Of a stretch of DNA of 63,743 bases, positions 1-63,743 are shown piece by piece. The stretch's first letter is position 1, and every line of letters begins with the position of its first letter. The stretch comes from Betaproteobacteria bacterium. Lineage in GTDB: Bacteria; Pseudomonadota; Gammaproteobacteria; Burkholderiales; Rhodocyclaceae. The stretch is from positions 1-63,743 of the forward strand of contig JACQYA010000088.1 of assembly GCA_016208425.1 (NCBI GenBank). The letters run 5' to 3'. Below the pieces are notes generated by a model. That model was not told where the DNA came from and did no database searches. It was given only the letters and a program-made list of their open reading frames with translations. A program made the position numbers and the translations under genes.

Positions 1-1016
1 AAGCCCGCCTCCGGCAGGCGGGGGCGCCAGCGCTCGATGCGCCGCGGGTCGGCCGTCAGATAGGGCAGCGCGGCGGGAACCGTTTCCAGCGTGGTGCCGA
101 AATGCAAAGGCAGACTGAGCGGAAACGCCCAGTAATCGTGGCTGTCCAGAGGCTCGCCGCTGGTAATGACGGCATTCGTTCCGGTGACGGTTTCCAGCAA
201 CGCCTTCAGCGGTGGCTTGCAAACCAGCGTCAGGCGCGAAACGCCGCCGGCCTTCAGCAGGGGAACGTAGCGCGCGAACTGGATCTCGTCGCCAAACCCC
301 TGTTCCGGCCAGATGAGCAGAGACTTCCCGGCCAGCGGTTCGCCCTGCCACTGCGGGAAGAGGACATCGGGAGGCGTTACCGGGCGCCCTTTTTTTTGCG
401 GGTGATAACGGGTTTCGTAGTGCGGCCAGCCCTCGGTGTAGCGGCCGAGAGAGAGCAACAGGAACCCGAGGTTGTGGTGCGCTTCGACGTTGCCGGGTTG
501 CAGTTCGAGCGCGCGCCGGAAGCTGCTTTCGGCCTCGCCGAACCGGCGTTGTCGGCGCAAGGCGTTGCCCAGGTTGAAGTGCGCTTCCAGACCGTCGGGC
601 CGGGTTTCTATGGCTCGCCGGAGAACCTCTTCGGCGTCTTCCGCGCGACCCAGATTCGCCAACGCATCGCCCAAGTTGTTGAGCGCTTCGATGTAACCGG
701 GTTTCAGCCCGATGGCCCGGCGGAAGCAGGGTTCCGCTTCTTCCCAACGTTCCAGATCGTTGAGCGTGGTGCCCAGGTTGAAATGGATCTCGGCATCGCC
801 GGGATTCAGTGCAGCCGCCTTCGTCATTGCCTCGGCGGCATCGCGCTTGCGCCCCAGCAAGTTCAGGCAGACGCCCAGCGACTTCCAGACAAACGCGCTT
901 TGCGGGCAGGTTCGGGCCAGTGTCCTGGCCAAGGCCTCGCCGTCGGCAAAACGCTTTTGTTGGAACAACGCAAGAAGCTGATCGACTTCTTCGGCAGACG
1001 GTTCAATTTTCCTCAT
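1..1016 (-). CDS. TPR protein with glycosyltransferase-like C-terminal region (3' truncated by window edge)
   Basis: I translated this minus-strand frame directly; it stays open from an ATG at 1014-1016 to the window edge, so the C-terminus is missing. The first ~190 residues are tandem tetratricopeptide repeats with the usual pattern (for example AEIHFNLGTTLNDLERWEEA and further copies ending in LKPGY and LQPGN). After a GRYTEGWPHYETRY linker comes a domain with WPEQGFGDEIQFARYVPLL, typical of the heptosyltransferase/glycosyltransferase-9-like tail found on many proteobacterial TPR proteins. No signal peptide is visible, so it is probably cytoplasmic. The role is unknown; proteins of this build are often linked to glycosylation. 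The frame and domain assignment are clear, the function is not. Confidence 0.8.
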   Translation of the reverse strand, partial: MRKIEPSAEEVDQLLALFQQKRFADGEALARTLARTCPQSAFVWKSLGVCLNLLGRKRDAAEAMTKAAALNPGDAEIHFNLGTTLNDLERWEEAEPCFRRAIGLKPGYIEALNNLGDALANLGRAEDAEEVLRRAIETRPDGLEAHFNLGNALRRQRRFGEAESSFRRALELQPGNVEAHHNLGFLLLSLGRYTEGWPHYETRYHPQKKGRPVTPPDVLFPQWQGEPLAGKSLLIWPEQGFGDEIQFARYVPLLKAGGVSRLTLVCKPPLKALLETVTGTNAVITSGEPLDSHDYWAFPLSLPLHFGTTLETVPAALPYLTADPRRIERWRPRLPEAG

Positions 1017-1060
1017 CGTTGTGCCGATCCCGGGCATTTCACAAAAATCCGACAATGCCC

Positions 1061-1134
1061 GTGGGAGCGGCCTTGGCCGCGATGGGGCGGCGGCGATGCA
1101 ACAAACACCCTATCGCGGCCAAGGCCGCTCCCAC
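1061..1134. repeat. REP-like palindromic pair
   Basis: Two perfect 23-nt inverted arms, 1061-1083 and 1112-1134, are separated by 28 nt. The left arm starts GTGGGAGCGGCCTTGGCCGC, and each arm itself contains the palindrome GCGGCCTTGGCCGC, so each folds alone as well as with its partner. It lies between two same-strand genes (flavoprotein upstream, TPR gene downstream). GTGGGAGCGGC-type units are a familiar family of intergenic REP elements in gamma- and betaproteobacteria, mobilised by RAYT transposases. No RAYT gene is in this window. Confidence 0.75.
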
Positions 1135-1147
1135 ACGGGGGGTGAAT

Positions 1148-2443
1148 TTATGAAGCATCCTGGGGGAACGGGGGGTTTGGGTTCCCGCCGCCTTCACGGT
1201 TCAACCAGCCGAGCGCGCCCAGTCCCGCAGCACGGCCGCCGGCAAAGCAGGCGGTGAGCAGGTAGCCGCCGGTCGGCGCCTCCCAGTCGAGCATCTCTCC
1301 GGCGCAGAACGTGCCGGGCAGCTTGTGCAGCATCAGGTTTTTGTCGAGCGCCTCGAACATCACGCCACCGGCGCTGCTGATCGCCTCGTCCAGCGGGCGC
1401 GGCGCGACGAGGCGCAGCGGCAACGCCTTGATCGCCGCCGCCAGTTTTTCGGGATCGGAAAAAGCTTCCGGCGCCACGCATTCGCGCAGCAGGGCGACCT
1501 TGACACCCTTCAGTCCGAGCCGGCTCTGCAAGTGGCCGGACAGCGAGCGCGAGCCGCGCGGGTGGGCAATCTCGTCGACGACGTACCGCCACTCGCGGCC
1601 GGGGAGCAAATCCAGGTGCAGCAGGGCGCTGCCGTTCGCTTCTATCGCGTCGCGCAAAGGGGCGGACAGGGCGTAGATCAAGCCGCCTTCGACCCCCGTC
1701 GCGGTGACGACAAATTCGCCCGCTTGCCGGATGCGTTTGCCGGCCCGGTCGGCCAGCGAGGCGACGACCGGCTTGACCGGCCGGCCGGCAAAACGTTCGC
1801 GCAGATGCGCGCTCCAACCGACATCGAAGCCGCAATTCGCCGGGCGCAGCGGCGCGATCGGAATACCAGCCTGTTCCATTTGCCGCACCCAGCGGCCGTC
1901 CGAACCGAGTTTTGCCCGGCTGCCGCCGCCCAGGGCCAACACCACCGCGCCGGCAAAGACGGATCGCTCGCCGTGCGGCGTCGAGAAACGTAGCGCGCGC
2001 TGCCCGTTTTCCAGCGTCCAGCCGCACCAGCGATGGCGCATGTGGAAACGGACGCCGGTTTCGCGCAGGCGTTTCAGCCAGGCGCGCAGCAGCGGCGCGG
2101 CTTTCATGTCGGCCGGGAAGACGCGCCCGGAACTGCCGACAAAGGTGGCTATGCCCAGGCCAGCAATCCACTCGCGCAAAGCGTTTGGGCCGAAAGTGTC
2201 GAGCAGCGGCGCGATATCCGCTTCGCGTTCCCGGTAGCGGGCGCGAAACGCGGCGGCGGGCTCGGAATGCGTGATATTCATGCCACCCTTGCCGGCGATC
2301 AGGAACTTGCGGCCGACCGAGGGCATGGCGTCGAAAAGATCGACCCGCACCCCGTGCCCGCTCAACGCCTCGGCGGCCATCAGGCCGGCCGGGCCGCCGC
2401 CGACGACGGCGGCCGTACAGGGGAAATTTGCGGGCAGGGGCAT
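1148..2443 (-). CDS. FAD-dependent flavoprotein, HI0933/YhiN-like (TIGR03862 type)
   Basis: This 431-residue protein starts with a Rossmann dinucleotide-binding motif (VVGGGPAGLMAAEAL, residues ~13-27) followed by GRKFLIAGKGGMNITHSEP, the signature of the HI0933-like flavoprotein family. A C-terminal GG-rich FAD segment (SSAGGVMFEALDKNLMLHK, then GEMLDWEAPTGGYLLTACFAGGRAAG) completes the fold. The family is widespread, NAD(P)/FAD-dependent and poorly characterised; no substrate can be assigned. The start at 2443 was chosen because the Rossmann strand begins ten residues later. It stands alone on the minus strand, divergent from the ribosomal-protein operon. Confidence 0.85.
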   Translation of the reverse strand: MPLPANFPCTAAVVGGGPAGLMAAEALSGHGVRVDLFDAMPSVGRKFLIAGKGGMNITHSEPAAAFRARYREREADIAPLLDTFGPNALREWIAGLGIATFVGSSGRVFPADMKAAPLLRAWLKRLRETGVRFHMRHRWCGWTLENGQRALRFSTPHGERSVFAGAVVLALGGGSRAKLGSDGRWVRQMEQAGIPIAPLRPANCGFDVGWSAHLRERFAGRPVKPVVASLADRAGKRIRQAGEFVVTATGVEGGLIYALSAPLRDAIEANGSALLHLDLLPGREWRYVVDEIAHPRGSRSLSGHLQSRLGLKGVKVALLRECVAPEAFSDPEKLAAAIKALPLRLVAPRPLDEAISSAGGVMFEALDKNLMLHKLPGTFCAGEMLDWEAPTGGYLLTACFAGGRAAGLGALGWLNREGGGNPNPPFPQDAS

Positions 2444-2547
2444 GGTGTCGGGAGCCTGTGGGCCGCTCGATGCGGCGCGCTATAGTACCGACATGGTAGC
2501 CGATTCGCGCCGGACAAGAAAAACCGTTGATTTTCCGTGATTTTCCG

Positions 2548-2577
2548 TTGCTTCTCAAGCCGTTAATCGCTTATAAT
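2548..2577 (+). promoter_or_regulatory. Probable sigma-70 promoter of rpsF operon
   Basis: A perfect TATAAT -10 (2572-2577) is preceded by TTGCTT (2548-2553) at an 18-nt spacer. Transcription would start near 2584, about 58 nt before rpsF. Position and sequence fit; this is a prediction. Confidence 0.6.
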
Positions 2578-2641
2578 GCCCGGCTTTTCCACCTTGCTCC
2601 ACCGTTCGCATGGCGGGGGGCTTCAACCATAAGGAGTGTTC

Positions 2642-3043
2642 ATGCGTCATTACGAAATCGTTTTTATTGTCCACCCGGATCAGAGCGAGCAGGTTCCGGC
2701 GATGGTCGAGCGCTACAAGGCGCTTGTTGCCACGCACGGCGGGCAAATCCACCGCCTCGAAGACTGGGGCCGCCGGCAGCTGGCTTACCCGATCCAGAAA
2801 ATCCACAAGGCGCATTATGTGCTGATGAACATCGAATGCGACGGCACCACGCTCAATGAGCTGGAGCACGGCTTCAAGTTCAACGACGCCGTCCTTCGCC
2901 ACCTGACCATCAAGATGAAGCGCGCGGTGACGGCGCCATCGCCGATGATGAAGGAAGAGAAGTCCAGGTCGATGCTGGACGCCAAGGTCGAAACGCCGGC
3001 CGAAGCCGCTGCCAAACCAGCCGCCGAACAAGCGGCCGCCTGA
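2642..3043 (+). CDS. rpsF: 30S ribosomal protein bS6
   Basis: This 133-residue protein starts [19 protein letters not shown] and contains the bS6 core with [20 protein letters not shown]. The C-terminal tail after ~residue 105 is rich in Ala/Pro/Lys/Glu, as in other betaproteobacteria. AAGGAG at 2631-2636 lies 5 nt before the ATG at 2642. An in-frame GTG at 2636 overlaps the Shine-Dalgarno sequence and is rejected as the start. bS6 binds bS18 on the 30S platform, and rpsR lies two genes downstream in the same operon. Confidence 0.97.
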
Positions 3044-3399
3044 GTGTCGGTGCTCTGCTGAAGCTTGCGGAAAACGCTGTCGCGCTGAGCGGCGTCCTGA
3101 TCGAGCGCAAGGCGCTGCGTTTCACCCCGGCCGGCGTACCGGTCACGGAATGCACCATCGGGCACCGGTCGGAACAGGTCGAAGCGGGATGCCCACGGCG
3201 CGTCGAGTGCGAGGTTCAGGCCGTCGGCCTGGGCCAAACAGCAAAGTGGTTGCAGGCGGCCGCTCCGGGATGCGCGGTTCGGTTGACCGGCTTCCTGGCA
3301 GCGAAAAGCCAGCACAGCAGGCAGCTCAGATTGCACTTAACGATGATCGAATTTGTAGAAGGAAACGAAAATGGGACGATTTTTCAAGAAGAAAGATGA
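3040..3399 (+). CDS. priB: Primosomal replication protein N (PriB), probable CTG start
   Basis: The frame between rpsF and rpsR encodes an OB-fold single-stranded-DNA-binding protein of PriB type: [20 protein letters not shown], then [13 protein letters not shown], then [20 protein letters not shown]. PriB links PriA and DnaT during replication restart. No ATG, GTG or TTG occurs in frame before the conserved core. The best start is CTG at 3040-3042, which overlaps the rpsF stop as CTGA, exactly where ATGA couplings occur in related operons. That gives about 119 residues. The 3' end overlaps rpsR by 29 nt. The gene identity is well supported; the start codon is inferred. Confidence 0.8.
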
Positions 3400-3649
3400 C
3401 AAGAACGACAAGAAGAAACGTGGCAGCGGGCTGTTCAAGCGCCGCAAGTTCTGCCGTTTCAGCCTGGAGAAGATGGAGGGGGTCGACTACAAGGATGTCG
3501 ATCTGTTCAAGGAGTACATCGCCGAGAACGCCAAGATCATGCCGGCCCGCCTGACCGGCACCAAGGCCGGCTACCAGCGCCTGTTGTCGGTTGCCATCAA
3601 GCGCGCCCGCTTCCTGGCGCTGCTGCCTTACACCGACAACCACCAGTAA
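3371..3649 (+). CDS. rpsR: 30S ribosomal protein bS18
   Basis: This 92-residue basic protein carries the bS18 signature [20 protein letters not shown] and ends in [16 protein letters not shown]. The N-terminus is lysine-rich ([15 protein letters not shown]). GAAGGAAAC just before the ATG supplies the ribosome binding site inside priB, whose reading frame runs on past this start. bS18 dimerises with bS6 on the small-subunit platform. Confidence 0.97.
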
Positions 3650-3663
3650 GCGAGGACAAGACG

Positions 3664-4113
3664 ATGCAAATTATTCTGATGGAGAAGGTCGTCAACCTCG
3701 GCAACCTCGGCGATCTGGTCAACGTGAAACCGGGCTATGCCCGCAACTTCCTGATTCCCGGCGGCAAGGCCAAACGCGCTACGCCGGCCGCGATGAAGGA
3801 GTTTGAAGTCAAGCGCGCCGAACTCGAAAAAGTGGCCGCCGAGAAACTGGCCGCCTGCCAGGCCTTTGCCGAAAAGCTCAACGGCGTGGTCGTCAAGGTC
3901 GCGCGCAAGGCAGGTGTCGACGGTCGTCTGTTCGGTTCCGTGACCAACTTCGACGTTGCCGATGCGCTCAAGGCGCAAGGTTTCGATGTCGAGAAATCCT
4001 CGGTGCGCATGCCGATGGGCCCGATCAAGACGGTGAGCGAAACTTCCCTGGAGATTGCGTTGCATACCGACGTGATGGCCACTATTACTGTGGCGGTTGT
4101 TGGCGAGAGCTGA
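3664..4113 (+). CDS. rplI: 50S ribosomal protein bL9
   Basis: This 149-residue protein starts [20 protein letters not shown], followed by [16 protein letters not shown], the bL9 N-terminal rRNA-binding domain. A long connecting helix and the C-terminal domain ([19 protein letters not shown]) follow. The length equals that of typical bL9. It is the last gene of the rpsF-priB-rpsR-rplI operon and is followed by a strong intrinsic terminator at 4138. Confidence 0.97.
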
Positions 4114-4137
4114 TTCCGCCCGGTCAAGCGGTAAAGC

Positions 4138-4171
4138 AAAGACCCCGTGGAGCGATCCACGGGGTCTTTTT
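4138..4171 (+). terminator. Rho-independent terminator after rplI
   Basis: An 11-bp perfect stem, GACCCCGTGGA (4141-4151) with TCCACGGGGTC (4156-4166), has a GCGA tetraloop and is followed by TTTTT. Three A residues before the stem can pair with the first T residues. It closes the rpsF operon and lies between convergent genes; the opposite strand has a weaker T-tract. Confidence 0.93.
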
Positions 4172-4221
4172 CTTGTGCGCCCAGGAAGGGCGCACTCGTT
4201 TGGAAACCGAAAGTACTACCG

Positions 4222-5562
4222 TCAGGCTGAATCGGTTGGCGCGTCGATACCGTGCTTGCGCATTTTTTCCCAGAGATTTTTGCGGCTGATACCGAGCGAT
4301 TGGGCGGTTTCGCCGATGCGCCAGGCATGGTCGTGGAGCTGCTGTTCGACGTAGCGTTTCTCGCAGGCGGCCAGGTAGGTAATCAGTGTGTCGCCCGAGA
4401 CCGACGTGGCGGGCACGGGCGATAGCGTGTCGCCGAGCAGGATGTCCGGCCCCAGTTCGGGACGATCCGACAGGATGCAGGCGCGTTCGATGCAATGCTT
4501 CAGTTCGCGGATATTGCCAGGCCAGGGATGCGATAGCAGGATGCGCTCGCCGGCGACCGTGAAGGAAAATGGCGCGCCGCTTTTTTTTGTCGATTGCTCC
4601 TCGGCAAATTGTCGCGCCAGCCACAGGATGTCTTCGCGCCGTTCGCGCAAAGGGGGAATGCGCAGATGGATGACGTTGATGCGATAGTAAAGGTCTTCCC
4701 GGAAGCGGGCGATCTCCACTAACCGGCGCAGATCTTCGTGAGTGGCGCAGACGAGCCGGACCTTGATGTGAATGGCCGACTCGCCGCCGACGCGGGTTAC
4801 CGTGCGCTCCTGAATCGCGCGCAGCAGTTTTACCTGCATGACGAGCGGCATGTCGCCGACCTCGTCCAGGAACAGTGTGCCGCCGTCCGCCTGCTCGAAG
4901 TAACCGCGCTTTTCCCGGATGGCTCCGGTAAACGCTCCCTTCTCGAAACCGAACAGCTCGGATTCGAGAAGGGTTTCTGGAATCGCGCCGCAATTGACGG
5001 CGACGAAAGGCCGCTTCGCCAATCCGGGGCCAAGCTCGTGCAGGCGCTGTGCGACACGTTCCTTGCCGACGCCGGATTCGCCGGTGATGAGCACCGTACC
5101 GTCGGAGTCGGCCAGCCGTCCCAGCATCTGCTCGATGCGTCGTATGCCGGCGGATACTCCCAGCACAAAGCCATCGGGCAGCGTGGGTCCGTGCGGCGCA
5201 CCCAGTTCACGGATGCGCCGCACCAGCGCGTCCACGTCCAGCGGCTTGGCCAGATAGTCGGCGGCGCCCAGCTTGAGCAGGCGCACGGCTTGATCCAGAG
5301 CGCCGTAGCCGGTCATGAACAGGAAGGGCGGAACCTCTTTTTCGGCCTGGCGCAGTTGCAGGAAAATATCTTCGCCGTTCATGTCCGGCAGACGGATGTC
5401 GCTCACCACGACGTTGTAGCGCCGGCGCCGCAGAGCCATCAGGGCTTCCCTGCCGCGTTTGTGCCAATCGTGGTCGAAGCCTTCCATGTCGAAGCGCTCG
5501 CACAGGGCTTCGCCCATCAGTTCGTCGTCTTCGATCAGGCAGACGCGCAGTGGAGGGGTCAT
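4222..5562 (-). CDS. NtrC-family sigma-54-dependent response regulator (AioR/ArxR-like position)
   Basis: This 446-residue activator has a receiver domain (residues ~5-120, phospho-acceptor D55 in VVVSDIRLPDMNG, conserved K in YLAKPLD), an AAA+ domain with Walker A GESGVGKE and the sigma-54 contact loop GAFTGA, and a C-terminal Fis-type helix-turn-helix (IGETAQSLGISRKNLWEKM). The start at 5562 is the ATG overlapping the kinase stop by 4 nt (ATGA), and the receiver domain starts right after it. It is the last gene of a binding protein-kinase-regulator operon. By analogy with AioXSR it should activate a sigma-54 promoter; a good candidate lies in the divergent region at 8051. The activating signal is unknown. 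Confidence 0.92.
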   Translation of the reverse strand: MTPPLRVCLIEDDELMGEALCERFDMEGFDHDWHKRGREALMALRRRRYNVVVSDIRLPDMNGEDIFLQLRQAEKEVPPFLFMTGYGALDQAVRLLKLGAADYLAKPLDVDALVRRIRELGAPHGPTLPDGFVLGVSAGIRRIEQMLGRLADSDGTVLITGESGVGKERVAQRLHELGPGLAKRPFVAVNCGAIPETLLESELFGFEKGAFTGAIREKRGYFEQADGGTLFLDEVGDMPLVMQVKLLRAIQERTVTRVGGESAIHIKVRLVCATHEDLRRLVEIARFREDLYYRINVIHLRIPPLRERREDILWLARQFAEEQSTKKSGAPFSFTVAGERILLSHPWPGNIRELKHCIERACILSDRPELGPDILLGDTLSPVPATSVSGDTLITYLAACEKRYVEQQLHDHAWRIGETAQSLGISRKNLWEKMRKHGIDAPTDSA

Positions 5563-7010
5563 GTTGTGGCTCCAGTGGGAAGCAAAACCACGAAGCGGGT
5601 CAGGCAGTCCCCGCTTTTTACCGCGATCTGCCCACCCAGTTGCGAAACGATCTGGTAGGTGACCCACAGCCCCAAGCCATGCCCGGTTTCGTCGCCGCTC
5701 ACAAAAGGCTCGAAAAGATGCGCCATCATCTCGGGTGGAACGATGCGGCCGGCGTTCTCGACTTCGATCGTCAACCGCTGGTCTGCATGGCGCATGGCGC
5801 AGCGTACCGTGCCGGCGGGTTCGGAGGCGTGTATGGCGTTGAGCAACAGGTTTATCAGCACCTGGCGCATCAGGGTTGCCGGCAGCGCCACCGGCGATGC
5901 GATATCGCTGTCCAGCTCGATGACTACCTCACGCTTGTGCGCTTCGCCGGCCAGGAGCATTTGCACATCCTCCAGGTCTTGTGGCGCCATGTCGCGACTC
6001 TCCACCCTGGCTTCCACGAGCATGGTGCCGACCGTGTCGCGGATCTGGGCAAGACCGCGCTCGATCATCGCCACGGTCTTCAAGGTGCGTTCGTCATGGC
6101 CGCCGCGAAGTTTGAAATTGTCCAGCGCGACCAGCATGCCGCCGAGCGGATTATTGATCTCGTGGGCGAGACCCGCCGAGAGCCGGCCGATGGCGGCCAG
6201 CCGCTCCGAACGGATCATTTCCTGTTCCAGCAAACGTTTTTTCTGCAAGGCTTTCACCATCACGCCATAGGTTTCAAACAGTTGGCCGAGTTCGTCCTGG
6301 TAAAGATAGGTCGCGGCGGGAGGGTGCTCGATGACGCCACGAGCCACGTCGCCAATGCCCCTCGCCAACTCGACCAGCGGAACAGACGTGCGTCGCCCCC
6401 AGTACCAGTTGATCGGCAACAGGATGGCGAGTATGAGCAGGCCGGTGACGGCGCTACGCCAGGCGACGACACGAAAACGCGGCAGAAAAACCCCTTTGGA
6501 GTGGACGATGACGAGCGTGCCCAGGCGCGCCCCTTCCTCGGCGATGGGTACGGCGATATAAATTTGCAGCGGACTGAAATAGTCGATGATCGGCGCGTCT
6601 ATTTGCGGTCGAGCCGCGATCAAGCGCGAGAGGTGTGTGTAATCCTCGCCCAGCCGCGACAGATCCGCCAGCATGGGCACAAGTTTGGGATGGCTGGAAA
6701 CGAAGACGTGCTGTTCCCGGTCGAGCACCAGAATCATCTCGGGCTGGATCGGGTTGTCGGCACCCTCGCCATGCAGCGGCGCCCGGATGATTTCAAAGCC
6801 GCGCCAAACCTCTTCCTGGAGCATGGCCGGGAAAAGATTCTTGGCCAGAATGCGACCGAGATTCGCGGAGCTGTTCAGCAAGTCGTTTTGCAGATCGTTG
6901 TAAGCCTGCGCGATCAGCGCGGCCGATACCGCCAGGGTTGCCGCGACGATAAGCAGGCTGCCCCAGAGGGGGATCTTGTAGCGAAAACTGAGATTGAACA
7001 GAAATCTCAT
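5559..7010 (-). CDS. Membrane sensor histidine kinase (AioS/ArxS-like position)
   Basis: This 483-residue kinase has an N-terminal membrane helix (residues ~13-36), a periplasmic region of ~150 residues, a second membrane helix (~185-205, TGLLILAILLPINWYWG), a HAMP-like linker, a DHp domain with H-box GLAHEINNPLGG and an HATPase_c domain (NLLLNAIHASEP, then GLGLWVTYQIVSQLGG). It overlaps the binding-protein stop and the regulator start by 4 nt each, so the three are translationally coupled. It probably receives its signal from the periplasmic binding protein rather than binding ligand alone; that is inference from AioXSR. Confidence 0.92.
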   Translation of the reverse strand: MRFLFNLSFRYKIPLWGSLLIVAATLAVSAALIAQAYNDLQNDLLNSSANLGRILAKNLFPAMLQEEVWRGFEIIRAPLHGEGADNPIQPEMILVLDREQHVFVSSHPKLVPMLADLSRLGEDYTHLSRLIAARPQIDAPIIDYFSPLQIYIAVPIAEEGARLGTLVIVHSKGVFLPRFRVVAWRSAVTGLLILAILLPINWYWGRRTSVPLVELARGIGDVARGVIEHPPAATYLYQDELGQLFETYGVMVKALQKKRLLEQEMIRSERLAAIGRLSAGLAHEINNPLGGMLVALDNFKLRGGHDERTLKTVAMIERGLAQIRDTVGTMLVEARVESRDMAPQDLEDVQMLLAGEAHKREVVIELDSDIASPVALPATLMRQVLINLLLNAIHASEPAGTVRCAMRHADQRLTIEVENAGRIVPPEMMAHLFEPFVSGDETGHGLGLWVTYQIVSQLGGQIAVKSGDCLTRFVVLLPTGATT

Positions 7011-7861
7011 TTTTCGTCGAGGATGCGCATGACCTGCTCGACACGGCGGTAAAGCTGCGGATCGCCGGCAATGAAACCGTCGAGATTCAGCTCCTTCAAC
7101 AGTGGCTTGCCCTCGGGGTCTGTCGCCATCTCCAACAGCAGTTTGCGCATCGCTTCAAACTCCGCATCGCTAACCCCGATCTGGGCAACGAAGGGGGCAA
7201 AGCCATACTCTTCGGACTTGGAGACGATGCGCGTCGTGGACGTCAGTTCGGGTTTGCCGATCGACAGGGTTTCCCAAACGTGGCTGCTGACCGCGCCGCC
7301 GTCGGCCAGGCCGTTCCCGACCGCTTCCAATACCCGTCGATGCGACCAGGCGAAGAAGGTCTTGCCGAAGAAATGCGCCGGATCTTCTCCCACCTGATGG
7401 AGCATGAGACGGGGCGCGAGATAACCGGTGTTGGAGTAAGGATCGGTAAAGGCAAATATTTTGCCCTTCAATTGCGCCATCGAGACCGTGGTTTTATCGC
7501 TCGCCGGAACGATCAGATAAGAGCGGTAGTAAGGGCGGCCGGCGGAAACCGGCGTTGCCAGCAGGCGCACCTGCTTTTTGAAGTAGACATAGGGGTAGTC
7601 GCAGACCCAGGCGAAATCGAGTTTTTTTAAGCGCAGCAAATCCATCGTTTCGATGTACTTGTCGCGCTGCACGAACTCGACACGCCGGTTGAGTTTGCGC
7701 TCCATGTAGAGCCGCCACGCCTCCAGGGGACGATATTGGTCGTTGGGAAAGGTCGGGGTAAGGCCGATACGCAATGGTTTTTCCGTTGCGTGCATCGTGG
7801 GTGAGCCAGCCACGATGCCCGGCATCATTGCCAGCAACAAACAAAGAATCATGCGTTTCAT
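7007..7861 (-). CDS. PhnD-like periplasmic oxyanion-binding protein (AioX/ArxX-like position)
   Basis: This 284-residue protein has a signal peptide (MKRMILCLLLAMMPGIVAG) and the PhnD/AioX-type substrate-binding fold (GLTPTFPNDQYRPLEAW, KIFAFTDPYSNTGYLAPRLM). There is no transporter permease or ATPase next to it; instead it precedes a kinase and a sigma-54 regulator, the arrangement of the arsenite sensor AioXSR. The mature protein has one cysteine, C88 in FAWVCDYPY; AioX uses a cysteine to bind arsenite, but I cannot show equivalence. ATG at 7859-7861 with GGAGAG 5 nt upstream is preferred to the TTG one codon earlier. The ligand could be an arsenic, selenium, sulfur or other oxyanion. Confidence 0.85.
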   Translation of the reverse strand: MKRMILCLLLAMMPGIVAGSPTMHATEKPLRIGLTPTFPNDQYRPLEAWRLYMERKLNRRVEFVQRDKYIETMDLLRLKKLDFAWVCDYPYVYFKKQVRLLATPVSAGRPYYRSYLIVPASDKTTVSMAQLKGKIFAFTDPYSNTGYLAPRLMLHQVGEDPAHFFGKTFFAWSHRRVLEAVGNGLADGGAVSSHVWETLSIGKPELTSTTRIVSKSEEYGFAPFVAQIGVSDAEFEAMRKLLLEMATDPEGKPLLKELNLDGFIAGDPQLYRRVEQVMRILDEK

Positions 7862-7873
7862 CAATCTCTCCCT

Positions 7874-7889
7874 GTTACGGAACGGTAAC
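7874..7889. promoter_or_regulatory. Operator candidate 1, GTTAC-N6-GTAAC
   Basis: The sequence GTTACGGAACGGTAAC is a dyad of GTTAC/GTAAC arms just upstream of the binding-protein gene's Shine-Dalgarno region. It is one of three related 16-mers confined to this divergent region. It may be a binding site for the NtrC-type regulator or its own autoregulation site (inference). Confidence 0.6.
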
Positions 7890-7916
7890 GCTAAAACCGC
7901 CTTACCGGTGAATGTT

Positions 7917-7932
7917 ATTACCGGGCGGTAAC
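7917..7932. promoter_or_regulatory. Operator candidate 2, degenerate GTTAC-N6-GTAAC
   Basis: ATTACCGGGCGGTAAC matches operator candidate 1 at 12 of 16 positions and keeps the TTACC/GGTAA dyad. It lies 43 bp (about four helical turns) from copy 1. The -24 element at 8051 is ~120-135 bp further along, a normal distance for an enhancer of a sigma-54 promoter. Confidence 0.55.
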
Positions 7933-8050
7933 GTCGATCCTGTTTTTTCTCGACCGGCTATTCGATCCCCGGTAGCACGGGGCTGTTCATGCGTGCTGCA
8001 AACACAAAACTGCTCGTTTATTCAGTTGCTTATGTTCTGTGTTAATTCGA

Positions 8051-8066
8051 TGGCCCGGTTTGTGCT
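8051..8066 (+). promoter_or_regulatory. Sigma-54 (-24/-12) promoter candidate
   Basis: TGGCCCGGTTTGTGCT matches the consensus TGGCACG-N4-TTGCW at 10 of 12 defined positions, with GG (8052-8053) and GC (8064-8065) separated by exactly 10 nt. It faces the molybdoenzyme string, and two dyad sites lie upstream. Transcription would start near 8077, giving a ~275-nt leader. A weaker match (GG 8225-8226, GC 8237-8238, perfect TTGCT) lies closer to the gene. Confidence 0.6.
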
Positions 8067-8267
8067 CTTACGTCTGCGAGCACCGCATCGAATTCATTTC
8101 TTCATCGACGCCAAACAATCGATCTGGACGCAAATAACATGCCTGTCAGTAATCGCCATTTACCGGTAAAGGCCGCCATAGCCGAACCGTCGTATTGCGC
8201 GGCAGGGGTCGAAAAGGCATCGACGGGCGTTTGCTTGCTTCAGGCGCGATGAACAAACAGGCATCAG

Positions 8268-8283
8268 GTTACTGGACGGTAAC
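8268..8283. promoter_or_regulatory. Operator candidate 3, GTTAC-N6-GTAAC
   Basis: GTTACTGGACGGTAAC is nearly identical to copy 1 (differences only in the spacer) and lies 70 nt before the molybdoenzyme ATG, downstream of the best sigma-54 promoter. A related palindrome without the spacer, TTTACCGGTAAA, is at 8159-8170. The remainder of 7890-8340 shows no open reading frame with coding character. Confidence 0.55.
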
Positions 8284-8352
8284 AGGTTTCGGGCGTTCCC
8301 AGCCACAGAGGGCAGGGCGCGAGGGCGTTATATCTATCGGGAGGGTCATCGT

Positions 8353-11286
8353 ATGAATCTGCTTGAGAACCCCATCACCCGGCGCGACTTTCTTAAAGTC
8401 TCCGGGGGCGTTGCAGTCATGACGCAAATCCAGCCGGCCAGCGCTCAGGAATGGCTGGCGCAGGTCGGCAAGGCCGGGTCGAGGCCGGACATGGTCGGCA
8501 ACGACGCCAAGCTTGTCCGCAGCGTCTGCCTGATGTGCCATAGCGGCTGCGGCATCCAGGGCACGATCGTGAACGGCGAACTGGTCAAGATCGACGGCAA
8601 CCCCTATCACCCGAACACTTACGACTACGTAGCCAAGGGCGACATCGTCGAGGAGAGCGATCTCGATGGCGGCCTCGGCGGCAAGGACGTGGGTACGCTG
8701 TGCGCGAAAGGCCAGGCGGGCGTCTATGCCCTCTACAGCCCCAATCGCCTCAAGCATCCGCTGAAGCGCGTCGGGCCGCGTGGGTCGGGCAAGTGGAAAA
8801 CCGTTACCTGGGAACAGGCGCTGACCGAGATTTGCGAAGGCGGCATGCTGTTCAAGGACGTACCGGGCGAGGAAGCACGGACGGTCGAGGGTCTCAAGTC
8901 CATCCTCGGCAACGACAAGCCTATCGGGGCCGAGGATTCCGACTTCATGGACGAGGCGCCGCCCGAAGGCTATGGCCCGAAGCGCAACCAGTTTGTCTGG
9001 GCGCACGGGCGCAACGAGCAGTCGCCGCTGACGCCGCGCTTCGTCAAGGAAGCGGCCGGCGTGCCGCACATGCTCAACCACTGCGACCGCTGCTCCGGCA
9101 CCCTCTACAACGTGATCGAGCATTGCCTGAACGTGCCGCCCTACGAGATCGGCGCCTATGCCGATTACGAGTACTGCACCTATCTCATCAGCGTGGGATC
9201 CAACGTCACCCACGCCGACTACCCCGGCCAGACCCGGGCGCGCTACCTGCAGAAGTTCGCCAAGCGCATGGGGCCAGACGCCAAGCAGTTCAAACATGTG
9301 GTGGTCGACCCTTGGCTCTCCCCCGCCGCAGCCAAGGCCATGCAGTCGGGCAAGGGCGAATGGATTCCCCTCAAACCCGCCAGCGACGCCTTCTTCCTGA
9401 TCGGGATGAACCGCTGGATGATCGACAACAAGGCTTATAAGGCAGACTACCTGGCCCTGCCCAACGAGCAGGCGGCAAAGAAAACCGGGCGGCGCAACTG
9501 GACCGACATGACCTACCTGGTCAGGACTGCGGAACCCAAGCTCTACCTGACCGGCAAGGATGCCGGACTGGGTCAGTCGGATTACGTCGTGCTGGTGGGC
9601 GGCAAGCCAACGCTCTTCCACGATGTAGACGGGCCGGCCGATCTCGATGCAGAAGTCGAAATCAAGGGCGTGATATACAAGACGGTGTTCCGCCTGCTGC
9701 GCGAGCGCGCCCATGAGAAGACTATCGAGGAATGCGAGAAAGAATGCGATATTCCGCCTGGCACGATCGCCCACTTGGCTCAGGAGTTCGCCAGAGCCAA
9801 GCGCCCGGTCATCGAGTTTGCCCGCGGCCCCATCCAGCAGTCCAACGGCTGGTGGAACGGTCAGGCGCTCATTACCTTGAATATGATGGTCGACAACATC
9901 GACCGCAAAGGCGGCTATATCCCCGGCCACAAGGCTTACGGCGGGGATGTAAAAAGCCCTGTCAAGCGCTCGGCGACGGGCGTAACGATCGATCGCCACA
10001 AGTCCAAGTATCAGGGCAAGAAAGCGACTTCCACTCGCCCCTGGTATCCGTTGGCCTCGCGCACGGTGACTAGCGAGTTCTTTTCCTCACTTCGCCAAGG
10101 CTATCCCTATCGCATCAAGGCCTACCTCAACTACTACAACGACCCGGCCTACACGCAGCCATTCAACACGCCGGTGATCGAGGCACTGCTGGATCTGAAG
10201 GCCATGCCGCTCACCTTCAGCATCGATGCCAACATGGGCGAGACCAGCCAGTTGTGCGACTATGTGCTGCCGGACACGACTTACCTGGAGCGCATCGGCG
10301 GCTTCAAAACCTATCCGCCGGTCAAGACGCGCGTCGCCGGCGTGCGGATGCCGATGGTGGGCACGCTGGATCCGGTAACGAAGAACTATCGCGGTCTCCA
10401 CCCAGATGTGCAGACCGGCGACGACACATTGATCCAGCTCTCACTGCGCTGCGGCCTGCCCGGCTTCGGCAAGGACGGCGGCGGGCCGGGGGTAGATCTC
10501 TTCAACTCCTGGCAGTTCTGGAACGAGTATTTCAAGAACGGCGACTTCAAGGACGAACCGGGACTCGACCCGAACAGCCGTCTAATCAAGTTGGGCGGCA
10601 AGTTCGAGAACCCGGACAAACAGTACGATGCCGACGGCGTATACACGCGCTTCCCTGGCAGCCGGCAGGTACGCGGCCTGATGGCTTACGCGTCGAACGT
10701 CGCGGCGAACAAAAACAGCATGACCGGCAAATACTACGACGGCCTGCCGCAGTACCGCACCATCATCGACTGCAAGGAACAGCCGCTCGATCCCGCCCTG
10801 TGGAAGGAGTACCCGTTCCAGTTGCACACCCACAAGGACGCTTGGCACACCCAGTCGCGCACCATGGACAATCTCTGGCTGGCCTCGATCAAGCCGCAGA
10901 ATTTCGCCGAGATGAATCCGGCCGATGCGCAAAAGCTGGGCGTGATCACCGGCGACTGGGTCAAGGTCAAATCCCCGTCATCCAAGCACACTCCATTCGT
11001 GGAGGTTTCGCTGGGCGATGGCTGGTACAAGATGCAGGTGCGCGTCACCAGCCGCATCCGGCCGGGCGTGTTCTCGGTGAGTAATGCCTATGGACGCTGG
11101 GGCGCCGGCGGCAGAAAGTGGGACGCGGACGGCAAGCCGCAGTACTACGACAAGCGCATCGCCGCAGGTTTCAGCATCAATCCGTTGTACATGGCCGACC
11201 CGGTTTTGGGCGACCGCGTCATGTGCGATCCGGTGGCGGGTGGCACCCAGAGCAACGGGACTCCGTTGCGCGTGGAAAAAGTCTGA
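8353..11286 (+). CDS. Tat-exported DMSO-reductase-family catalytic subunit, TtrA/ArrA-like
   Basis: This 977-residue enzyme has a perfect Tat motif (TRRDFLK, residues 9-15) and a [4Fe-4S] motif C59-x2-C-x3-C-x50-C117. GNPYHPNTYD, TLCAKGQAGVYALYSPNRLKHPLKRVG and the long insertion before WAHGRNE are characteristic of tetrathionate (TtrA), arsenate (ArrA) and related large reductases. A cysteine in NHCDRC (C244 or C247) is the likely molybdenum ligand. ATG 8353 has GGAGGG 7 nt upstream. It is the first gene of the putative sigma-54 operon and is followed by its FeS subunit. There is no NrfD-type membrane anchor (TtrC/PsrC). Substrate unknown: tetrathionate, arsenate, selenate, antimonate and others are all possible. 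Confidence 0.88.
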   Translation: MNLLENPITRRDFLKVSGGVAVMTQIQPASAQEWLAQVGKAGSRPDMVGNDAKLVRSVCLMCHSGCGIQGTIVNGELVKIDGNPYHPNTYDYVAKGDIVEESDLDGGLGGKDVGTLCAKGQAGVYALYSPNRLKHPLKRVGPRGSGKWKTVTWEQALTEICEGGMLFKDVPGEEARTVEGLKSILGNDKPIGAEDSDFMDEAPPEGYGPKRNQFVWAHGRNEQSPLTPRFVKEAAGVPHMLNHCDRCSGTLYNVIEHCLNVPPYEIGAYADYEYCTYLISVGSNVTHADYPGQTRARYLQKFAKRMGPDAKQFKHVVVDPWLSPAAAKAMQSGKGEWIPLKPASDAFFLIGMNRWMIDNKAYKADYLALPNEQAAKKTGRRNWTDMTYLVRTAEPKLYLTGKDAGLGQSDYVVLVGGKPTLFHDVDGPADLDAEVEIKGVIYKTVFRLLRERAHEKTIEECEKECDIPPGTIAHLAQEFARAKRPVIEFARGPIQQSNGWWNGQALITLNMMVDNIDRKGGYIPGHKAYGGDVKSPVKRSATGVTIDRHKSKYQGKKATSTRPWYPLASRTVTSEFFSSLRQGYPYRIKAYLNYYNDPAYTQPFNTPVIEALLDLKAMPLTFSIDANMGETSQLCDYVLPDTTYLERIGGFKTYPPVKTRVAGVRMPMVGTLDPVTKNYRGLHPDVQTGDDTLIQLSLRCGLPGFGKDGGGPGVDLFNSWQFWNEYFKNGDFKDEPGLDPNSRLIKLGGKFENPDKQYDADGVYTRFPGSRQVRGLMAYASNVAANKNSMTGKYYDGLPQYRTIIDCKEQPLDPALWKEYPFQLHTHKDAWHTQSRTMDNLWLASIKPQNFAEMNPADAQKLGVITGDWVKVKSPSSKHTPFVEVSLGDGWYKMQVRVTSRIRPGVFSVSNAYGRWGAGGRKWDADGKPQYYDKRIAAGFSINPLYMADPVLGDRVMCDPVAGGTQSNGTPLRVEKV

Positions 11287-11296
11287 GGAGGACATC

Positions 11297-11914
11297 ATGT
11301 CTGAATACAAACCCGTACTTCCCCGCGAAGCCGTTGAGCGCTCTTTCGCCAAGCAGGGTCCAAAGCAATACACGTTGTGGGTCGACCTTGAGCACTGCAT
11401 CGGGTGCAATGCCTGCACCATCGCTTGCAAGGCGGAGAACAACACGCCGCTCGGCGTCGATTACAACCGTGTGATCGAGATCGAGGAAGGCGATTTTCGC
11501 GACGCCCGGAAAAAGCCGGAGGTCGGCGTGACCTTCGTGCCCATGCCCTGCATGCACTGCGGTCAGCCGGCCTGCTTGGCGGCTTGTCCGGTGGGGGCCA
11601 TCACCAAACGCAAGGAAGACGGCATCGTCCTCATCAACAAGGACAAGTGCATCGGCTGCCGCTATTGCGCCTGGGCTTGCCCCTACGGCGCACCTCAGTT
11701 CAACGCCGAGGCGAGGGTCATGGAGAAGTGCACCTTGTGCGTCCATCGCGTCGAGAAGGGGCTGCTGCCGGCCTGCGTCAATACCTGCCCGGCCAAGGTC
11801 AGGTTCTTCGGCGAACTGAACGAGATAACGACAATCATGCGCGAGAAGCGGGCGCGCAGTGTCAGCATCGTCGGTGGGGTCGATACCAAGCCCAGCGTGC
11901 AGTACTCCAAATAA
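11297..11914 (+). CDS. Four-cluster ferredoxin subunit, TtrB/PsrB-like
   Basis: This 205-residue protein has four cysteine clusters: [44 protein letters not shown] and CTLCVHRVEKGLLPACVNTCP. These are the hallmarks of the DmsB/PsrB/TtrB electron-transfer subunit that relays electrons to the molybdopterin subunit. It has no signal peptide and would be co-exported with the Tat-tagged catalytic subunit. GAGGAGG before ATG 11297 is a strong ribosome binding site, and the gap to the upstream stop is only 10 nt. It resembles TtrB in length more than the type II beta subunit encoded at 21707. Confidence 0.93.
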   Translation: MSEYKPVLPREAVERSFAKQGPKQYTLWVDLEHCIGCNACTIACKAENNTPLGVDYNRVIEIEEGDFRDARKKPEVGVTFVPMPCMHCGQPACLAACPVGAITKRKEDGIVLINKDKCIGCRYCAWACPYGAPQFNAEARVMEKCTLCVHRVEKGLLPACVNTCPAKVRFFGELNEITTIMREKRARSVSIVGGVDTKPSVQYSK

Positions 11915-11949
11915 GGCAACGGGAATTGGATTTGGATTCGGATACGGAC

Positions 11950-13143
11950 ATGGATCGGCGCGACAATTTTCAGCCGGAAGCACCGGTGCAAGTAGATAGC
12001 ACCTTGTGCTCGCGCTACCGGAGCACGAAATCGCCATGCGCCGCATGCGCGGTCGTGTGTCCGGTTCCCGGCGCCGTGCGTCTGGCCGAGGAGGGTGCGG
12101 TCATCGGCAATGCCTGCCTCGGTTGCGGCGCCTGCGTTTCGGCCTGCCCCAATGGCGCGCTCCGTCTGCTGCCGGATGGCGATGCGCGGTTTTCCGCGCG
12201 TATCCGGGAGCGGGTGCAGCCATCGGCAGTGTTCCGAATGGCCTGTGTTAGGGCCGATGGCGAGGCGGAGTTGCTCGTGCCCTGTCTTTCCCGCCTGACC
12301 GAGGCATTGGTCATGGAGCCGCTCCGGGGAGGTGCGTCGCGCGTCGAATTGCGGAGTCCGGATTGCTCGGCTTGCGGGCTGGCGAAGGCCGCGCCCCAGT
12401 GGCGGAAAGTCGTCGAATTTACCCAGGCGCTTTGCGCGACGGCGGGTCTCGCGGTGGATCGCGTGGCGGGTGTGCGGACGAGCGTCGGCAAGGCCAGGGA
12501 ATCGCAGCCAGCAGCAGGCGCCGCCAATCCGCGTCGGGCGATGTTCCGGGCTGTGGCCGAACGCTGGGAAGCGATCGATGTTGCCCAGGCGACGTCCACC
12601 GCGACCCCGCCGGCGCCTCCAGAGGCGTTTCGCCAGATCGTCCAGCGGCATGCGGAAAATCCCAAACGAATCGCTCTGCTGGAAGTGTTGAGCACGCTGC
12701 CCGGCGCGCAGCCGAGATCGCATGTGCTTCCGAATGTACTTCCCGTAGCGGCGATACCCGTGGCGCAACTGGAAGCGGATAGCCGTTGCGTGGGCTGCAA
12801 CGTCTGTGAAACGCTTTGTCCGGTGAGTGCGCTCGCGCATCGCGAGGAAGCCGGCAACTATGTGCTCGAACTGGATGCCGCACGGTGCACCGGCTGCCGC
12901 ATCTGCGAGGCGGTTTGCTACTACCAGGCCATCCACGTGCGCGCGACGGTGGATCTCGCTGTTTTGTTCGATCACTCACGCATTGCACTGGTCGCGGCGC
13001 CGAAACGCACCTGCCGTACCTGCGGGGAGAGTTTTTTGGGCGAATCCGCCGATCGCTGCCCATCTTGCCGGCAGAGCGGCGACCGCCGCGACGCCGTCGC
13101 GCGTCGTTTTTTTGCTGGAGGGAGTCAAAGTGAGCAGTTCTAG
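11950..13143 (+). CDS. Polyferredoxin with C-terminal zinc-ribbon-like Cys pairs
   Basis: This 397-residue protein has an irregular N-terminal cysteine cluster (CSRYRSTKSPCAACAVVCP), a ferredoxin cluster CLGCGACVSACPNGA, a middle region with LLVPCLSRL and SPDCSACGLAKAAP, and a second ferredoxin pair CVGCNVCETLCP and CTGCRICEAVCYYQAI. It ends with CRTCG...CPSCR, like a zinc ribbon. No signal peptide is seen, so it should be cytoplasmic. It may take part in electron supply or assembly of the molybdoenzyme; I do not recognise a named family. The start is uncertain: ATG 11950 lacks a clear Shine-Dalgarno sequence, and in-frame TTGs lie upstream. The end overlaps the chaperone gene by 14 nt. Confidence 0.75.
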   Translation: MDRRDNFQPEAPVQVDSTLCSRYRSTKSPCAACAVVCPVPGAVRLAEEGAVIGNACLGCGACVSACPNGALRLLPDGDARFSARIRERVQPSAVFRMACVRADGEAELLVPCLSRLTEALVMEPLRGGASRVELRSPDCSACGLAKAAPQWRKVVEFTQALCATAGLAVDRVAGVRTSVGKARESQPAAGAANPRRAMFRAVAERWEAIDVAQATSTATPPAPPEAFRQIVQRHAENPKRIALLEVLSTLPGAQPRSHVLPNVLPVAAIPVAQLEADSRCVGCNVCETLCPVSALAHREEAGNYVLELDAARCTGCRICEAVCYYQAIHVRATVDLAVLFDHSRIALVAAPKRTCRTCGESFLGESADRCPSCRQSGDRRDAVARRFFAGGSQSEQF

Positions 13144-13822
13144 GGAAATGCAGCTTGTCGCGGCTGGCCGGGCGAAGACCTACGCCGTTCTGGCGGCGCT
13201 CTACTCAGCGCCGCCGACGGAAGAACTGGCGGCAACCATTCGCGCCGGCGGTCTGACCACTGAAGGTGGCTCCCGTCTGGCCGATGCCACCGACGCGCTG
13301 ACGGCGTGTTTTCGGCAAATGTCCGCAGACGGTGTTTCTGTCAATGATCTTGCCGCCGAGTACACCCATGTGTTCGTGTTGCCCTCCGGCGTGACGCCGC
13401 ATGAGTCGTACTATGCGGACGAGAACCGGCGCATCGGCGGTCATGTTACCGCTGCCGTAAAGAGCTACTACGATGCGGCGGCGGCTCAGTTGACAGAGGC
13501 CTGCCTCGAACTCCCGGACCACATGGGTGTGGAATTCGAGTTCATGAAATTTCTCTGCGATATCGAGGCGCAGCTCTGGCAGGAGCCGGATCGGGACGGA
13601 CTGCGGCGCTGCCTGACGTTCCAAAGCGGTTTTCTCGCCGACCACTTGTTGCGCTGGCATCGCGCCTTGGGCGAGAAAATCATCGACGTAAGCAATCTGG
13701 CTCTGTACCGGGCGCTGGCTCGCCTCAGCATCGAGTTTCTTGAGGCGGAGCGGACATTCGTGCCCGAATTGACCACAGAAATTTGTTCCGAAGGGAGAAC
13801 AGCATGTTTGTCCGAATCGTGA
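13130..13822 (+). CDS. TorD/DmsD-family molybdoenzyme chaperone
   Basis: This 230-residue all-helical protein has the TorD-family pattern LAALYSAPPTEEL, YTHVFVLPSGVTPHESYY, then LPDHMGVEFEFMKFLCDIE. Such chaperones bind the Tat signal of a molybdoenzyme and hold it until the cofactor is inserted. GTG 13130 is chosen because GGAGG lies 7 nt upstream at 13118-13122. It presumably serves the TtrA-like enzyme; a second, different chaperone (22684) sits with the type II enzyme. It overlaps the preceding and following genes, supporting one operon. Confidence 0.88.
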   Translation: MSSSREMQLVAAGRAKTYAVLAALYSAPPTEELAATIRAGGLTTEGGSRLADATDALTACFRQMSADGVSVNDLAAEYTHVFVLPSGVTPHESYYADENRRIGGHVTAAVKSYYDAAAAQLTEACLELPDHMGVEFEFMKFLCDIEAQLWQEPDRDGLRRCLTFQSGFLADHLLRWHRALGEKIIDVSNLALYRALARLSIEFLEAERTFVPELTTEICSEGRTACLSES

Positions 13823-14370
13823 CCGCAGCATTTCTGGGACTTGCCTCGACTGCCTGTCCGGCACAGGCGATCCAGTCACCCATCGATTGGCCGCCCAAGG
13901 CCGTAGCCAAGCCGCTAACGGGCACAGTGCCGGACTTCAAGGTGAAGAACCAGCTCTGCCTCGACTGCCACAAGGAAATCATGGAGGTTCAGACAGCGCG
14001 CAAGAATATTCCCAATCCGCACCGCCTGCATCTGGAATCGAAGAAGATCGCCTACGAGGGCAAGAACCGCGATTGCCTGGTCTGCCACGAGATGGTCGTT
14101 CCTTCCGAGACCAAGGCGAAGAAGAAGGAAGGCTGGTTCGTCAAGGGCGATGTCTATCACCCCAACGTCTTGCAGAATCCGCGGGAAGTATGGAAGAAGC
14201 TGGTGGTGCGTTCCGGCGAGGGCGCCCAATACGTCCAGGTCGAGGCGTTGCGCCAAGCCGATCCCCATCCCTACAAGCCCACGCTGAAGCGTCTCGTTTG
14301 CGCCGAGTGCCACGGCCCTGACAGCAAGATCAAGACCTTCTACGGCGCGCCGGTTCAGAAAGCCGGTTGA
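13804..14370 (+). CDS. Periplasmic triheme c-type cytochrome
   Basis: This 188-residue protein has a signal peptide (cleavage near PAQA) and three CxxCH heme motifs: CLDCH, CLVCH and CAECH. Between the second and third motifs is a ~75-residue segment with several candidate distal His (YHPN, PHPY). I do not recognise a named family; no CxxCK or NrfA-like features are present. GAAGGGAG before ATG 13804 supports the start. It lies between the chaperone and a large outer-membrane barrel gene that overlaps its stop region, suggesting a periplasmic electron carrier for the reductase or an exchange point near the outer membrane (inference). Confidence 0.85.
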   Translation: MFVRIVTAAFLGLASTACPAQAIQSPIDWPPKAVAKPLTGTVPDFKVKNQLCLDCHKEIMEVQTARKNIPNPHRLHLESKKIAYEGKNRDCLVCHEMVVPSETKAKKKEGWFVKGDVYHPNVLQNPREVWKKLVVRSGEGAQYVQVEALRQADPHPYKPTLKRLVCAECHGPDSKIKTFYGAPVQKAG

Positions 14371-14381
14371 AGGGGCTTATC

Positions 14382-16151
14382 TTGAAAAATTCTTCCAGGG
14401 TTTGGTTGCCCGGCGCGATTGCCAGCATCTTGGCCGTCGGCGGTGTTCACGCCGCGCCGCCGGCAGCCGGAAAATTGGCCAAGGCGGGCGACGCGCAGGC
14501 CGAAATCCTGCGCCGCTTGCAGGATCTGGAAGCGCAGGTCGCCCAGTTTAAGGCGGAGACCGCGCGCTTGCAGGCCGAGCTTGACGGCCGCACCCCGGCG
14601 GAAAATCGGCCCGCGCGGGATGGTTCCAGGGTGGCTCAGGCGTCGAAAGGCGGGGCGGACGATTGGGGCGACCCCGAGGTCGCCAGGAAACCCGAAGGGC
14701 GCGACGAGGAAGCGCGCCGGCGCCTGCTCGCGCTGGAAACCCAGGCGCGGAAAAATACGGCGGAAGCCGTCAAGCGGGAAGAAGAACGGAAGGACAAGGT
14801 TCAGTTCGACTTTTCCGGCAAATACAAGGCGCAAATCAATTCGCGCCACAACTTTAATCTGGGCAATCCGCTCCAGGAGTGGAAGTTCGACAATGCCTCC
14901 TTCGTCGATCACCGTTTCTCGTTGCAGATCGACGCGACCTACGAGGCCATGCTGGCGCGGCTGGTGCTCGACAAGGGCAACTTCACCCCGGACTGGAAAG
15001 AGGATAGCGAGGGCACGCTGGAGCGCTGGGGGAGTTTCCAAACCTTGAGTTCCGAACTGGTGCGCGAGCTGTTCGTCCAATACACCGGCCCCTTCGTGGT
15101 TCGGGCCGGGCGGCAGAATTGGGATGTGGCGCAGAAAATCGTTCTCGAAGGGCCGATGGACGGCATTCGCCTCCAGTATCCCGTGGGCCAGTTGCCGTGG
15201 GGCCGCACCACCTTGTCGGCCGGTTATATGGCGGTCTCCGGCGGCTGGAACAGTTATAACAATTTCAACGCGACGGGCGGGCGCCTGGGCGGCAACCGCC
15301 AGGAAATATTTGGCGCTTCCAACAAGCTGGATGCCTGGTACGCGGATCTCGACATCCGCGCTGCCAAGGGCTTGCGTTTTCAGCCGTATCTATTGAAGGT
15401 GGTCGACCGGGGCGCAGCCGGCGACGCCGATCTGAACCTGGACAAGGATTTCAATGCGGCGACCATGCCTCGGGACGGCCATTTCCGCCCCTTGTGGACA
15501 GGCATCGCGGCGTCGACGGATTTCGCGCCCTGGAAATTCGACGCGGAGGCCGTCCTGCTGACCGGCGACTACACGGCGAACCGCAAGCTGCGCGCCAATG
15601 CGCTACAGGTGAAGGCCGCGCGCGACTTCGGCAAGGTCGCTTCCCTGGGGAATGTCTCTAGCGGCTTGCAGTTCGGTCGCGGGTCGGGCAACGGGACGGG
15701 CACCACCGGCGCGATGCGCGACTTCAGTGCGCTGTTCATGTGCCGCGAGCGGAATAAATTCGGAAAAATCTTCAGTGAGGACATCCGCGCCGGTTACTAC
15801 TTTAACGACAGTAACCTCGCCAACATCACCTATCTGCGCCTGGAGTCGAAATTCGAACCGCGTCAGGGCTTGAAGCTGACCCCGTCGGTGACGCGCATCT
15901 GGACGACCAGCGAGGTGTTCGCCGGTCGCGGCCCGGTGTCCGACTGGAGCCAGGGGACGGCTACTTCCACCCAGAAGACACGGGATGTCGGTTGGGAAAT
16001 GGATCTCGATGTGGCTTTCCCGATTTACAAACGCCTCGACGGATTCTTCTCCCTCGGCTATTTCCGACCAGGCGCCGTCTATGCACGGCCGGATGGCAGC
16101 AAGCCAAAGGCAGCCTTAGAAGCGGTGCTCGGCGGCGAATTCAAATTCTGA
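14382..16151 (+). CDS. Outer-membrane beta-barrel with N-terminal coiled coil
   Basis: This 589-residue protein has a signal peptide, a heptad-rich segment (AEILRRLQDLEAQVAQFKAE, then RRRLLALETQARKNT), and a ~400-residue beta-barrel with alternating aromatic strands that ends in GGEFKF, a typical terminal-F outer-membrane signal. VRAGRQNWDVAQKIVLEGP recalls alginate-export-type barrels. TTG 14382, 6 nt after AAGGGG, is preferred to TTG 14367, which overlaps the upstream stop. It directly follows the triheme cytochrome, but there is no MtrA-like decaheme, so a classical porin-cytochrome conduit is not evident. A substrate channel is equally possible. Confidence 0.8.
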   Translation: MKNSSRVWLPGAIASILAVGGVHAAPPAAGKLAKAGDAQAEILRRLQDLEAQVAQFKAETARLQAELDGRTPAENRPARDGSRVAQASKGGADDWGDPEVARKPEGRDEEARRRLLALETQARKNTAEAVKREEERKDKVQFDFSGKYKAQINSRHNFNLGNPLQEWKFDNASFVDHRFSLQIDATYEAMLARLVLDKGNFTPDWKEDSEGTLERWGSFQTLSSELVRELFVQYTGPFVVRAGRQNWDVAQKIVLEGPMDGIRLQYPVGQLPWGRTTLSAGYMAVSGGWNSYNNFNATGGRLGGNRQEIFGASNKLDAWYADLDIRAAKGLRFQPYLLKVVDRGAAGDADLNLDKDFNAATMPRDGHFRPLWTGIAASTDFAPWKFDAEAVLLTGDYTANRKLRANALQVKAARDFGKVASLGNVSSGLQFGRGSGNGTGTTGAMRDFSALFMCRERNKFGKIFSEDIRAGYYFNDSNLANITYLRLESKFEPRQGLKLTPSVTRIWTTSEVFAGRGPVSDWSQGTATSTQKTRDVGWEMDLDVAFPIYKRLDGFFSLGYFRPGAVYARPDGSKPKAALEAVLGGEFKF

Positions 16152-16161
16152 AATTCCGATC

Positions 16162-16521
16162 ATGCGGCGGACGATGTCTTTCCTTCTGTTCTGCTCTTTG
16201 GCGGGCCAGCCCGGCCAGCCGGTAGCCGCGCAGTCCGCGTCGCCGGCCGTGAATATCCGCTCCGAACAGCTATGTACCGAGCGGCCGCCTTCTCTTTATG
16301 GTTTTCATGCCGAAGTCTCAGAAATCTCTGAATTCGCCCAACCCCTGCGTTTCGAGTGGGATCTGGGCGACGGCGCACGTTGGTACGGAGCCGAAGTGCC
16401 GGAGCACGCTTACGATTTCGGCCGTTACAACGTGATATTGGCCGTGACGGATGCCGATGGAAGGGCGCGGCGAGCCAGCCTGTCGCTCAACGTAGAAGCC
16501 AAGGGATGCGGCGGGATTTGA
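16162..16521 (+). CDS. Small secreted PKD-domain protein
   Basis: This 119-residue protein has a signal peptide followed by one PKD-like immunoglobulin fold (FEWDLGDGARWYGAEVPEHAY, then YNVILAVTDADGRARRASLS). It ends in EAKGCGGI. The neighbouring FecR-like protein carries a related PKD domain and ends in EADCGC, so the two may be paralogous in their C-terminal halves. ATG 16162 or 16174 could start it; no strong ribosome binding site is present. The function is unknown; PKD domains usually mediate extracytoplasmic protein contacts. Confidence 0.75.
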   Translation: MRRTMSFLLFCSLAGQPGQPVAAQSASPAVNIRSEQLCTERPPSLYGFHAEVSEISEFAQPLRFEWDLGDGARWYGAEVPEHAYDFGRYNVILAVTDADGRARRASLSLNVEAKGCGGI

Positions 16522-16553
16522 ATCTGACGATCATTGAAGAAACGGGAGCAATC

Positions 16554-17477
16554 ATGAAATACGCGGCGATGTTTTTTTTCCTGCTTTGGAGTGCGCTTGG
16601 CCGGGCCGACGAGGAGTCGAGCGTGCGCATCTCGCAAAGCGATGGAACTGTCGAAATCGTCAAGGGAAGCGGTGCAGCAAAGCAGGTCAAGGAAGGCGAC
16701 GCGATCGAGCGTGGCGACAGGCTCCTCGTCCGCGACAAGTCCGCCGCTCTGCTCATGTGGTCGAACGGCAGCATGGTCAAGGTCTATCCCAATAGCGAGA
16801 TCGCTTTGGCGGGCGTCTCTTTCGATCTGGAAAAAAAGATGGAGAAGACCCTCGTGGATCTTGAAAAAGGGCGCATTTTCGTCAAGGCGCAGGTGCCCGA
16901 ACACCTCTTCTCGGAATTCAGGGTGCGTATTGGCGGACTCGATTTGCGTACGCAGGGCGCGGAGTTCGCCCTGGCCTACGATGCGGAAAAGAAAAGCGTC
17001 ACGGCATGGTCATTGATGGGCCGCCTGGTGGCCGATGTGGGGGTCGAGCGCCTGCGCATCGACGACGGCCAGCAGGCAACGATCGCCGCCGCCGGCAAGC
17101 CGGGCGCGTCGCAGGCTCTAGACGACAAGGTGAAACAGTCCCTGACCAAGACCTCCCGCGATCTGGGCGGCAGCCTGCTGCAGGACGAGAGCGCCGGGGC
17201 GTCGGGCGGCAAGCTCGCGGCAAAGATCGGCGGCGTGGCGGCACGGCGCGGCAGCACGCCTTTCAAGGTGGGTTTCAAGGCCGCGATCAAGGGTGGTAGC
17301 GGGAAGATCAAGTCCATCGCCTGGGATTTCGGCGATGGGGAAAGCGCCTCGACAAAAGACGTGGAGCACACCTTCACTCAGGGCTTGTACGTGGTGATCC
17401 TGCGCGTGGAGGATGAAAACGGCGAAAAAGCCTCGGCGCAAACGGGCATTTCGGTGGAAGCCGACTGCGGCTGCTGA
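16554..17477 (+). CDS. FecR-like periplasmic protein with C-terminal PKD domain
   Basis: This 307-residue protein has a signal peptide (MKYAAMFFFLLWSALGRA), a FecR-like domain (LLVRDKSAALLMWSNGSMVK, then LEKGRIFVK and TQGAEFALAYD) and a C-terminal PKD domain (IAWDFGDGESASTKDVEHTF). It ends with two cysteines (EADCGC). FecR domains usually signal to anti-sigma/sigma pairs or act as structural periplasmic sensors, but no ECF sigma factor is nearby. The start at 16554 follows from the signal peptide. It may help assemble or anchor the surrounding cytochromes and barrel, which is conjecture. Confidence 0.8.
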   Translation: MKYAAMFFFLLWSALGRADEESSVRISQSDGTVEIVKGSGAAKQVKEGDAIERGDRLLVRDKSAALLMWSNGSMVKVYPNSEIALAGVSFDLEKKMEKTLVDLEKGRIFVKAQVPEHLFSEFRVRIGGLDLRTQGAEFALAYDAEKKSVTAWSLMGRLVADVGVERLRIDDGQQATIAAAGKPGASQALDDKVKQSLTKTSRDLGGSLLQDESAGASGGKLAAKIGGVAARRGSTPFKVGFKAAIKGGSGKIKSIAWDFGDGESASTKDVEHTFTQGLYVVILRVEDENGEKASAQTGISVEADCGC

Positions 17478-17519
17478 AACAAACCCTTTCTGGTGAATAT
17501 TGTGAATAGGAGACGGAAA

Positions 17520-18212
17520 ATGACGCGAACCCTGCTGTGCGTCCTGGGAGCAGTTGCCTTGTCGGGCGCGGCGAATGCCGCACCGGAATATGTCGGCGTT
17601 AAAGTCTGCACCAAGTGCCACGAGGCTCAAGGCGAATCCTGGGCGGGCACCTCGCACGCCAAGGCATTGGACTCCCTGAAGCCGAACGTCAAGGCGGAAG
17701 AGAAGAAGAAGGCCAGGCTCGATCCGGCCAAGGATTACACCAAGGACAAGGACTGTGTCGGTTGCCACAGCACCGGTTTCGGCCTGGCCGGCGGGCATGC
17801 GGTCGGCAAGGAGCCGGGCGGCGCGGCGGCGCTGGGGACGGTGGGTTGCGAGTCATGCCACGGTCCCGGCGGTGTTTACCGCGACCAGCATAGCAAGGCG
17901 GAAAAGAAACTGAAGCAGACCTCCGAGGCGACGCCGCGCAAGACCTTGGTCGCCGACGGTCAGAACTTCGACTACGAGAAGGCCTGCGCCACCTGTCACC
18001 TGAACTTCAAGGGATCGCCACACAAGGCAGCCAAGGCGCCGTTTACGCCCTTCACGCCGGATGTCGATGCCAAGTACAAATTCGAGTTCGGCAAGGCAGT
18101 GAAGGCGCAAGCCCTGCATGAGCACTACAAGCTGAAGGGCGTATTCACGGGTGACCCGCTACCGGCGGTGCGCGCAGAGTTCCAGAAGAACGCCAAAGAG
18201 ATTCCAGAATGA
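17520..18212 (+). CDS. Tetraheme cytochrome c554-like protein
   Basis: This 230-residue protein has a signal peptide and four CxxCH motifs (CTKCH, CVGCH, CESCH, CATCH) in a cytochrome c554-like layout: YVGVKVCTKCHEAQGESWAGTSHA near the N-terminus, then GCHSTGFG and GCESCHGPGG. ATG 17520 with AGGAGA 5 nt upstream is clearly better than the GTG at 17493. It overlaps the NapC/NirT gene by ATGA, so the two are probably made together. It probably acts as a periplasmic electron carrier between the quinol-oxidising NapC/NirT protein and one or both molybdoenzymes. Confidence 0.9.
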   Translation: MTRTLLCVLGAVALSGAANAAPEYVGVKVCTKCHEAQGESWAGTSHAKALDSLKPNVKAEEKKKARLDPAKDYTKDKDCVGCHSTGFGLAGGHAVGKEPGGAAALGTVGCESCHGPGGVYRDQHSKAEKKLKQTSEATPRKTLVADGQNFDYEKACATCHLNFKGSPHKAAKAPFTPFTPDVDAKYKFEFGKAVKAQALHEHYKLKGVFTGDPLPAVRAEFQKNAKEIPE

Positions 18213-18871
18213 GCGACGAAAATCTCCCGCCACCCGTCCCGCCCCTGCCGGCCTCTACGCCGGATGCCGGCAGGCATCCGGGCCGAGTCGGCCGCCTCTG
18301 GGCAACGCTACGGCGGCCGAGCGCCCGCTATTCGGCGCTCGGCATTGTCGTGGCGGGTTTTGCCTCTGGCATCGTCTTCTGGGGCGGCTTCAATACTGCC
18401 ATGGAAGCCACCAACCAGTTGGAATTCTGCATTTCCTGCCACGAGATGCAGAGCACCGTGTACCAGGAATACAAGCAGACGATCCACTACGCCAACCGCA
18501 CCGGCGTGCGCGCGGTCTGCTCCGACTGCCACGTGCCGAAGGACTGGCTGCACAAGATGGCGCGCAAAATCCAGGCTTCCGGCGAGATCTACGGCAAAGC
18601 CATGGGCACCATCGATACGCCGGAGAAGTTCGAGGCCAAGCGACTGGAACTCGCGCAGCACGAATGGGATCGCATGAAGGCCAGCGATTCGCGCGAATGT
18701 CGCAATTGCCACAGCTTCGATGGCATGTCCAAGGACGCGCAGACGGACACCGCCTGGCGGCGGCACAAGGGCGCCATCAAGAAGGGCGAGACCTGCATCG
18801 ACTGCCACAAGGGCATTGCCCACAAAGAGCCTGGCGGCGCGAAAAAAGAGAAGAGCAAGGAAGAAGGCTGA
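18209..18871 (+). CDS. NapC/NirT-family membrane tetraheme cytochrome c
   Basis: This 220-residue protein has one N-terminal membrane helix (residues ~43-65, [19 protein letters not shown]) and four CxxCH motifs (CISCH, CSDCH, CRNCH, CIDCH) in the NapC/NirT pattern [10 protein letters not shown]...[11 protein letters not shown]. Proteins of this family oxidise menaquinol or ubiquinol and pass electrons to periplasmic reductases. It overlaps the c554-like gene by 4 nt and precedes the type II enzyme operon. It can replace the missing NrfD-type quinol dehydrogenase of the TtrA-like enzyme. The tail is Lys/Glu-rich and unremarkable. Confidence 0.93.
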
Positions 18872-18947
18872 TCGTGGGTGTCTTCGACTGGCGGATAGAG
18901 ACCGCTACGTCACGATTCACCGTTTCATATCAAGAAAGGAAAGCGCA

Positions 18948-21695
18948 ATGAACATTTCCGACGACGACAATGGCCGCCGCAGGTTTTTGCAGGCTTCCGG
19001 TGCGGTGTTGGCCAGCATGGCTACGCCGGGTAGCGTGTGGGCTTTCGCCAAAATCCAGCCCAATTACGACCCGCTCAAAGAGTATCCCTACCGGAGCTGG
19101 GAAGACCTCTACCGCAAGGAATGGGCGTGGGATTCGGTGGGCTTCACCACCCATGCCATCGGCTGCGTGGCCGGTTGCGCCTGGAAGGTCTACGTCAAGA
19201 ACGGCATGCCCATGCGCGACGAGCAGGTCAACGAGTACCCGCAACTGCCGGGCATCCCCGACATGAACCCGCGTGGCTGTCAAAAAGGGGCTGTGTATTG
19301 CTCGTGGTCGAAGCAGCCGGACCATCTCAAGTGGCCGCTGAAGCGCGTCGGCGAGCGGGGTTCGCGCAAGTGGAGGCGTATCTCCTGGAACGAGGCGCTC
19401 ACCGAAATTGCCGACAAGATCATCGACACCACCGTCAAGCGCGGGCCGGGCAATATCTGCATTCCGAAGCGTCCCTTCGCGGTCATCAGCAGCACCGCGT
19501 ATACGCGGCTGGCGAACCTCCTGGGGGGCATCAAGCCGGACGTTTCCTCGATGACCGGCGACCTCTATCCCGGCATCCACACGGTGCGCGTCCCGGCGCG
19601 TACGTTATCGACTTTCGACGACTGGTTCACGTCCGACCTCATCCTGATGTGGCACAAGAACCCGATCGTCACGCGCATGCCCGACGCACACTTCCTGATG
19701 GAAGCGCGCTACAACGGTGCCCGGCTGGTCAACATCTCCTGCGACTACAACCCCTCGTCGATCCACGCCGACCTGTTCGTGCCGGTGAAGATGGGCACGG
19801 ACTCCTATCTCGCCGCAGCGATCGTTAACCAGCTCATCGCCGGCAAGCACTACAAGGCGGATTACCTGAAGGAGCAGACCGATCTGCCCTTCCTGGTGCG
19901 CGCCGACAACGGCAAATTCCTGCGCGAGAAGGACTTCAAGGCGGACGGCAGCGACGAAGTCTTCTACGTCTGGGATAGCAAGTCCGGCAAGGCCGTGCCG
20001 GCCCCCGGCAGCATGGGCAGCAAGGACAAGACCCTGAAGTTCGGCACGGTCGATCCGGCGCTGGAAGGCGCCTTCGAGGCGGATGGCGTCAAGGTCACGA
20101 CCGTCTTCGAGCGTTTGAAGGCGGCGATTGCGCCCTTCACGCCGGAAGCCACCCAAGCCGAATCCGGCGTGCATCCCTCGGTGGTGCGGCAACTCGTCGA
20201 ATGGATCGCCAAGTCCAAGGCCATGCGCATCCTCGATGGCTACAACAACCAGAAGCACATGGACGGTTTCCAGTGCGGACGCTTGAAGATGCTGATCCTG
20301 ACCCTGATCGGTCATCACGGCACCACTGGCTCCCTGGATACCACTTATGAGGGCTGGATCCTGGAAGGGAACTCGGAACTCGGCGCGTTCAAGGGCAAGC
20401 CGGGGCGCAGCGTCTCGATGGTGCTGGCTCAGTGGGTATGGGGCGAGCAATACCGGCGCGCGAAGGCCTACTACGACGATGTCCAGTTGAAGGCGATGGT
20501 CGGTTTCGGCGTCGACGACATGGAGGCTTTGCGCAAGGAATCGGAAGCGAAGGGCTGGATGCCCAAGTGGCAATCCATCAAGGATCCGGTGGTCTACATC
20601 AACGCTGGCATCAACCTCTTCGCCACATCCAACGGCTACTCGCATCTGCGCGAGAACTTCCTCAAGCGCTGCGAGCTGCTGGTCAACGTGGATTTCCGCA
20701 TGAACTCCGGCTGCATGTATTCCGACATCGTGCTGCCCTGCGCCGAGAACATCGAGAAGCTGGATATTCGCGAAACCTCGGTGACGCGCTTCATCCATAC
20801 CTTCGGCCAGGCAGTCAAGCCCATGTACGAGCGCAAGACCGACTGGGAAATCAACGTGGAACTAGCCAGGAAGATCCAGGAGCGGGCCATTGCCCGCAGC
20901 GTCACCCGGGTGGATGACCCGGAGATCAAGAGCGCCATTGACTTCAATACCTTCTACGACGACTTCACCATGAACGGCAAGATCGTCAGCGACGAGCAGG
21001 CTCTGAGATTCGTCATGGAGCGATCGAAAGCGCTGGGTCCGGGCAGCTACGAGGAAGCGATGAAGAAGGGGTTTGTTGGCGTGGGGCCGTCTGCTGGCAA
21101 GACCGCCCCGGTTCCCAAAGACAAGCCCTACCGTCCCTTCACGATCAACGTCACGGACAAGATCCCTTACAAGACCTTGACCGGGCGCTTACAGTTCTAT
21201 GTAGACCACGACTGGTTCCAGCGCTTCGACGCCACCGTGCCCAAGCCCCAGGTCAAGGGCGGCGGCATGCTGGGGCCGAAGCAATATCCCTTCAAGTACA
21301 GCTCGCCGCACACCCGTTGGGGCGTCCACTCTTTTGCGCGCACCTCGGAGTGGATGCTGCGGCACCAGCGCGGCGAGCCGGACATCCGGCTCAGCCCGAA
21401 GGCCATGGCGAAAAAGGGCATCAAGGACGGCGACATGGTGCGCATCTTCAACTCGTCGGGCGAGTTCTTCGCCACGGCCAAGTCCTGGCCCTCGCTGCCC
21501 GACGACGTGCTGTTTACCGAGCATGGCTGGGAGCAGTATCTCTACAAGAACATGACCCACTACAACAACGTCAACTCGGAGCTGATTAATCCGCTGGAAC
21601 TGGTGGGCGGCTACGGTCACATCAAGTTCGCTGCTGCGGCGTTCAATCCGAACCGCATCTTTTATGAGACGACGGTCGACGTCGAGAAAGCTTGA
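18948..21695 (+). CDS. Type II DMSO-reductase-family molybdopterin subunit (alpha)
   Basis: This 915-residue protein has a Tat motif (RRRFLQA, residues 10-16) and the type II FeS ligand set H69-x3-C73-x3-C77-x33-C111. The conserved molybdenum-ligating aspartate is probably D205 in [23 protein letters not shown] and [15 protein letters not shown] are typical of the SerA/ClrA/PcrA/DdhA/EbdA/S25dA group (TIGR03479). The family includes selenate, chlorate and perchlorate reductases as well as ethylbenzene and steroid-C25 dehydrogenases; the sequence alone does not separate these. AAAGGAAA precedes ATG 18948. It heads an alpha-beta-chaperone-gamma set, the order used by serABDC, clrABDC and ddhABDC. 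Confidence 0.92.
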
Positions 21696-21706
21696 GGATA
21701 CCTACC

Positions 21707-22687
21707 ATGAGTAAAAGACAGTTGGCCTACGTATTCGATCTGAACAAGTGCATCGGCTGCCATACCTGCACCATGGCCTGCAAGACCCTGTGGACTGACC
21801 GGGGCGGACGCGAGTACATGTACTGGAACAACGTGGAAACCCATCCCGGCAGGGGTTACCCGATGAACTGGCAGCAAAAAGGCGGCGGTTTCAAGAATGG
21901 CGTATTGCAGACGGATGGCAAGATCCCGCCCATGGAAGCTTACGGCGCCGCCTGGAAATACAATTTTGCCGAGACCCTGCTGGAGGGCAAGTCGGATCGA
22001 GTCGTACCTCATGAGAAGCCGACCTATGGGCCGAACTGGGACGAGGACGAGGGTGCCGGCGAGTTTCCCAACAGCCGCTATTTCTATCTGCCGCGCATCT
22101 GCAACCACTGCTCCAACCCGGCCTGCCTGGCGGCCTGCCCGAACAAAGCGATCTACAAGCGGGAGGAAGATGGATTGGTCGTCATCGACCAGGAGCGTTG
22201 CCGGGGTTACCGCTATTGCGTCAAGGCCTGTCCCTACGGCAAGGTGTATTTCAATCTGCAAACCCAAAAGTCCGAGAAATGTATCGGCTGTTATCCGCGC
22301 GTCGAGAAGGGCGAGGCGCCGGCTTGCGTCAAGCAGTGTACGGGTCGCATCCGTTTCTGGGGTTATCGCGACGACAAGAACGGCCCGATCCACAAGCTGG
22401 TGGATCAGTGGAAAATCGCCCTGCCATTGCATGCTGAATATGGCACGCAGCCCAACGTGTTTTACGTGCCGCCGATGAACGTCACGCCGCCGCCGTTCGA
22501 GGAGGATGGGCGTCTTTCCAGCGCGCCGCGCATTCCGATTGCCGACATCGAGGCGCTGTTCGGTCCCCGCACGAAGGAGGCGCTGGACACACTGGGGCGC
22601 GAGATGCAGAAGCGTCGCGAAGCCAAACCCTCGGAACTGACGGATATCCTGATCGGCTTCACGAACAAGGACAGGTACGGAATATGA
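21707..22687 (+). CDS. Type II DMSO-reductase-family iron-sulfur subunit (beta)
   Basis: This 326-residue protein has four FeS clusters: [41 protein letters not shown] (aromatic residue in place of a cysteine, as in NarH/SerB/EbdB, giving a [3Fe-4S] cluster) and [20 protein letters not shown]. The N-terminus [18 protein letters not shown] matches TIGR03478 beta subunits. ATG 21707 is chosen. It is co-exported by the alpha subunit's Tat signal and passes electrons between the heme b gamma subunit and the alpha-subunit cluster. It overlaps the chaperone gene by 4 nt. Confidence 0.94.
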
Positions 22688-23265
22688 GCGGGCCAACTGT
22701 GAAAGCGGACACCTTGGGCGGGGCCTACCTGGCGATGGCGAAGCTTTTCTCATACCCGACCCCGCAAACCTGGCAACAGTTGACGGAGCAAGGAATTGTC
22801 GATCCCACGCTGACACAGGAGACACTGGAAGCCGAGTATCTTGCGGCCTTCGAGGTCGGGCGCGACAGTTCTCCCGCACCACTGTTCGAGGGCATGCATC
22901 GCGAGGACTCGGGGCGGGATGGAATCCTGCAAGACCTGCTGCGATTTTACGAGTTCTTCGATACGAAGCTCTCCACAACCGACCGGGAATATCCAGACCA
23001 TCTTGTGACGGAACTGGAGTTTCTCGCCTGGCTGTGCATGCAGGAACAGGCGGTGGAAAACAAGGGAGGCGACGCAGAGTCCTTCCGCCGCGCGCAGCGG
23101 GATTTCATCACCCGCCACGTTGCAGCATGGCTGCCGGTGTTTCGCCGGCGGCTGGAGGCGACGGATACCGCCTATTCGCAGTATGGCTTGGCGCTGGCCG
23201 AACTGGTGGAAGCTCACCGCGGCCGGCTCGGCAACGAAACGCAAGAATCGGGAGGCAACACATGA
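22684..23265 (+). CDS. Type II enzyme chaperone (TorD-like, delta)
   Basis: This 193-residue helical protein fits the type II DMSO-reductase chaperone family (TIGR03482): [20 protein letters not shown], then [20 protein letters not shown] and a long helical C-terminus. Unlike the canonical TorD at 13130 it lacks the TPHESYY motif. It is translationally coupled at both ends (ATGA with beta, ATGA-type with gamma). The product stays in the cytoplasm and is not part of the mature enzyme. Confidence 0.88.
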
Positions 23266-23981
23266 ACAACAGCACTCTGATGAAGCAATTGGCGGCAATT
23301 GGCATGGTTGCCTTGACTGCTGCGACGGCCAGCCTCGCGGCAAGCGCCGCGCTGGCCGCTCCCACAGCCAAAACGATCCAGGTCATGTCTGTAAAAGATG
23401 GGGATGCTGCTTCGCCACAGGCCGCCATCTGGGAAAAGGCGCCAGCTGCCCAAGTCGCTTTGCAACCGGCTTTCCCCGGACATAGCTCCATTGTCGGCAC
23501 CCCGGTGACGGAGAAGCTGGTCGCCCAGGCGATCTGCCTGGGCGACCAGCTATATGTGAAGCTGGCTTGGATCGACCGCACAGCCAACACGGTGATCGGG
23601 GATACCAACAAGTTCGCCGATGGTGCGGCGGTGCAGTTTCCAGTGAATGGCAAATCCACCACCACGCCCTTCATGGGGGACGCAAACAATGCCGTGAACG
23701 TATGGCAATGGCGCGCCGATGGACGCACCCAGAACCTGCTTGCCAAGGGCTTTAGCACCGCCATGACGGTGCCTTCCGAGGGACTGAAGAGCGCATCGGT
23801 ACGCACCGACAGCGGTTGGGCGGTTGTTCTGAGCCGACCACTGAAGGTCAAGCCAGACGAGGGCGCCAACCTGTTGGGCAAGAGCACTATGCCCATCGCT
23901 TTTGCCGCATGGGACGGTGAAAACGAGGAACGCGATGGCCTCAAGGCGGTTACGCTGGAGTGGTGGCAGTTGCGTTTCTGA
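23262..23981 (+). CDS. Type II enzyme heme b subunit (gamma)
   Basis: This 239-residue protein has a Sec-type signal peptide and the ethylbenzene-dehydrogenase-like heme-binding beta fold (TIGR03477): [55 protein letters not shown] and [14 protein letters not shown]. Gamma subunits in this family bind one heme b with Met/Lys ligands and exchange electrons with a soluble c-type cytochrome. Here the c554-like or triheme cytochrome could be that partner. The start codon overlaps the chaperone stop. It ends the ABDC set. Confidence 0.9.
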
Positions 23982-23997
23982 TTGTCCTGTAAGGTAA

Positions 23998-24034
23998 CCG
24001 CGCCCGTTCCGCCGGGCGCGGCTGTTGACAACAG
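23998..24034. promoter_or_regulatory. Inverted repeats upstream of the RND pump gene
   Basis: A GC-rich 9-bp stem, CCGCGCCCG (23998-24006) with CGGGCGCGG (24013-24021), is followed at once by the dyad CTGTTG-A-CAACAG (24022-24034), which contains TTGACA. There is no T-tract, so a terminator is doubtful; the second dyad could be an operator overlapping a -35 element. It separates the type II enzyme genes from the RND pump gene. Confidence 0.35.
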
Positions 24035-24100
24035 TCTAACAATCGTTGGATCATTGGTGCGAAATCGTCGCTAGACGATGGCAACCTCTGGAGGGGGAAA

Positions 24101-26464
24101 ATGAAAGCTATTTCTTTATACAAGGCGACGGGATGGTCGCTGGTCGAGTTTTCCATCCGCCGGCCGAAGCTGGTGATGCTGCTGGCGGGGCTGCTAACCT
24201 TAATATTCCTCACCCAGTTTCCGAAGATCCGCACCGACACGAACCCGAAGCACATGTTGCCGGAAACCTCCGACGTGCGGGTGTGGAACGACAAGGTAGA
24301 TAAGACCTTCGCGCTCTACGAGGACACCATCGTCGTGGGCGTGGAAAATGGCGCGAGCGACGCGGGGGTGCTGAATAAGGATACGCTCGGCCGCATCGCC
24401 CGTGTGACCGATGCCATCCTTGCGCTGGAGGGCGTCGCCAGCCGCGATGTCAACGGCTTTACCACCATCACGAACGTGACGGTAGAGGAGGGCACCCTCA
24501 AGGTCGGGCCGCTGATGCCGGCCGCGCCCAAGACCGATGCCGAGGTGGCGAACCTCAAGAGCTCGCTGTTCGGCAACCCGCTGTTCCTCGACCGCATCAT
24601 CTCGCGGGACGGTAAAACCACGGCGATTTACGTACCCCTGGAGAAGGGCGCCAACGGCGCCGAGATCGCCGACAAGATCCGCGACATCGTGGCGAAGGAG
24701 AAGGGCGCCAGCGTGGGAAATGAGCGCTACTACATCGCCGGCGATCCGGTGGCGCGCGACACCTTCGGCGCCGAGATGTTCAAGCTGATGGCGATTTTCT
24801 CGCCGATTGCCGGCGGCATCATGTTCGCGGCGATCCAGTACATGTTCCGCAGTTTGGTTCTGTCGGCGGCCATGATGGGCGTATCGATGGTGGCGATCAT
24901 CTGGAGCATGGGCCTGCTGATTGGCGTCGGTTTCCCGGTGCACATCATGAGTTCCATGGCGCCGGTGTTCCTGATGGCGATTGCCACCGACAGCATCCAC
25001 ATTTTCAACGAGTTCTATTTCCGCTACCGGGAGCAAAGTGGCGACAAGCGCGACAAGCTGATGGCGATCCGCGAAACCATGGCGGCGGTCAGCCGGCCGG
25101 TGCGCTTCACGGCGCTGGCCACGGCAGCCGGTTTTGCCGTGATGCTGTTCATGAACATCATCCCCGTGCAGGTGTTCGGCGGCCTGATCGCCTTTGGCAC
25201 CGTCGTGCTGCGCCTGCTCTCCTTCAGTTTCATTCCGGCGGTGCTCACTTTCGTGCGCGAGGACAAGCTGGCAGCAGCAGCCGGGGACGTGGGCCAGGAT
25301 CGCACGGCGCGCCTGCTGGGGCACCTCGGCGCTTTCGGCGCGATCCGGCCACGCCTGACCGTGGCAGTCGCGGTGGCGCTGGTGGCCGTCTCGGTCTGGG
25401 GCACGTCGAAGATCCATGTCAACAACAATCTGGTGGCCTGGTTCAAGGCCGGCAGCGAGATCCGCGTCGCCGACACGGCGATGAACGCGGCGCTCGGCGG
25501 CACCTCTCTCGGTTACGTGGTGGTCGAGGGTAAGGAAGCAGATTTCATGAAACGGCCCGAGGCCATGCGCTGGCTGGAGGGGCTGCAACGCCATCTGGAA
25601 ACCCTGCCGGTGGTCGGCAAGACTTTCTCGGTTGCCGACTACGTCAAGCGCATCAACCGCGTGTTGCATGAAGACGACGCCAACTACGACATCGTGCCCG
25701 ACACGCAGGACGGGATCGGCCAGTACCTGTTCCTGTTCAGCATGTCGGCCAAGCCCTCGGATCTGGACAACGTGGTCGATCCGACTTTCGCCAAAGCCAA
25801 CCTCTGGGTACAGATGAAGACCTGGGACGCCGATGCGATGCGCCAGGTGAGCGCCGCCGCAGAGGAATACCACAAGGCGCATCCCCTGGCGGCGACCGTG
25901 AAGCCGGCCGGCATCGCCTACTTCAATCTCGTGTGGAACGAGGAGGTGCTGGGCGACCTGGTGCTCGGCCTCGGCCTTGCCTTGGTGGTGGTGCTCGCCA
26001 TCCTGGCCCTGGATTTCCGCTCGTTCAAATGGGCGCTGGTCGCCTACGTACCGCTGTTGCTCACCATCCTGCTCATCTACGGTGTGGTCGGTTTTGCCGG
26101 CAAGGACTTCGACATGCCGCTGTCGGTGATGAGCACGCTGTCGCTGGGCATGGCGGTGGATTTTGCCATCCACTTCGTCAGCCGTTTCCGACAGCGCCGA
26201 GCAGAAGTCGGGGCTGGCGAGACGCCGGCCGAAACGCTGGAAGAAAGCCTGGCCTGGACGGCGGCGCGGCCGGGCAAGGGCATCATGCGCAACGCCATCC
26301 TGTTCGCCGCAGCCTTCTCGGTGATGATGGCGGCGCCACTGACGCCCTACATCGCAGTCGGCGCTTTCATCGTCTCGATGATGCTGCTCTCGGCTCTGCT
26401 GACCCTGATGCTGCTACCGGCGCTGGTCATGCTGGCCCGGCATTTTTTGATCGAGGAGAACTGA
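24101..26464 (+). CDS. RND-superfamily inner-membrane transporter (MMPL/HpnN type)
   Basis: This 787-residue protein has two halves, each with a large periplasmic loop and a group of membrane helices. The N-terminus reads SIRRPKLVMLLAGLLTLIFL, followed by FPKIRTDTNPKHMLPE. The helix with VFLMAIATDSIHIFNEFYF, and its repeat ending GMAVDFAIHFVSRFRQR, carry the intramembrane acidic residues of RND pumps. Such single-gene RND proteins move lipids, hopanoids or hydrophobic compounds. GGAGGGG precedes ATG 24101. The next two genes encode a LolA-like protein and an outer-membrane barrel, a known trio for envelope hydrophobe traffic. The direction of transport is unknown. Confidence 0.9.
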   Translation: MKAISLYKATGWSLVEFSIRRPKLVMLLAGLLTLIFLTQFPKIRTDTNPKHMLPETSDVRVWNDKVDKTFALYEDTIVVGVENGASDAGVLNKDTLGRIARVTDAILALEGVASRDVNGFTTITNVTVEEGTLKVGPLMPAAPKTDAEVANLKSSLFGNPLFLDRIISRDGKTTAIYVPLEKGANGAEIADKIRDIVAKEKGASVGNERYYIAGDPVARDTFGAEMFKLMAIFSPIAGGIMFAAIQYMFRSLVLSAAMMGVSMVAIIWSMGLLIGVGFPVHIMSSMAPVFLMAIATDSIHIFNEFYFRYREQSGDKRDKLMAIRETMAAVSRPVRFTALATAAGFAVMLFMNIIPVQVFGGLIAFGTVVLRLLSFSFIPAVLTFVREDKLAAAAGDVGQDRTARLLGHLGAFGAIRPRLTVAVAVALVAVSVWGTSKIHVNNNLVAWFKAGSEIRVADTAMNAALGGTSLGYVVVEGKEADFMKRPEAMRWLEGLQRHLETLPVVGKTFSVADYVKRINRVLHEDDANYDIVPDTQDGIGQYLFLFSMSAKPSDLDNVVDPTFAKANLWVQMKTWDADAMRQVSAAAEEYHKAHPLAATVKPAGIAYFNLVWNEEVLGDLVLGLGLALVVVLAILALDFRSFKWALVAYVPLLLTILLIYGVVGFAGKDFDMPLSVMSTLSLGMAVDFAIHFVSRFRQRRAEVGAGETPAETLEESLAWTAARPGKGIMRNAILFAAAFSVMMAAPLTPYIAVGAFIVSMMLLSALLTLMLLPALVMLARHFLIEEN

Positions 26465-26465
26465 A

Positions 26466-27248
26466 ATGAAACGAATGATCCTGGCTGCACTGCTGGTTCC
26501 CCTGTCGGCGATGGCGCTTACCGGCGAGGAAGCGATACGTAAATCCCAGGCCGCCTTCCTCTATCCGGGCAAGGACTTCAAGGCGCGGGTACTCATGAAA
26601 CTCATCAACCAGGACGGCCAGGAGCGGGTGCGCGAGCTGATGATGCTGCGCAAGAACATCGGCGAGGCGGGTGGCGAGCAGAAGTACTTCATGGTCTTCT
26701 TTCAGCCGAACGACGTTAAGGACATGAGTTTCATGACCTATAAGTACCCGGCCAAGGACGACGACCGCTGGATGTTTATCCCTGCGGTGAACATGGTCAA
26801 GCGCATCGCCGCCCAGGACAAGCGCTCCAGCTTTGTCGGATCGGACTTCACCTACGAGGATGTCTCGGGCCGCGACATCGAGGACGACACCCACGCCGTC
26901 GAACGCGAGGAAAAAGTCGGCGGACGGGACTGCACCGTCGTAAAGAGTACGCCCAAGGCGGGCGACGCGGATTTCGGCAGCAAGCTTACCTGGGTGGACA
27001 AGGCGAATTTCCTGCCGCTGAAGGAGGAGCAGTTCGACCGCAAGGGCGCCCGCTACAAGGAGTTCACCGCCGACGAGGTGGTCGAAGTGAAAGGGTTCCC
27101 GACCGTGGTTCGGCGCACCATGAAGAACCTGCAAACCGGCCATCGCACTGAAGTTGGCTACAGCAAGGTCGACTACGATCTCGGCATCGAGGACAGCCTG
27201 TTTTCAGAACGCTTCCTGCGCCAGCCGCCGCGCAAGTGGGTTGAATAA
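26466..27248 (+). CDS. LolA-like outer-membrane lipoprotein-sorting protein
   Basis: This 260-residue protein has a signal peptide (MKRMILAALLVPLSAMA) and a LolA-like beta-sheet fold. The conserved stretch RWMFIPAVNMVKRI...RSSFVGSDFTYEDVSGRD is diagnostic of the COG2834/PF17131-type sorting protein. It begins 1 nt after the RND stop, so the two are co-translated. In this family the half-barrel binds a hydrophobic ligand in the periplasm. It probably shuttles a lipid or hydrophobic molecule between the RND protein and the barrel encoded next. Confidence 0.88.
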   Translation: MKRMILAALLVPLSAMALTGEEAIRKSQAAFLYPGKDFKARVLMKLINQDGQERVRELMMLRKNIGEAGGEQKYFMVFFQPNDVKDMSFMTYKYPAKDDDRWMFIPAVNMVKRIAAQDKRSSFVGSDFTYEDVSGRDIEDDTHAVEREEKVGGRDCTVVKSTPKAGDADFGSKLTWVDKANFLPLKEEQFDRKGARYKEFTADEVVEVKGFPTVVRRTMKNLQTGHRTEVGYSKVDYDLGIEDSLFSERFLRQPPRKWVE

Positions 27249-27280
27249 TGGCTCCCCACGCTCGCAAAATCAGTTCGCAG

Positions 27281-27339
27281 CCCCCCACAGGGGGGTCTCA
27301 TTTGGTAACTGAGCCTCCTTGGGGCGGCCCGGCGGAGGC
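27281..27339 (+). promoter_or_regulatory. Hairpins in the leader of the barrel gene
   Basis: CCCCCC-ACA-GGGGGG (27281-27295) is a tight stem, and GCCTCC (27313-27318) can pair with GGAGGC (27334-27339), which contains the Shine-Dalgarno sequence of the gene at 27343. CTTGGGGCGGCCCGGCGG resembles a dispersed betaproteobacterial intergenic repeat. It may lower translation of the barrel; there is no T-tract. Confidence 0.4.
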
Positions 27340-27342
27340 ATG

Positions 27343-28563
27343 ATGCGCACCCGGACGGCCGTGTGCTGTTTGCTGGCAGCGTTTCCAATGGTGGCGCAGG
27401 CGGACGTCAACCTCTCGGGTTTCATCCAGCAGAACACGGCCTTCAACACCGTCGAGGCCAACCCCGACGGCCGCGACCATAAATGGCTGGAGGAGCGTCT
27501 CCGCTTCCAGCTCGATGCTTCGCAAGGCAACTGGCGCCTGCTGCTGAAGGGCGATGCTGCCTACGACCACCTGGGTCGCGGCGGCCAGTCGGAACTGCGG
27601 GAGGGCTACGCGGACTATGCGGCCGGCAATTGGGATCTGCGCGTCGGCCGCCAGGTGCTCACTTGGGGTCTGGGCGATCTGGTGTTCGTCAACGACGTTT
27701 TTCCGAAGGATCACGAAGCGCTGTTCGCCGGTCGGCCGCTGGAATACCTGAAACGCGGAGCCGACGCTGTGAAGCTTGGCATCTATCCGCAATTCGCCTC
27801 TTTCGAGCTAGTGATCGCGCCGGATTTTCGCGAAAGCCGCATTCCCGACGCGCGGCGCTTTCACCTTTACGACCCGATGCCGATGGTTGCGGATCGCGTG
27901 ACGCAAGCGCCGGGCAAGGGCGATGCCGGCTTGCGCATTTATCGCGACATCGCGGGTTGGGACGCGGCGGTGTACCTCTATCGCGGCTATCAGCGCACGC
28001 CGTCGATGCGGCCGGACAGCATGACAGCCCCGACCCGGATCACGTACTTCTATCCCGAGCTATCGACTCTCGGCGCGAGCCTGTCGGGTCGGGCCGGCGA
28101 GGGCGTGGCAAGTTTCGAGGCGGCTTATTACGATTCGCGCCAGGATCGCGCCGGCACCGATTTCACCGTACCCAATTCCCAGACGCGCCTGTTGGCGGCC
28201 TATCAGTGGCAGCCCTGGGAGGACTTCTCGCTCAACCTGCAATATTACGCCGAGCAGATGCACGGTTACGATGCCTACCGCCTGTCCCTGCCGGAGGGAT
28301 TCCCGGCCGACAAACGCTGGAGCCATACGGCGGCGTTGCGCGCGACGCAGTTCTTTCTGCACCAGACGCTACGCCTGTCAGTGTATGCATCGCGCAACGC
28401 GAGCAACGGCGACTATTTCATCAATCCCGAGTTGCGTTACAGCTTCACCGACAGCGTCTGGGGCGCTCTCGGCGCGAACGTGTTCGGCGGCCAGCCGTGG
28501 GGGCAGTTCGGGCAGTTGTCGCGGGACGACAACGTGTATCTCCAGCTTCGCTACGAATTCTGA
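27343..28563 (+). CDS. Outer-membrane barrel of DUF1302/alginate-export type
   Basis: This 406-residue protein has a signal peptide (cleavage near MVAQA) and continuous amphipathic beta strands, including LRVGRQVLTWGLGDLVFVND, and ends in a terminal F (QLRYEF), as expected for outer-membrane barrels. ATG 27343 is chosen over ATG 27340 because GGAGG (27334-27338) then has a 4-nt spacer. It is the third member of the RND/LolA-like/barrel trio. The substrate is unknown. A second barrel with the same kind of neighbours is encoded at 56891. Confidence 0.85.
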   Translation: MRTRTAVCCLLAAFPMVAQADVNLSGFIQQNTAFNTVEANPDGRDHKWLEERLRFQLDASQGNWRLLLKGDAAYDHLGRGGQSELREGYADYAAGNWDLRVGRQVLTWGLGDLVFVNDVFPKDHEALFAGRPLEYLKRGADAVKLGIYPQFASFELVIAPDFRESRIPDARRFHLYDPMPMVADRVTQAPGKGDAGLRIYRDIAGWDAAVYLYRGYQRTPSMRPDSMTAPTRITYFYPELSTLGASLSGRAGEGVASFEAAYYDSRQDRAGTDFTVPNSQTRLLAAYQWQPWEDFSLNLQYYAEQMHGYDAYRLSLPEGFPADKRWSHTAALRATQFFLHQTLRLSVYASRNASNGDYFINPELRYSFTDSVWGALGANVFGGQPWGQFGQLSRDDNVYLQLRYEF

Positions 28564-28577
28564 GAGACCTGAGAGGT

Positions 28578-28607
28578 AAAAAAAACCGGGGGCGATTGCC
28601 CCCGGTT
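28578..28607 (-). terminator. Rho-independent terminator of the FadL gene
   Basis: On the minus strand, AACCGGGGGC and GCCCCCGGTT form a 10-bp stem with a 4-nt loop, followed by a run of eight T (A residues at 28578-28585 on the plus strand). It lies 24 nt after the fadL-like stop and also separates that gene from the convergent barrel gene. Confidence 0.92.
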
Positions 28608-28631
28608 GCGCATCGTAACGAGCAATAGCCG

Positions 28632-30008
28632 TTAATAACGGATACTGTAAGCGATGCCGAGGGCGTCCTGCTTCATTTTCAGCGTCTCGGTGCCGCCGAC
28701 GCCGAGCAGCGCCGTGACCGATGGGCCGGTCACCGAGTTGCTGAAAGCGTGCATGTAGGACACCGTCAGATCCGACTTGTTGGACAACGCCCAGGTGGCG
28801 CCCAGCGTGACATGCTGCTCCACCACCCCTGGTGCAAGAATGTTGAAGGTCACGTCGTCGATGGTGTCGCCGCGCACCGGCGATTTTCCGTAGTTGTAAC
28901 CGGCGCGCATCGTGAGGTTCTTGCTGTACTCGTACTCGGCGCCGAGCTTATATACGGTCTGGTTGCGCCATTTGAAGCCGGAGCCGTTGGAATCGCCCAA
29001 ACGGTTGGGCGTCGCCGGGTAAGCTCCGGTCATCATGCTGAGGAGACTGTTGCTGACGCCGTTGGCGATAGACTTCACTCCCGCATAATTGATCTGCTGG
29101 ATGTCGAGAGCGACTGTCGCCTGCGGCGTTACCTTGACGGCTACGCCGATGTTGTAGTTCTCGGGGATGTCGAAGTCCCCCCCTTCGGCGAACAAACCTT
29201 TATATTTTTTGAACTCGCCCATGCGAATCTTCGACGAGTAGGCCGCACCGACCGTCACAGTATCGCTGAACTTGCCCATCCATCCCAGGCGCACGCCCCA
29301 GCCGAAGGCGTCGTCGTAGCCCCTGTTGGTGACATTTCCCTGGCTGCTGGTGAATGTTCCACCGCCTGCGAAACCCAAGGTCTCGTCGTAAGCTTGCAGG
29401 CCGTCGACCTTGAAACGCTGGTAACCGATAAGCGGCGACACGCCGATCGAATGGTTGGCGTTGATTTTGAAGGAAGCCGTCGGCGCAATGATGAGTTGCA
29501 TCAAGTCGACACCCAGCCTGCCGCAGCCAAACAGGATGTTTGCCGGCGCACCTTGGCAGGAAGGCGCAAATGCCTGAGCGCCCGCTCCCCCGTTGAGCCC
29601 CGGGCTGTAGTCGGTATTCATGCCGCCGTTACCATAGACGGTCACACCGAACGAGAGATTCGGATTGATCAGCTTGTTGTAACCGAACTCGGGAACCAGG
29701 AAAATATTCGAGGCGCTTTCGGACGTGCCATCGTAAGCGCCTCCGAAACCGGTGCTGCCCTGACGGCTGGCGCTACGTTTGGGCATGAACACGTCCACGC
29801 CGATATCCAGCCGGTCGCCGACCCAAACCATGCTGGCCGGGTTGTTAGCGCCGCCAAACGTGTCGCTCGTCGTCGCGGTCGCGGCGCCGCCCATGCCCTT
29901 GGCCTTCATGCCGTAGCCGTGGGAAAAATAGCCGTTGGTGGCCAAAGCTATGCCGGGGATGGCCAGGCCGGCCATGACCAACCCATGTACCAATGTTTTT
30001 AGTTTCAT
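28632..30008 (-). CDS. FadL/OmpP1/TodX-family outer-membrane transporter
   Basis: This 458-residue protein has a signal peptide ending ALATNGYFSHGYGMKAKGMGGA, in which the mature N-terminus NGYF...GMKAKGMGGA is the FadL hatch signature; NNPASMVWVG follows. The barrel ends in ...IAYSIRY with an aromatic terminus. FadL proteins admit long-chain fatty acids or aromatic hydrocarbons (TodX, XylN) through the outer membrane. ATG 30008 follows GGAGGAG closely. It converges on the RND/LolA-like/barrel genes. It is the main hint that a hydrophobic compound is handled by this region. Confidence 0.93.
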   Translation of the reverse strand: MKLKTLVHGLVMAGLAIPGIALATNGYFSHGYGMKAKGMGGAATATTSDTFGGANNPASMVWVGDRLDIGVDVFMPKRSASRQGSTGFGGAYDGTSESASNIFLVPEFGYNKLINPNLSFGVTVYGNGGMNTDYSPGLNGGAGAQAFAPSCQGAPANILFGCGRLGVDLMQLIIAPTASFKINANHSIGVSPLIGYQRFKVDGLQAYDETLGFAGGGTFTSSQGNVTNRGYDDAFGWGVRLGWMGKFSDTVTVGAAYSSKIRMGEFKKYKGLFAEGGDFDIPENYNIGVAVKVTPQATVALDIQQINYAGVKSIANGVSNSLLSMMTGAYPATPNRLGDSNGSGFKWRNQTVYKLGAEYEYSKNLTMRAGYNYGKSPVRGDTIDDVTFNILAPGVVEQHVTLGATWALSNKSDLTVSYMHAFSNSVTGPSVTALLGVGGTETLKMKQDALGIAYSIRY

Positions 30009-30060
30009 TCTTTGCTCCTCCAAATGGGGGTGATGAGTCGTTGTGTTGTTGCCGGTAGAA

Positions 30061-30088
30061 ATATTACATATTAGGAAAAGCAATGCAA
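30061..30088 (-). promoter_or_regulatory. Probable sigma-70 promoter of the FadL gene
   Basis: On the minus strand TTGCAT (30088-30083) and TAATAT (30066-30061) are separated by 16 nt, about 50-55 nt before the ATG. It is a reasonable housekeeping promoter by sequence. Confidence 0.5.
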
Positions 30089-30204
30089 GAAAAGGAAGAC
30101 CGGGGAGATAGGGGATTGGCGGGGGATGAATATTCCAGAACCGGGGAACCGAGGATAATCCGGGATAATCGCCGTTTCCGGCAAGCATACCCGATGGAGG
30201 CACA

Positions 30205-31452
30205 GTGCTCGAAACAATTGCCGAAGCCCTGAAGGCACAATTCCAGAACCAGTTGGTGGCGGGCGGCCTGGTATTGGCGCTGGTCGGCGTCGTCGTCGCC
30301 TCGCTGCGCAAGCTGCCGCTCCTGTTGTGGGATTACGCCAAGCGCGCGCTCGTCGTCACCGCCGTGATCGATTCGCGCAACGACCTGTTCAACGCCTACA
30401 TCACCTGGCTGAACGAGTTGCCCTACGGGCGGGATAGCCGGCTGTTTACGGTGATCCAGGACAACAGGGAGAGCGGCGAGGAAGACGCCGGGGAAGGGCT
30501 GCCGCGCCTGCTGTACAGCCCGGCTCCCGGTTTTCACCTGTTCTGGTACGGCGCCCGGCCGATGTGGATCCAGCGCGACATCGCGATGAATCTGCAAGTG
30601 ATCGAAACGGTCAGGGTCAGCGCCCTGTTCGGCTCGCGCCGCTTGCTCGAACAAATGCTGGAGGACGTGATCCGCCGGGCGTACGCGCGGCTGGCCGACC
30701 ACACGATGCTGTACACCATCGACCGTTACGGCGAATCGTGGAACCTGGCCGGCGCGCGGCCGCGCCGGCAGATCGGCTCGGTGGTGTTGGAGGGCGACCA
30801 GCGCGAGCGCTTGCTGGAAGACGTGAAGGAGTTTTTCCTGCGCCGGCAGTGGTACGCCGACTTGGGCATCCCGTGGCGGCGCGGTTATCTTTTGTACGGG
30901 CCGCCCGGAACCGGGAAAACGAGCATTGCCTACGCGCTGGCCGGCGAGCTGCATCTGAAGCTGTGCGCGCTGTCGCTGACCAACTCGAAACTGAACGACC
31001 AGACGATTGCGGACCTGTTGCAAAAAACGCCGCCGCGTTCGCTGATCCTGATCGAGGACATCGACGCTTTTTTCGTCGCCCGCGACAAGCAGGATACGCG
31101 CATCGAGGTGAGTTTCAGCGGGCTGCTCAACGCGCTGGACGGCGTCGCCGCGCAGGAGGGGCGCATCGTTTTCCTGACCACCAACCACCTGGATCGGCTC
31201 GACCGCGCCTTGATCCGTCCGGGGCGCATCGATTTGGTGATCGAGCTGGGCAACGCGACGCGCGAACAACTGTGCACCATCTTTCTGCGTTTTTTCCCGG
31301 AGTCCGCGCCGCTGGCCGACGATCTGGCCGAACAATATCCCGACCGCTCGCTCAGTCCGGCGCGCATCCAGCAGGCGTTGCTTGAGGCGGATAACGTCGA
31401 GCAGGCGGCCGCTGCGTTACGCAAGGCGTTTGAAGCGGCGAAACCTCAATAG
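30205..31452 (+). CDS. BCS1-like membrane AAA ATPase
   Basis: This 415-residue protein has an N-terminal membrane helix (residues ~19-36, VAGGLVLALVGVVVASL), a BCS1-type N-domain, and one AAA domain with Walker A GPPGTGKTS, Walker B LILIEDIDAFF, and the sensor/arginine region TTNHLDRLDRALIRPGRIDL. In mitochondria BCS1 inserts the folded Rieske protein into complex III; the role of bacterial homologues is not established. GTG 30205 has GGAGG 4 nt upstream. It stands alone, divergent from fadL, and its last 7 nt overlap the convergent ygfZ gene. Confidence 0.85.
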   Translation: MLETIAEALKAQFQNQLVAGGLVLALVGVVVASLRKLPLLLWDYAKRALVVTAVIDSRNDLFNAYITWLNELPYGRDSRLFTVIQDNRESGEEDAGEGLPRLLYSPAPGFHLFWYGARPMWIQRDIAMNLQVIETVRVSALFGSRRLLEQMLEDVIRRAYARLADHTMLYTIDRYGESWNLAGARPRRQIGSVVLEGDQRERLLEDVKEFFLRRQWYADLGIPWRRGYLLYGPPGTGKTSIAYALAGELHLKLCALSLTNSKLNDQTIADLLQKTPPRSLILIEDIDAFFVARDKQDTRIEVSFSGLLNALDGVAAQEGRIVFLTTNHLDRLDRALIRPGRIDLVIELGNATREQLCTIFLRFFPESAPLADDLAEQYPDRSLSPARIQQALLEADNVEQAAAALRKAFEAAKPQ

Positions 31453-32483
31453 CTGACCGGCCGTGTTTCGATCACCGGGCCGCCGGGCGCGCCGAGCTGA
31501 AGGTCGCCGGCAGCGACGAAATTCTCCTGGATGACGGCCAGGGCTTCGTAGCCGCCTTCCGGCGCCGGTGCGGCGTTGGCGACCAGCCCGCAAGCGTGTT
31601 CCGGGTTTTCCGGCGAGTAGATGGCCTGGCCCGCCGCGAGAGGCGCCGCAGACTTGACCCGATAGAGGTGGCGCTTGACCTTGCCGAGATACTGCGTCCG
31701 GGCGATCACTTCCTGTCCCGGATAGCACCCCTTGTGGAAACTGACGCCACCGAGTTGCTCGAAGCTGGCCATCTGCGGCACGAATTCCTCGGTCGTCGCC
31801 TTGTCGATCAGCGGAACGCCGGCCCGGATGTCGAGCCATTGCCAGACGGGCGTGCCTGCCGCCCGCGCGCTGGCGGCAAGCTTTTTCCAGCAGTCGGCCG
31901 CCACCGCGGTCGCGATAACGATCTCGAAGCGCGCCGCGTCGAGGCGGATCACCTTGCCGTCGGCAAAAGCCGACGTTTCGAGAGCCTGCGCCGGAACCGG
32001 CAGCGCGGCAGCGCGCAAAGCCGCCTCGGCCCGCGCGCCCGACAATCCGATGAACTGGTAGCTGGCAGACAGGTCGGCCACCGCCACCTTGGAGCGCAGA
32101 ACGAACATTTTCAGGCGCTTCTCGATGACCGGCACGAGATCGGCGGCCAGTTGAATCTCGTAGTCCTGCCCGTTGCGGAAGAGCAGGAAGCTCGCGAGCA
32201 TTCTTCCCTTGGCCGAACACCACGCCGAATGCTGCGCCGCGTCGGCGGCGAGATGGTTGATGTCGCTCGTCACCTGGTTGTGCAGAAACGCCCTGGCATC
32301 CGTGCCGCCGCATTCGATCAGGCCGAGGTGGGAGAGGGGGGCGACGACCGTCGCGTCGCGGCCGGCCAGGCGTTCGCCGCCGGGATCACCGAAATCGACG
32401 ACGACGCCCCGCGCGTCGCGGTGCGCGCCCGCAGCGTCGAGAAAGGCTTGCCAGGGGGAGGTGTTCGAGATTTCGCTAGTCAT
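31446..32483 (-). CDS. ygfZ: Folate-binding FeS-cluster protein YgfZ
   Basis: This 345-residue protein belongs to the GcvT-like/YgfZ family. The signature KGCYPGQEVIART is present, with HNQVTSDIN in the N-terminal part and GVPLIDKATTEEFVPQM before it. YgfZ uses tetrahydrofolate and the conserved cysteine to help assemble or repair certain FeS enzymes, which is relevant to the FeS-rich molybdoenzymes nearby. ATG 32483 (MTSEISN) fits the family N-terminus; ATG 32531 would add 16 residues. It is divergent from mltG. Confidence 0.9.
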   Translation of the reverse strand: MTSEISNTSPWQAFLDAAGAHRDARGVVVDFGDPGGERLAGRDATVVAPLSHLGLIECGGTDARAFLHNQVTSDINHLAADAAQHSAWCSAKGRMLASFLLFRNGQDYEIQLAADLVPVIEKRLKMFVLRSKVAVADLSASYQFIGLSGARAEAALRAAALPVPAQALETSAFADGKVIRLDAARFEIVIATAVAADCWKKLAASARAAGTPVWQWLDIRAGVPLIDKATTEEFVPQMASFEQLGGVSFHKGCYPGQEVIARTQYLGKVKRHLYRVKSAAPLAAGQAIYSPENPEHACGLVANAAPAPEGGYEALAVIQENFVAAGDLQLGAPGGPVIETRPVSY

Positions 32484-32648
32484 GGTCGGGGCTTTCGGGC
32501 GGATTTCTGTGGGGTTCTTGCGTTGCGGCATGCTTCGGCGGAATCGATCCGGCGGGTTTTGCAGCGTTTGGGCTATTATATCGCCACTCCCACTTCATTC
32601 ACCCGGTGCACCCAGTGCATATCGGCGGCGGTCAGCCGTGTCCGAGCG

Positions 32649-33650
32649 ATGCTGAAATCCATCAAAAAGTTTGTCCTTCTCGGCGTGCTGCTTGCCGCCG
32701 CAGCGGTTGCCGGTTTCGCCTGGGTGGTGTCTTCGCCCATCCCGCTGAAGACTCCGGCCATCGACTTCAACATTGCGCCGGGCAGCGGGTTGCGGTCTGC
32801 CGCGCGGCAGATCGCCGATGCCGGCGCCGATCTCGATCCTCGGGTATTCGTCGCGCTCGGCAAACTGATGCGCTCCGAGGCGTCGATCAAGGCCGGCAGC
32901 TACGAGCTGAAAAGCGGCGTCACGCCGCAGCAGTTGATGGAAAAGCTGACGCGCGGCGATGTCACGCAGGCCGAAATCGCCTTTATCGAAGGCTGGACGT
33001 TCCGCCAGATGCGCGAGCGTCTCGATGCGCACCCCGATCTGCGCCACGACAGCAAGGAACTGTCCGATGCCGAGATCATGCGGCGCATCGGCGCCAGCGA
33101 AACGCACCCGGAAGGGTTGCTGTTCCCCGATACCTACCTGTTCGCCAAGCGGGCGGGCGACCTGGAGGTGCTGGCGCGCGCCTACCGGGCCATGCGGCGG
33201 CATCTGGCGCGCGAGTGGGCGAACAGGGCGGCCGGTCTGCCCTATGGCGAACCCTACCAGGCGCTGATTATGGCCTCCATCGTCGAGAAAGAGACCGGGC
33301 GAGACCAAGACAGGCCGCTGATCGCCGCAGTTTTCGGCAATCGCCTGCAACAGGGGATGCTGCTGCAAACCGATCCGACCGTGATCTACGGCGTCGGCGA
33401 CAAATTCGATGGCAATCTGCGCAAACGCGACTTGCAGGCCGATACGCCGTATAACACCTACACGCGCGCCGGCCTGCCGCCGACGCCGATCGCGATGCCC
33501 GGCCTGGCCTCGCTGCAGGCGACGCTGCATCCGGCAGAGAGCCGGGCGCTGTATTTTGTCGCCCGTGGCGACGGCAGCAGCCAGTTTTCGCGCACGCTGG
33601 AAGAACACAACCAGGCGGTGGCGCGCTATCAAAGGGGCGGAAGACGTTGA
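32649..33650 (+). CDS. mltG: Endolytic murein transglycosylase MltG
   Basis: This 333-residue YceG-family protein has one N-terminal membrane helix ([20 protein letters not shown]), a LysM-like N-domain, and the catalytic region [13 protein letters not shown] (catalytic Glu) followed by [11 protein letters not shown] and [16 protein letters not shown]-like residues ([18 protein letters not shown]). It cleaves nascent peptidoglycan in the periplasm to end glycan strands. ATG 32649 directly precedes the membrane helix. It overlaps tmk by 4 nt, in the conserved order mltG-tmk-holB. Confidence 0.95.
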
Positions 33651-34264
33651 AACCGGGCAAATTCATCACCTTCGAGGGTATCGACGGCGCGGGCAAGAGC
33701 AGCCATATCGCCGGTATCGCCGGGTTTCTTCGCGCGCGGGGGTTGACGGTGGTACCGACGCGCGAGCCGGGCGGTACGCCGCTCGGCGAAAAACTCCGTG
33801 AATGGCTGTTGCGCGAGACGATGCACCTGGAAACCGAGGCGCTGCTGATGTTCGCCGCGCGGCGCGAACACCTGGCGCAAGTCATTGAACCGGCGCTGGC
33901 GCGCGGCGAATGGGTCGTCTGCGACCGTTTCAGCGACGCGACCTATGCGTATCAGGGGGGAGGGCGCGGTCTCGACAAAACCCGGTTCGCCCAGCTCGAA
34001 CAGTGGGTGCACGGCCATCTGCAACCCGATCTCACCTTGCTTTTCGATCTGTCGCCGGAAGTCGCCGGCCGGCGTATCGCGGCGCAAACGCGCGCGCTGG
34101 ATCGCTTCGAGCAGGAACGCGCCGATTTTCATCGGCGCGTCCGCTTGGCCTATCTCGAACGCGCCGCCGAAGCGCCGCAGCGTATCGCGGTCATCGACGC
34201 CGATCAGCCGCTCGAACACATCAAGAGATTGCTTGAGACAACCGTAGTGACGCGCTGTTTATGA
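33647..34264 (+). CDS. tmk: Thymidylate kinase
   Basis: This 205-residue kinase has the P-loop [11 protein letters not shown], the [14 protein letters not shown] motif, [17 protein letters not shown] and the LID segment. It phosphorylates dTMP to dTDP. The start is TTG 33647, overlapping the mltG stop (TTGA); no ATG lies before the P-loop. The gene also overlaps holB by 4 nt. Confidence 0.96.
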
Positions 34265-35295
34265 ATGTTAGCGAACTCCATAACGAAACCTGGCAAAGTC
34301 TCGATGCGCGACGCGCCAGGTTGCCGCACGCCTTGCTGATCTCGGGCCGGCGCGGCATCGGCAAGTTCGATCTGGCAAGAAGATTTGCCGAGTCCTTGCT
34401 TTGCGAAATGCCGGCGCCTACCGGCGAGCCTTGCGGGAAGTGCGCCGCCTGTAACTGGCTGGCGCAGGGAAACCATCCGGACTTCCGCCTGCTGCAACCC
34501 GAAGCGATGGCCGAGCAAGAAGGCGAACGTAGCGAAGGTCACGAAACCGGTCAAAAGAAGCCCAGCCAACAGATCACGATAGACCAGGTCCGCGCCCTCG
34601 ACGACTTTCTCCATGTCGGCACCCACCGTCATGGCGTGCGCGCGATCCTCATCAATCCGGCCGAAGCCATGAATCCGGCGACCGCAAACGCACTTCTAAA
34701 AGCACTTGAAGAACCTATCGTAAGTACATTGTTTTTATTGGTTTCAAACGAACATAGCCGCCTGCTTCCGACGATCCGTAGCCGTTGCCAGCAAGTGCAC
34801 ATCCCGCAGCCGGCACAGGAACTGGCCATCCGGTGGTTGCGCGCAAGCGGCGTGGACGACGCGGCACAATGGCTGGCGCTGGCCGGCGGGTCGCCGCTGC
34901 TGGCCGCAGAACTCGGGAGCAGCGGGCGCGCGGTGCTCGATGCGCTGGTCGAGCAGATGGCGCGCGGCGGCAAACTGAACCCGCTTTCGGCCGCTGCCGC
35001 CGTCGACAAGGTATTGAAAGCGGAGAAGGGTGCCGCGCCGCTGAAACGGCTGATCGACTGGTCGCAAAAGTGGCTTCTCGACCTGATGCTGGCCACCCAG
35101 CATCTGCCGCCCCGCTATTTCGTCACCCGGCGGCAGCAGATTTACGACCTCGCCGTAGCCACGGAACCCCGCAGGCTCTTGGAATTTCACAAGAAAGCGA
35201 TACAATACAAGGCACAATGCGAACAACCATTGAACGGTCGCCTGTTTTTGGAAGATTTTTTCCTGAGTTACGCGGCAATTTTCAAGATCTCCTGA
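34261..35295 (+). CDS. holB: DNA polymerase III delta-prime subunit
   Basis: This 344-residue clamp-loader subunit has [20 protein letters not shown] (modified P-loop), the zinc-binding cysteines [33 protein letters not shown] and [11 protein letters not shown] (SRC motif). A charged, poorly conserved stretch ([18 protein letters not shown]) lies before the second part of the ATPase domain. It is translationally coupled to tmk. The C-terminal domain is complete. Confidence 0.95.
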
Positions 35296-35302
35296 GGCGC
35301 AA

Positions 35303-35752
35303 ATGACAGACGCAGCCAACACCAATATCGCCGGTGCCGGGACGGTCGCGACTTCGCCGCTTAGCGTCCCACCGCAGCAAGTCAGCCCGGTTGCCTTCGA
35401 GCGCCGGACCGGGCCGCGCCCGAGCGTGCTGTCGCTGAACATCGGCTCGAAGTCGGCGCTTTACGCGGCCTATATGCCTTCGTTGCGCAATGGCGGGATA
35501 TTCATTCCTACGGCACGCACTTACGCGCTGGGGGACGAAGTTTTCATGCTGCTTTCGCTGATGGACGATTCCGCCAAGCTGCCGATCGCCGGATCGGTGG
35601 TCTGGATTACGCCGGCCGGCGCACAGAACAGCAAAGCGCAGGGGATCGGCGTCCAGTTCAAGAGCGACGAGAGCGGTGTTGATGCGCGGCGCAAGATCGA
35701 AGTCCTGCTCGGCGGCGTGATGCAGTCCAGCCGCCCGACGCACACTATCTGA
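35303..35752 (+). CDS. pilZ: PilZ-domain protein (type IV pilus assembly PilZ-like)
   Basis: This 149-residue protein has an N-terminal low-complexity region of ~40 residues and a PilZ-type beta barrel (LRNGGIFIPTARTYALGDEV, then SVVWITPAGAQNSKAQGIGVQF). The canonical c-di-GMP RxxxR motif is not evident, as in the true PilZ of type IV pili. It sits in the betaproteobacterial tmk-holB-pilZ-tatD order. It probably helps control pilus biogenesis with PilB/FimX-type partners. Confidence 0.88.
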   Translation: MTDAANTNIAGAGTVATSPLSVPPQQVSPVAFERRTGPRPSVLSLNIGSKSALYAAYMPSLRNGGIFIPTARTYALGDEVFMLLSLMDDSAKLPIAGSVVWITPAGAQNSKAQGIGVQFKSDESGVDARRKIEVLLGGVMQSSRPTHTI

Positions 35753-35769
35753 CCGGTTATCGGCTCCCG

Positions 35770-36552
35770 ATGCTTGTCGATTCTCACTGCCACCTGGATT
35801 TTCCCGATCTCGCCGCAAATCTCCCGCAAATTTTCGATCTGATGCAGCAAAACGGGGTGGGCTGCGCGCTTTGCGTCGGCGTCAATCTCGAAGATTTCCC
35901 GGGGGTGCTGTCGCTGGCCGAGGCGCACGCCAACATTTTCGCGTCGGTCGGCGTGCACCCCGAGCATGCGGACGCCCGCGAACCGGGCATCGGCGAACTC
36001 GTCCGGCTGGCCGCTGCACCCAAGGTAATCGCTATCGGTGAAACGGGGCTCGACTACCACTGGCACAAGGACGCGCCAGAATGGCAGCGGGAGCGTTTCC
36101 GCACGCACATCCGCGCCGCCCGACAGACCGGAAAACCGCTGATTGTCCATAGCAGAGACGCCGCTCCCGACACCCTGCGCCTGATGCGGGAAGAAGGGGC
36201 GGGGCAGGTGGGCGGCATCATGCACTGCTTTACCGAAACCTGGGAAGTCGCCAAGGCGGCGCTCGATCAGGGCTTTCACCTATCGCTGTCGGGCATCGTC
36301 ACGTTCAAGAATGCGCTGACGATCAAGGAAGTCGCGCGGCGCGCACCGCTAGACCGCCTGCTGGTCGAGACCGACGCCCCGTATCTGGCGCCCGCCCCGT
36401 ATCGCGGGAAACCCAATCAACCGGGCTACGTCAAGTATGTGGCCGAAGAGATCGCGCGGTTGCGCGGCTTGGATTACGAAGAGGTCGCCGCAGCGACCAC
36501 CGACAATTTTTTCCGTCTATTCCCCGAAGTTCGCACGAGTCCAGCCCAATGA
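35770..36552 (+). CDS. tatD: TatD-family metal-dependent deoxyribonuclease
   Basis: This 260-residue amidohydrolase-fold protein starts MLVDSHCHLDFPDL (metal-binding HxH). It has GETGLDYHW, PLIVHSRDA, HCFTETWEVAKAAL and LLVETDAPYLAPAPYRGKPN, all TatD-family motifs. Family members are DNases or quality-control nucleases. The ankyrin gene start overlaps its stop (ATGA), so the two are coupled. Confidence 0.95.
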   Translation: MLVDSHCHLDFPDLAANLPQIFDLMQQNGVGCALCVGVNLEDFPGVLSLAEAHANIFASVGVHPEHADAREPGIGELVRLAAAPKVIAIGETGLDYHWHKDAPEWQRERFRTHIRAARQTGKPLIVHSRDAAPDTLRLMREEGAGQVGGIMHCFTETWEVAKAALDQGFHLSLSGIVTFKNALTIKEVARRAPLDRLLVETDAPYLAPAPYRGKPNQPGYVKYVAEEIARLRGLDYEEVAAATTDNFFRLFPEVRTSPAQ

Positions 36553-37208
36553 AAACGCTCGCCACACTATTGTTTGCGCTCCTTCTGCCTTCCCCCGCTT
36601 CTGCCGGCGTCTATCAGGACATGGAGCAAGCGCTGATTTCCGGCGACACGTCGTCGGCGGTCAACCTGATTCACCGTGGCGTCGACGTCAACACCGTGGA
36701 CATCGCCGGCAATACTTTGCTGATGCAGTCGGTGCGCCGGGATAACAAGGAGTTCTTCGACTTTCTGTTGCAGCGGCGCGCCCGCATGAATGTGCGCAAC
36801 CGCAACGGCGAGACGGCGCTGAGCCTCGCCGCATTCACGGGCCAGCTTTTCTTCGTCCAGCGCCTGGTCGAAGCCGGGGCTGAAATCAACACTTACGGTT
36901 GGTCGCCGCTGGCGTACGCGGCGTTCAACGGGCATGTCGCCATCGTCGGGGTGCTGCTGAAACGGGGCGCCCTGATCGACGCCAAGACCGAGAACGGTTC
37001 GACCGCCCTGCTGCTTGCCGCGCGCTACGGGCACGCCGAGACCGTCGATCTGTTGCTGAAAAGCAAGGCCGACCCGAACGTCGCCAACCAGGCCGGCGAA
37101 ACAGCGCTGGACTGGGCGCTGAAGGCGGGGAATACCGACATCGCCGAACGCCTGCGCCAGGCCGGCGGACACGGCGGCGGCGCCGTGGTGGTCGAGATCG
37201 CCAAATAA
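36549..37208 (+). CDS. Periplasmic ankyrin-repeat protein
   Basis: This 219-residue protein has a signal peptide (MKTLATLLFALLLPSPASAG) and about five ankyrin repeats (NTLLMQSVRRDNKEFFDFLL, GETALSLAAFTGQLFFVQRL, WSPLAYAAFNGHVAIVGVLL, STALLLAARYGHAETVDLLL, GETALDWALKAGNTDIAERL). It follows tatD in the same operon, as in other Rhodocyclales-type genomes. The role is unknown; it should mediate protein contacts in the periplasm. It ends 3 nt before the convergent exonuclease gene. Confidence 0.9.
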   Translation: MKTLATLLFALLLPSPASAGVYQDMEQALISGDTSSAVNLIHRGVDVNTVDIAGNTLLMQSVRRDNKEFFDFLLQRRARMNVRNRNGETALSLAAFTGQLFFVQRLVEAGAEINTYGWSPLAYAAFNGHVAIVGVLLKRGALIDAKTENGSTALLLAARYGHAETVDLLLKSKADPNVANQAGETALDWALKAGNTDIAERLRQAGGHGGGAVVVEIAK

Positions 37209-37211
37209 CGG

Positions 37212-38627
37212 TCAGGGCAGGGTGACGACGCGAACTTTCCCGGCCGCTAGAAACTTGCTGAGAATCCGGTAGTTATCCGCATCGAACGCCGCGTCCGGCG
37301 CGGCGTTCCGGCTGTTTTCCAAGCATTCCGCGAGCGCCTGTTCGTTATGCGCGGTTCCCAGGTGACGCCAGCGGTCTACCAGGTGAAAATCGGTTCGCAT
37401 GCCGAACTCGTCGCTTTCGAGGAAACCGACCGGGCCGGCGTACGGCCAGGCCCGCAGCTTGAACTTGGCGAGAGCCGACATCAGGCGGGCGCCGTGCAGG
37501 GAAGCCGCCTCCTTGCCGATACAGGCGCCACGGCAGGTTCTCTGTTTGTAGGCGACGCAAGGATCGCCTTTAGCCGACGCTGTTGCCGACGCTGTTGCCG
37601 ATATTCCCAGCCCGAGAAGGGCGTAACAGAGCCGGTGGGCGTCGGCGAGCTTGCGCAGGGCGTTCGTTGCTTCCCGGCGGCTCGTGTAGAGCCCGAAGAG
37701 ATCGTCCCCCGCACCGAAATCTACCTCACTCGCAACAACCAGTTTCGGCCGGAAACCGCCTTCGGCGTGCCGGACTAGCTGCCAGGCGCAGAGCTCGTCG
37801 GCCGGCGTCCGTTTTCGGGCAGCCAGTTTCGCTTCGTACAGCCTGGCGCCCAGTTCTCCGGCCGTCTCGCGCCACTCGACGCGCCAGGTGTCGCGCACCA
37901 GAGCGGTATCGCGCCGTTCCGGCGCGAAAATGGCGAACACCTGCTGGCGGATGTTCGCGCTGCGCTTGACTTGCAGCAAATCGCCGTTCTCCGCATACAA
38001 GGCATAGACACCGGGAGCGTCCGGCAGGTCGTCGAGCAACGCGGTGTCCAGTTGGGGCGGCAGTTCCGGGCGGCCGATGATCGCGGCGGTCGCCTTGCGG
38101 ACGGTTTCGGCGGGCAGCATCTCGTGCCAGCGTTGCCACAGATCCCATAGCACGCGGGCGTCGGCCAGCGCACGATGGCGTTCGGCGACGTTCAATCCGT
38201 AGCGTTCGACCAGCGTGTCGAGGTTGTGCCGGTGATGCTCCGGAAACAGCTTGCGCGAGAGCTTGACCGTACACAGCGTCGGCGCGCGAAAATCGACCCC
38301 CAAACGCTTGAACTCGCTTTTGAGAAAACCGTAGTCAAAGCGCGCGTTGTGCGCGATGAACAGGCGCCCGCGCAGCTTGTCGGCGATCAGCGGCGCCAGT
38401 TGCCCGAATGTCGGCGCAGACGAAACCATCGCGCTATCGATTCCGGTCAAGCCGGTGATAAACGGAGAGATCGGGGTTCCCGGGTCGACCAGCGCATTCC
38501 ACTCGCGGATGCCATTCACATCAATCTCGACCAGGCCGACCTCGATGATGCGGTCGTTCGCAAAGTTTGCGCCGGTCGTTTCCAGATCGCAAAAGACGAG
38601 AGGTTCGGGCGCCAGGAGAGGATTCAT
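37212..38627 (-). CDS. DnaQ-like 3'-5' exonuclease fused to a degenerate GIY-YIG domain
   Basis: This 471-residue protein has an N-terminal DEDDh exonuclease: FCDLETTGAN (ExoI), LFIAHNARFDYGFL (ExoII) and ERHRALADARVLWDL (ExoIII). A UvrC/Cho-like GIY-YIG region follows (DAPGVYALYAENGDLLQVKRS), in which the second signature is LQV rather than YVG. A C-terminal region with CVAYKQRTCRGACIGKE resembles the Cys-rich part of UvrC-type proteins. Similar fusions are often annotated as polymerase III epsilon-like/excinuclease Cho. ATG 38627 is preferred to TTG 38660. A 12-nt tandem repeat (37573-37596) encodes an Ala/Ser/Thr linker. Confidence 0.85.
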   Translation of the reverse strand: MNPLLAPEPLVFCDLETTGANFANDRIIEVGLVEIDVNGIREWNALVDPGTPISPFITGLTGIDSAMVSSAPTFGQLAPLIADKLRGRLFIAHNARFDYGFLKSEFKRLGVDFRAPTLCTVKLSRKLFPEHHRHNLDTLVERYGLNVAERHRALADARVLWDLWQRWHEMLPAETVRKATAAIIGRPELPPQLDTALLDDLPDAPGVYALYAENGDLLQVKRSANIRQQVFAIFAPERRDTALVRDTWRVEWRETAGELGARLYEAKLAARKRTPADELCAWQLVRHAEGGFRPKLVVASEVDFGAGDDLFGLYTSRREATNALRKLADAHRLCYALLGLGISATASATASAKGDPCVAYKQRTCRGACIGKEAASLHGARLMSALAKFKLRAWPYAGPVGFLESDEFGMRTDFHLVDRWRHLGTAHNEQALAECLENSRNAAPDAAFDADNYRILSKFLAAGKVRVVTLP

Positions 38628-38685
38628 TGAAAGAGGGTCGATTTGAAAGTCCGAATTCAAGACCAGAAATTAGTCGGGCTGGCGC

Positions 38686-40407
38686 TTAAACCGCCGTCTC
38701 GTTTCCAAGCCAATAGCGACGGTGTAACCCGACGCTGGCCCGGCGATCTACGGAAATTTCGACCAGCGTCGGACCGCCTTTTTCTAGTGCGCGCGCGAAT
38801 GCCGACGTGAAGCGGCCAAGCGTCGTCGCCCGCTCATACGCCACACCAAACGTTTTTGCGGCGGCCGCAAAATCGATGGTCTGCGGCGTCAGCCAGGCGC
38901 GCTCGAACTCGGGCAAGGCGGCTTGCGGCAGATACTCGAAGATGCCGCCGCCGCCGTTGTTGAGCACAGCCACCACGATGTCGCGCCCCTTTGCCGCAGC
39001 CAGCGCGGTGAGGTCGTGCTGCGCGGTGAGGTCGCCGACCAGCGCGACGCAGGGGCCTTCGGTGGCGATGCCGAGCGCCGTAGACAGATTGCCGTCGATG
39101 CCGCTCGCTCCCCGGTTGCCGAAGAAGCGCAGCGGTTTCGCGCCGCTGCCCGAAAAAGTATCGAGGTCGCGGATTGCCATCGAGTTGCCGCAAAATAGAC
39201 GGTGCCCGGCCGGCAGCAGATCGAGCAGCGCGGGAATCAGGGCGCCTTCAAAGCCGTCGATATGCCGGTAACTGGCGGCGATGGCGTCGTATCCCGCTTC
39301 CGCCCGCGCAAACGCCGCGCACCACTCCGGCGGGGCGGGTGGCGGGGGTGCCGGGTTGGCGGCCAACAAAGCGCGGCAAGCCTCGGCCGGGCCGGCTTGC
39401 AGGATCGCGGTCGCGTTGTGCTGCGGGTCCGGCCAGCGGGTGTCGGGCGTGACGATGAACTGCGCCGCCGCCGTCGCCAGCCAGTTTTGCAGCGTGCGCG
39501 TTACCGGGAAAGCGCCGAAGCGCAGCACCCATTGCGGCGGATTGGCGGCGACAAATGACGGGTCGCGCAGGAAAGCTTCGTAGCGGACGCACAGACGGCT
39601 GCGGTCGTGGCCGCCAAAGCGCAGGTTCGACAGCGGTTCGGCGAAAATGGGGCAGTCGAGCTGCCGGGCGAGCGCCGTGACCGCGCCGGCAAAGCCGGAC
39701 GGATTGTCGCCAACCCCGCCGGCGCCGCCGCAAACGATGGCGCCCGGCCGGCCGCCCATCGCGTCGGCCATTCTGGCGACCAGGCCCGGATCGGGCGGCA
39801 GGGCGCCGGGTGTTGCCCGAACCGCTTCCGGCACCGCTGGAGCCGGCCAGCCCGCAGCCTGGGCGGCGGGCAGCAGGGGTTCGCGGAAGGCGAGATCGAG
39901 ATGGACTGGCCCGGCCAGCGGCCAACGGGATTCGCCGGTGGCGCGCGCGGCCAAACGGTACAGATATTGTGGCGAAAAACCGGCCTCCGGTGGCCCGGGC
40001 TGGTGAAAGGCGCGGACGTGACGGCCGAACAGGTGGTTTTGGTCTATCGTCTGGTTGGCGCCCCAGCCTTGCAGTTCCGGGGGGCGGTTGGCCGAGAGCA
40101 ACAGCAGCGGGGTGGCGTCGGCATCGGCCTCGATTACCGCCGGGAACCAGTTGGCGGGCGCCGACCCCGAGGTGGCGAGCACGGCGACCGGGCGAGCGCT
40201 GGCCTTGGCGATCCCGAGCGCGAAAAAGGCGGCGCTGCGCTCGTCGAGCACGACATGGCAGCGGATCGCCGGATGCCGCAGAAAAGCCAGCGCGAGCGGC
40301 GTCGAGCGCGATCCGGGGGAAAGCGCCAGATCGCGCAGGCCGGCAGCGGCCAGGCCGTCGGCCAAGGCGTGCGCCCAGCGCAGATTGAGGGATCCGGTAT
40401 CGCTCAC
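38686..40407 (-). CDS. menD: SEPHCHC synthase (menaquinone pathway)
   Basis: This 573-residue ThDP enzyme has LSPGSRSTPLALAF at the N-terminus and the C-terminal cofactor motif VALVGDLTAQHD...VLNNGGGGIF. MenD adds succinic semialdehyde to isochorismate. The start is GTG 40407, overlapping the menF stop (GTGA). It ends a menE-menF-menD run on the minus strand. menA, menB, menC, menG and menH are not in this window and must lie elsewhere if the pathway is complete. Confidence 0.94.
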   Translation of the reverse strand: MSDTGSLNLRWAHALADGLAAAGLRDLALSPGSRSTPLALAFLRHPAIRCHVVLDERSAAFFALGIAKASARPVAVLATSGSAPANWFPAVIEADADATPLLLLSANRPPELQGWGANQTIDQNHLFGRHVRAFHQPGPPEAGFSPQYLYRLAARATGESRWPLAGPVHLDLAFREPLLPAAQAAGWPAPAVPEAVRATPGALPPDPGLVARMADAMGGRPGAIVCGGAGGVGDNPSGFAGAVTALARQLDCPIFAEPLSNLRFGGHDRSRLCVRYEAFLRDPSFVAANPPQWVLRFGAFPVTRTLQNWLATAAAQFIVTPDTRWPDPQHNATAILQAGPAEACRALLAANPAPPPPAPPEWCAAFARAEAGYDAIAASYRHIDGFEGALIPALLDLLPAGHRLFCGNSMAIRDLDTFSGSGAKPLRFFGNRGASGIDGNLSTALGIATEGPCVALVGDLTAQHDLTALAAAKGRDIVVAVLNNGGGGIFEYLPQAALPEFERAWLTPQTIDFAAAAKTFGVAYERATTLGRFTSAFARALEKGGPTLVEISVDRRASVGLHRRYWLGNETAV

Positions 40408-41843
40408 GCCGTTCCCGTTTTTCCGGGACCGGAACGCAAACGTTCTCCGGTTCGGGCTGCGTGGCGCAGGGCGTCGGCGATGGTGCCCAGCTTCACTTCG
40501 GTTTCGGCGAGTTCCTGGGCGGGGTCGGAGCCGGCGACGATGCCCGCGCCGGCAAACAGATCCGCCTGCGCGCCCCGGATCTCGGCGCAGCGCAACGGGA
40601 CGACGACTTCGCCGTCTCCGCGCCGGTCGATCCAGCCGATGCCGCCGGTGTACCAGGCGCCGCGCCGTTCTCCGTGGGTGTCCAGCCATTGTCGGGCGGC
40701 CGCGGTGGGGGTGCCGCCGACAGCGGGCGTCGGATGCAGATGGGCGAGCAGGTCGAACAGGTCGACGTCGTCGCGCAGCCGGCCGGCGATCCGCGTGCGC
40801 AGGTGTTGCAGCTCGCGCAGCCGCATGATTTCGGGCGTTTGCGGCGGGTCGAGCGACGCGCAAAGCGGCGCCAGAGCGGTGCGCACCGCATCGACCACCA
40901 GTTGCTGTTCGTGGCTGTTCTTGTCGCCTTGCAGCGTCAGCGAACCGGCCTTCGCGGGTCCTGAAACGGCGTTCAACCAAGCGGTTCCGGCCAGCGCGTC
41001 GGCGCAAACGACGCCCTTGTCGAGCGAGACGAGACGTTCGGGCGTCGCGCCGACAAAGGCTGATCCGGGCTGGCCGACACCATAGATCGTGCACTGCGGA
41101 TGCCGTTGCGCGAGGGCGGCGAGCAGCGGCGCGATAGGGATGTTCTGTCCGGCGCCAAAGCGGACGCGACGGGTGAGCACGACTTTCAGGATTTTTCCCG
41201 CCCCGATATCGTTCAAGGCGGCTTGTGCCCGCGCCAGGAACGCCCGGTCGTTGAGCGGGGTGGCCTGGCGGACCGGCGTATCGGGTCTTCTTGCCGGGCC
41301 GGGCGCCGCCGCTGCGCGCAACGTTTCAAGCCAGTTGGCGATCGCGTTTTTGCCGTCCCTTACGGTGCAGCTGAAGGTCGCGGTAGATCGCCCGCCCCGG
41401 CCGCGCAACAGGATCGCCGGCACGCACAGCCGGGCGTTCGGCAGCTCGTCCTGCGTGTCGTCCTCGAAGGCAAAGCCGATGTGCGCCGCGGCGGCAACCC
41501 CGGCCCCCTCTCCGCTCTCCCCGCCGCCGTCGTGTTGCCAGACCGGCAACAGGCCGTTGAAGGCCGCTTGCAGCGCCGTGAAGCGCCCCGCGCCGGCGCT
41601 CGTGACCGCGACGGCCCGGCCGAGCGCGAGACGGTAGTCGCCGCCGTTGTCGGGTTGCGCCCAATACAGGGTGTCCTCCCGGCAAATTTCGCCCGGCAAC
41701 CAGTCGTCGCCGGCTGAAGCGGATTCGCCGAGATCGAGCGTGATGCTGACCAAGCCGTGTTCCGGCGCATGGGCCAGCAGTTTGTCCAGCCGCCGGCGCA
41801 AGCCGGCCAGCCGGGAGGCATCGAGCAGCCGTCCGGGCTTCAT
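40404..41843 (-). CDS. menF: Isochorismate synthase
   Basis: This 479-residue chorismate-utilising enzyme has a variable N-terminal half and the conserved C-terminal half KILKVVLTRRVRFGAG, GSAFVGATPERLVSLDKG, LHPTPAVGGTPT and GAWYTGGIGWIDRRGDGE. It converts chorismate to isochorismate. The menaquinone (rather than siderophore) role follows from menD and menE on either side. ATG 41843 overlaps the menE stop by 4 nt. Confidence 0.92.
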   Translation of the reverse strand: MKPGRLLDASRLAGLRRRLDKLLAHAPEHGLVSITLDLGESASAGDDWLPGEICREDTLYWAQPDNGGDYRLALGRAVAVTSAGAGRFTALQAAFNGLLPVWQHDGGGESGEGAGVAAAAHIGFAFEDDTQDELPNARLCVPAILLRGRGGRSTATFSCTVRDGKNAIANWLETLRAAAAPGPARRPDTPVRQATPLNDRAFLARAQAALNDIGAGKILKVVLTRRVRFGAGQNIPIAPLLAALAQRHPQCTIYGVGQPGSAFVGATPERLVSLDKGVVCADALAGTAWLNAVSGPAKAGSLTLQGDKNSHEQQLVVDAVRTALAPLCASLDPPQTPEIMRLRELQHLRTRIAGRLRDDVDLFDLLAHLHPTPAVGGTPTAAARQWLDTHGERRGAWYTGGIGWIDRRGDGEVVVPLRCAEIRGAQADLFAGAGIVAGSDPAQELAETEVKLGTIADALRHAARTGERLRSGPGKTGTA

Positions 41844-43222
41844 GCGGGGGTTTCTGCCCGGCCGGCGATGGCGCGCAGGGCGCTGCGTTCGATCTTGCCC
41901 ATCGCGTTGCGCGGCAGCCGTTCGACCTTCAGCAGGCGGCGCGGACGTTGCGCCGAGGGGAGATGCCGTTCGCTCCACCGCGCGATCTGCCCGGGTTCGG
42001 CCGGCCCGACGACGAGCGCCGCCAGCAGATCGCCCCATACCGGGTCGGGCAGCGCGGTGACGGCCACATCCGTCACGCCGGGGCAGGCGGCGAGGCAGGA
42101 TTCGACTTCGAGCGGATGCACCTTGACACCGCCGCTGTTGAACACGTCGTCGGCGCGGCCGAAGATGGTGAGATTGCCGGCCGGGCCGGCGCGACCGAGG
42201 TCGGCGGTGAGCAGCCAGCCGTCTTCGAGGCCGTCGCCCGGCCGGAGATCGGGGTTCAGATAGCCGGCCATCACCTGCGGGCCGCGCAGCCGGATGCGGC
42301 CGCCGGCGTCGACGCGCGCCCGGAAGCCGGGGAGCGGCGCGCCGACGTCGCCTTCGCGCCAGTTGTCGCCCACCGCCGGCAGCGTCGCCACCTGCGCGGC
42401 GCATTCGCTCATTCCCCAGCTCGGGCAAATGGGCCAGCCGGCGGCGCGGGCGCGCTCGACCAAAGGCCGGGACAGCGCGGCACCGCCGATCAGCGCGTGG
42501 CGCAGCGCCGGCGGTGGCGCCGCGCCGGCGGCGATGTCGAGCAGGCGCGCCAGCATGGCCGGCACCAGCGAAAGGTGGGTGATCGGATGCTCGTGCAGAT
42601 CGCGCCAGACGCGCGCCGCATCGAACCCTTCGTGAAGCGACAGGGTGGCGCCGGCGCGTATGCAGCGGTAGAGCGTCGAGATGCCGCCGATATGATGCAG
42701 CGGCAGACAGGCCAGCCAGCAGTCGCCCGCCGTCAGCGGCAGGCGCGCGTTCGAGGCGGCCGCCGCACCATCGAGGTTGGCGTGCGTGAGCATTACCGCC
42801 TTCGGGAAGCCTTCGCTACCGCTGGTGGCGATGACCAGCGCGAGGCTGCCGGCAGCGGTTTTGTCCGGCCAACGGCAACCGGCTTGAGGGAGTTCGCCCG
42901 GCAGCGGAGAAATGCGCCGCAGGTGTTTGCCGCCCAGCGCGGCCAGCGCCGGCCAGCGCGCCCCGATATTCGCCGGGTCGAGCGGGAACAGCGCGATGCC
43001 CGCCGCCGCGCAGGCGACGGCGGCTAGCGCGAGATCGCCGGCGCCGCCGGCAATCGCCGCAATATCATGGGCGCCAAACCCTTTGTCGCGCAGAAACGCG
43101 CCGCCTTTCAGCGCCTGCGCCGCCAGTTCGGCATATGTCCACCGGCCGTGCGGGGCAAGCAGCGCAAACGCTTCCGGCGCCTGCTCGGCACCGGTTTTCA
43201 AACGATGGGCAAGGCTGTTCAT
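41840..43222 (-). CDS. menE: o-Succinylbenzoate--CoA ligase
   Basis: This 460-residue adenylate-forming enzyme has the P-loop VIATSGSEGFPKAVMLTHANL, the CPSWGMSECAAQV motif, GWLLTADLGRAG and the C-terminal lysine in RNAMGKIERSALR. It activates o-succinylbenzoate for ring closure to DHNA-CoA. It is slightly shorter than acyl-CoA synthetases, as usual for MenE. It is the first gene of the men run; the assignment rests on the neighbouring menF and menD. Confidence 0.88.
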   Translation of the reverse strand: MNSLAHRLKTGAEQAPEAFALLAPHGRWTYAELAAQALKGGAFLRDKGFGAHDIAAIAGGAGDLALAAVACAAAGIALFPLDPANIGARWPALAALGGKHLRRISPLPGELPQAGCRWPDKTAAGSLALVIATSGSEGFPKAVMLTHANLDGAAAASNARLPLTAGDCWLACLPLHHIGGISTLYRCIRAGATLSLHEGFDAARVWRDLHEHPITHLSLVPAMLARLLDIAAGAAPPPALRHALIGGAALSRPLVERARAAGWPICPSWGMSECAAQVATLPAVGDNWREGDVGAPLPGFRARVDAGGRIRLRGPQVMAGYLNPDLRPGDGLEDGWLLTADLGRAGPAGNLTIFGRADDVFNSGGVKVHPLEVESCLAACPGVTDVAVTALPDPVWGDLLAALVVGPAEPGQIARWSERHLPSAQRPRRLLKVERLPRNAMGKIERSALRAIAGRAETPA

Positions 43223-43296
43223 CGCCGGAGGGGGAAGGCATCGCGCATAAGCGGGAAATTATACGCAGACGATGTTGTTGCCGGCTTTGCCGCGCA

Positions 43297-43959
43297 TCAA
43301 TAATTCTGAAGGATGGCGACGGTGCTCGGGTGCTGGTTTTTCAAGGCATAGAACAAGGGGGTTCTGCCGTCGCGATCCTTGCTCTGCGGATCGGCGCCGC
43401 GTTGTACGAGGAGGGTGGCGAGCTTGTCCTGTCCGGTGGCCGCCGCAAGATGCAGCGCCGTCAGCCCGGTGTCGGTGGCGGCCCGGATATCCGGTTTGTT
43501 GTCGAGGATCAGCTCGACTTCCTGGATCTCGCCGCCGAGGACTGCCGCGTGCAGCGGCGTCATCCCGACCCGGTCTTTCGCGTCGAGACCGGCGCCCCTG
43601 GCGATCAATAGAGCCGATGTCTTCGGGTAGCCCGAGAAGGCGGCCAGGTGCAGCGGTGTCCGGCCGAGATTGTCGTGCTCGTCGATGCGTGCGCCCGCGT
43701 CCAAGAGTTCCCTGACCTTCGCCAGGTTGCCCCGTGCCGCGGCCCGGGCGAGAGGGGATTCTTGCGCGGCGGGCGCGGCGGCTTGCCGGACGTCGACCCG
43801 GCTTTGCGCCGGGCCGGTTGCGACAGGAACCGGCGGCACTTTTTCGCATGCTGTCAGCGCGAGCGCGAACCCTGCGGCGACCGCCATCCCCGGCAGCAGG
43901 ATGCTGCAACACCCCCCGGTTTTGCTCTTGGCGCGACGCGGGTACTCAAGTGGACGCAA
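43297..43959 (-). CDS. Ankyrin-repeat lipoprotein
   Basis: The gene encodes a hydrophobic segment with a lipobox (MAVAAGFALALTACEK), a ~30-residue linker, and about four to five ankyrin repeats (RTPLHLAAFSGYPKTSALLI, MTPLHAAVLGGEIQEVELIL, LTALHLAAATGQDKLATLLV, RTPLFYALKNQHPSTVAILQ). The start is uncertain: TTG 43959 has GAGG 6 nt upstream; ATG 43887 would begin at the hydrophobic core, and ATG 44100 gives an unusual long N-terminus. It probably sits on the periplasmic face of a membrane. No partner is known. Confidence 0.75.
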   Translation of the reverse strand: MRPLEYPRRAKSKTGGCCSILLPGMAVAAGFALALTACEKVPPVPVATGPAQSRVDVRQAAAPAAQESPLARAAARGNLAKVRELLDAGARIDEHDNLGRTPLHLAAFSGYPKTSALLIARGAGLDAKDRVGMTPLHAAVLGGEIQEVELILDNKPDIRAATDTGLTALHLAAATGQDKLATLLVQRGADPQSKDRDGRTPLFYALKNQHPSTVAILQNY

Positions 43960-44104
43960 TTTCAACCTCGATATCTGGTAGTTGATACAGTTCAGTTCGA
44001 TCTGTCCGGTTTTCGCCGGATACTCTTGCAAGTCTACTCCGGTCTGTTTCTGCTGTGACCCTCTGCTCGTGCGGATAGACCGGCCGCTGTTGTCGGCCAT
44101 GTAT

Positions 44105-47100
44105 TTACACCATCGAGGTCGTTATCAGCAGCGCGTTGATGGCGTCCGCCATCTCGTCGCTGGCCGCTTCCAGCGCCGGGAGCATTTCGCGCGCCTCGTC
44201 GTTCCGCGCGCTTTCGCAAAGGGTGACAAGCTCGTGTCCGATGGCGTGCAGCCGGCGGTGCGCCGGGTGTATCAGGCAGAACTCGGCGCTCCGCCCGTGA
44301 CGTTCCTCGCCGCTGCCGGCCAACCATTGCGCGAACCGGCACCGCGCTTCGTGCAGGCCGGGAACCGGCCCGGCGACGACGGCTTCGCCGAGATGGCGTT
44401 TCAGCGCTTCAACCCATTGCCGGTGCTCCGTTTCGCCGATTAACAGAGCGACATCCAGCGGCGAGCACTGGACGCCCGCGGCCAGTATCCAGACGGGGTC
44501 GGGTTGCCAGCTTGCGACCCAGCCGGGGAACTCGCCCGCCGGCATCGGTCGCGCGATGCCGTAGCCCTGCGCCTGATCGCAGCCCATCTGCAACAACATC
44601 ACGCCGTGTTCGACCGTTTCTACGCCTTCGGCGATAACGGTGCGGTGGAACGCTTGCGCCAGGCCGACGATGCCTTCTACGATGGCCAGATCGTCTTTGT
44701 CCTTCAGCATGTCGCGGATAAAGGTCTGGTCGATTTTGAGCGTGCCGGCGGGCAGCCGTTTCAGGTAGGTCAACGACGAATAACCGGTGCCGAAGTCGTC
44801 GAGCGCAAAATCGACGCCCAGCCACAGGCAGTCTTCCATCAGCGTGGTGACGTGGGCGATATCCTCCAGCGTGGTCGTTTCCAGCACCTCGATTTCGAGG
44901 CGGCGGTGCGGCATGTCGGGGCAGGCGGCGAGCAGTTCGCTCAAGCGGGCGATGAAATCGTTCCGGGTCAGATGGTAGGGGGAAATGTTGACGCTGACCC
45001 GCAAGTCCAGCCCTCCCTCCCGCCAAACCTGCATTTGCCGCAGCGCTTCCCGGATGACCCATTCGCCGACCGCGACGTCGGTCGGCGTTCCCTCTATCGC
45101 CGCGAGAAACTGGGCCGGCGGGAGCAGGCCGCGCTCGGGGTGCTGCCAGCGAATCAGCGCTTCGGCGCCGACCACTTTGCCCCGTCGCATATCGACCTTC
45201 GGCTGGTAGTAGAGGCGGAGCTGGCCGTTCGCCAGCGCGGTGTCCACATGGGCGCGCGATTCGCGCCGGGCACGGATACCCTGATCGTGCGAAACGTCGA
45301 ACAGGTGATAGCGGTTGCGCCCGGATTCCTTGGCCAGATACAGCGATTGATCGGCGTGGCGCAACAAGGCGTCGGCATCGGCGTCGTCGTCCGGGAACAG
45401 CGTGACGCCGATGCTGGCCGAAACCTGGACGCAGTGTCCGTCTATCGTCATCGGCTCGGCGATATGGTGCAGCAGGCGGGCCAAGGCCAGCTCGCACTCG
45501 GCGACCGATTCGATATCGTTGAGCAGCAGGACAAACTCGTCGCCGCCCAGGCGCGCGACGGTATCGCCGCCGCGCAGCGATTGCACCAACCGCCTGGCGA
45601 TCTCGATCAGCAGCCGGTCGCCGAACTGGTGGCCGAAACGGTCGTTCACCGGCTTGAATTCGTCCAGGTCGAGATAGCCGACCGCCAGCGTCTGGCCGTT
45701 CCTGCGCGTTTGCGACAAAGCCATTTGCAGCCGGTCGGCGAGCAGCACGCGGTTCGGCAGGTGGGTCAGCGCGTCGTAATGGGCGAGATGCTCCAGCCGA
45801 TCCTGGTGCGCTTTCAGGTCGGTGATGTCGGTAAACACGGCGAGGTAATGGTCGGCGTCATGTTCGCTGCCGGACAAGGTGGCGATGCTCAACCATTCGG
45901 GGTAGAGCGTGCCGTTTTTCCGCCGGTTCCATATCTCGCCCTGCCAGTGGCCGGAGGATTTGAGGCTCTGCCACATGTTGGCGAAGAACTCGGCGTCGTG
46001 CTGCCCCGAGCCGAGCAGGCTCGGCTTTTGGCCGATCGCGTCTTCGCGGGTGTAACCGGTGATTTTTGAAAAACTGGGGTTCACGTCGACGATCCGGCCG
46101 TCGAGGCCGGTCAGCGCGATACCTTCGCGGGCGTGTTCGAAAACGCCGGCCAGCAGGCGCAAGCGGCTCTCGGCAGCGCGCCGGGCGGTGACGTCCACGC
46201 TCAGGCCGAGCAGCCTGCGACCCGGCGCACCTTTCCGGTCGAGCAAGGGGATTCTGGTGATCTCCAGGTCGTGGATTTTTCCGTCGGCGAGCGCTATCCG
46301 CTCCTTTGCGACATGCGGGCCACTGCCGGCGAAGGCCGCGGCGTCGGCCGCCTTCCAGCGCGCCATCGTCTCCTCGCCGTAGAATTTTATGTAGTCGTTC
46401 TTGCTCGGAAACCCCGTCTCCGGGATTCCGGCCGCCTTGCAACAAGCCCTGTTGACGAAGGCCAGCGAGCCGTCCCGGTCAAGCAGCCAGATTCCCATCG
46501 GGGCGTAGTCGAGGATGGTGCGCAACGTCGAGGACTGCTCCTGCAGTGTCTCTTCGGCCAGCCGCGCCTGTTCGGCATCTTCCTGCAAGGCTTCGGCCAA
46601 GGCGTTGAAGGCGGCCATCGTCCGCCTGAGTTCCGGGCTGCCCCCGACCTTGATGCGGGTTTCGAGATCGCCCGCCGCCAGCTTTCCGGCGCTGTCGTCG
46701 AGCGCCCGCAACGGGGAGAGCTCTTTCCTTAAAACGAGCCAGATACCGAGGAAATCGAGACTGATCGCAAGTCCCAGAATAAGCAGGTGGTGTTTCGCGC
46801 CGGCCCACGCTTCGTTGATTGCCGGTTGGGCGTTCAGCCTTATTTCCAGCGTGCCATAGCGTTGCCCGCCGGCCTCCAGAGACGTTTCGCCGCGCACATC
46901 GTCGACGGCAAGCCAGACGGCGAACAGCGTCGGCGCCGCCGGTTTCACGTAGGCATTGCGCGCATCGAACCGCTTGTCCGACGCGCTCCGGTAGCGGATC
47001 TGAGCGATGTTTTCACGCTTCGCGTAACGTCCCAGTATCTGCCCCAGCGTCGCGTAATCGCTTGCGGCGAGAGGCTCGGCAAGCAAGGTGGGGAGCATCG

Positions 47101-47272
47101 CCAAATCGTTGGCGAGCTGCTGCGCCAGTTCCCGGCGAGCGTCTTTCGCATCTCGCCACGCCGCCGCTTGCAGCAGCAAACCGCCCGCCACGAGCAATCC
47201 GAGGCCGGTGGTCAGGAGAAGTTTGCCGACCACGGGTAGTTTGTCCCATGCGGCATATACTGGGCGGAACAT
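44105..47272 (-). CDS. PAS-GGDEF-EAL protein with CZB-like C-terminus
   Basis: This ~1055-residue membrane protein has two N-terminal helices around a ~110-residue periplasmic domain, a HAMP segment, two PAS domains (TILDYAPMGIWLLDRDG; EHAREGIALTGLDGRIVDVN), a GGDEF domain with intact RLGGDEFVLLL, and an EAL domain with EALIRW, NISPYHL and DFALDDFGTGYSS. The last ~130 residues contain a conserved Cys (RCRFAQWLAG) and several His (HPAHRRLHAIGHE) like the zinc-binding CZB domain of DgcZ. Both catalytic domains look functional. The start at 47272 (MFRPVYAAWDK) is preferred to 47317. Confidence 0.9.
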   Translation of the reverse strand: MFRPVYAAWDKLPVVGKLLLTTGLGLLVAGGLLLQAAAWRDAKDARRELAQQLANDLAMLPTLLAEPLAASDYATLGQILGRYAKRENIAQIRYRSASDKRFDARNAYVKPAAPTLFAVWLAVDDVRGETSLEAGGQRYGTLEIRLNAQPAINEAWAGAKHHLLILGLAISLDFLGIWLVLRKELSPLRALDDSAGKLAAGDLETRIKVGGSPELRRTMAAFNALAEALQEDAEQARLAEETLQEQSSTLRTILDYAPMGIWLLDRDGSLAFVNRACCKAAGIPETGFPSKNDYIKFYGEETMARWKAADAAAFAGSGPHVAKERIALADGKIHDLEITRIPLLDRKGAPGRRLLGLSVDVTARRAAESRLRLLAGVFEHAREGIALTGLDGRIVDVNPSFSKITGYTREDAIGQKPSLLGSGQHDAEFFANMWQSLKSSGHWQGEIWNRRKNGTLYPEWLSIATLSGSEHDADHYLAVFTDITDLKAHQDRLEHLAHYDALTHLPNRVLLADRLQMALSQTRRNGQTLAVGYLDLDEFKPVNDRFGHQFGDRLLIEIARRLVQSLRGGDTVARLGGDEFVLLLNDIESVAECELALARLLHHIAEPMTIDGHCVQVSASIGVTLFPDDDADADALLRHADQSLYLAKESGRNRYHLFDVSHDQGIRARRESRAHVDTALANGQLRLYYQPKVDMRRGKVVGAEALIRWQHPERGLLPPAQFLAAIEGTPTDVAVGEWVIREALRQMQVWREGGLDLRVSVNISPYHLTRNDFIARLSELLAACPDMPHRRLEIEVLETTTLEDIAHVTTLMEDCLWLGVDFALDDFGTGYSSLTYLKRLPAGTLKIDQTFIRDMLKDKDDLAIVEGIVGLAQAFHRTVIAEGVETVEHGVMLLQMGCDQAQGYGIARPMPAGEFPGWVASWQPDPVWILAAGVQCSPLDVALLIGETEHRQWVEALKRHLGEAVVAGPVPGLHEARCRFAQWLAGSGEERHGRSAEFCLIHPAHRRLHAIGHELVTLCESARNDEAREMLPALEAASDEMADAINALLITTSMV

Positions 47273-47375
47273 TATCCGAGGCCTGACGGTGTGTTGCGGT
47301 ATGCCTTGCGCGGGCACAAACCGGGGGGGCGGACACGCGGGTTCCCGGCCGCGCCAGCGGCAACTGCCAATAGGC

Positions 47376-49337
47376 TCATTCCTCTTTCTCTTTCCCGGTC
47401 ACCACCCGGTTCCCTCCCGCCCGGCGCGCTTCGGCCAAGGCCGCTTCCGCGCCGTTGAGCAGGTCGTCCGACGTTTTCATCCACTGCCGGCCAAAAGCCA
47501 GCCCGCCGCTCATCGTGAGCCGTAGCGTGCGATCCCCGGTTTCGAAGCCGGTAGCGGCAATTTCCCGTAGCAGACGGTTCGCTTCCAACACCGCGAAGCC
47601 ATTGTTTGCGGTCGGGGTCTTGGCGAAAAGAACGATGAATTCGCTGCCCGAGTAGCGGGCGATCTTGTCCTCCGGCCGCAGTCCGGCCCTGAGAACGGCG
47701 GCGGCGCGCTGCAAGACCTCGTCGCCCGCCAGGCGTCCGATGACGAGATTGATATTGTCCAGTTGATCGGGGCGGACTACCAGAGCCGCCAGCGTGGTGG
47801 TCGGATCCGCGACGGCGGCCGGCCACATCTGGCGCAGCCATTCCAGCGTGGCGCCGCGCGCCGCCAGACCGGTCAGCGGATCGGCCTGGCGGGTTTCCTG
47901 CAAACGTTTGTTGAGCGCCGCGAACTCGCTGGCGAAGCGGTTGAGGTTGCTCTGGTCGCGCTCGATCTCCCGGCGCAGCGCGACGACGCGCAGCCCGGCC
48001 CGGATCTTGGCGGCCAGCACTTTGGCCTTGAGCGGCTTGGTGAGAAAATCGTCGGCGCCGGCATCGAGCGCCTCGATCAGCACTTCTTCCTGGTCTAGCC
48101 CGGTCAGTATCAGGATGTAGACGCCGCGCCCGAATCCGGTCTTGCGCAGGGCGCGAATCAGCTCGATGCCGTTCATCTCCGGCATGCGCCAATCGACGAT
48201 CATCAGATGCGGCTGCTTTGCCAGCGCGATTTCCAGACCCCGGCGGCCGTTTTCCGCTTCGAGAAATTCATGCCCGACGTGAACCAGCAGCGCCTTGAGC
48301 AGGTTGCGCATGACCCGGTCGTCGTCGACGACCAGCACCCGGTAAGTCTCGTGCGGGGCGGTTCCGGGCGTTTCCGGTTCCGCGCCGCCTCCGGCATCGA
48401 CAATCGCGCCGGGGGCGTCCGGTAGCGGCGCACGCATCAGTTCGGCGAACGGCGGCAGAGGCTGCGGCGGCACGTCCAGGATGCTGCACCACTCGCCCCA
48501 ACCGCGCACTACCCCGTCGCACAGCTCGGTCAGCATGTCTGCGCCGATCGACAGATTTTCGCCCAGCGCGAACAGGTCGGAAAACATGGCGTGCCGCTGT
48601 TCGGCCGGCGCCAAGCAAATATCGGCAATCCGCGAGGCCAGCATCAGCACCTGGAGCAGCCGGTCCGGCCGCGATCCGGCCGCGAAGCTGGCGACCTGCG
48701 GCTGCTCGTGGCAGCGCACCGGTTCGATCAGGGCGACGGGAAGACCCCAGTCGGAAAGCAGGGCGGCGGTCAGGTCGGCGTGGTCGAGGCTGAAGGACTG
48801 GCGCTCCTCTTGCAGCAGCCCGGCGCCGCGCGCCGGCAAACGTTCGAGCAGCGAGGCGTAATCGTCGGGGAAGACGCTGGCCAGACCCAGCTCGCCGGTG
48901 TGTGCAAGGAGGCCGAGGGTAAAGGCTTCGTCGCCGGGCATCACGCGCGCGAAAGGCGCCAGCGCTTGCATGGCGACCGCGCGGGCGAGGTTGCGCGACC
49001 AGAACGCCGGATAGTCGAAAGCGCGACACTTGCCGGAACGGGCTTCGTTGATCAACGAAAAACCCAGCGCCAGCCCGCGCACGGCCGTCAGGCCGAGCAC
49101 GCTGACCGCGTCCTGGATCGCCAGCACCGGACGCACGCCCGGCGCCCGGCAACTATTGGCCAGCTTGACCAGGCGCGCCATCAGCGAAGGGTCGGCCTTG
49201 ATCGCCAGCGCCAGCTGGGCGAGCGAGACATTCTCGTCGCGCGTCAGCTTGACGACCGCCAAGGCAGGCCCCTTCGGGGAAGGCAGCAGGCCGGAGGACT
49301 TGAGCTGCTCGAAGCGTGCTTGAAACGATGCGTTCAT
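47376..49337 (-). CDS. HDOD-receiver-degenerate GGDEF protein
   Basis: This 653-residue protein has an N-terminal HDOD domain ([20 protein letters not shown]), a receiver domain ([19 protein letters not shown]; phospho-acceptor D in [14 protein letters not shown] in FLTKPL) and a C-terminal GGDEF-like domain. The GGDEF motif reads SGSEF, so diguanylate cyclase activity is doubtful; it may bind GTP or partner proteins. ATG 49337 matches the HDOD boundary. It lies just downstream (same strand) of nothing else and is divergent from clpB. Confidence 0.85.
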
Positions 49338-49460
49338 GACGAGAGCTTTTTCCTCGCAGGATTCTGGATCTGGAATTACATTGGGCCGGATCATGTCAAT
49401 GCGGCAAATACTACACCATGCCAAGCAGAATGTGGATTGCCGTATCGCATGGCCGCATGG

Positions 49461-49488
49461 CTTGAAATGTCGGCGCTTGCCCCCATCT
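49461..49488 (+). promoter_or_regulatory. Sigma-32 heat-shock promoter of clpB
   Basis: CTTGAAA (49461-49467) and CCCCATCT (49481-49488) are separated by 13 nt. Both boxes match the sigma-32 consensus, and clpB starts 36 nt downstream. Confidence 0.88.
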
Positions 49489-49523
49489 GCAAGCCATCGG
49501 ACATTACCTGTGAGGATCGTGCC

Positions 49524-52145
<2,622 letters not shown>

Positions 52146-52198
52146 GAGTCGGAATCAGAATCGGAATCCAAGTCGGCCACTGTGCGGAAAGGAATGAT

Positions 52199-52432
52199 AT
52201 GAACGTTGTCTACAATAGCGAACGCTACGCGATATTTGCCTACCCGGTACAACAAGGTTTTGAGCTGGTCGACAAGGCTGGCAGCCGCAGCCTGTTTGTG
52301 CACGGTTCGGTGGCGATCGACCTGCGCGCGGCGATTGACAGCATTCCCGACGCCGAGCGCGACGAGGAGTCGATAGACTCGCTGCTCGACGATTACTGCG
52401 TCGGCGCCGCCAGCCCTATCGTTTTTCACTGA
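52199..52432 (+). CDS. DUF3567 family protein
   Basis: This 77-residue protein (MNVVYNSERYAIFAYP, then GFELVDKAGSRSLFVHG) matches the small betaproteobacterial DUF3567 family. AAAGGA lies 5 nt before ATG 52199. The function is unknown. A degenerate GGAATC-rich repeat (52147-52168) lies between clpB and this gene. Confidence 0.75.
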   Translation: MNVVYNSERYAIFAYPVQQGFELVDKAGSRSLFVHGSVAIDLRAAIDSIPDAERDEESIDSLLDDYCVGAASPIVFH

Positions 52433-52475
52433 GCGGCTATAAAAAATTCAAAGACGCCCGATATTGGCTCCACCA

Positions 52476-52630
52476 TTCCCGCGCAGGCGGGAACCGTGCG
52501 CCCGTGAAGGCGCGATGACAGCACGGAGGAAGTCCGTGTCGTGGTAAGCCAAGACCACGAAGCAGAAGGTAACGGCGTCGCTGCGAGGCGTGGTGGAGAG
52601 CAACCGGAAGCGAGCAACTGAACCAACATC
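52476..52630 (+). other. Hairpin followed by a structured segment resembling a group II intron 5' end
   Basis: A 7-bp hairpin (TTCCCGC-GCAG-GCGGGAA, 52476-52493) is followed after 2 nt by GTGCGCCCGTGAAGGCGCG at 52496. GTGCG is the usual 5' end of bacterial group II introns, and class C introns insert just after hairpins. Further stems follow (CACGGA/TCCGTG; CGTGGT/ACCACG). There is no reverse-transcriptase gene and no domain V, so if it is an intron only the 5' part remains. It is part of a ~500-nt gene-free stretch (52433-52931). Confidence 0.45.
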
Positions 52631-52803
52631 CCGTGCTTATCCGGTTAGCACAGACAGCAAAAATAGACGCCATTTTTCAGCCCGAAAGTGGGGTGCCGCC
52701 GCGGTTTTCGGCACCAGCAGACGGGCGCGCAGTCGATTTCACCGCAAATCCTGCCCGTAAGTGGGGCACATGTTCTGTGTCTGTGACAACCGGATAAGCA
52801 CGG
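52631..52803. mobile_element. MITE-like element with ~27-nt terminal inverted repeats
   Basis: CCGTGCTTATCCGGTTAGCA (52631-52650) is mirrored by TGACAACCGGATAAGCACGG (52784-52803). The match extends inward with a few gaps (CACAGACAG against CTGTGTCTGTG). The ~170-bp interior has no coding frame and contains two similar units, CCCGAAAGTGGGGTGC and CCCGTAAGTGGGGCAC. It looks like a non-autonomous element or the collapsed ends of an insertion sequence. No transposase is present. 52804-52931 shows nothing recognisable. Confidence 0.6.
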
Positions 52804-52931
52804 TTGCTTGCTCCAAAAACAAACCGTGTTGATGGCGCTGAAAAGTCCTCGTAGCCTGGCTTTCAGGCAACTGGCACCGCCCACACGCACATGCGGCCAA
52901 AATCCGGGCATCCAGCACGTTTCTCGCCAAA

Positions 52932-54146
52932 CTACAAAATCGGCCCATGCGCGTGTTCGCCGCGCTCGTACACCACATGCGCGCGGCCGACCAGCAGCGG
53001 GTCGATGGGGCCGATGCGGTCGGTGTCCTTTTCGCCGTAGGGCAGCTTGTGCAGCACGTAGCGCAGGGCGTTCAGGCGCGCGCGCTTCTTGCAGTCGGAC
53101 TTGATGACAGTCCACGGGGCGTCGGCGGTGTCGGTGTGGAAGAACATGGCTTCCTTGGCCTTGGTGTAGTCGTCCCATTTGTCGAGCGAGGCGAGGTCGA
53201 TCGGCGACAGCTTCCACTGCTTGAGCGGGTGCACCTGGCGTTCCTTGAAACGGCGGCGCTGCTCCTTGCGGCTGACCGAGAACCAGAACTTGATGAGGTG
53301 GATGCCGCTGCGCGCCAGCGTGCGCTCGAATTCGGGCGTTTGCCGCATGAACTCGTCGTATTCGCCGGGCGTGCAAAAACCCATCACGCGCTCGACGCCG
53401 GCGCGGTTGTACCACGAGCGGTCGAAGAGGACAATTTCGCCGGCCGTCGGCAGATGCTGCACATAGCGCTGGAAATACCACTGGCCGCGCTCGGATTCAG
53501 AGGGCTTTTCCAGCGCCACGACGCGCGCGCCGCGCGGGTTGAGGTGTTCCATCAGGCGTTTGATCGTGCCGCCCTTGCCGGCGGCGTCGCGCCCCTCGAA
53601 GACGATAACCACGCGCTGGCCGGTTTCTTTCACCCAGGCTTGCAGTTTGAGCAACTCGACCTGCAAGCGGTATTTTTGCCGCTCGTAGTTCTTGCGCGAC
53701 ATCAGGTTGCGGTAGGGGTAGCCGCCATCGCGCCAGTCGCCGGAGAGCTGGTCGTCGGGGCTGACCGGGAGCTTGGCGGCGGGCGAGTCGTCGCCTTTCA
53801 GCAAGACATCGCGCAGCATGGCGGCGTCGTCGGGCGAGGCGCCGGCCATGATCGCCTCCAGCGCTTTGGCAACCGACGCGGTATCTCCGGCCGCCGCCTT
53901 GAGAAGGATGTCCCTGACCGCGTTTTTCTTGGCTTCCTGCGCGCCGCTGGCCGCTTCGGACGCGGCAAACGTTTCGATGCCGGCGCCCGTGCGCGACGGG
54001 GAAATGTCGCCCGCCGACGCCTTGCGCGGCTGCGCGGTACGGGAACGGCCCGGCGCCGCTCTGGCACTCTTCGCGGCGGAAGGGGCGGCCGTTTGTACCA
54101 CCGGCTTCTGTTCGGAAGTCGAGCCTGGCGAGTTTTCTTTATCCAT
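52932..54146 (-). CDS. ppk2: Polyphosphate kinase 2 family protein
   Basis: This 404-residue protein has a ~150-residue low-complexity N-terminus and a class I PPK2 domain with Walker A FEGRDAAGKGGTIKRL, the motif HLNPRGARVVAL and IVLFDRSWYNRAGVERVMGF. PPK2 uses polyphosphate to phosphorylate ADP or GDP, or runs in reverse. ATG 54146 (MDKENSPG) with GAGGAG upstream is preferred to 54200. Its C-terminus (YERGEHAHGPIL) is complete. No ppk1 or ppx is in the window. Confidence 0.92.
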   Translation of the reverse strand: MDKENSPGSTSEQKPVVQTAAPSAAKSARAAPGRSRTAQPRKASAGDISPSRTGAGIETFAASEAASGAQEAKKNAVRDILLKAAAGDTASVAKALEAIMAGASPDDAAMLRDVLLKGDDSPAAKLPVSPDDQLSGDWRDGGYPYRNLMSRKNYERQKYRLQVELLKLQAWVKETGQRVVIVFEGRDAAGKGGTIKRLMEHLNPRGARVVALEKPSESERGQWYFQRYVQHLPTAGEIVLFDRSWYNRAGVERVMGFCTPGEYDEFMRQTPEFERTLARSGIHLIKFWFSVSRKEQRRRFKERQVHPLKQWKLSPIDLASLDKWDDYTKAKEAMFFHTDTADAPWTVIKSDCKKRARLNALRYVLHKLPYGEKDTDRIGPIDPLLVGRAHVVYERGEHAHGPIL

Positions 54147-54281
54147 CGTTGTCTCCTCGGAGGTGATCGGGCGGCTCACCGGAAATATGCCGGGCAGCAC
54201 TGCCCGCTATCATAGCGCCGGGATATTGGCGGCGCCAGTGCGCGCGTCGCAGCGTTTTTTGCAGCAAGCCGCCGCAGCGCG

Positions 54282-55022
54282 CTACATCTGCCGGAACAGA
54301 TGCGCGTAACTTCGGCTCACCGCAATTTTCTCCGGCCGGTCGCGCTGTTTGAGCCAGACCTTGCCCTGCAGGTCGTGGTGCGCCGATACGATCTGCCGCA
54401 CGTTCACCACCGTGCCGCGATGCACCTGCCAGAACTGTCGGGGATCGAGCTGCGCGATCAACTCCTTGAGCGGCGTGCGCAACAACAGCTCGGCGCCGGG
54501 TATCAGCAGCAGCGTGTACTTGTCGGCCGACTGGAAATAGCAGGCATCTTCGACCGCCACCACGCGCACCGTCTGCCCGACCTGCGCCCGCAGCCAGCGC
54601 AGGGGCTCCGGTTTGGCCGGCGCGGCGAGCAGGTCTTGCAGCCTGGCCAGCAATTCGGCGGGCGCCGCTTCCGTGTGCCGTTTCAGCCGCCCGACACAGC
54701 GCGCCAGGCGCTCGTCGGAGACGGGTTTCAGCAGGTAGTCGACCGCCGCCTGCTCGAACGCCTGCACCGCGTGGCCGTCGTAGGCGGTCACGAAAACCAC
54801 GCGACACCCGGCCGGCGCGGAGCGCGCCGCGTCCAGCCCGCTTGTTCCCGGCATGCTGATATCGAGGAAGGCGAGATCCGGTTTCAGCGCCTCCAGGGCG
54901 CTGGCAGCGGCGGCGCCATCGTGCACCACCGAGACGATCTGCAATTCGGGCCACAGGCGTTGCAACCTGCGCTGCAAGTCGTCGGCCAGATGCCGCTCGT
55001 CGTCGGCGACGATGGCTCTCAT
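54282..55022 (-). CDS. LytTR-type response regulator (AlgR/LytR-like)
   Basis: This 246-residue regulator has an N-terminal receiver domain (IVADDERHLADDLQRRL; phospho-acceptor D in LAFLDISMPGTSG; K in YLLKPVSDE) and a C-terminal LytTR DNA-binding domain (DACYFQSADKYTLLL, HRGTVVNVRQIVSAHHDL). It overlaps the LytS-like kinase gene by 4 nt (ATGA), a typical LytSR/AlgZR pair. Target genes are unknown. It ends 135 nt from the divergent ppk2 start. Confidence 0.93.
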   Translation of the reverse strand: MRAIVADDERHLADDLQRRLQRLWPELQIVSVVHDGAAAASALEALKPDLAFLDISMPGTSGLDAARSAPAGCRVVFVTAYDGHAVQAFEQAAVDYLLKPVSDERLARCVGRLKRHTEAAPAELLARLQDLLAAPAKPEPLRWLRAQVGQTVRVVAVEDACYFQSADKYTLLLIPGAELLLRTPLKELIAQLDPRQFWQVHRGTVVNVRQIVSAHHDLQGKVWLKQRDRPEKIAVSRSYAHLFRQM

Positions 55023-56017
55023 CGCGGCAACACCAGGGTGGCGGTCGCGCCGCCGCCGCGATTGCCGCGCAGCGCCAGGCGCCCGGCCTCGCCGAACAAG
55101 GTCGCCAGCCGCGCCCCCACGTTTGCCAGGCCCGTTCCACCGGCCTTTCCTTCATCCGCCAGCCCCGCACCGCTATCGCTCACCTCGATACGCAGCGTTG
55201 CGTTGTCCGTGCTGGCGCGGATTTCTATCCCGCCGCCGCCCACTTTCGGTTCGATGCCGTGGCGCACGGCGTTTTCGACCAGCGGCTGCAACAGCATCGG
55301 CGGAAAAGCGCAACGCCGCGCGTCGCCGGGCGCTTCGATGCGCCAGACCAGCCGTTCGCCCAAACGGATTTTCATGATCTGCAAATAGTTTTCGAGCAGA
55401 TCCAGTTCGTCGCCCAGCGTCGCGCTGTCGCTGCGCGCACGCGCCAAGGCGATGCGCAGCCAATCGTTCAGACGCTCCAGCAGGCGTTTTGCCAGAACCG
55501 GGTCGCCGTCGATCAAGCTGGCGACGTTGGCCAGGGTGTTGAACAGGAAGTGCGGTTCGATCTGCGCTTGCAACAGTTTCAGCGACGCCTCGATTTCGCG
55601 CTTTTCGCTTTCCACCTCGGCCAGGCGCCGCTGCCTGACCTCGGCATCCAGCCGCTCGATACGCTCGCCGAGAAAATAGGTGATGCCGCCGATGCCGCCA
55701 AAAAACAGACCGATCACCACCGAGAGCCGGGCGCGCGGATCGTCCCAGCCCCCGACACCGGCAATCCATGACGCCAATGTGACGCCCAGCACGATGCTGC
55801 CGGGGAAGGTCAGTGCCAAGACCATCCAGCGGCGACGCTTGTCGGAAATATGGTAAGCCACCGTGACATTGATGGCGTAGATGGACAAGCCGATGCACTG
55901 CGAAAAAATCAGATTGATCCAGAAATCCTCCCCGAAACCGATCACCGTCAATAACCCGGCAATCGCCGTATTGAACAGCAAGGAGGAAAGCGTGGAGATG
56001 AGCAGGTTGTGGCGCAT
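55019..56017 (-). CDS. LytS/AlgZ-like sensor histidine kinase
   Basis: This 332-residue kinase has four N-terminal membrane helices, a coiled region (RIERLDAEVRQRRLAEVESEK), the His_kinase motif LQAQIEPHFLFNTLANV and an HATPase domain (LLQPLVENAVRHGIEP, GLANVGARLATLFG). This architecture is typical of FimS/AlgZ partners of LytTR regulators. ATG 56017 (MRHNLL) is preferred to 56065. It is the first gene of the pair. Confidence 0.92.
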   Translation of the reverse strand: MRHNLLISTLSSLLFNTAIAGLLTVIGFGEDFWINLIFSQCIGLSIYAINVTVAYHISDKRRRWMVLALTFPGSIVLGVTLASWIAGVGGWDDPRARLSVVIGLFFGGIGGITYFLGERIERLDAEVRQRRLAEVESEKREIEASLKLLQAQIEPHFLFNTLANVASLIDGDPVLAKRLLERLNDWLRIALARARSDSATLGDELDLLENYLQIMKIRLGERLVWRIEAPGDARRCAFPPMLLQPLVENAVRHGIEPKVGGGGIEIRASTDNATLRIEVSDSGAGLADEGKAGGTGLANVGARLATLFGEAGRLALRGNRGGGATATLVLPR

Positions 56018-56129
56018 GCGTTGATTATCCTGGTCGGCGGTACTTGCCACGCATCGGCTCGTCATTGCCCGTAATCTTCGCCAAAACAGTTTTTGGATTC
56101 GGCTCGTGAAGTTCTACAGCCTGCCGGCT

Positions 56130-56775
56130 TTAACCGATTTGCGCGATACGCCAGATGGCGGTAGCTTGCGCTGCCATCCAGTTCTGGTGTGTTGCAATGC
56201 GCTCCGGCGTCCATTCGGCGTGATCGGCCGCCAGCTTGCGGGTGATCTCAAAGCCGCTTTGTTCGAACACCGGGCGCTTGGCAGCGTAACTGGTATTGCC
56301 CAAATCCTTATTGGCCCCCGCCTGCATCAAGGTCATGTTGCCCAGTCTATAGGTCAATGCATCGACCTCTTCGTCGGTGAATGCTTCCCACCCTGTCTGC
56401 GGATTCTGTGGCAGGACGTGCTCGATATTGAAGCTGTCGCTGGTGAAATTGTAGTCCACCCTCCCCCCGGACAGGTGCCTTTCCAACGCACACAGGATGA
56501 AGCGCACCACACGGTTATTGCGTGATTGCGCCGTGCGGATGACCATCGATCACTTCAAAGGTCTTGTCGTCCGCGGATTGCAACACGAGATAGCCCATGT
56601 AGTGAGCCGGTTCGCCGCCTGGCTGTAGTGTCCCCATCAAGTCCATCCACAAGTCTTCCCACTCGTCGTCAGTCCAGCTGTAGTCGCGCTGAAAGCGAGG
56701 AATGCGGTAGGTCAGCCCGTTGCCGATGAGCTTGCGAAAGGTGTTGTTCTCAGTCTTGAAGCTGGTTGCGGCCAT
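56130..56775 (-). pseudogene. Decayed GmrSD-type (DUF262/DUF1524) gene
   Basis: Two frames on the minus strand belong to one former gene. The N-terminal part (MAATSFKTENNTFRKLIGNG, then YRIPRFQRDYSWTDDEW) matches DUF262 and breaks off in FEVIDG, where intact proteins continue QQR. The other frame resumes with SRNNRVVRFILCALERHLSG and contains the DUF1524 nuclease core FNIEHVLPQNPQTGW. A large internal deletion with frame change at ~56530-56550 joins them. GmrSD-type enzymes are modification-dependent nucleases against phage, so this is a likely defence-system relic. Confidence 0.8.
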
Positions 56776-56890
56776 TACAGCCTCCGTTGGATATTCAGGG
56801 TCATCTTACACACTGCTCTGCGGGGAAACCAAGGGGGCTCGGGAGCGAACTGGCGCCGGATAATCCGGGTACAAAATTATCTGTCCGCGT

Positions 56891-58105
56891 TCACGGCAGG
56901 GCAATCTTCAATCCCAGCGTCGCGCTGTACTTGAGAAGGGAGGAGGATTCCTGCCGCGCGTTGCCCAGCGGCAGCAGGGCCAGCAGGTAGGCGATGACTT
57001 TGCGGGTCAGAACGGTTTCCCCGTAGGCGGCGAGTTCGTTGGCGCCGTCCGTCAGGCCGTGCGTAGCCATCAAGCGCCAATAGCCTTTGTCGTCCATGAG
57101 GTTGCTTTGCCAGACGAAATGCAGGGTGTCGCGCCCGAGCAAACGCGGCGCCAGACCCAGGGCGACGCCTGGCGAGGCGGCGGCGCGCCGGAAATAGGCG
57201 CTTTCCTGCGCCGAAGTGTAGCCGTGGCCGTCGTGCAGATATTCGGCGGCCAACGATTTTCCGTCCTCGAACGTGTAGTTTGCCCCGAGCAGGGCGGTCG
57301 AGCGCCGGTTCGAGGGCGTTTGTACCGCGAATCCCTGGACGGGATCGGCCGGCGACTGCAATGCGAGCGGGCGGGCCGACGAGCCGAATTCGCCGTACAG
57401 CATCAGCTCGTCGCCCGGCGCGATCTGCCCGTGTGCGCCGTAGAAGGCGGGCAGGTCGGGCGCCTTGACCGCCGCCAGCCCCATCGCCCAACTATCGCCG
57501 CGCCGGTCGAATTTCGCCAGCCAGCTATCGCGCCACGTATCTGGCTGCGGCTGCGGCGCGCCGCGCCCGGCGCGGGCGACGCGCGCCAGGCTGGCGCTGT
57601 TTTGCATGTCCGGCGTCCAGGAAATCTTGGCGGCGTCCATGCCGGCCAGCTCGCGCATCGGATCGCTGCGCCCGTTGTCGAAGTAGAAGGGGCTGGACGG
57701 CGAGCGGAATTGCGCCGGCCCCCAGTGCAGCACTTCGCGCCCGGCCGCGATGTTCCATCCTTCCGCTGCCCGCACCCGCACTTGCCACTGGCTGAACCAG
57801 GCGTCGTTGCTGTGTTCCGTACCGAAAGCGTTCTGCGTCTCGCGCGTCCAGACGATCGGCCGTGCCGTCAGCCGCACGGTTTCACTCTCCGCCTTGAAGT
57901 TGAGCCGCAGTTCGGCGACCTTGCTGCGCTGCGCGAGATGTGCGACCCGGTTGCCGGGGTTGAGCACGCTGTCGGCGCGCAAGCCCTTGCTCTCGGCGTA
58001 GCCGTAGAGCATGCCGTCCCACGCGGTGCGCCAATCGGCCTCGTCCGCGAGAGCCGCCGTGGCGCAAACGCTCAAGGCCAGAATGGTATGAACCGCGAAT
58101 TTCAC
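56891..58105 (-). CDS. Outer-membrane barrel of the ABC/LolA-like envelope operon
   Basis: This 404-residue protein has a signal peptide (KFAVHTILALSVCATAALA) and beta-barrel strands such as NIAAGREVLHWGPAQFRSP, recalling the GRQVLTWG strand of the barrel encoded at 27343. It starts at GTG 58105, overlapping the LolA-like stop (GTGA), and is the last gene of a five-gene minus-strand run. The C-terminus is LGLKIALP, less typical than a terminal aromatic. It probably forms the outer-membrane part of a trans-envelope pathway. Confidence 0.82.
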   Translation of the reverse strand: MKFAVHTILALSVCATAALADEADWRTAWDGMLYGYAESKGLRADSVLNPGNRVAHLAQRSKVAELRLNFKAESETVRLTARPIVWTRETQNAFGTEHSNDAWFSQWQVRVRAAEGWNIAAGREVLHWGPAQFRSPSSPFYFDNGRSDPMRELAGMDAAKISWTPDMQNSASLARVARAGRGAPQPQPDTWRDSWLAKFDRRGDSWAMGLAAVKAPDLPAFYGAHGQIAPGDELMLYGEFGSSARPLALQSPADPVQGFAVQTPSNRRSTALLGANYTFEDGKSLAAEYLHDGHGYTSAQESAYFRRAAASPGVALGLAPRLLGRDTLHFVWQSNLMDDKGYWRLMATHGLTDGANELAAYGETVLTRKVIAYLLALLPLGNARQESSSLLKYSATLGLKIALP

Positions 58106-58842
58106 TGCATCTGTCCCAGATCGAACTCGGAGGCGGCGACTTTTTTCACCTTCGCGGCACCGAACTCCATCGTCGTCCCGGCATCGACCAGCGCATCTCG
58201 GATCACCATCCGGCTCACGAAGGGGATGCGCTGGCTCTCGAACTCGATCGTGTTGTCGTAGTCGAAACGCGCGCTCTTGATGAGTTTTCCGCTCAGCGAA
58301 TAGAACTCGGCCTTGACGCCGACGCCGCGTTTGACCGATATCCAGTAGCGGATCTTGTCGTAAGTCGTGCGCTTGTGTTTCGCGCTCAGGTCGAGCACGT
58401 GGCACGCCTCGTCGCCCAGCGTTTCTGTCCCGGCCGGCAGCGCCTCGTAGTCGCCGGCGTAGTTCGTCGCCGCGATGTCGCCGTTCGACGCCTGCCCGCT
58501 CATGCGCTGGCGCGGCGAGATCGGAATCGGTTTGGACAAGCCGGGCTTGCTCAACCACATGTTGCGCTCGACCTGCAACAGCTTGGTGCCGGCCGAACGC
58601 GCCGGCTCGACCACTTCCGCCAGGCTGGCCTGATCGGTGGCGCGCACCTGCAAGCGCTGTTCTTCCGAGACCTTGTCGCCGTCCCGCGAGACCAGGCGTA
58701 TTTCCCAGACGATACCCGGCAAACCGCCGCCACGCGCGCGGTCGGACTGTTTGAGCAAAGCCTGCGCATCGGGTGCCGCAAAGCCGGTACAGCACCAGAG
58801 CAGGAGCAAAGACGGTAGGGCTAATCTGAGGTTCAAGTTCAT
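58102..58842 (-). CDS. LolA-like outer-membrane lipoprotein-sorting protein
   Basis: This 246-residue protein has a signal peptide (LALPSLLLLWCCTGFAAP) and a LolA-like fold (LLQVERNMWLSKPGLSKPIP, RQRMSGQASNGDIAATNYAG, TYDKIRYWISVKRGVGVKAE). It is related in kind to the protein at 26466, though not close in sequence by eye. It lies between the ABC permease and the barrel, consistent with a periplasmic shuttle. Confidence 0.85.
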   Translation of the reverse strand: MNLNLRLALPSLLLLWCCTGFAAPDAQALLKQSDRARGGGLPGIVWEIRLVSRDGDKVSEEQRLQVRATDQASLAEVVEPARSAGTKLLQVERNMWLSKPGLSKPIPISPRQRMSGQASNGDIAATNYAGDYEALPAGTETLGDEACHVLDLSAKHKRTTYDKIRYWISVKRGVGVKAEFYSLSGKLIKSARFDYDNTIEFESQRIPFVSRMVIRDALVDAGTTMEFGAAKVKKVAASEFDLGQMQ

Positions 58843-58866
58843 TTTTTTGCTCCAGGTTTCTTTTGT

Positions 58867-60129
58867 TCAAACGTGGCCGAGGGCATCGATAATGTCCTTC
58901 TGCGCGGCGCGCCGGGCCGGCAGCCAGGCCGCCAGCGTGCCGACCACGCACATCAACAGGAAGGTAAAGATCACGCGCCAGGCATCGATATCGACCAGCA
59001 GGGGAACCGGGCTGGCGCTGTTTGGCGGCGTGTAGGAGATGTCCGCGACGTTGATGCCCCAGCGCACGCCCAGCGCGATGAGCAATCCGGCGGCGCAGCC
59101 GATCAGCGTGAGCAGCAGCGACTCGGTGGCGAACAACCGCACCACGCCGCCACGCCGCAAACCTATGGCGCGCAGCGTGCCGATTTCACGGGTGCGCTCG
59201 ACCACGGTCATGCCCATCGAGTTCGCCACGCTCATCACCACGACGGTCAGCACGATCGAGAAAATGAAGCCGAAGATCATGTCGAACATGCCGTGTACCT
59301 GATTGTAGAAGTCGGACAGATCCTGCCAGGTTCTTATTTCGACATCGAATCCGGCGTTGTGCAACTTCGCCAGCAGGCGGTCGCGCATCGCTTCGGTCTG
59401 GCTCACGTCGTCGAGCAGGAGGGTCAGCCGGTCGGCGCGTCCTTCCGCATCCAGCAGGGTGCGCGCCAAGGCCAGCGAGACGAAGGCGAACTTGTCGTTG
59501 CTGCCCGCGTTGCCGGTGTTGAAGGCATGGCCGACCGTAATATCGAGCGCGTTGGCCTGGCCGGACAGGGTATTCACCAGCACCGCCGCCTGTCCGCCGA
59601 CCGGCAGGTGCAGCATCTCGACCAGGCCTTCGCTCAGTTCCACCACTTCGCTATGCGCCGGATCGAGCTGTTTTTTCAGCTTGTCGTACAGGCCGCTCTT
59701 CCTTTCCCGGTCGGTCAGCACGCTCTGCTGCAACCGTTCCATCGCCTGCGGCTCTATCCCTTCGGCGATGAAGATGGTGCTGGCGCGTCCGTTACTGACC
59801 AGCCCGCTCAAGACCAGTCTCGGCGCGACTATCGCGATGTGCGGCTCATCCTTTAGCAGCCCGGCGATCATCTCGACCTCGCCCGCGGCGAGCAGATAAC
59901 GTTCCGGGTCGAGCTTGCCCTCGCTGCGCATGCCTCGTTTGCTCAGGGTCAGATGCCCCAGCATCTCGCCGTGGATGGATTGGCGCGCCAGGCCGTCGTA
60001 GACGTTGTGGGTGTATCCGGCGAACAGCGCGATAGCGGCAAAACCGAAGGCGATGGCCAGCAGCGTGACCAGCGAGCGCCGACGGTTGCGCGCGAGCCCG
60101 CGCAAGGCGAGTTTGAGATTGTTCTTCAT
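58867..60129 (-). CDS. MacB/LolE-like ABC transporter permease
   Basis: This 420-residue protein has the MacB/FtsX topology: an N-terminal membrane helix (LVTLLAIAFGFAAIALFAGY), a ~220-residue periplasmic domain and three C-terminal helices (MIFGFIFSIVLTVVVMSVAN; SLLLTLIGCAAGLLIALG; IFTFLLMCVVGTLAAWLPA). TREIGTLRAIGLRRG is the family's coupling motif. It overlaps the ATPase gene by 4 nt. With the ATPase it should perform mechanotransmission or lipoprotein/lipid export from the inner membrane. Confidence 0.92.
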   Translation of the reverse strand: MKNNLKLALRGLARNRRRSLVTLLAIAFGFAAIALFAGYTHNVYDGLARQSIHGEMLGHLTLSKRGMRSEGKLDPERYLLAAGEVEMIAGLLKDEPHIAIVAPRLVLSGLVSNGRASTIFIAEGIEPQAMERLQQSVLTDRERKSGLYDKLKKQLDPAHSEVVELSEGLVEMLHLPVGGQAAVLVNTLSGQANALDITVGHAFNTGNAGSNDKFAFVSLALARTLLDAEGRADRLTLLLDDVSQTEAMRDRLLAKLHNAGFDVEIRTWQDLSDFYNQVHGMFDMIFGFIFSIVLTVVVMSVANSMGMTVVERTREIGTLRAIGLRRGGVVRLFATESLLLTLIGCAAGLLIALGVRWGINVADISYTPPNSASPVPLLVDIDAWRVIFTFLLMCVVGTLAAWLPARRAAQKDIIDALGHV

Positions 60130-60833
60130 GCCGTTACCTCATCGCTTTCTATATTGCCGTCGCGCAGCAGGATCTTTCGGTCCACGTGGTCGAGCAGTCG
60201 GGGATCGTGTGTTGAAAACACAAAAGTCACGTTGCGCGCGCGGTTCATGTCGCGCATCAGATCGACGACCATGCGGCTGTTTTCGGAATCCAGATTCGCC
60301 GTCGGCTCGTCGGCGATGACCAGGCTCGGCTCGACGACCAGTGCGCGGGCGATGGCGACGCGCTGCCGCTGGCCACCGGAGAGCTTGTCCGGCAACGAAT
60401 TCCTGAAACGTTCCAGGCCGACATCGGCCAGCGCGGCGGTGGCTCGCCCGCGCGCAACCCGCTCCGCGACACCTTGTATTTGCAGCGGAAGCATCACGTT
60501 TTCCAGCACGGAAAGGACGGGGACGAGGTTGAAGTTCTGGAATACGAAACCGATTTTCTTGCCGCGAAAATCGGTCAGCGCATCGTCGGCCAGAATCCGC
60601 GTGTCCTGTTCCCCGAAATGCACCTCGCCGGCGGTCGGCGAATCGATCAGCCCGACGATGTTCATCAAGGTGGTTTTGCCGCTGCCGGAAGGCCCCCAAA
60701 CGGCCAGGAATTCGCCGGCATGAATATCCAGCGAAATATCGTGCAGTGCGTCTATCGTCGTTTCGCCGAGCAGGAAACGGCGCCGCACGTTGCGCAGTTT
60801 CAGGATCGGCGGATGGCCGGCGGTGTCGTTCAT
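60126..60833 (-). CDS. LolD/MacB-like ABC transporter ATPase
   Basis: This 235-residue ATPase has Walker A GPSGSGKTT, a Q-loop (FVFQNFNLVP), the signature LSGGQRQRVAIARAL, Walker B LVIADEPTANLDS and the H-loop (FSTHDPRLLDH). This set matches the LolD/MacB/FtsE group. It is paired with the permease that follows it and is preceded by the DUF2141 gene. Confidence 0.95.
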   Translation of the reverse strand: MNDTAGHPPILKLRNVRRRFLLGETTIDALHDISLDIHAGEFLAVWGPSGSGKTTLMNIVGLIDSPTAGEVHFGEQDTRILADDALTDFRGKKIGFVFQNFNLVPVLSVLENVMLPLQIQGVAERVARGRATAALADVGLERFRNSLPDKLSGGQRQRVAIARALVVEPSLVIADEPTANLDSENSRMVVDLMRDMNRARNVTFVFSTHDPRLLDHVDRKILLRDGNIESDEVTA

Positions 60834-60841
60834 GTTCGCTC

Positions 60842-61261
60842 TCAATGCAGGTGGATGGATAAGCGGGTGATCCCGTCGCCGATCTCGAATGCGGCATCGG
60901 CGAAGTCGGGCGGGCCGAATTTGCCGCGCGCATCGTTCGAGAAACCGACCCTCTCGGTCGGTATGCCGAGGAAGTTCTGGTCGCGTTTCCCGTTGCGGTT
61001 GCTGTCGACGTAGGCCGCCAGGGCATATTTTCCGGCCGGCAGGCCGGGGATGGTCAAGGACAGGCGGTCGGTCGTCGCCTCTATTGTGACTCCCCGGTAA
61101 TACTTTTCGTCGGAGGGGAACGGTTCCCGCGCGTCGGCGGAATAAACCGCCACCCTGACCGGGTTGCCGGCCAGCCCTTTCCCATGAAATTCCAGTTGCA
61201 GATCGCCGGCCTGGACGCCGAGCGCCGCCAACAGCGCGGCGATAACTATCGGTTTTCCCAT
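60842..61261 (-). CDS. Periplasmic DUF2141 protein
   Basis: This 139-residue protein has a signal peptide (MGKPIVIAALLAALGVQAG) and a DUF2141 beta sandwich (LPAGKYALAAYVDSNRNGKR, DQNFLGIPTERVGFSNDARG). ATG 61261 has GGAGAAG 5-7 nt upstream. It is the first gene of the run DUF2141-ATPase-permease-LolA-like-barrel. DUF2141 proteins are secreted and of unknown role; this position suggests a part in the envelope pathway. Confidence 0.8.
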   Translation of the reverse strand: MGKPIVIAALLAALGVQAGDLQLEFHGKGLAGNPVRVAVYSADAREPFPSDEKYYRGVTIEATTDRLSLTIPGLPAGKYALAAYVDSNRNGKRDQNFLGIPTERVGFSNDARGKFGPPDFADAAFEIGDGITRLSIHLH

Positions 61262-61424
61262 TGCTCTTCTCCGTTGCTCCATCACGTAGCACACTGTAAG
61301 CGGATGATCGGGAAGAGGGGAGCGGCAAGCGACGAAGCACCAAAATCGGGGAGCGAAATGCCTGGATGCGGAATCGAACGGTAGCGCCGCACCACGATTG
61401 CCGCGCTTGCTTTTTTACCGGATA

Positions 61425-61440
61425 CTGTATAAAAATACAG
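61425..61440. promoter_or_regulatory. LexA-binding SOS box
   Basis: CTGTATAAAAATACAG fits the CTGT-N8-ACAG consensus perfectly and overlaps a plausible -10 (TATAAA, 61428-61433), 24 nt before lexA. It indicates autoregulation and would also control the imu remnants downstream. Confidence 0.93.
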
Positions 61441-61463
61441 CTACTAACCCGGAGGCCACGATC

Positions 61464-62066
61464 ATGATTAAGCTTACCCCGCGCCAGCAGGAAATTCTCG
61501 ACTTCATCCGCAACACCCTGGAGGTGCTCGGCGCGCCGCCGACGCGGGCCGAGATTGCTGGCGCTTTCGGCTTTGCCTCGCACAATGCCGCCGAGGAGCA
61601 TCTCAAGGCGCTCGCCAAAAAGGGCATCATCGTGCTCGAACCCGGCTCGGCGCGCGGTATCCGTCTGGTCGAGCAACTGGGTTTGCCGCTGATCGGCAGC
61701 GTCGCCGCCGGCAGCCCGATTCTCGCCGTCGAAAACGTGCAGGCGCGCTATGCGCTCGACGCCAGCCTGTTCAAGCCGCGCGCCGATTTTCTGCTGCGCG
61801 TGCGCGGCCTGTCGATGATCAACGCCGGGATTCTCGATGGCGACTTGCTCGCCGTGCACCGCACCACCGAAGTTCGCAACGGCCAGATCGTCGTCGCCCG
61901 GCTCGACGACGACGTGACGGTCAAGCGTTTCCGCCAGCATGGCAGCATCGTCGAACTGGTTGCCGAGAACCCGGATTTCGACCCGATCATTGTCGATACC
62001 CGCGATGCGCCGCTGGTCATCGAAGGCGTCGCCGTCGGGCTAATCCGCGGCGGCGAGGCGATGTGA
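61464..62066 (+). CDS. lexA: LexA repressor
   Basis: This 200-residue protein has a winged-helix DNA-binding domain ([40 protein letters not shown]) and a C-terminal S24 peptidase domain with GSVAAGSP near the autocleavage site, catalytic Ser in [12 protein letters not shown] and catalytic Lys in [14 protein letters not shown]. The cleavage dipeptide is in the AG of VAAGSP. ATG 61464 (MIKLTPR) is preferred to upstream starts, which lie inside the SOS box region. The imuA remnant overlaps its stop. Confidence 0.95.
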
Positions 62067-62068
62067 CG

Positions 62069-62503
62069 ATGCCTTCCGCTCCAGCACTCGCACAGATCCC
62101 CGATGTTTGGTGCGGCAATACGCCGGTCGGCGCCCCCGTGCCGACCGGCTTTGCCGAGCTGGACGCCGAGTTGCCCGGCGGCGGCTTGATCGAACTCTTG
62201 CCGGAGCGCGGCGTTGTCGGCGAACTGGCACTGCTGCCGCCGGTGCTGGCGCGCTTGTCTTCCGACGAATTTTCCTGGCTCGTTTGCGTGGCGCCGCCCT
62301 ATTTGCTCCACGCGCCGGCGCTCGAAGAAGGCGGGGGCGGACAACTGCGCGTCCGCCTGCTCAAACGTTGCGGCGGCGCCAGGCCGGAACCGTTGTCGGT
62401 CCCGGTGCCACGCCCGGTCCGCCTGCCCGATTTTTGCGCCCATGCTCTGGCTAGCCCTGCATCTGCGCCAACTGCCGCTCGAATTGCCGGGTCGGGTCGA
62501 TAA
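62069..62503 (+). pseudogene. imuA: Truncated imuA (SOS translesion synthesis accessory)
   Basis: The N-terminal ~80 residues (VPTGFAELDAELPGGG, then LIELLPERGVVGELALLPPV and FSWLVCVAPPYLLHAPALEE) match ImuA. The sequence then jumps to an ImuA-like C-terminal region (LRVRLLKRCGGARPEPLSV, PVPRPVRLP) with the central ~80 residues missing. ATG 62069 lies just after the lexA stop (GTG 62063 overlaps it). ImuA couples RecA* to the ImuB-DnaE2 mutasome; this copy should not be functional. Confidence 0.75.
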
Positions 62504-62911
62504 CGCGCTGGCGCTCGCCTTTGCCGGCCTGACGCGCAACGCCGAGCGGATGGGTCGCGTGCTGGTCGGGCCTCGAACTGCCCGCCGCCGTCGAAGGCCA
62601 TGACGCTGCGCACCGACCGGCCGGAAGCGCTGGCAGGCCACGCGGGCAGCCTGTTCGCCGGGTCGGGTGTTCAGCCTGGCGACGGTGGCCGAGCATCGCC
62701 CGGAAAACACCTCGCAACCGGTCGCGCCGGAGTTGCTGCCCGCCAGAAAGCCATCGCCCGCCGCCCCGACGACCGCTGCCGGGACGCCGCCGAAGCCGGT
62801 GCGCTCGGCGACGTGCGCCGCGACCACTTCATCGCCCTCTCGCCGCGCGCCGAGTGGTTGTGGGTCTTCCGCAGCGCCGGGGGATGGTTCATGCACGGCG
62901 TGTTCGCCTGA
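62442..62911 (+). pseudogene. imuB: Truncated, frameshifted imuB (Y-family-like polymerase)
   Basis: MLWLALHLRQLPLELPGRV at 62442 is the ImuB N-terminus. The frame runs out at 62603. A further frame carries GRVFSLATVAEHRPEN (ImuB C-terminal region), and a third ends in RRDHFIALSPRAEWLWVFRS then GGWFMHGVFA, the ImuB C-terminus. About 470 nt remain of a normal ~1.4-kb gene, with at least one frameshift and a large deletion. No dnaE2 follows. Confidence 0.75.
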
Positions 62912-62983
62912 CTTTAATTTTCCTGGAAATCCCGGTTTTCCGTTCTTATACTTTGTAGATACGGAAAATGGAGGGGTGCAGTC

Positions 62984-63430
62984 ATGGGGACGATACTCGC
63001 CGGCTTGCTGCCAGAAGCGCTGGTCATCGATCTGCCCGAGGTGGACGCACAGCACGAGGAGATTTTTGTTCGCCTGGAGGCGCTCAAGGATGCCTGCTTT
63101 GGCGCGGAAGCCAGGCCTGTCGACAAATTCGGGCAGTTGCTCGATTTCGTCGCCCACCATTTCGCCACCGAAGAACGGATCGCCGAACAGGCCGGCCTGG
63201 AGTTTTCCCGGCATTACCAGTCGCATTGCGACAATCTGCACATTTTGGGCAAGGCGCTCAACGAAGTGCGCAAAGGTACGCGCGATGTCCATTCCTTCCT
63301 GCGCTTCGTCGAGTTCTGGCTTGAGCGCCATATTGTCGAGGAAGACAAACCCTTCGGCGCCAGCATGCGCTTGCTGGCGCAGCCGGCTCGCCGGCAAATG
63401 CGCCCGGTTTTCGGTTCACTGGCCGGATAG
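62984..63430 (+). CDS. Bacteriohemerythrin
   Basis: This 148-residue protein has all hemerythrin iron ligands: H in EVDAQHEEIF, H/E in HHFATEERI, HxxxH in HYQSHCDNLH and HxxxxD in HIVEEDKPF. It binds O2 at a di-iron site; bacterial homologues store or deliver O2 or sense it. GGAGGGG (62970-62976) precedes ATG 62984. It is monocistronic here. Confidence 0.93.
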   Translation: MGTILAGLLPEALVIDLPEVDAQHEEIFVRLEALKDACFGAEARPVDKFGQLLDFVAHHFATEERIAEQAGLEFSRHYQSHCDNLHILGKALNEVRKGTRDVHSFLRFVEFWLERHIVEEDKPFGASMRLLAQPARRQMRPVFGSLAG

Positions 63431-63469
63431 GCGCCGGGCAAACGCCAGACCGCCGCTTTTCCCGGTGAG

Positions 63470-63616
63470 TCAGGCGTGGGCGGTTCCGGCGCGGGGTTCT
63501 ACGCCCAAGGCGCGGATAACCTTCATCACCGTTCCGTATCCCGGGTGGTCATCCGACGATGACAAAGCCCGATAAAGCCCTTCGTGGGGAACCTCAGGCA
63601 CAGCAGCAGTTCTCAT
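63470..63616 (-). pseudogene. Fragment of an addiction-module antitoxin (HigA-like)
   Basis: A 48-codon minus-strand frame, MRTAAVPEVPHEGLYRALSS...GYGTVMKVIRALGVEPRA, matches the C-terminal half of TIGR02684-type antitoxins (RESLYKALS...ILKVLRALGL). The N-terminal helices and a toxin gene are absent, so it is likely a remnant. 63617-63669 has no feature. Confidence 0.55.
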
Positions 63617-63669
63617 TTTAAGTTGTGGTTGGATCGGGGAGAGATGTGAGGGGTGATAGGGAAGATAGG

Positions 63670-63743
63670 TTAGCCGGAGCCAGGCGGATCGTGATTGAGG
63701 CGCTTGAGCATGAAGCGCATCAGGTGATCCCGGTCATCGAAAG
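63670..63743 (-). CDS. C-terminal end of an unidentified gene (5' part outside window)
   Basis: A minus-strand frame enters from the right edge and ends at TAA 63670-63672. The visible tail (FDDRDHLMRFMLKRLNHDPP, then GSG) is too short to identify. Confidence 0.4.
   Translation of the reverse strand, partial: FDDRDHLMRFMLKRLNHDPPGSG

Follow-up and report, generated by a model that had tools for sequence, protein, structure and literature searches.

Gene content of the locus

Positions 18948-23981 of the window (the whole stretch of DNA analysed, 63,743 nucleotides) hold an intact alpha-beta-chaperone-gamma operon of the type II DMSO reductase family, with open reading frames that overlap or nearly do so:

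18948-21695, +, serA-type alpha subunit, Mo-bis-MGD catalytic, 915 aa (TIGR03479; ClrA identity; clade; aligned ligand Asp)
21707-22687, +, serB-type beta subunit with Fe-S cluster motifs, 326 aa (TIGR03478; Cys motifs)
22684-23265, +, serD-type assembly chaperone, TorD family, 193 aa (TIGR03482)
23262-23981, +, serC-type gamma subunit, heme b by model name, 239 aa (TIGR03477; aligned with ClrC)

As the family test, all four subunits were scored against the NCBIfam models for type II DMSO reductases with their curated cut-offs. Each scored above its subfamily cut-off, in that gene order: alpha with 1319.4 bits (cut-off 984.75), beta with 575.7 (480.7), the chaperone with 166.7 (152.3) and gamma with 215.5 (169.85). 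This bears out an earlier sequence-only reading of the locus, which had recognized a type II enzyme with the gene order of selenate and chlorate reductases. A Tat-type signal (RRRFLQ) is visible by eye at the N-terminus of alpha, and the Cys motifs of beta are the same in ClrB and in Sedimenticola locus L020. The AlphaFold model of alpha, based on a 21-row alignment, was poor (mean pLDDT 55.7, with residues 199-226 and 430-471 below 50). Scans of positions 17400-28700 showed no clear excess over shuffled sequences for promoters (1 vs 2.5) or terminators (12 vs 10.8). A search of the window's own genome with P0001 at 1e-100 returned only the self-match. Seven further Mo-domain loci are present in that genome (L001-L005, L007 and L008), four of which were scored: L002 passes the NapA model, and PhsA is the best model for L005, L007 and L008, each under the cut-off.

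Upstream of the operon lie a second molybdoenzyme with its putative partners, several cytochromes and a divergent set of regulatory genes:

4222-5667, -, sigma-54-type response regulator (R, by eye) whose ORF start is uncertain; conserved alongside X and S
5559-7010, -, sensor histidine kinase (S, by eye); conserved with X and R
7007-7864, -, PhnD-like periplasmic binding protein (sensor X; PF12974); adjoins the alpha or TtrA-like gene in relatives
8353-11286, +, second molybdoenzyme, TtrA/SrdA-like (best model TtrA; Tat-type signal by eye; Cys aligned at the Mo-ligand position)
11297-11914, +, TtrB-like Fe-S subunit of the second molybdoenzyme (by eye); 77-91% identity in island loci
11950-13143, +, ferredoxin-like protein with several 4Fe-4S motifs (PF12838, PF00037)
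13148-13822, +, TorD-like chaperone of the second molybdoenzyme (by eye); homologues in island loci
13804-14370, +, 3-haem c-type cytochrome (PF14537; 3 CXXCH)
14367-16151, +, outer-membrane barrel, Alginate_exp type (PF13372); conserved in the island
16162-16521, +, small PKD-like protein (by eye); homologues in several island loci
16554-17477, +, protein with FecR and PKD domains (PF04773, PF18911); conserved in the island
17520-18212, +, cytochrome c554-type tetraheme protein (PF13435; 4 CXXCH)
18209-18871, +, NapC/NirT-type tetraheme cytochrome (PF03264; 4 CXXCH)

Only 76 bases separate the NapC/NirT-type gene from alpha, and its product is the likely quinol donor. The NapC-type, c554-type and 3-haem proteins thus supply the multiheme cytochromes that had been taken as a sign of a respiratory role. 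The genes downstream of the operon are likewise as first described, with a FadL/TodX gene converging on a same-strand RND-LolA-barrel run:

24101-26464, +, RND/MMPL transporter (PF03176); on the Ser contig in relatives
26466-27248, +, LolA-like periplasmic carrier (PF17131)
27340-28563, +, outer-membrane barrel (matches Wzi and DUF1302 weakly, below the cut-off of each)
28632-30008, -, FadL/TodX-type outer-membrane channel, loosely linked (PF03349)

The alpha subunit falls in the SerA/ClrA clade

The window alpha is 81% identical over its full length to ClrA of Ideonella and Alicycliphilus, and 79-91% identical to proteins from 21 loci, two of them from Sedimenticola selenatireducens and none from Thauera. 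Beyond those loci, the next full-length match among 395 genomes of the family drops to 42%, with partial matches of up to 45%. In a 44-row tree, from which locus L026 was excluded (as it was from the residue counts) because its frame is broken by six stops, the SerA/ClrA clade was monophyletic with respect to PcrA, NarG and other type II enzymes (support 100/100; 24 of the 44 rows, window included). The clade brings together the window alpha, ClrA and two genes of S. selenatireducens, a cultured selenate respirer. PcrA forms a separate clade (100/100) without the window alpha, which sets the enzyme apart from perchlorate reductases. Of the enzymes that the sequence-only reading had named for a phylogeny, the tree covered ClrA and PcrA, and ClrA is the characterised member of the clade.

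The Mo-ligand motif of alpha spans residues 202-212. Its D205 aligns with the Mo ligands EbdA D223 and PcrA D170, and the Asp ligand of type II enzymes is accordingly present. The GDLYPG motif is a signature of the SerA/ClrA clade, and the window motif departs from the commonest form in that clade solely at H211, a position held by Q in 19 of the 24 rows; the earlier impression that this region matches neither group is not borne out. Residues S201, M202, G204-Y207, G209, T212, Y432, N434-H437, D439 and G440 are identical in all 24 rows. On the pocket side, R175 is likewise invariant (24/24), and K174 is Lys in 22 rows and Gln in two. The sequence-only reading had stated that an unambiguous position inside a single characterised clade, with matching active-site residues, would remove the novelty of the enzyme; this is what we found for the SerA/ClrA clade. 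Judged from its sequence, the window enzyme is most likely a near relative of the known selenate and chlorate reductases and not a hydrocarbon enzyme. What is novel is its surroundings, a conserved island that also encodes a second molybdenum enzyme, as yet uncharacterised.

Conservation of the gene neighbourhood

Nine of the 395 family genomes carry a serA-type gene, and seven of these nine also carry the TtrA-like second molybdoenzyme, which is co-conserved with the ser-type genes together with cytochromes, the barrel and the FecR protein. In S. selenatireducens, the TtrA-like and ser-type genes, the RND-LolA-barrel set and FadL all lie on one contig. Homologues of the TorD-like and small PKD-like proteins were not found in the two Sedimenticola stretches. 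In relatives, the flanks encode a SAM methyltransferase, a Cys desulfurase-type protein, a Cys/Met PLP enzyme, a rhodanese and DsrE, a set fitting selenium or sulfur. The methyltransferase occurs in 15 of 20 relatives' genomes; a search of the window's own genome did not find it, which counts against a selenate substrate.

The downstream genes are less specific. An RND homologue of at least 67% identity occurs in 12 of 395 family genomes, six of which are serA-type carriers (Fisher p 1.5e-8, uncorrected for relatedness). In those six it lies on the alpha contig in three (G000, G084 and G382), next to a different type II enzyme in two (G313 and G429) and on a separate contig in one (G361). With serA-type carriers making up six of the 12 RND genomes, this spread weakens the idea of the transporter as an exclusive partner of the reductase. 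FadL homologues are present in 86 of 395 genomes, and of the six genomes with a homologue of at least 71% identity, the window's own included, only two carry a serA-type gene; this wide occurrence and small overlap rule out FadL as a specific island member.

Substrate of the reductase

We consider it probable, on sequence grounds, that the operon encodes a SerABC-type periplasmic respiratory selenate reductase. The folded alpha-beta unit, assembled with the help of the chaperone, would be exported by Tat and would join the heme b gamma subunit in the periplasm. Electrons would pass from quinol through the NapC-type cytochrome, other c-type haems or both to the gamma heme b, and from there through the Fe-S clusters of beta and the [4Fe-4S] cluster of alpha to Mo, where selenate would be reduced to selenite with two electrons. 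Indirect support, by analogy, comes from S. selenatireducens, where a single contig carries most of the island. According to the study describing it (PMC5052931), this strain grows with selenate, also uses chlorate (with peptone), and has two genes that the authors grouped with T. selenatis SerA and ClrA. We take these genes, A3GODRAFT_03351 and A3GODRAFT_02603, to be L020 and L018, as suggested by the grouping in that paper. The strain uses chlorate and its second gene falls in the ClrA subclade, so either of the two may serve selenate there.

Chlorate reduction by a ClrABC enzyme is an alternative, given the 81% identity to ClrA and the shared gene order. At 80% identity, sequence cannot separate a selenate from a chlorate reductase. 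In favour of selenate, the distance between the window alpha and ClrA is about equal to that published for SerA and ClrA (83.6% identity; PMC12724226). The window alpha belongs to a 14-row subclade (96/91) and lies outside the five-row subclade (100/100) that contains both cld-linked ClrA proteins. Tree position alone, however, cannot decide the substrate, because three of the five rows of the ClrA subclade (L018, L021 and L024) lack cld in the examined stretch. A model search detected no chlorite dismutase (Cld) in the window's genome, which is 96% complete, whereas both clr plasmids carry cld close to clrA, the two being separated in Ideonella by one insertion-sequence gene. As a control, the same model matched in four of 20 relatives' genomes, always off the clr/ser-type contig, and the other 16 were without Cld. 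One of its matches favours chlorate: the MAG of the closest relative (L025, alpha 91% identical) encodes a Cld that shares 80% identity with the Alicycliphilus protein, though the 4.8 kb contig it lies on has no clr/ser genes. A clr-type cytochrome c and mobB, on the other hand, are neighbours only of L030 and L031 among stretches L009-L031. Because of the missing Cld and the tree position, we regard a chlorate reductase as quite unlikely.

Somewhat less unlikely, but still improbable, is that an enzyme of this clade has another natural oxyanion (tellurate, bromate, nitrate, antimonate or similar) and acts on selenate incidentally. Substrates vary widely among the oxyanion reductases of the family, as reviews indicate, and the X-S-R set resembles the aio/arx/arr arsenic sensor sets (PMC6549141); against this, the named clade members are annotated as chlorate reductases or come from the selenate-using strain, and relatives carry chalcogen-handling neighbour genes.

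The sequence-only reading had weighed an oxyanion against a hydrocarbon, and this ambiguity has largely gone, with the RND, LolA, barrel and FadL genes no longer evoking an ethylbenzene- or steroid-type hydroxylase. Homologues of all four lie on the reductase contig in S. selenatireducens, S. hydrogenitrophicus and a Rhodoferax MAG, and they are therefore no pointer to a hydrocarbon substrate; those in the selenate-using strain and the commonness of FadL argue the same way. A Lys is retained at the EbdA K450 position, as an anaerobic hydroxylase of hydrocarbons, steroids or terpenes (EbdA, S25dA or CmdA kind) might have it, yet H192, the catalytic His of EbdA, aligns with K174. The EbdA, B, C and D equivalog cut-offs were all missed by a wide margin (419.7 vs 2000, 420.2 vs 740, 69 vs 400 and 61.1 vs 360 bits), and identity is 37% to the EbdA piece vs 81% to ClrA. 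On models, catalytic residue and identity, all judged against EbdA, and on conserved context, we reject this function, which keeps a negligible probability. A DMS dehydrogenase-like enzyme acting as an oxidase has the same gene order, but with an alpha subunit 81% identical to a reductase and nested in that reductase's clade, it is scarcely more credible.

A candidate two-step selenium respiration island

If selenate is the substrate, the second molybdoenzyme may handle the step after its reduction. We tentatively propose, as a possibility less likely than the selenate assignment itself, that the island supports two-step selenium respiration: SerABC would yield selenite, and the TtrA-like enzyme, served by an Fe-S subunit, a chaperone and multihaem cytochromes of its own, would convert it to elemental selenium in the periplasm. 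The X-S-R oxyanion sensor would control the island, and the barrels and RND-LolA set would handle the product or the envelope. The two-step island is absent from the genome of the closest relative, and no NrfD-type membrane anchor was seen by eye in the gene set of the second molybdoenzyme. This enzyme reaches 349 bits against the PRK14991 TtrA equivalog cut-off of 1750, a strict one that two TtrA-type proteins (1185 and 1173 bits) also miss.

Selenate is a mobile pollutant, and the selenite-to-selenium step in Gram-negative selenate respirers is not well established; E. cloacae carries out this second step with a separate system (PMC12724226). A TtrA-like gene found mostly in serA-type carriers of the sampled family, and sharing a contig with the ser genes in a cultured selenate respirer, is a concrete candidate. 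If the proposal is true, Gram-negative selenate respirers would have in it a linked respiratory selenite reductase. The conserved neighbourhood may also help to separate selenate from chlorate reductases where identity alone cannot.

Comparison with known systems

The TtrA-like enzyme resembles the TtrA/SrdA clade in its Tat-type signal, the Cys at the ligand position and its TtrB-like partner, with only 28-33% identity to four TtrA-type proteins. PcrA and EbdA share the type II architecture and Asp ligand with the window alpha, at 35% and 37% identity (the latter for an EbdA piece).

ClrABDC of Ideonella dechloratans and Alicycliphilus denitrificans BC has the same gene order as the window (identity 81% for alpha, 80% for beta, 63% for the chaperone and 64% for gamma), and the active-site motif differs at one or two positions. 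Those operons lie on plasmids, close to insertion sequences and cld, and a c-type cytochrome gene and mobB come after them, whereas the window has no Cld, NapC and multihaem cytochromes upstream and a second molybdoenzyme.

In Thauera selenatis, electrons reach the selenate reductase through quinol-cytochrome c reductase and cytochrome c4, whereas a NapC gene adjoins the window operon. The T. selenatis operon is serABDC (PMC5052931, PMC12724226), and the window is likened to it through the published SerA-ClrA identity (PMC12724226). The two S. selenatireducens alphas, A3GODRAFT_03351 and A3GODRAFT_02603, are 79 and 81% identical to that of the window; the L020 contig groups most island genes as the window does, but in a shuffled order, and the strain has two ser/clr-type operons instead of one.

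The reductase belongs to the SerA/ClrA clade

The reductase operon is intact, and all four gene products (alpha, beta, chaperone and gamma) scored above the cut-off of curated models for the type II DMSO-reductase family, confirming the family proposed in the sequence-only reading. By eye, alpha begins with a Tat-type signal (RRRFLQ) and gamma with an apparent ordinary signal peptide. The NapC gene and alpha are 76 bases apart.

A tblastn search of 72,556 plasmid records with alpha returned two full-length matches, each at 81%; their annotation is chlorate reductase, and a chlorite dismutase gene (cld) lies nearby in both. Genome contigs contributed 21 distinct loci at 79-91% identity. The serA-type gene was present at a threshold of at least 82% in 9 of 395 genomes of the window's family, its own genome counted in; beyond these carriers, the best full-length match was 42%, with partial matches of up to 45%. 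In a 44-row tree, the window, 20 genome loci, the two plasmid ClrA sequences (L030 and L031, those of Ideonella dechloratans and Alicycliphilus denitrificans BC) and L045, identical in sequence to L027, formed a single 24-row clade (support 100/100), in which L018 and L020 represent the same organism, Sedimenticola selenatireducens. A 14-row subclade (96/91) contains the window together with L025, its closest relative; L020 and L029 sit in a subclade of five rows (92/98), and both cld-linked ClrA proteins in another of five rows with L018, L021 and L024 (100/100; the ClrA subclade). The long branches flagged in the tree (NarG, L058 and L034) all lie outside the 24-row clade. The phylogenetic comparison proposed in the earlier reading, as run, nests the window with ClrA and places PcrA far away; its EbdA part falls outside the rows, EbdA having been omitted because only a piece of its sequence was available. 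Locus L026 (658-3373, a Burkholderiales MAG) was also left out, its alpha gene having a broken frame, with six stops in the frame taken, through assembly error or decay.

In the active site, D205, within an 11-residue motif, aligned to EbdA D223 and PcrA D170; K174 and K436 lie opposite EbdA H192 and K450, and V199-S200 opposite the PcrA pair F164-Y165, reference residues that were read from alignments and whose functional roles are presumed here. Across the 24 clade rows, R175, S201, M202, G204-Y207, G209, T212 and N434-H437 are invariant, and position 174 varies, with K in 22 rows against Q in two. Judged on the aligned positions, the pocket is predicted to be of the SerA/ClrA type, with basic residues, rather than like that of PcrA or EbdA. 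The earlier impression that the molybdenum-ligand region matches neither group exactly is not upheld: the motif departs from the commonest clade form at H211 only, where 19 of the 24 rows have Q.

Selenate or chlorate

No chlorite dismutase (Cld) was found with model PF06778 in the window's own genome, which is 96.24% complete. The model detected Cld in 4 of the 20 genomes carrying the clade, always on a different contig from the serA-type gene. No cld lies inside any stretch fetched for loci L009-L029, and within the ClrA subclade it was present in the stretch for L030 and L031 only. As no cld was found in the genomes of L021 and L024 (G072 and G075), this five-row subclade is not purely chlorate. 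The Cld contig of G061 (the same assembly as G001) also carries the PcrA-clade gene L036, and the Cld stretch in G079 and G070, which matches genes of a TorD-type chaperone and a cytochrome, looks like a perchlorate operon. In G076, the MAG of L025, Cld (L098, G076:C296) is encoded on a contig of 4.8 kb; its neighbours there, judged by eye, are a P-type ATPase and a sigma factor, and neither clr nor pcr genes were seen on this contig. Weighing the other way, this Cld shares 80% identity with its Alicycliphilus counterpart, so the organism of L025 may use chlorate.

A conserved island with a second molybdoenzyme

Ten genes precede alpha, encoding TtrA-like, TtrB-like, ferredoxin, TorD-like, three-haem cytochrome, barrel, PKD, FecR-PKD, c554 and NapC proteins. 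This order is repeated in L009, L010, L012, L014, L015 and L028, with PKD and NapC missing from L014 and TtrA truncated or missing at the stretch end in some of the six. The two PKD-type proteins (16162-17477), one with a FecR domain, stand within the respiratory island, and the FecR one is kept in Sedimenticola too.

Nine of the 395 family genomes encode the TtrA-like enzyme at a threshold of at least 83%, seven of which also carry the serA-type gene; the exceptions are G254 and G361, with the serA-type gene only, and G127 and G211, with the TtrA-like gene only (co-occurrence, Fisher p 4.6e-12, kinship ignored). Among the 20 clade-carrying genomes, a sample overlapping that of the family, ten have the enzyme at a threshold of at least 78%; the search at its limit gave 12, the extra two being more distant TtrA-type proteins (32-35%). 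In nine of the ten it shares the alpha contig; the tenth (G078) has it elsewhere, on a 7.8 kb contig. The remaining ten genomes, including G076 of the closest relative, lack it, so the reductase does not always need it. Genome G211 holds the Ttr module with the X-S-R genes (L095, G211:C155) and lacks any SerA/ClrA-clade gene; the module can therefore stand alone. Plasmids gave no match to the TtrA-like enzyme as high as 60%.

In S. selenatireducens, island homologues lie in series at 108-144 kb of NZ_KE386614.1 (NapC, c554, FecR, barrel, cytochrome, Fe-S, TtrB, TtrA, RND, LolA, barrel, then gamma, chaperone, beta, alpha, X, S, R and FadL); no TorD-like or PKD homologue was found in that stretch. 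Most of the set recurs in S. hydrogenitrophicus in another order (TorD-like, PKD and Fe-S not found), and all of it in a Rhodoferax MAG, also reordered. The RND protein of each Sedimenticola is 40% identical to the window's, and that of the Rhodoferax MAG 75%. The RND-LolA-barrel set is also near alpha in L016, and RND immediately follows gamma in L026. A second envelope set (56891-61940, reverse strand; by eye an ABC ATPase, an FtsX-type permease, a LolA-like protein and a barrel) is similar in kind to the RND-LolA-barrel set at 24101-28563.

The TtrA-like molybdoenzyme carries a Tat-type signal, its ligand position is occupied by Cys, and it is 28-33% identical to four TtrA-type proteins. 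In published trees the TtrA clade includes the selenate reductase SrdA as well as an archaeal arsenate reductase, while SrrA, a selenite reductase, is grouped with PsrA/PhsA (PMC7331816, PMC10100899). That the enzyme accompanies the serA-type gene, does not substitute for it and comes with electron-transfer proteins of its own makes selenite our first guess at its substrate. It may instead be a second selenate reductase, or act on tetrathionate or arsenate.

Other neighbours and molybdoenzymes

With the window's known genes masked, the further families in the vicinity of alpha or of the TtrA-like gene were counted, and one representative of each was named. A SAM methyltransferase occurred at seven loci (L013, L018, L019, L020, L025, the L028 contig and L029) and DsrE at three; the others were ArsR-rhodanese proteins, a Cys desulfurase-type enzyme, MoaA, a Cys/Met PLP enzyme and an MFS protein. 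The methyltransferase was detected in 15 of the 20 clade-carrying genomes (E 1e-15), sharing the alpha contig in at least seven (G061, G062, G065, G070, G076, G079 and G080). At 1e-30 it was present in 8 of 287 family genomes, four with the serA-type gene (G001, G084, G254 and G313) and four with none shown; the search did not find it in the window's own genome. A possible counterpart is the T. selenatis methyltransferase SefB, which is reported to adjoin the selenium-sphere protein SefA (PMC3975340).

A separate type II alpha clade (L035, G001:C139:24524-27160; L049, L050 and L063-L066), 39-42% identical to the window's alpha, has no characterised member among the tree rows. One G001 contig carries L035, the methyltransferase, a TtrA-like and a serA-type gene, so three molybdoenzymes share this region. 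The contig of the L035-clade gene also has RND in G313 and G429, and the methyltransferase too in G313. The window's own genome also encodes a NapA-type nitrate reductase, truncated where its contig ends, as well as three molybdoenzymes with PhsA as the best model, below its cut-off (G000:C128 and other contigs).

Regulation and comparison with known systems

In the window, L095, L096 and L097 (R past the end of L097), the X-S-R genes (PhnD-like X, histidine kinase S and regulator R) are divergent from the TtrA-like gene; they adjoin alpha in L018, L020, L023, L024, L025 and L029. Both the naming and the composition of the set resemble those of aioXSR, arxXSR and arrXSR (PMC6549141), and an oxyanion signal for both molybdoenzymes would fit it.

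Titles and abstract openings of the open-access literature searched held no mention of the two-enzyme island among the matches listed. The available part of the Sedimenticola genome paper names NapA, NarG, two Clr/Ser and one Pcr gene, the TtrA-like enzyme not being named there (PMC5052931). The window's reductase is a further member of the SerA/ClrA kind and not puzzling as an enzyme; the locus is a variant distinguished by a second molybdoenzyme beside a SerA/ClrA-type reductase.
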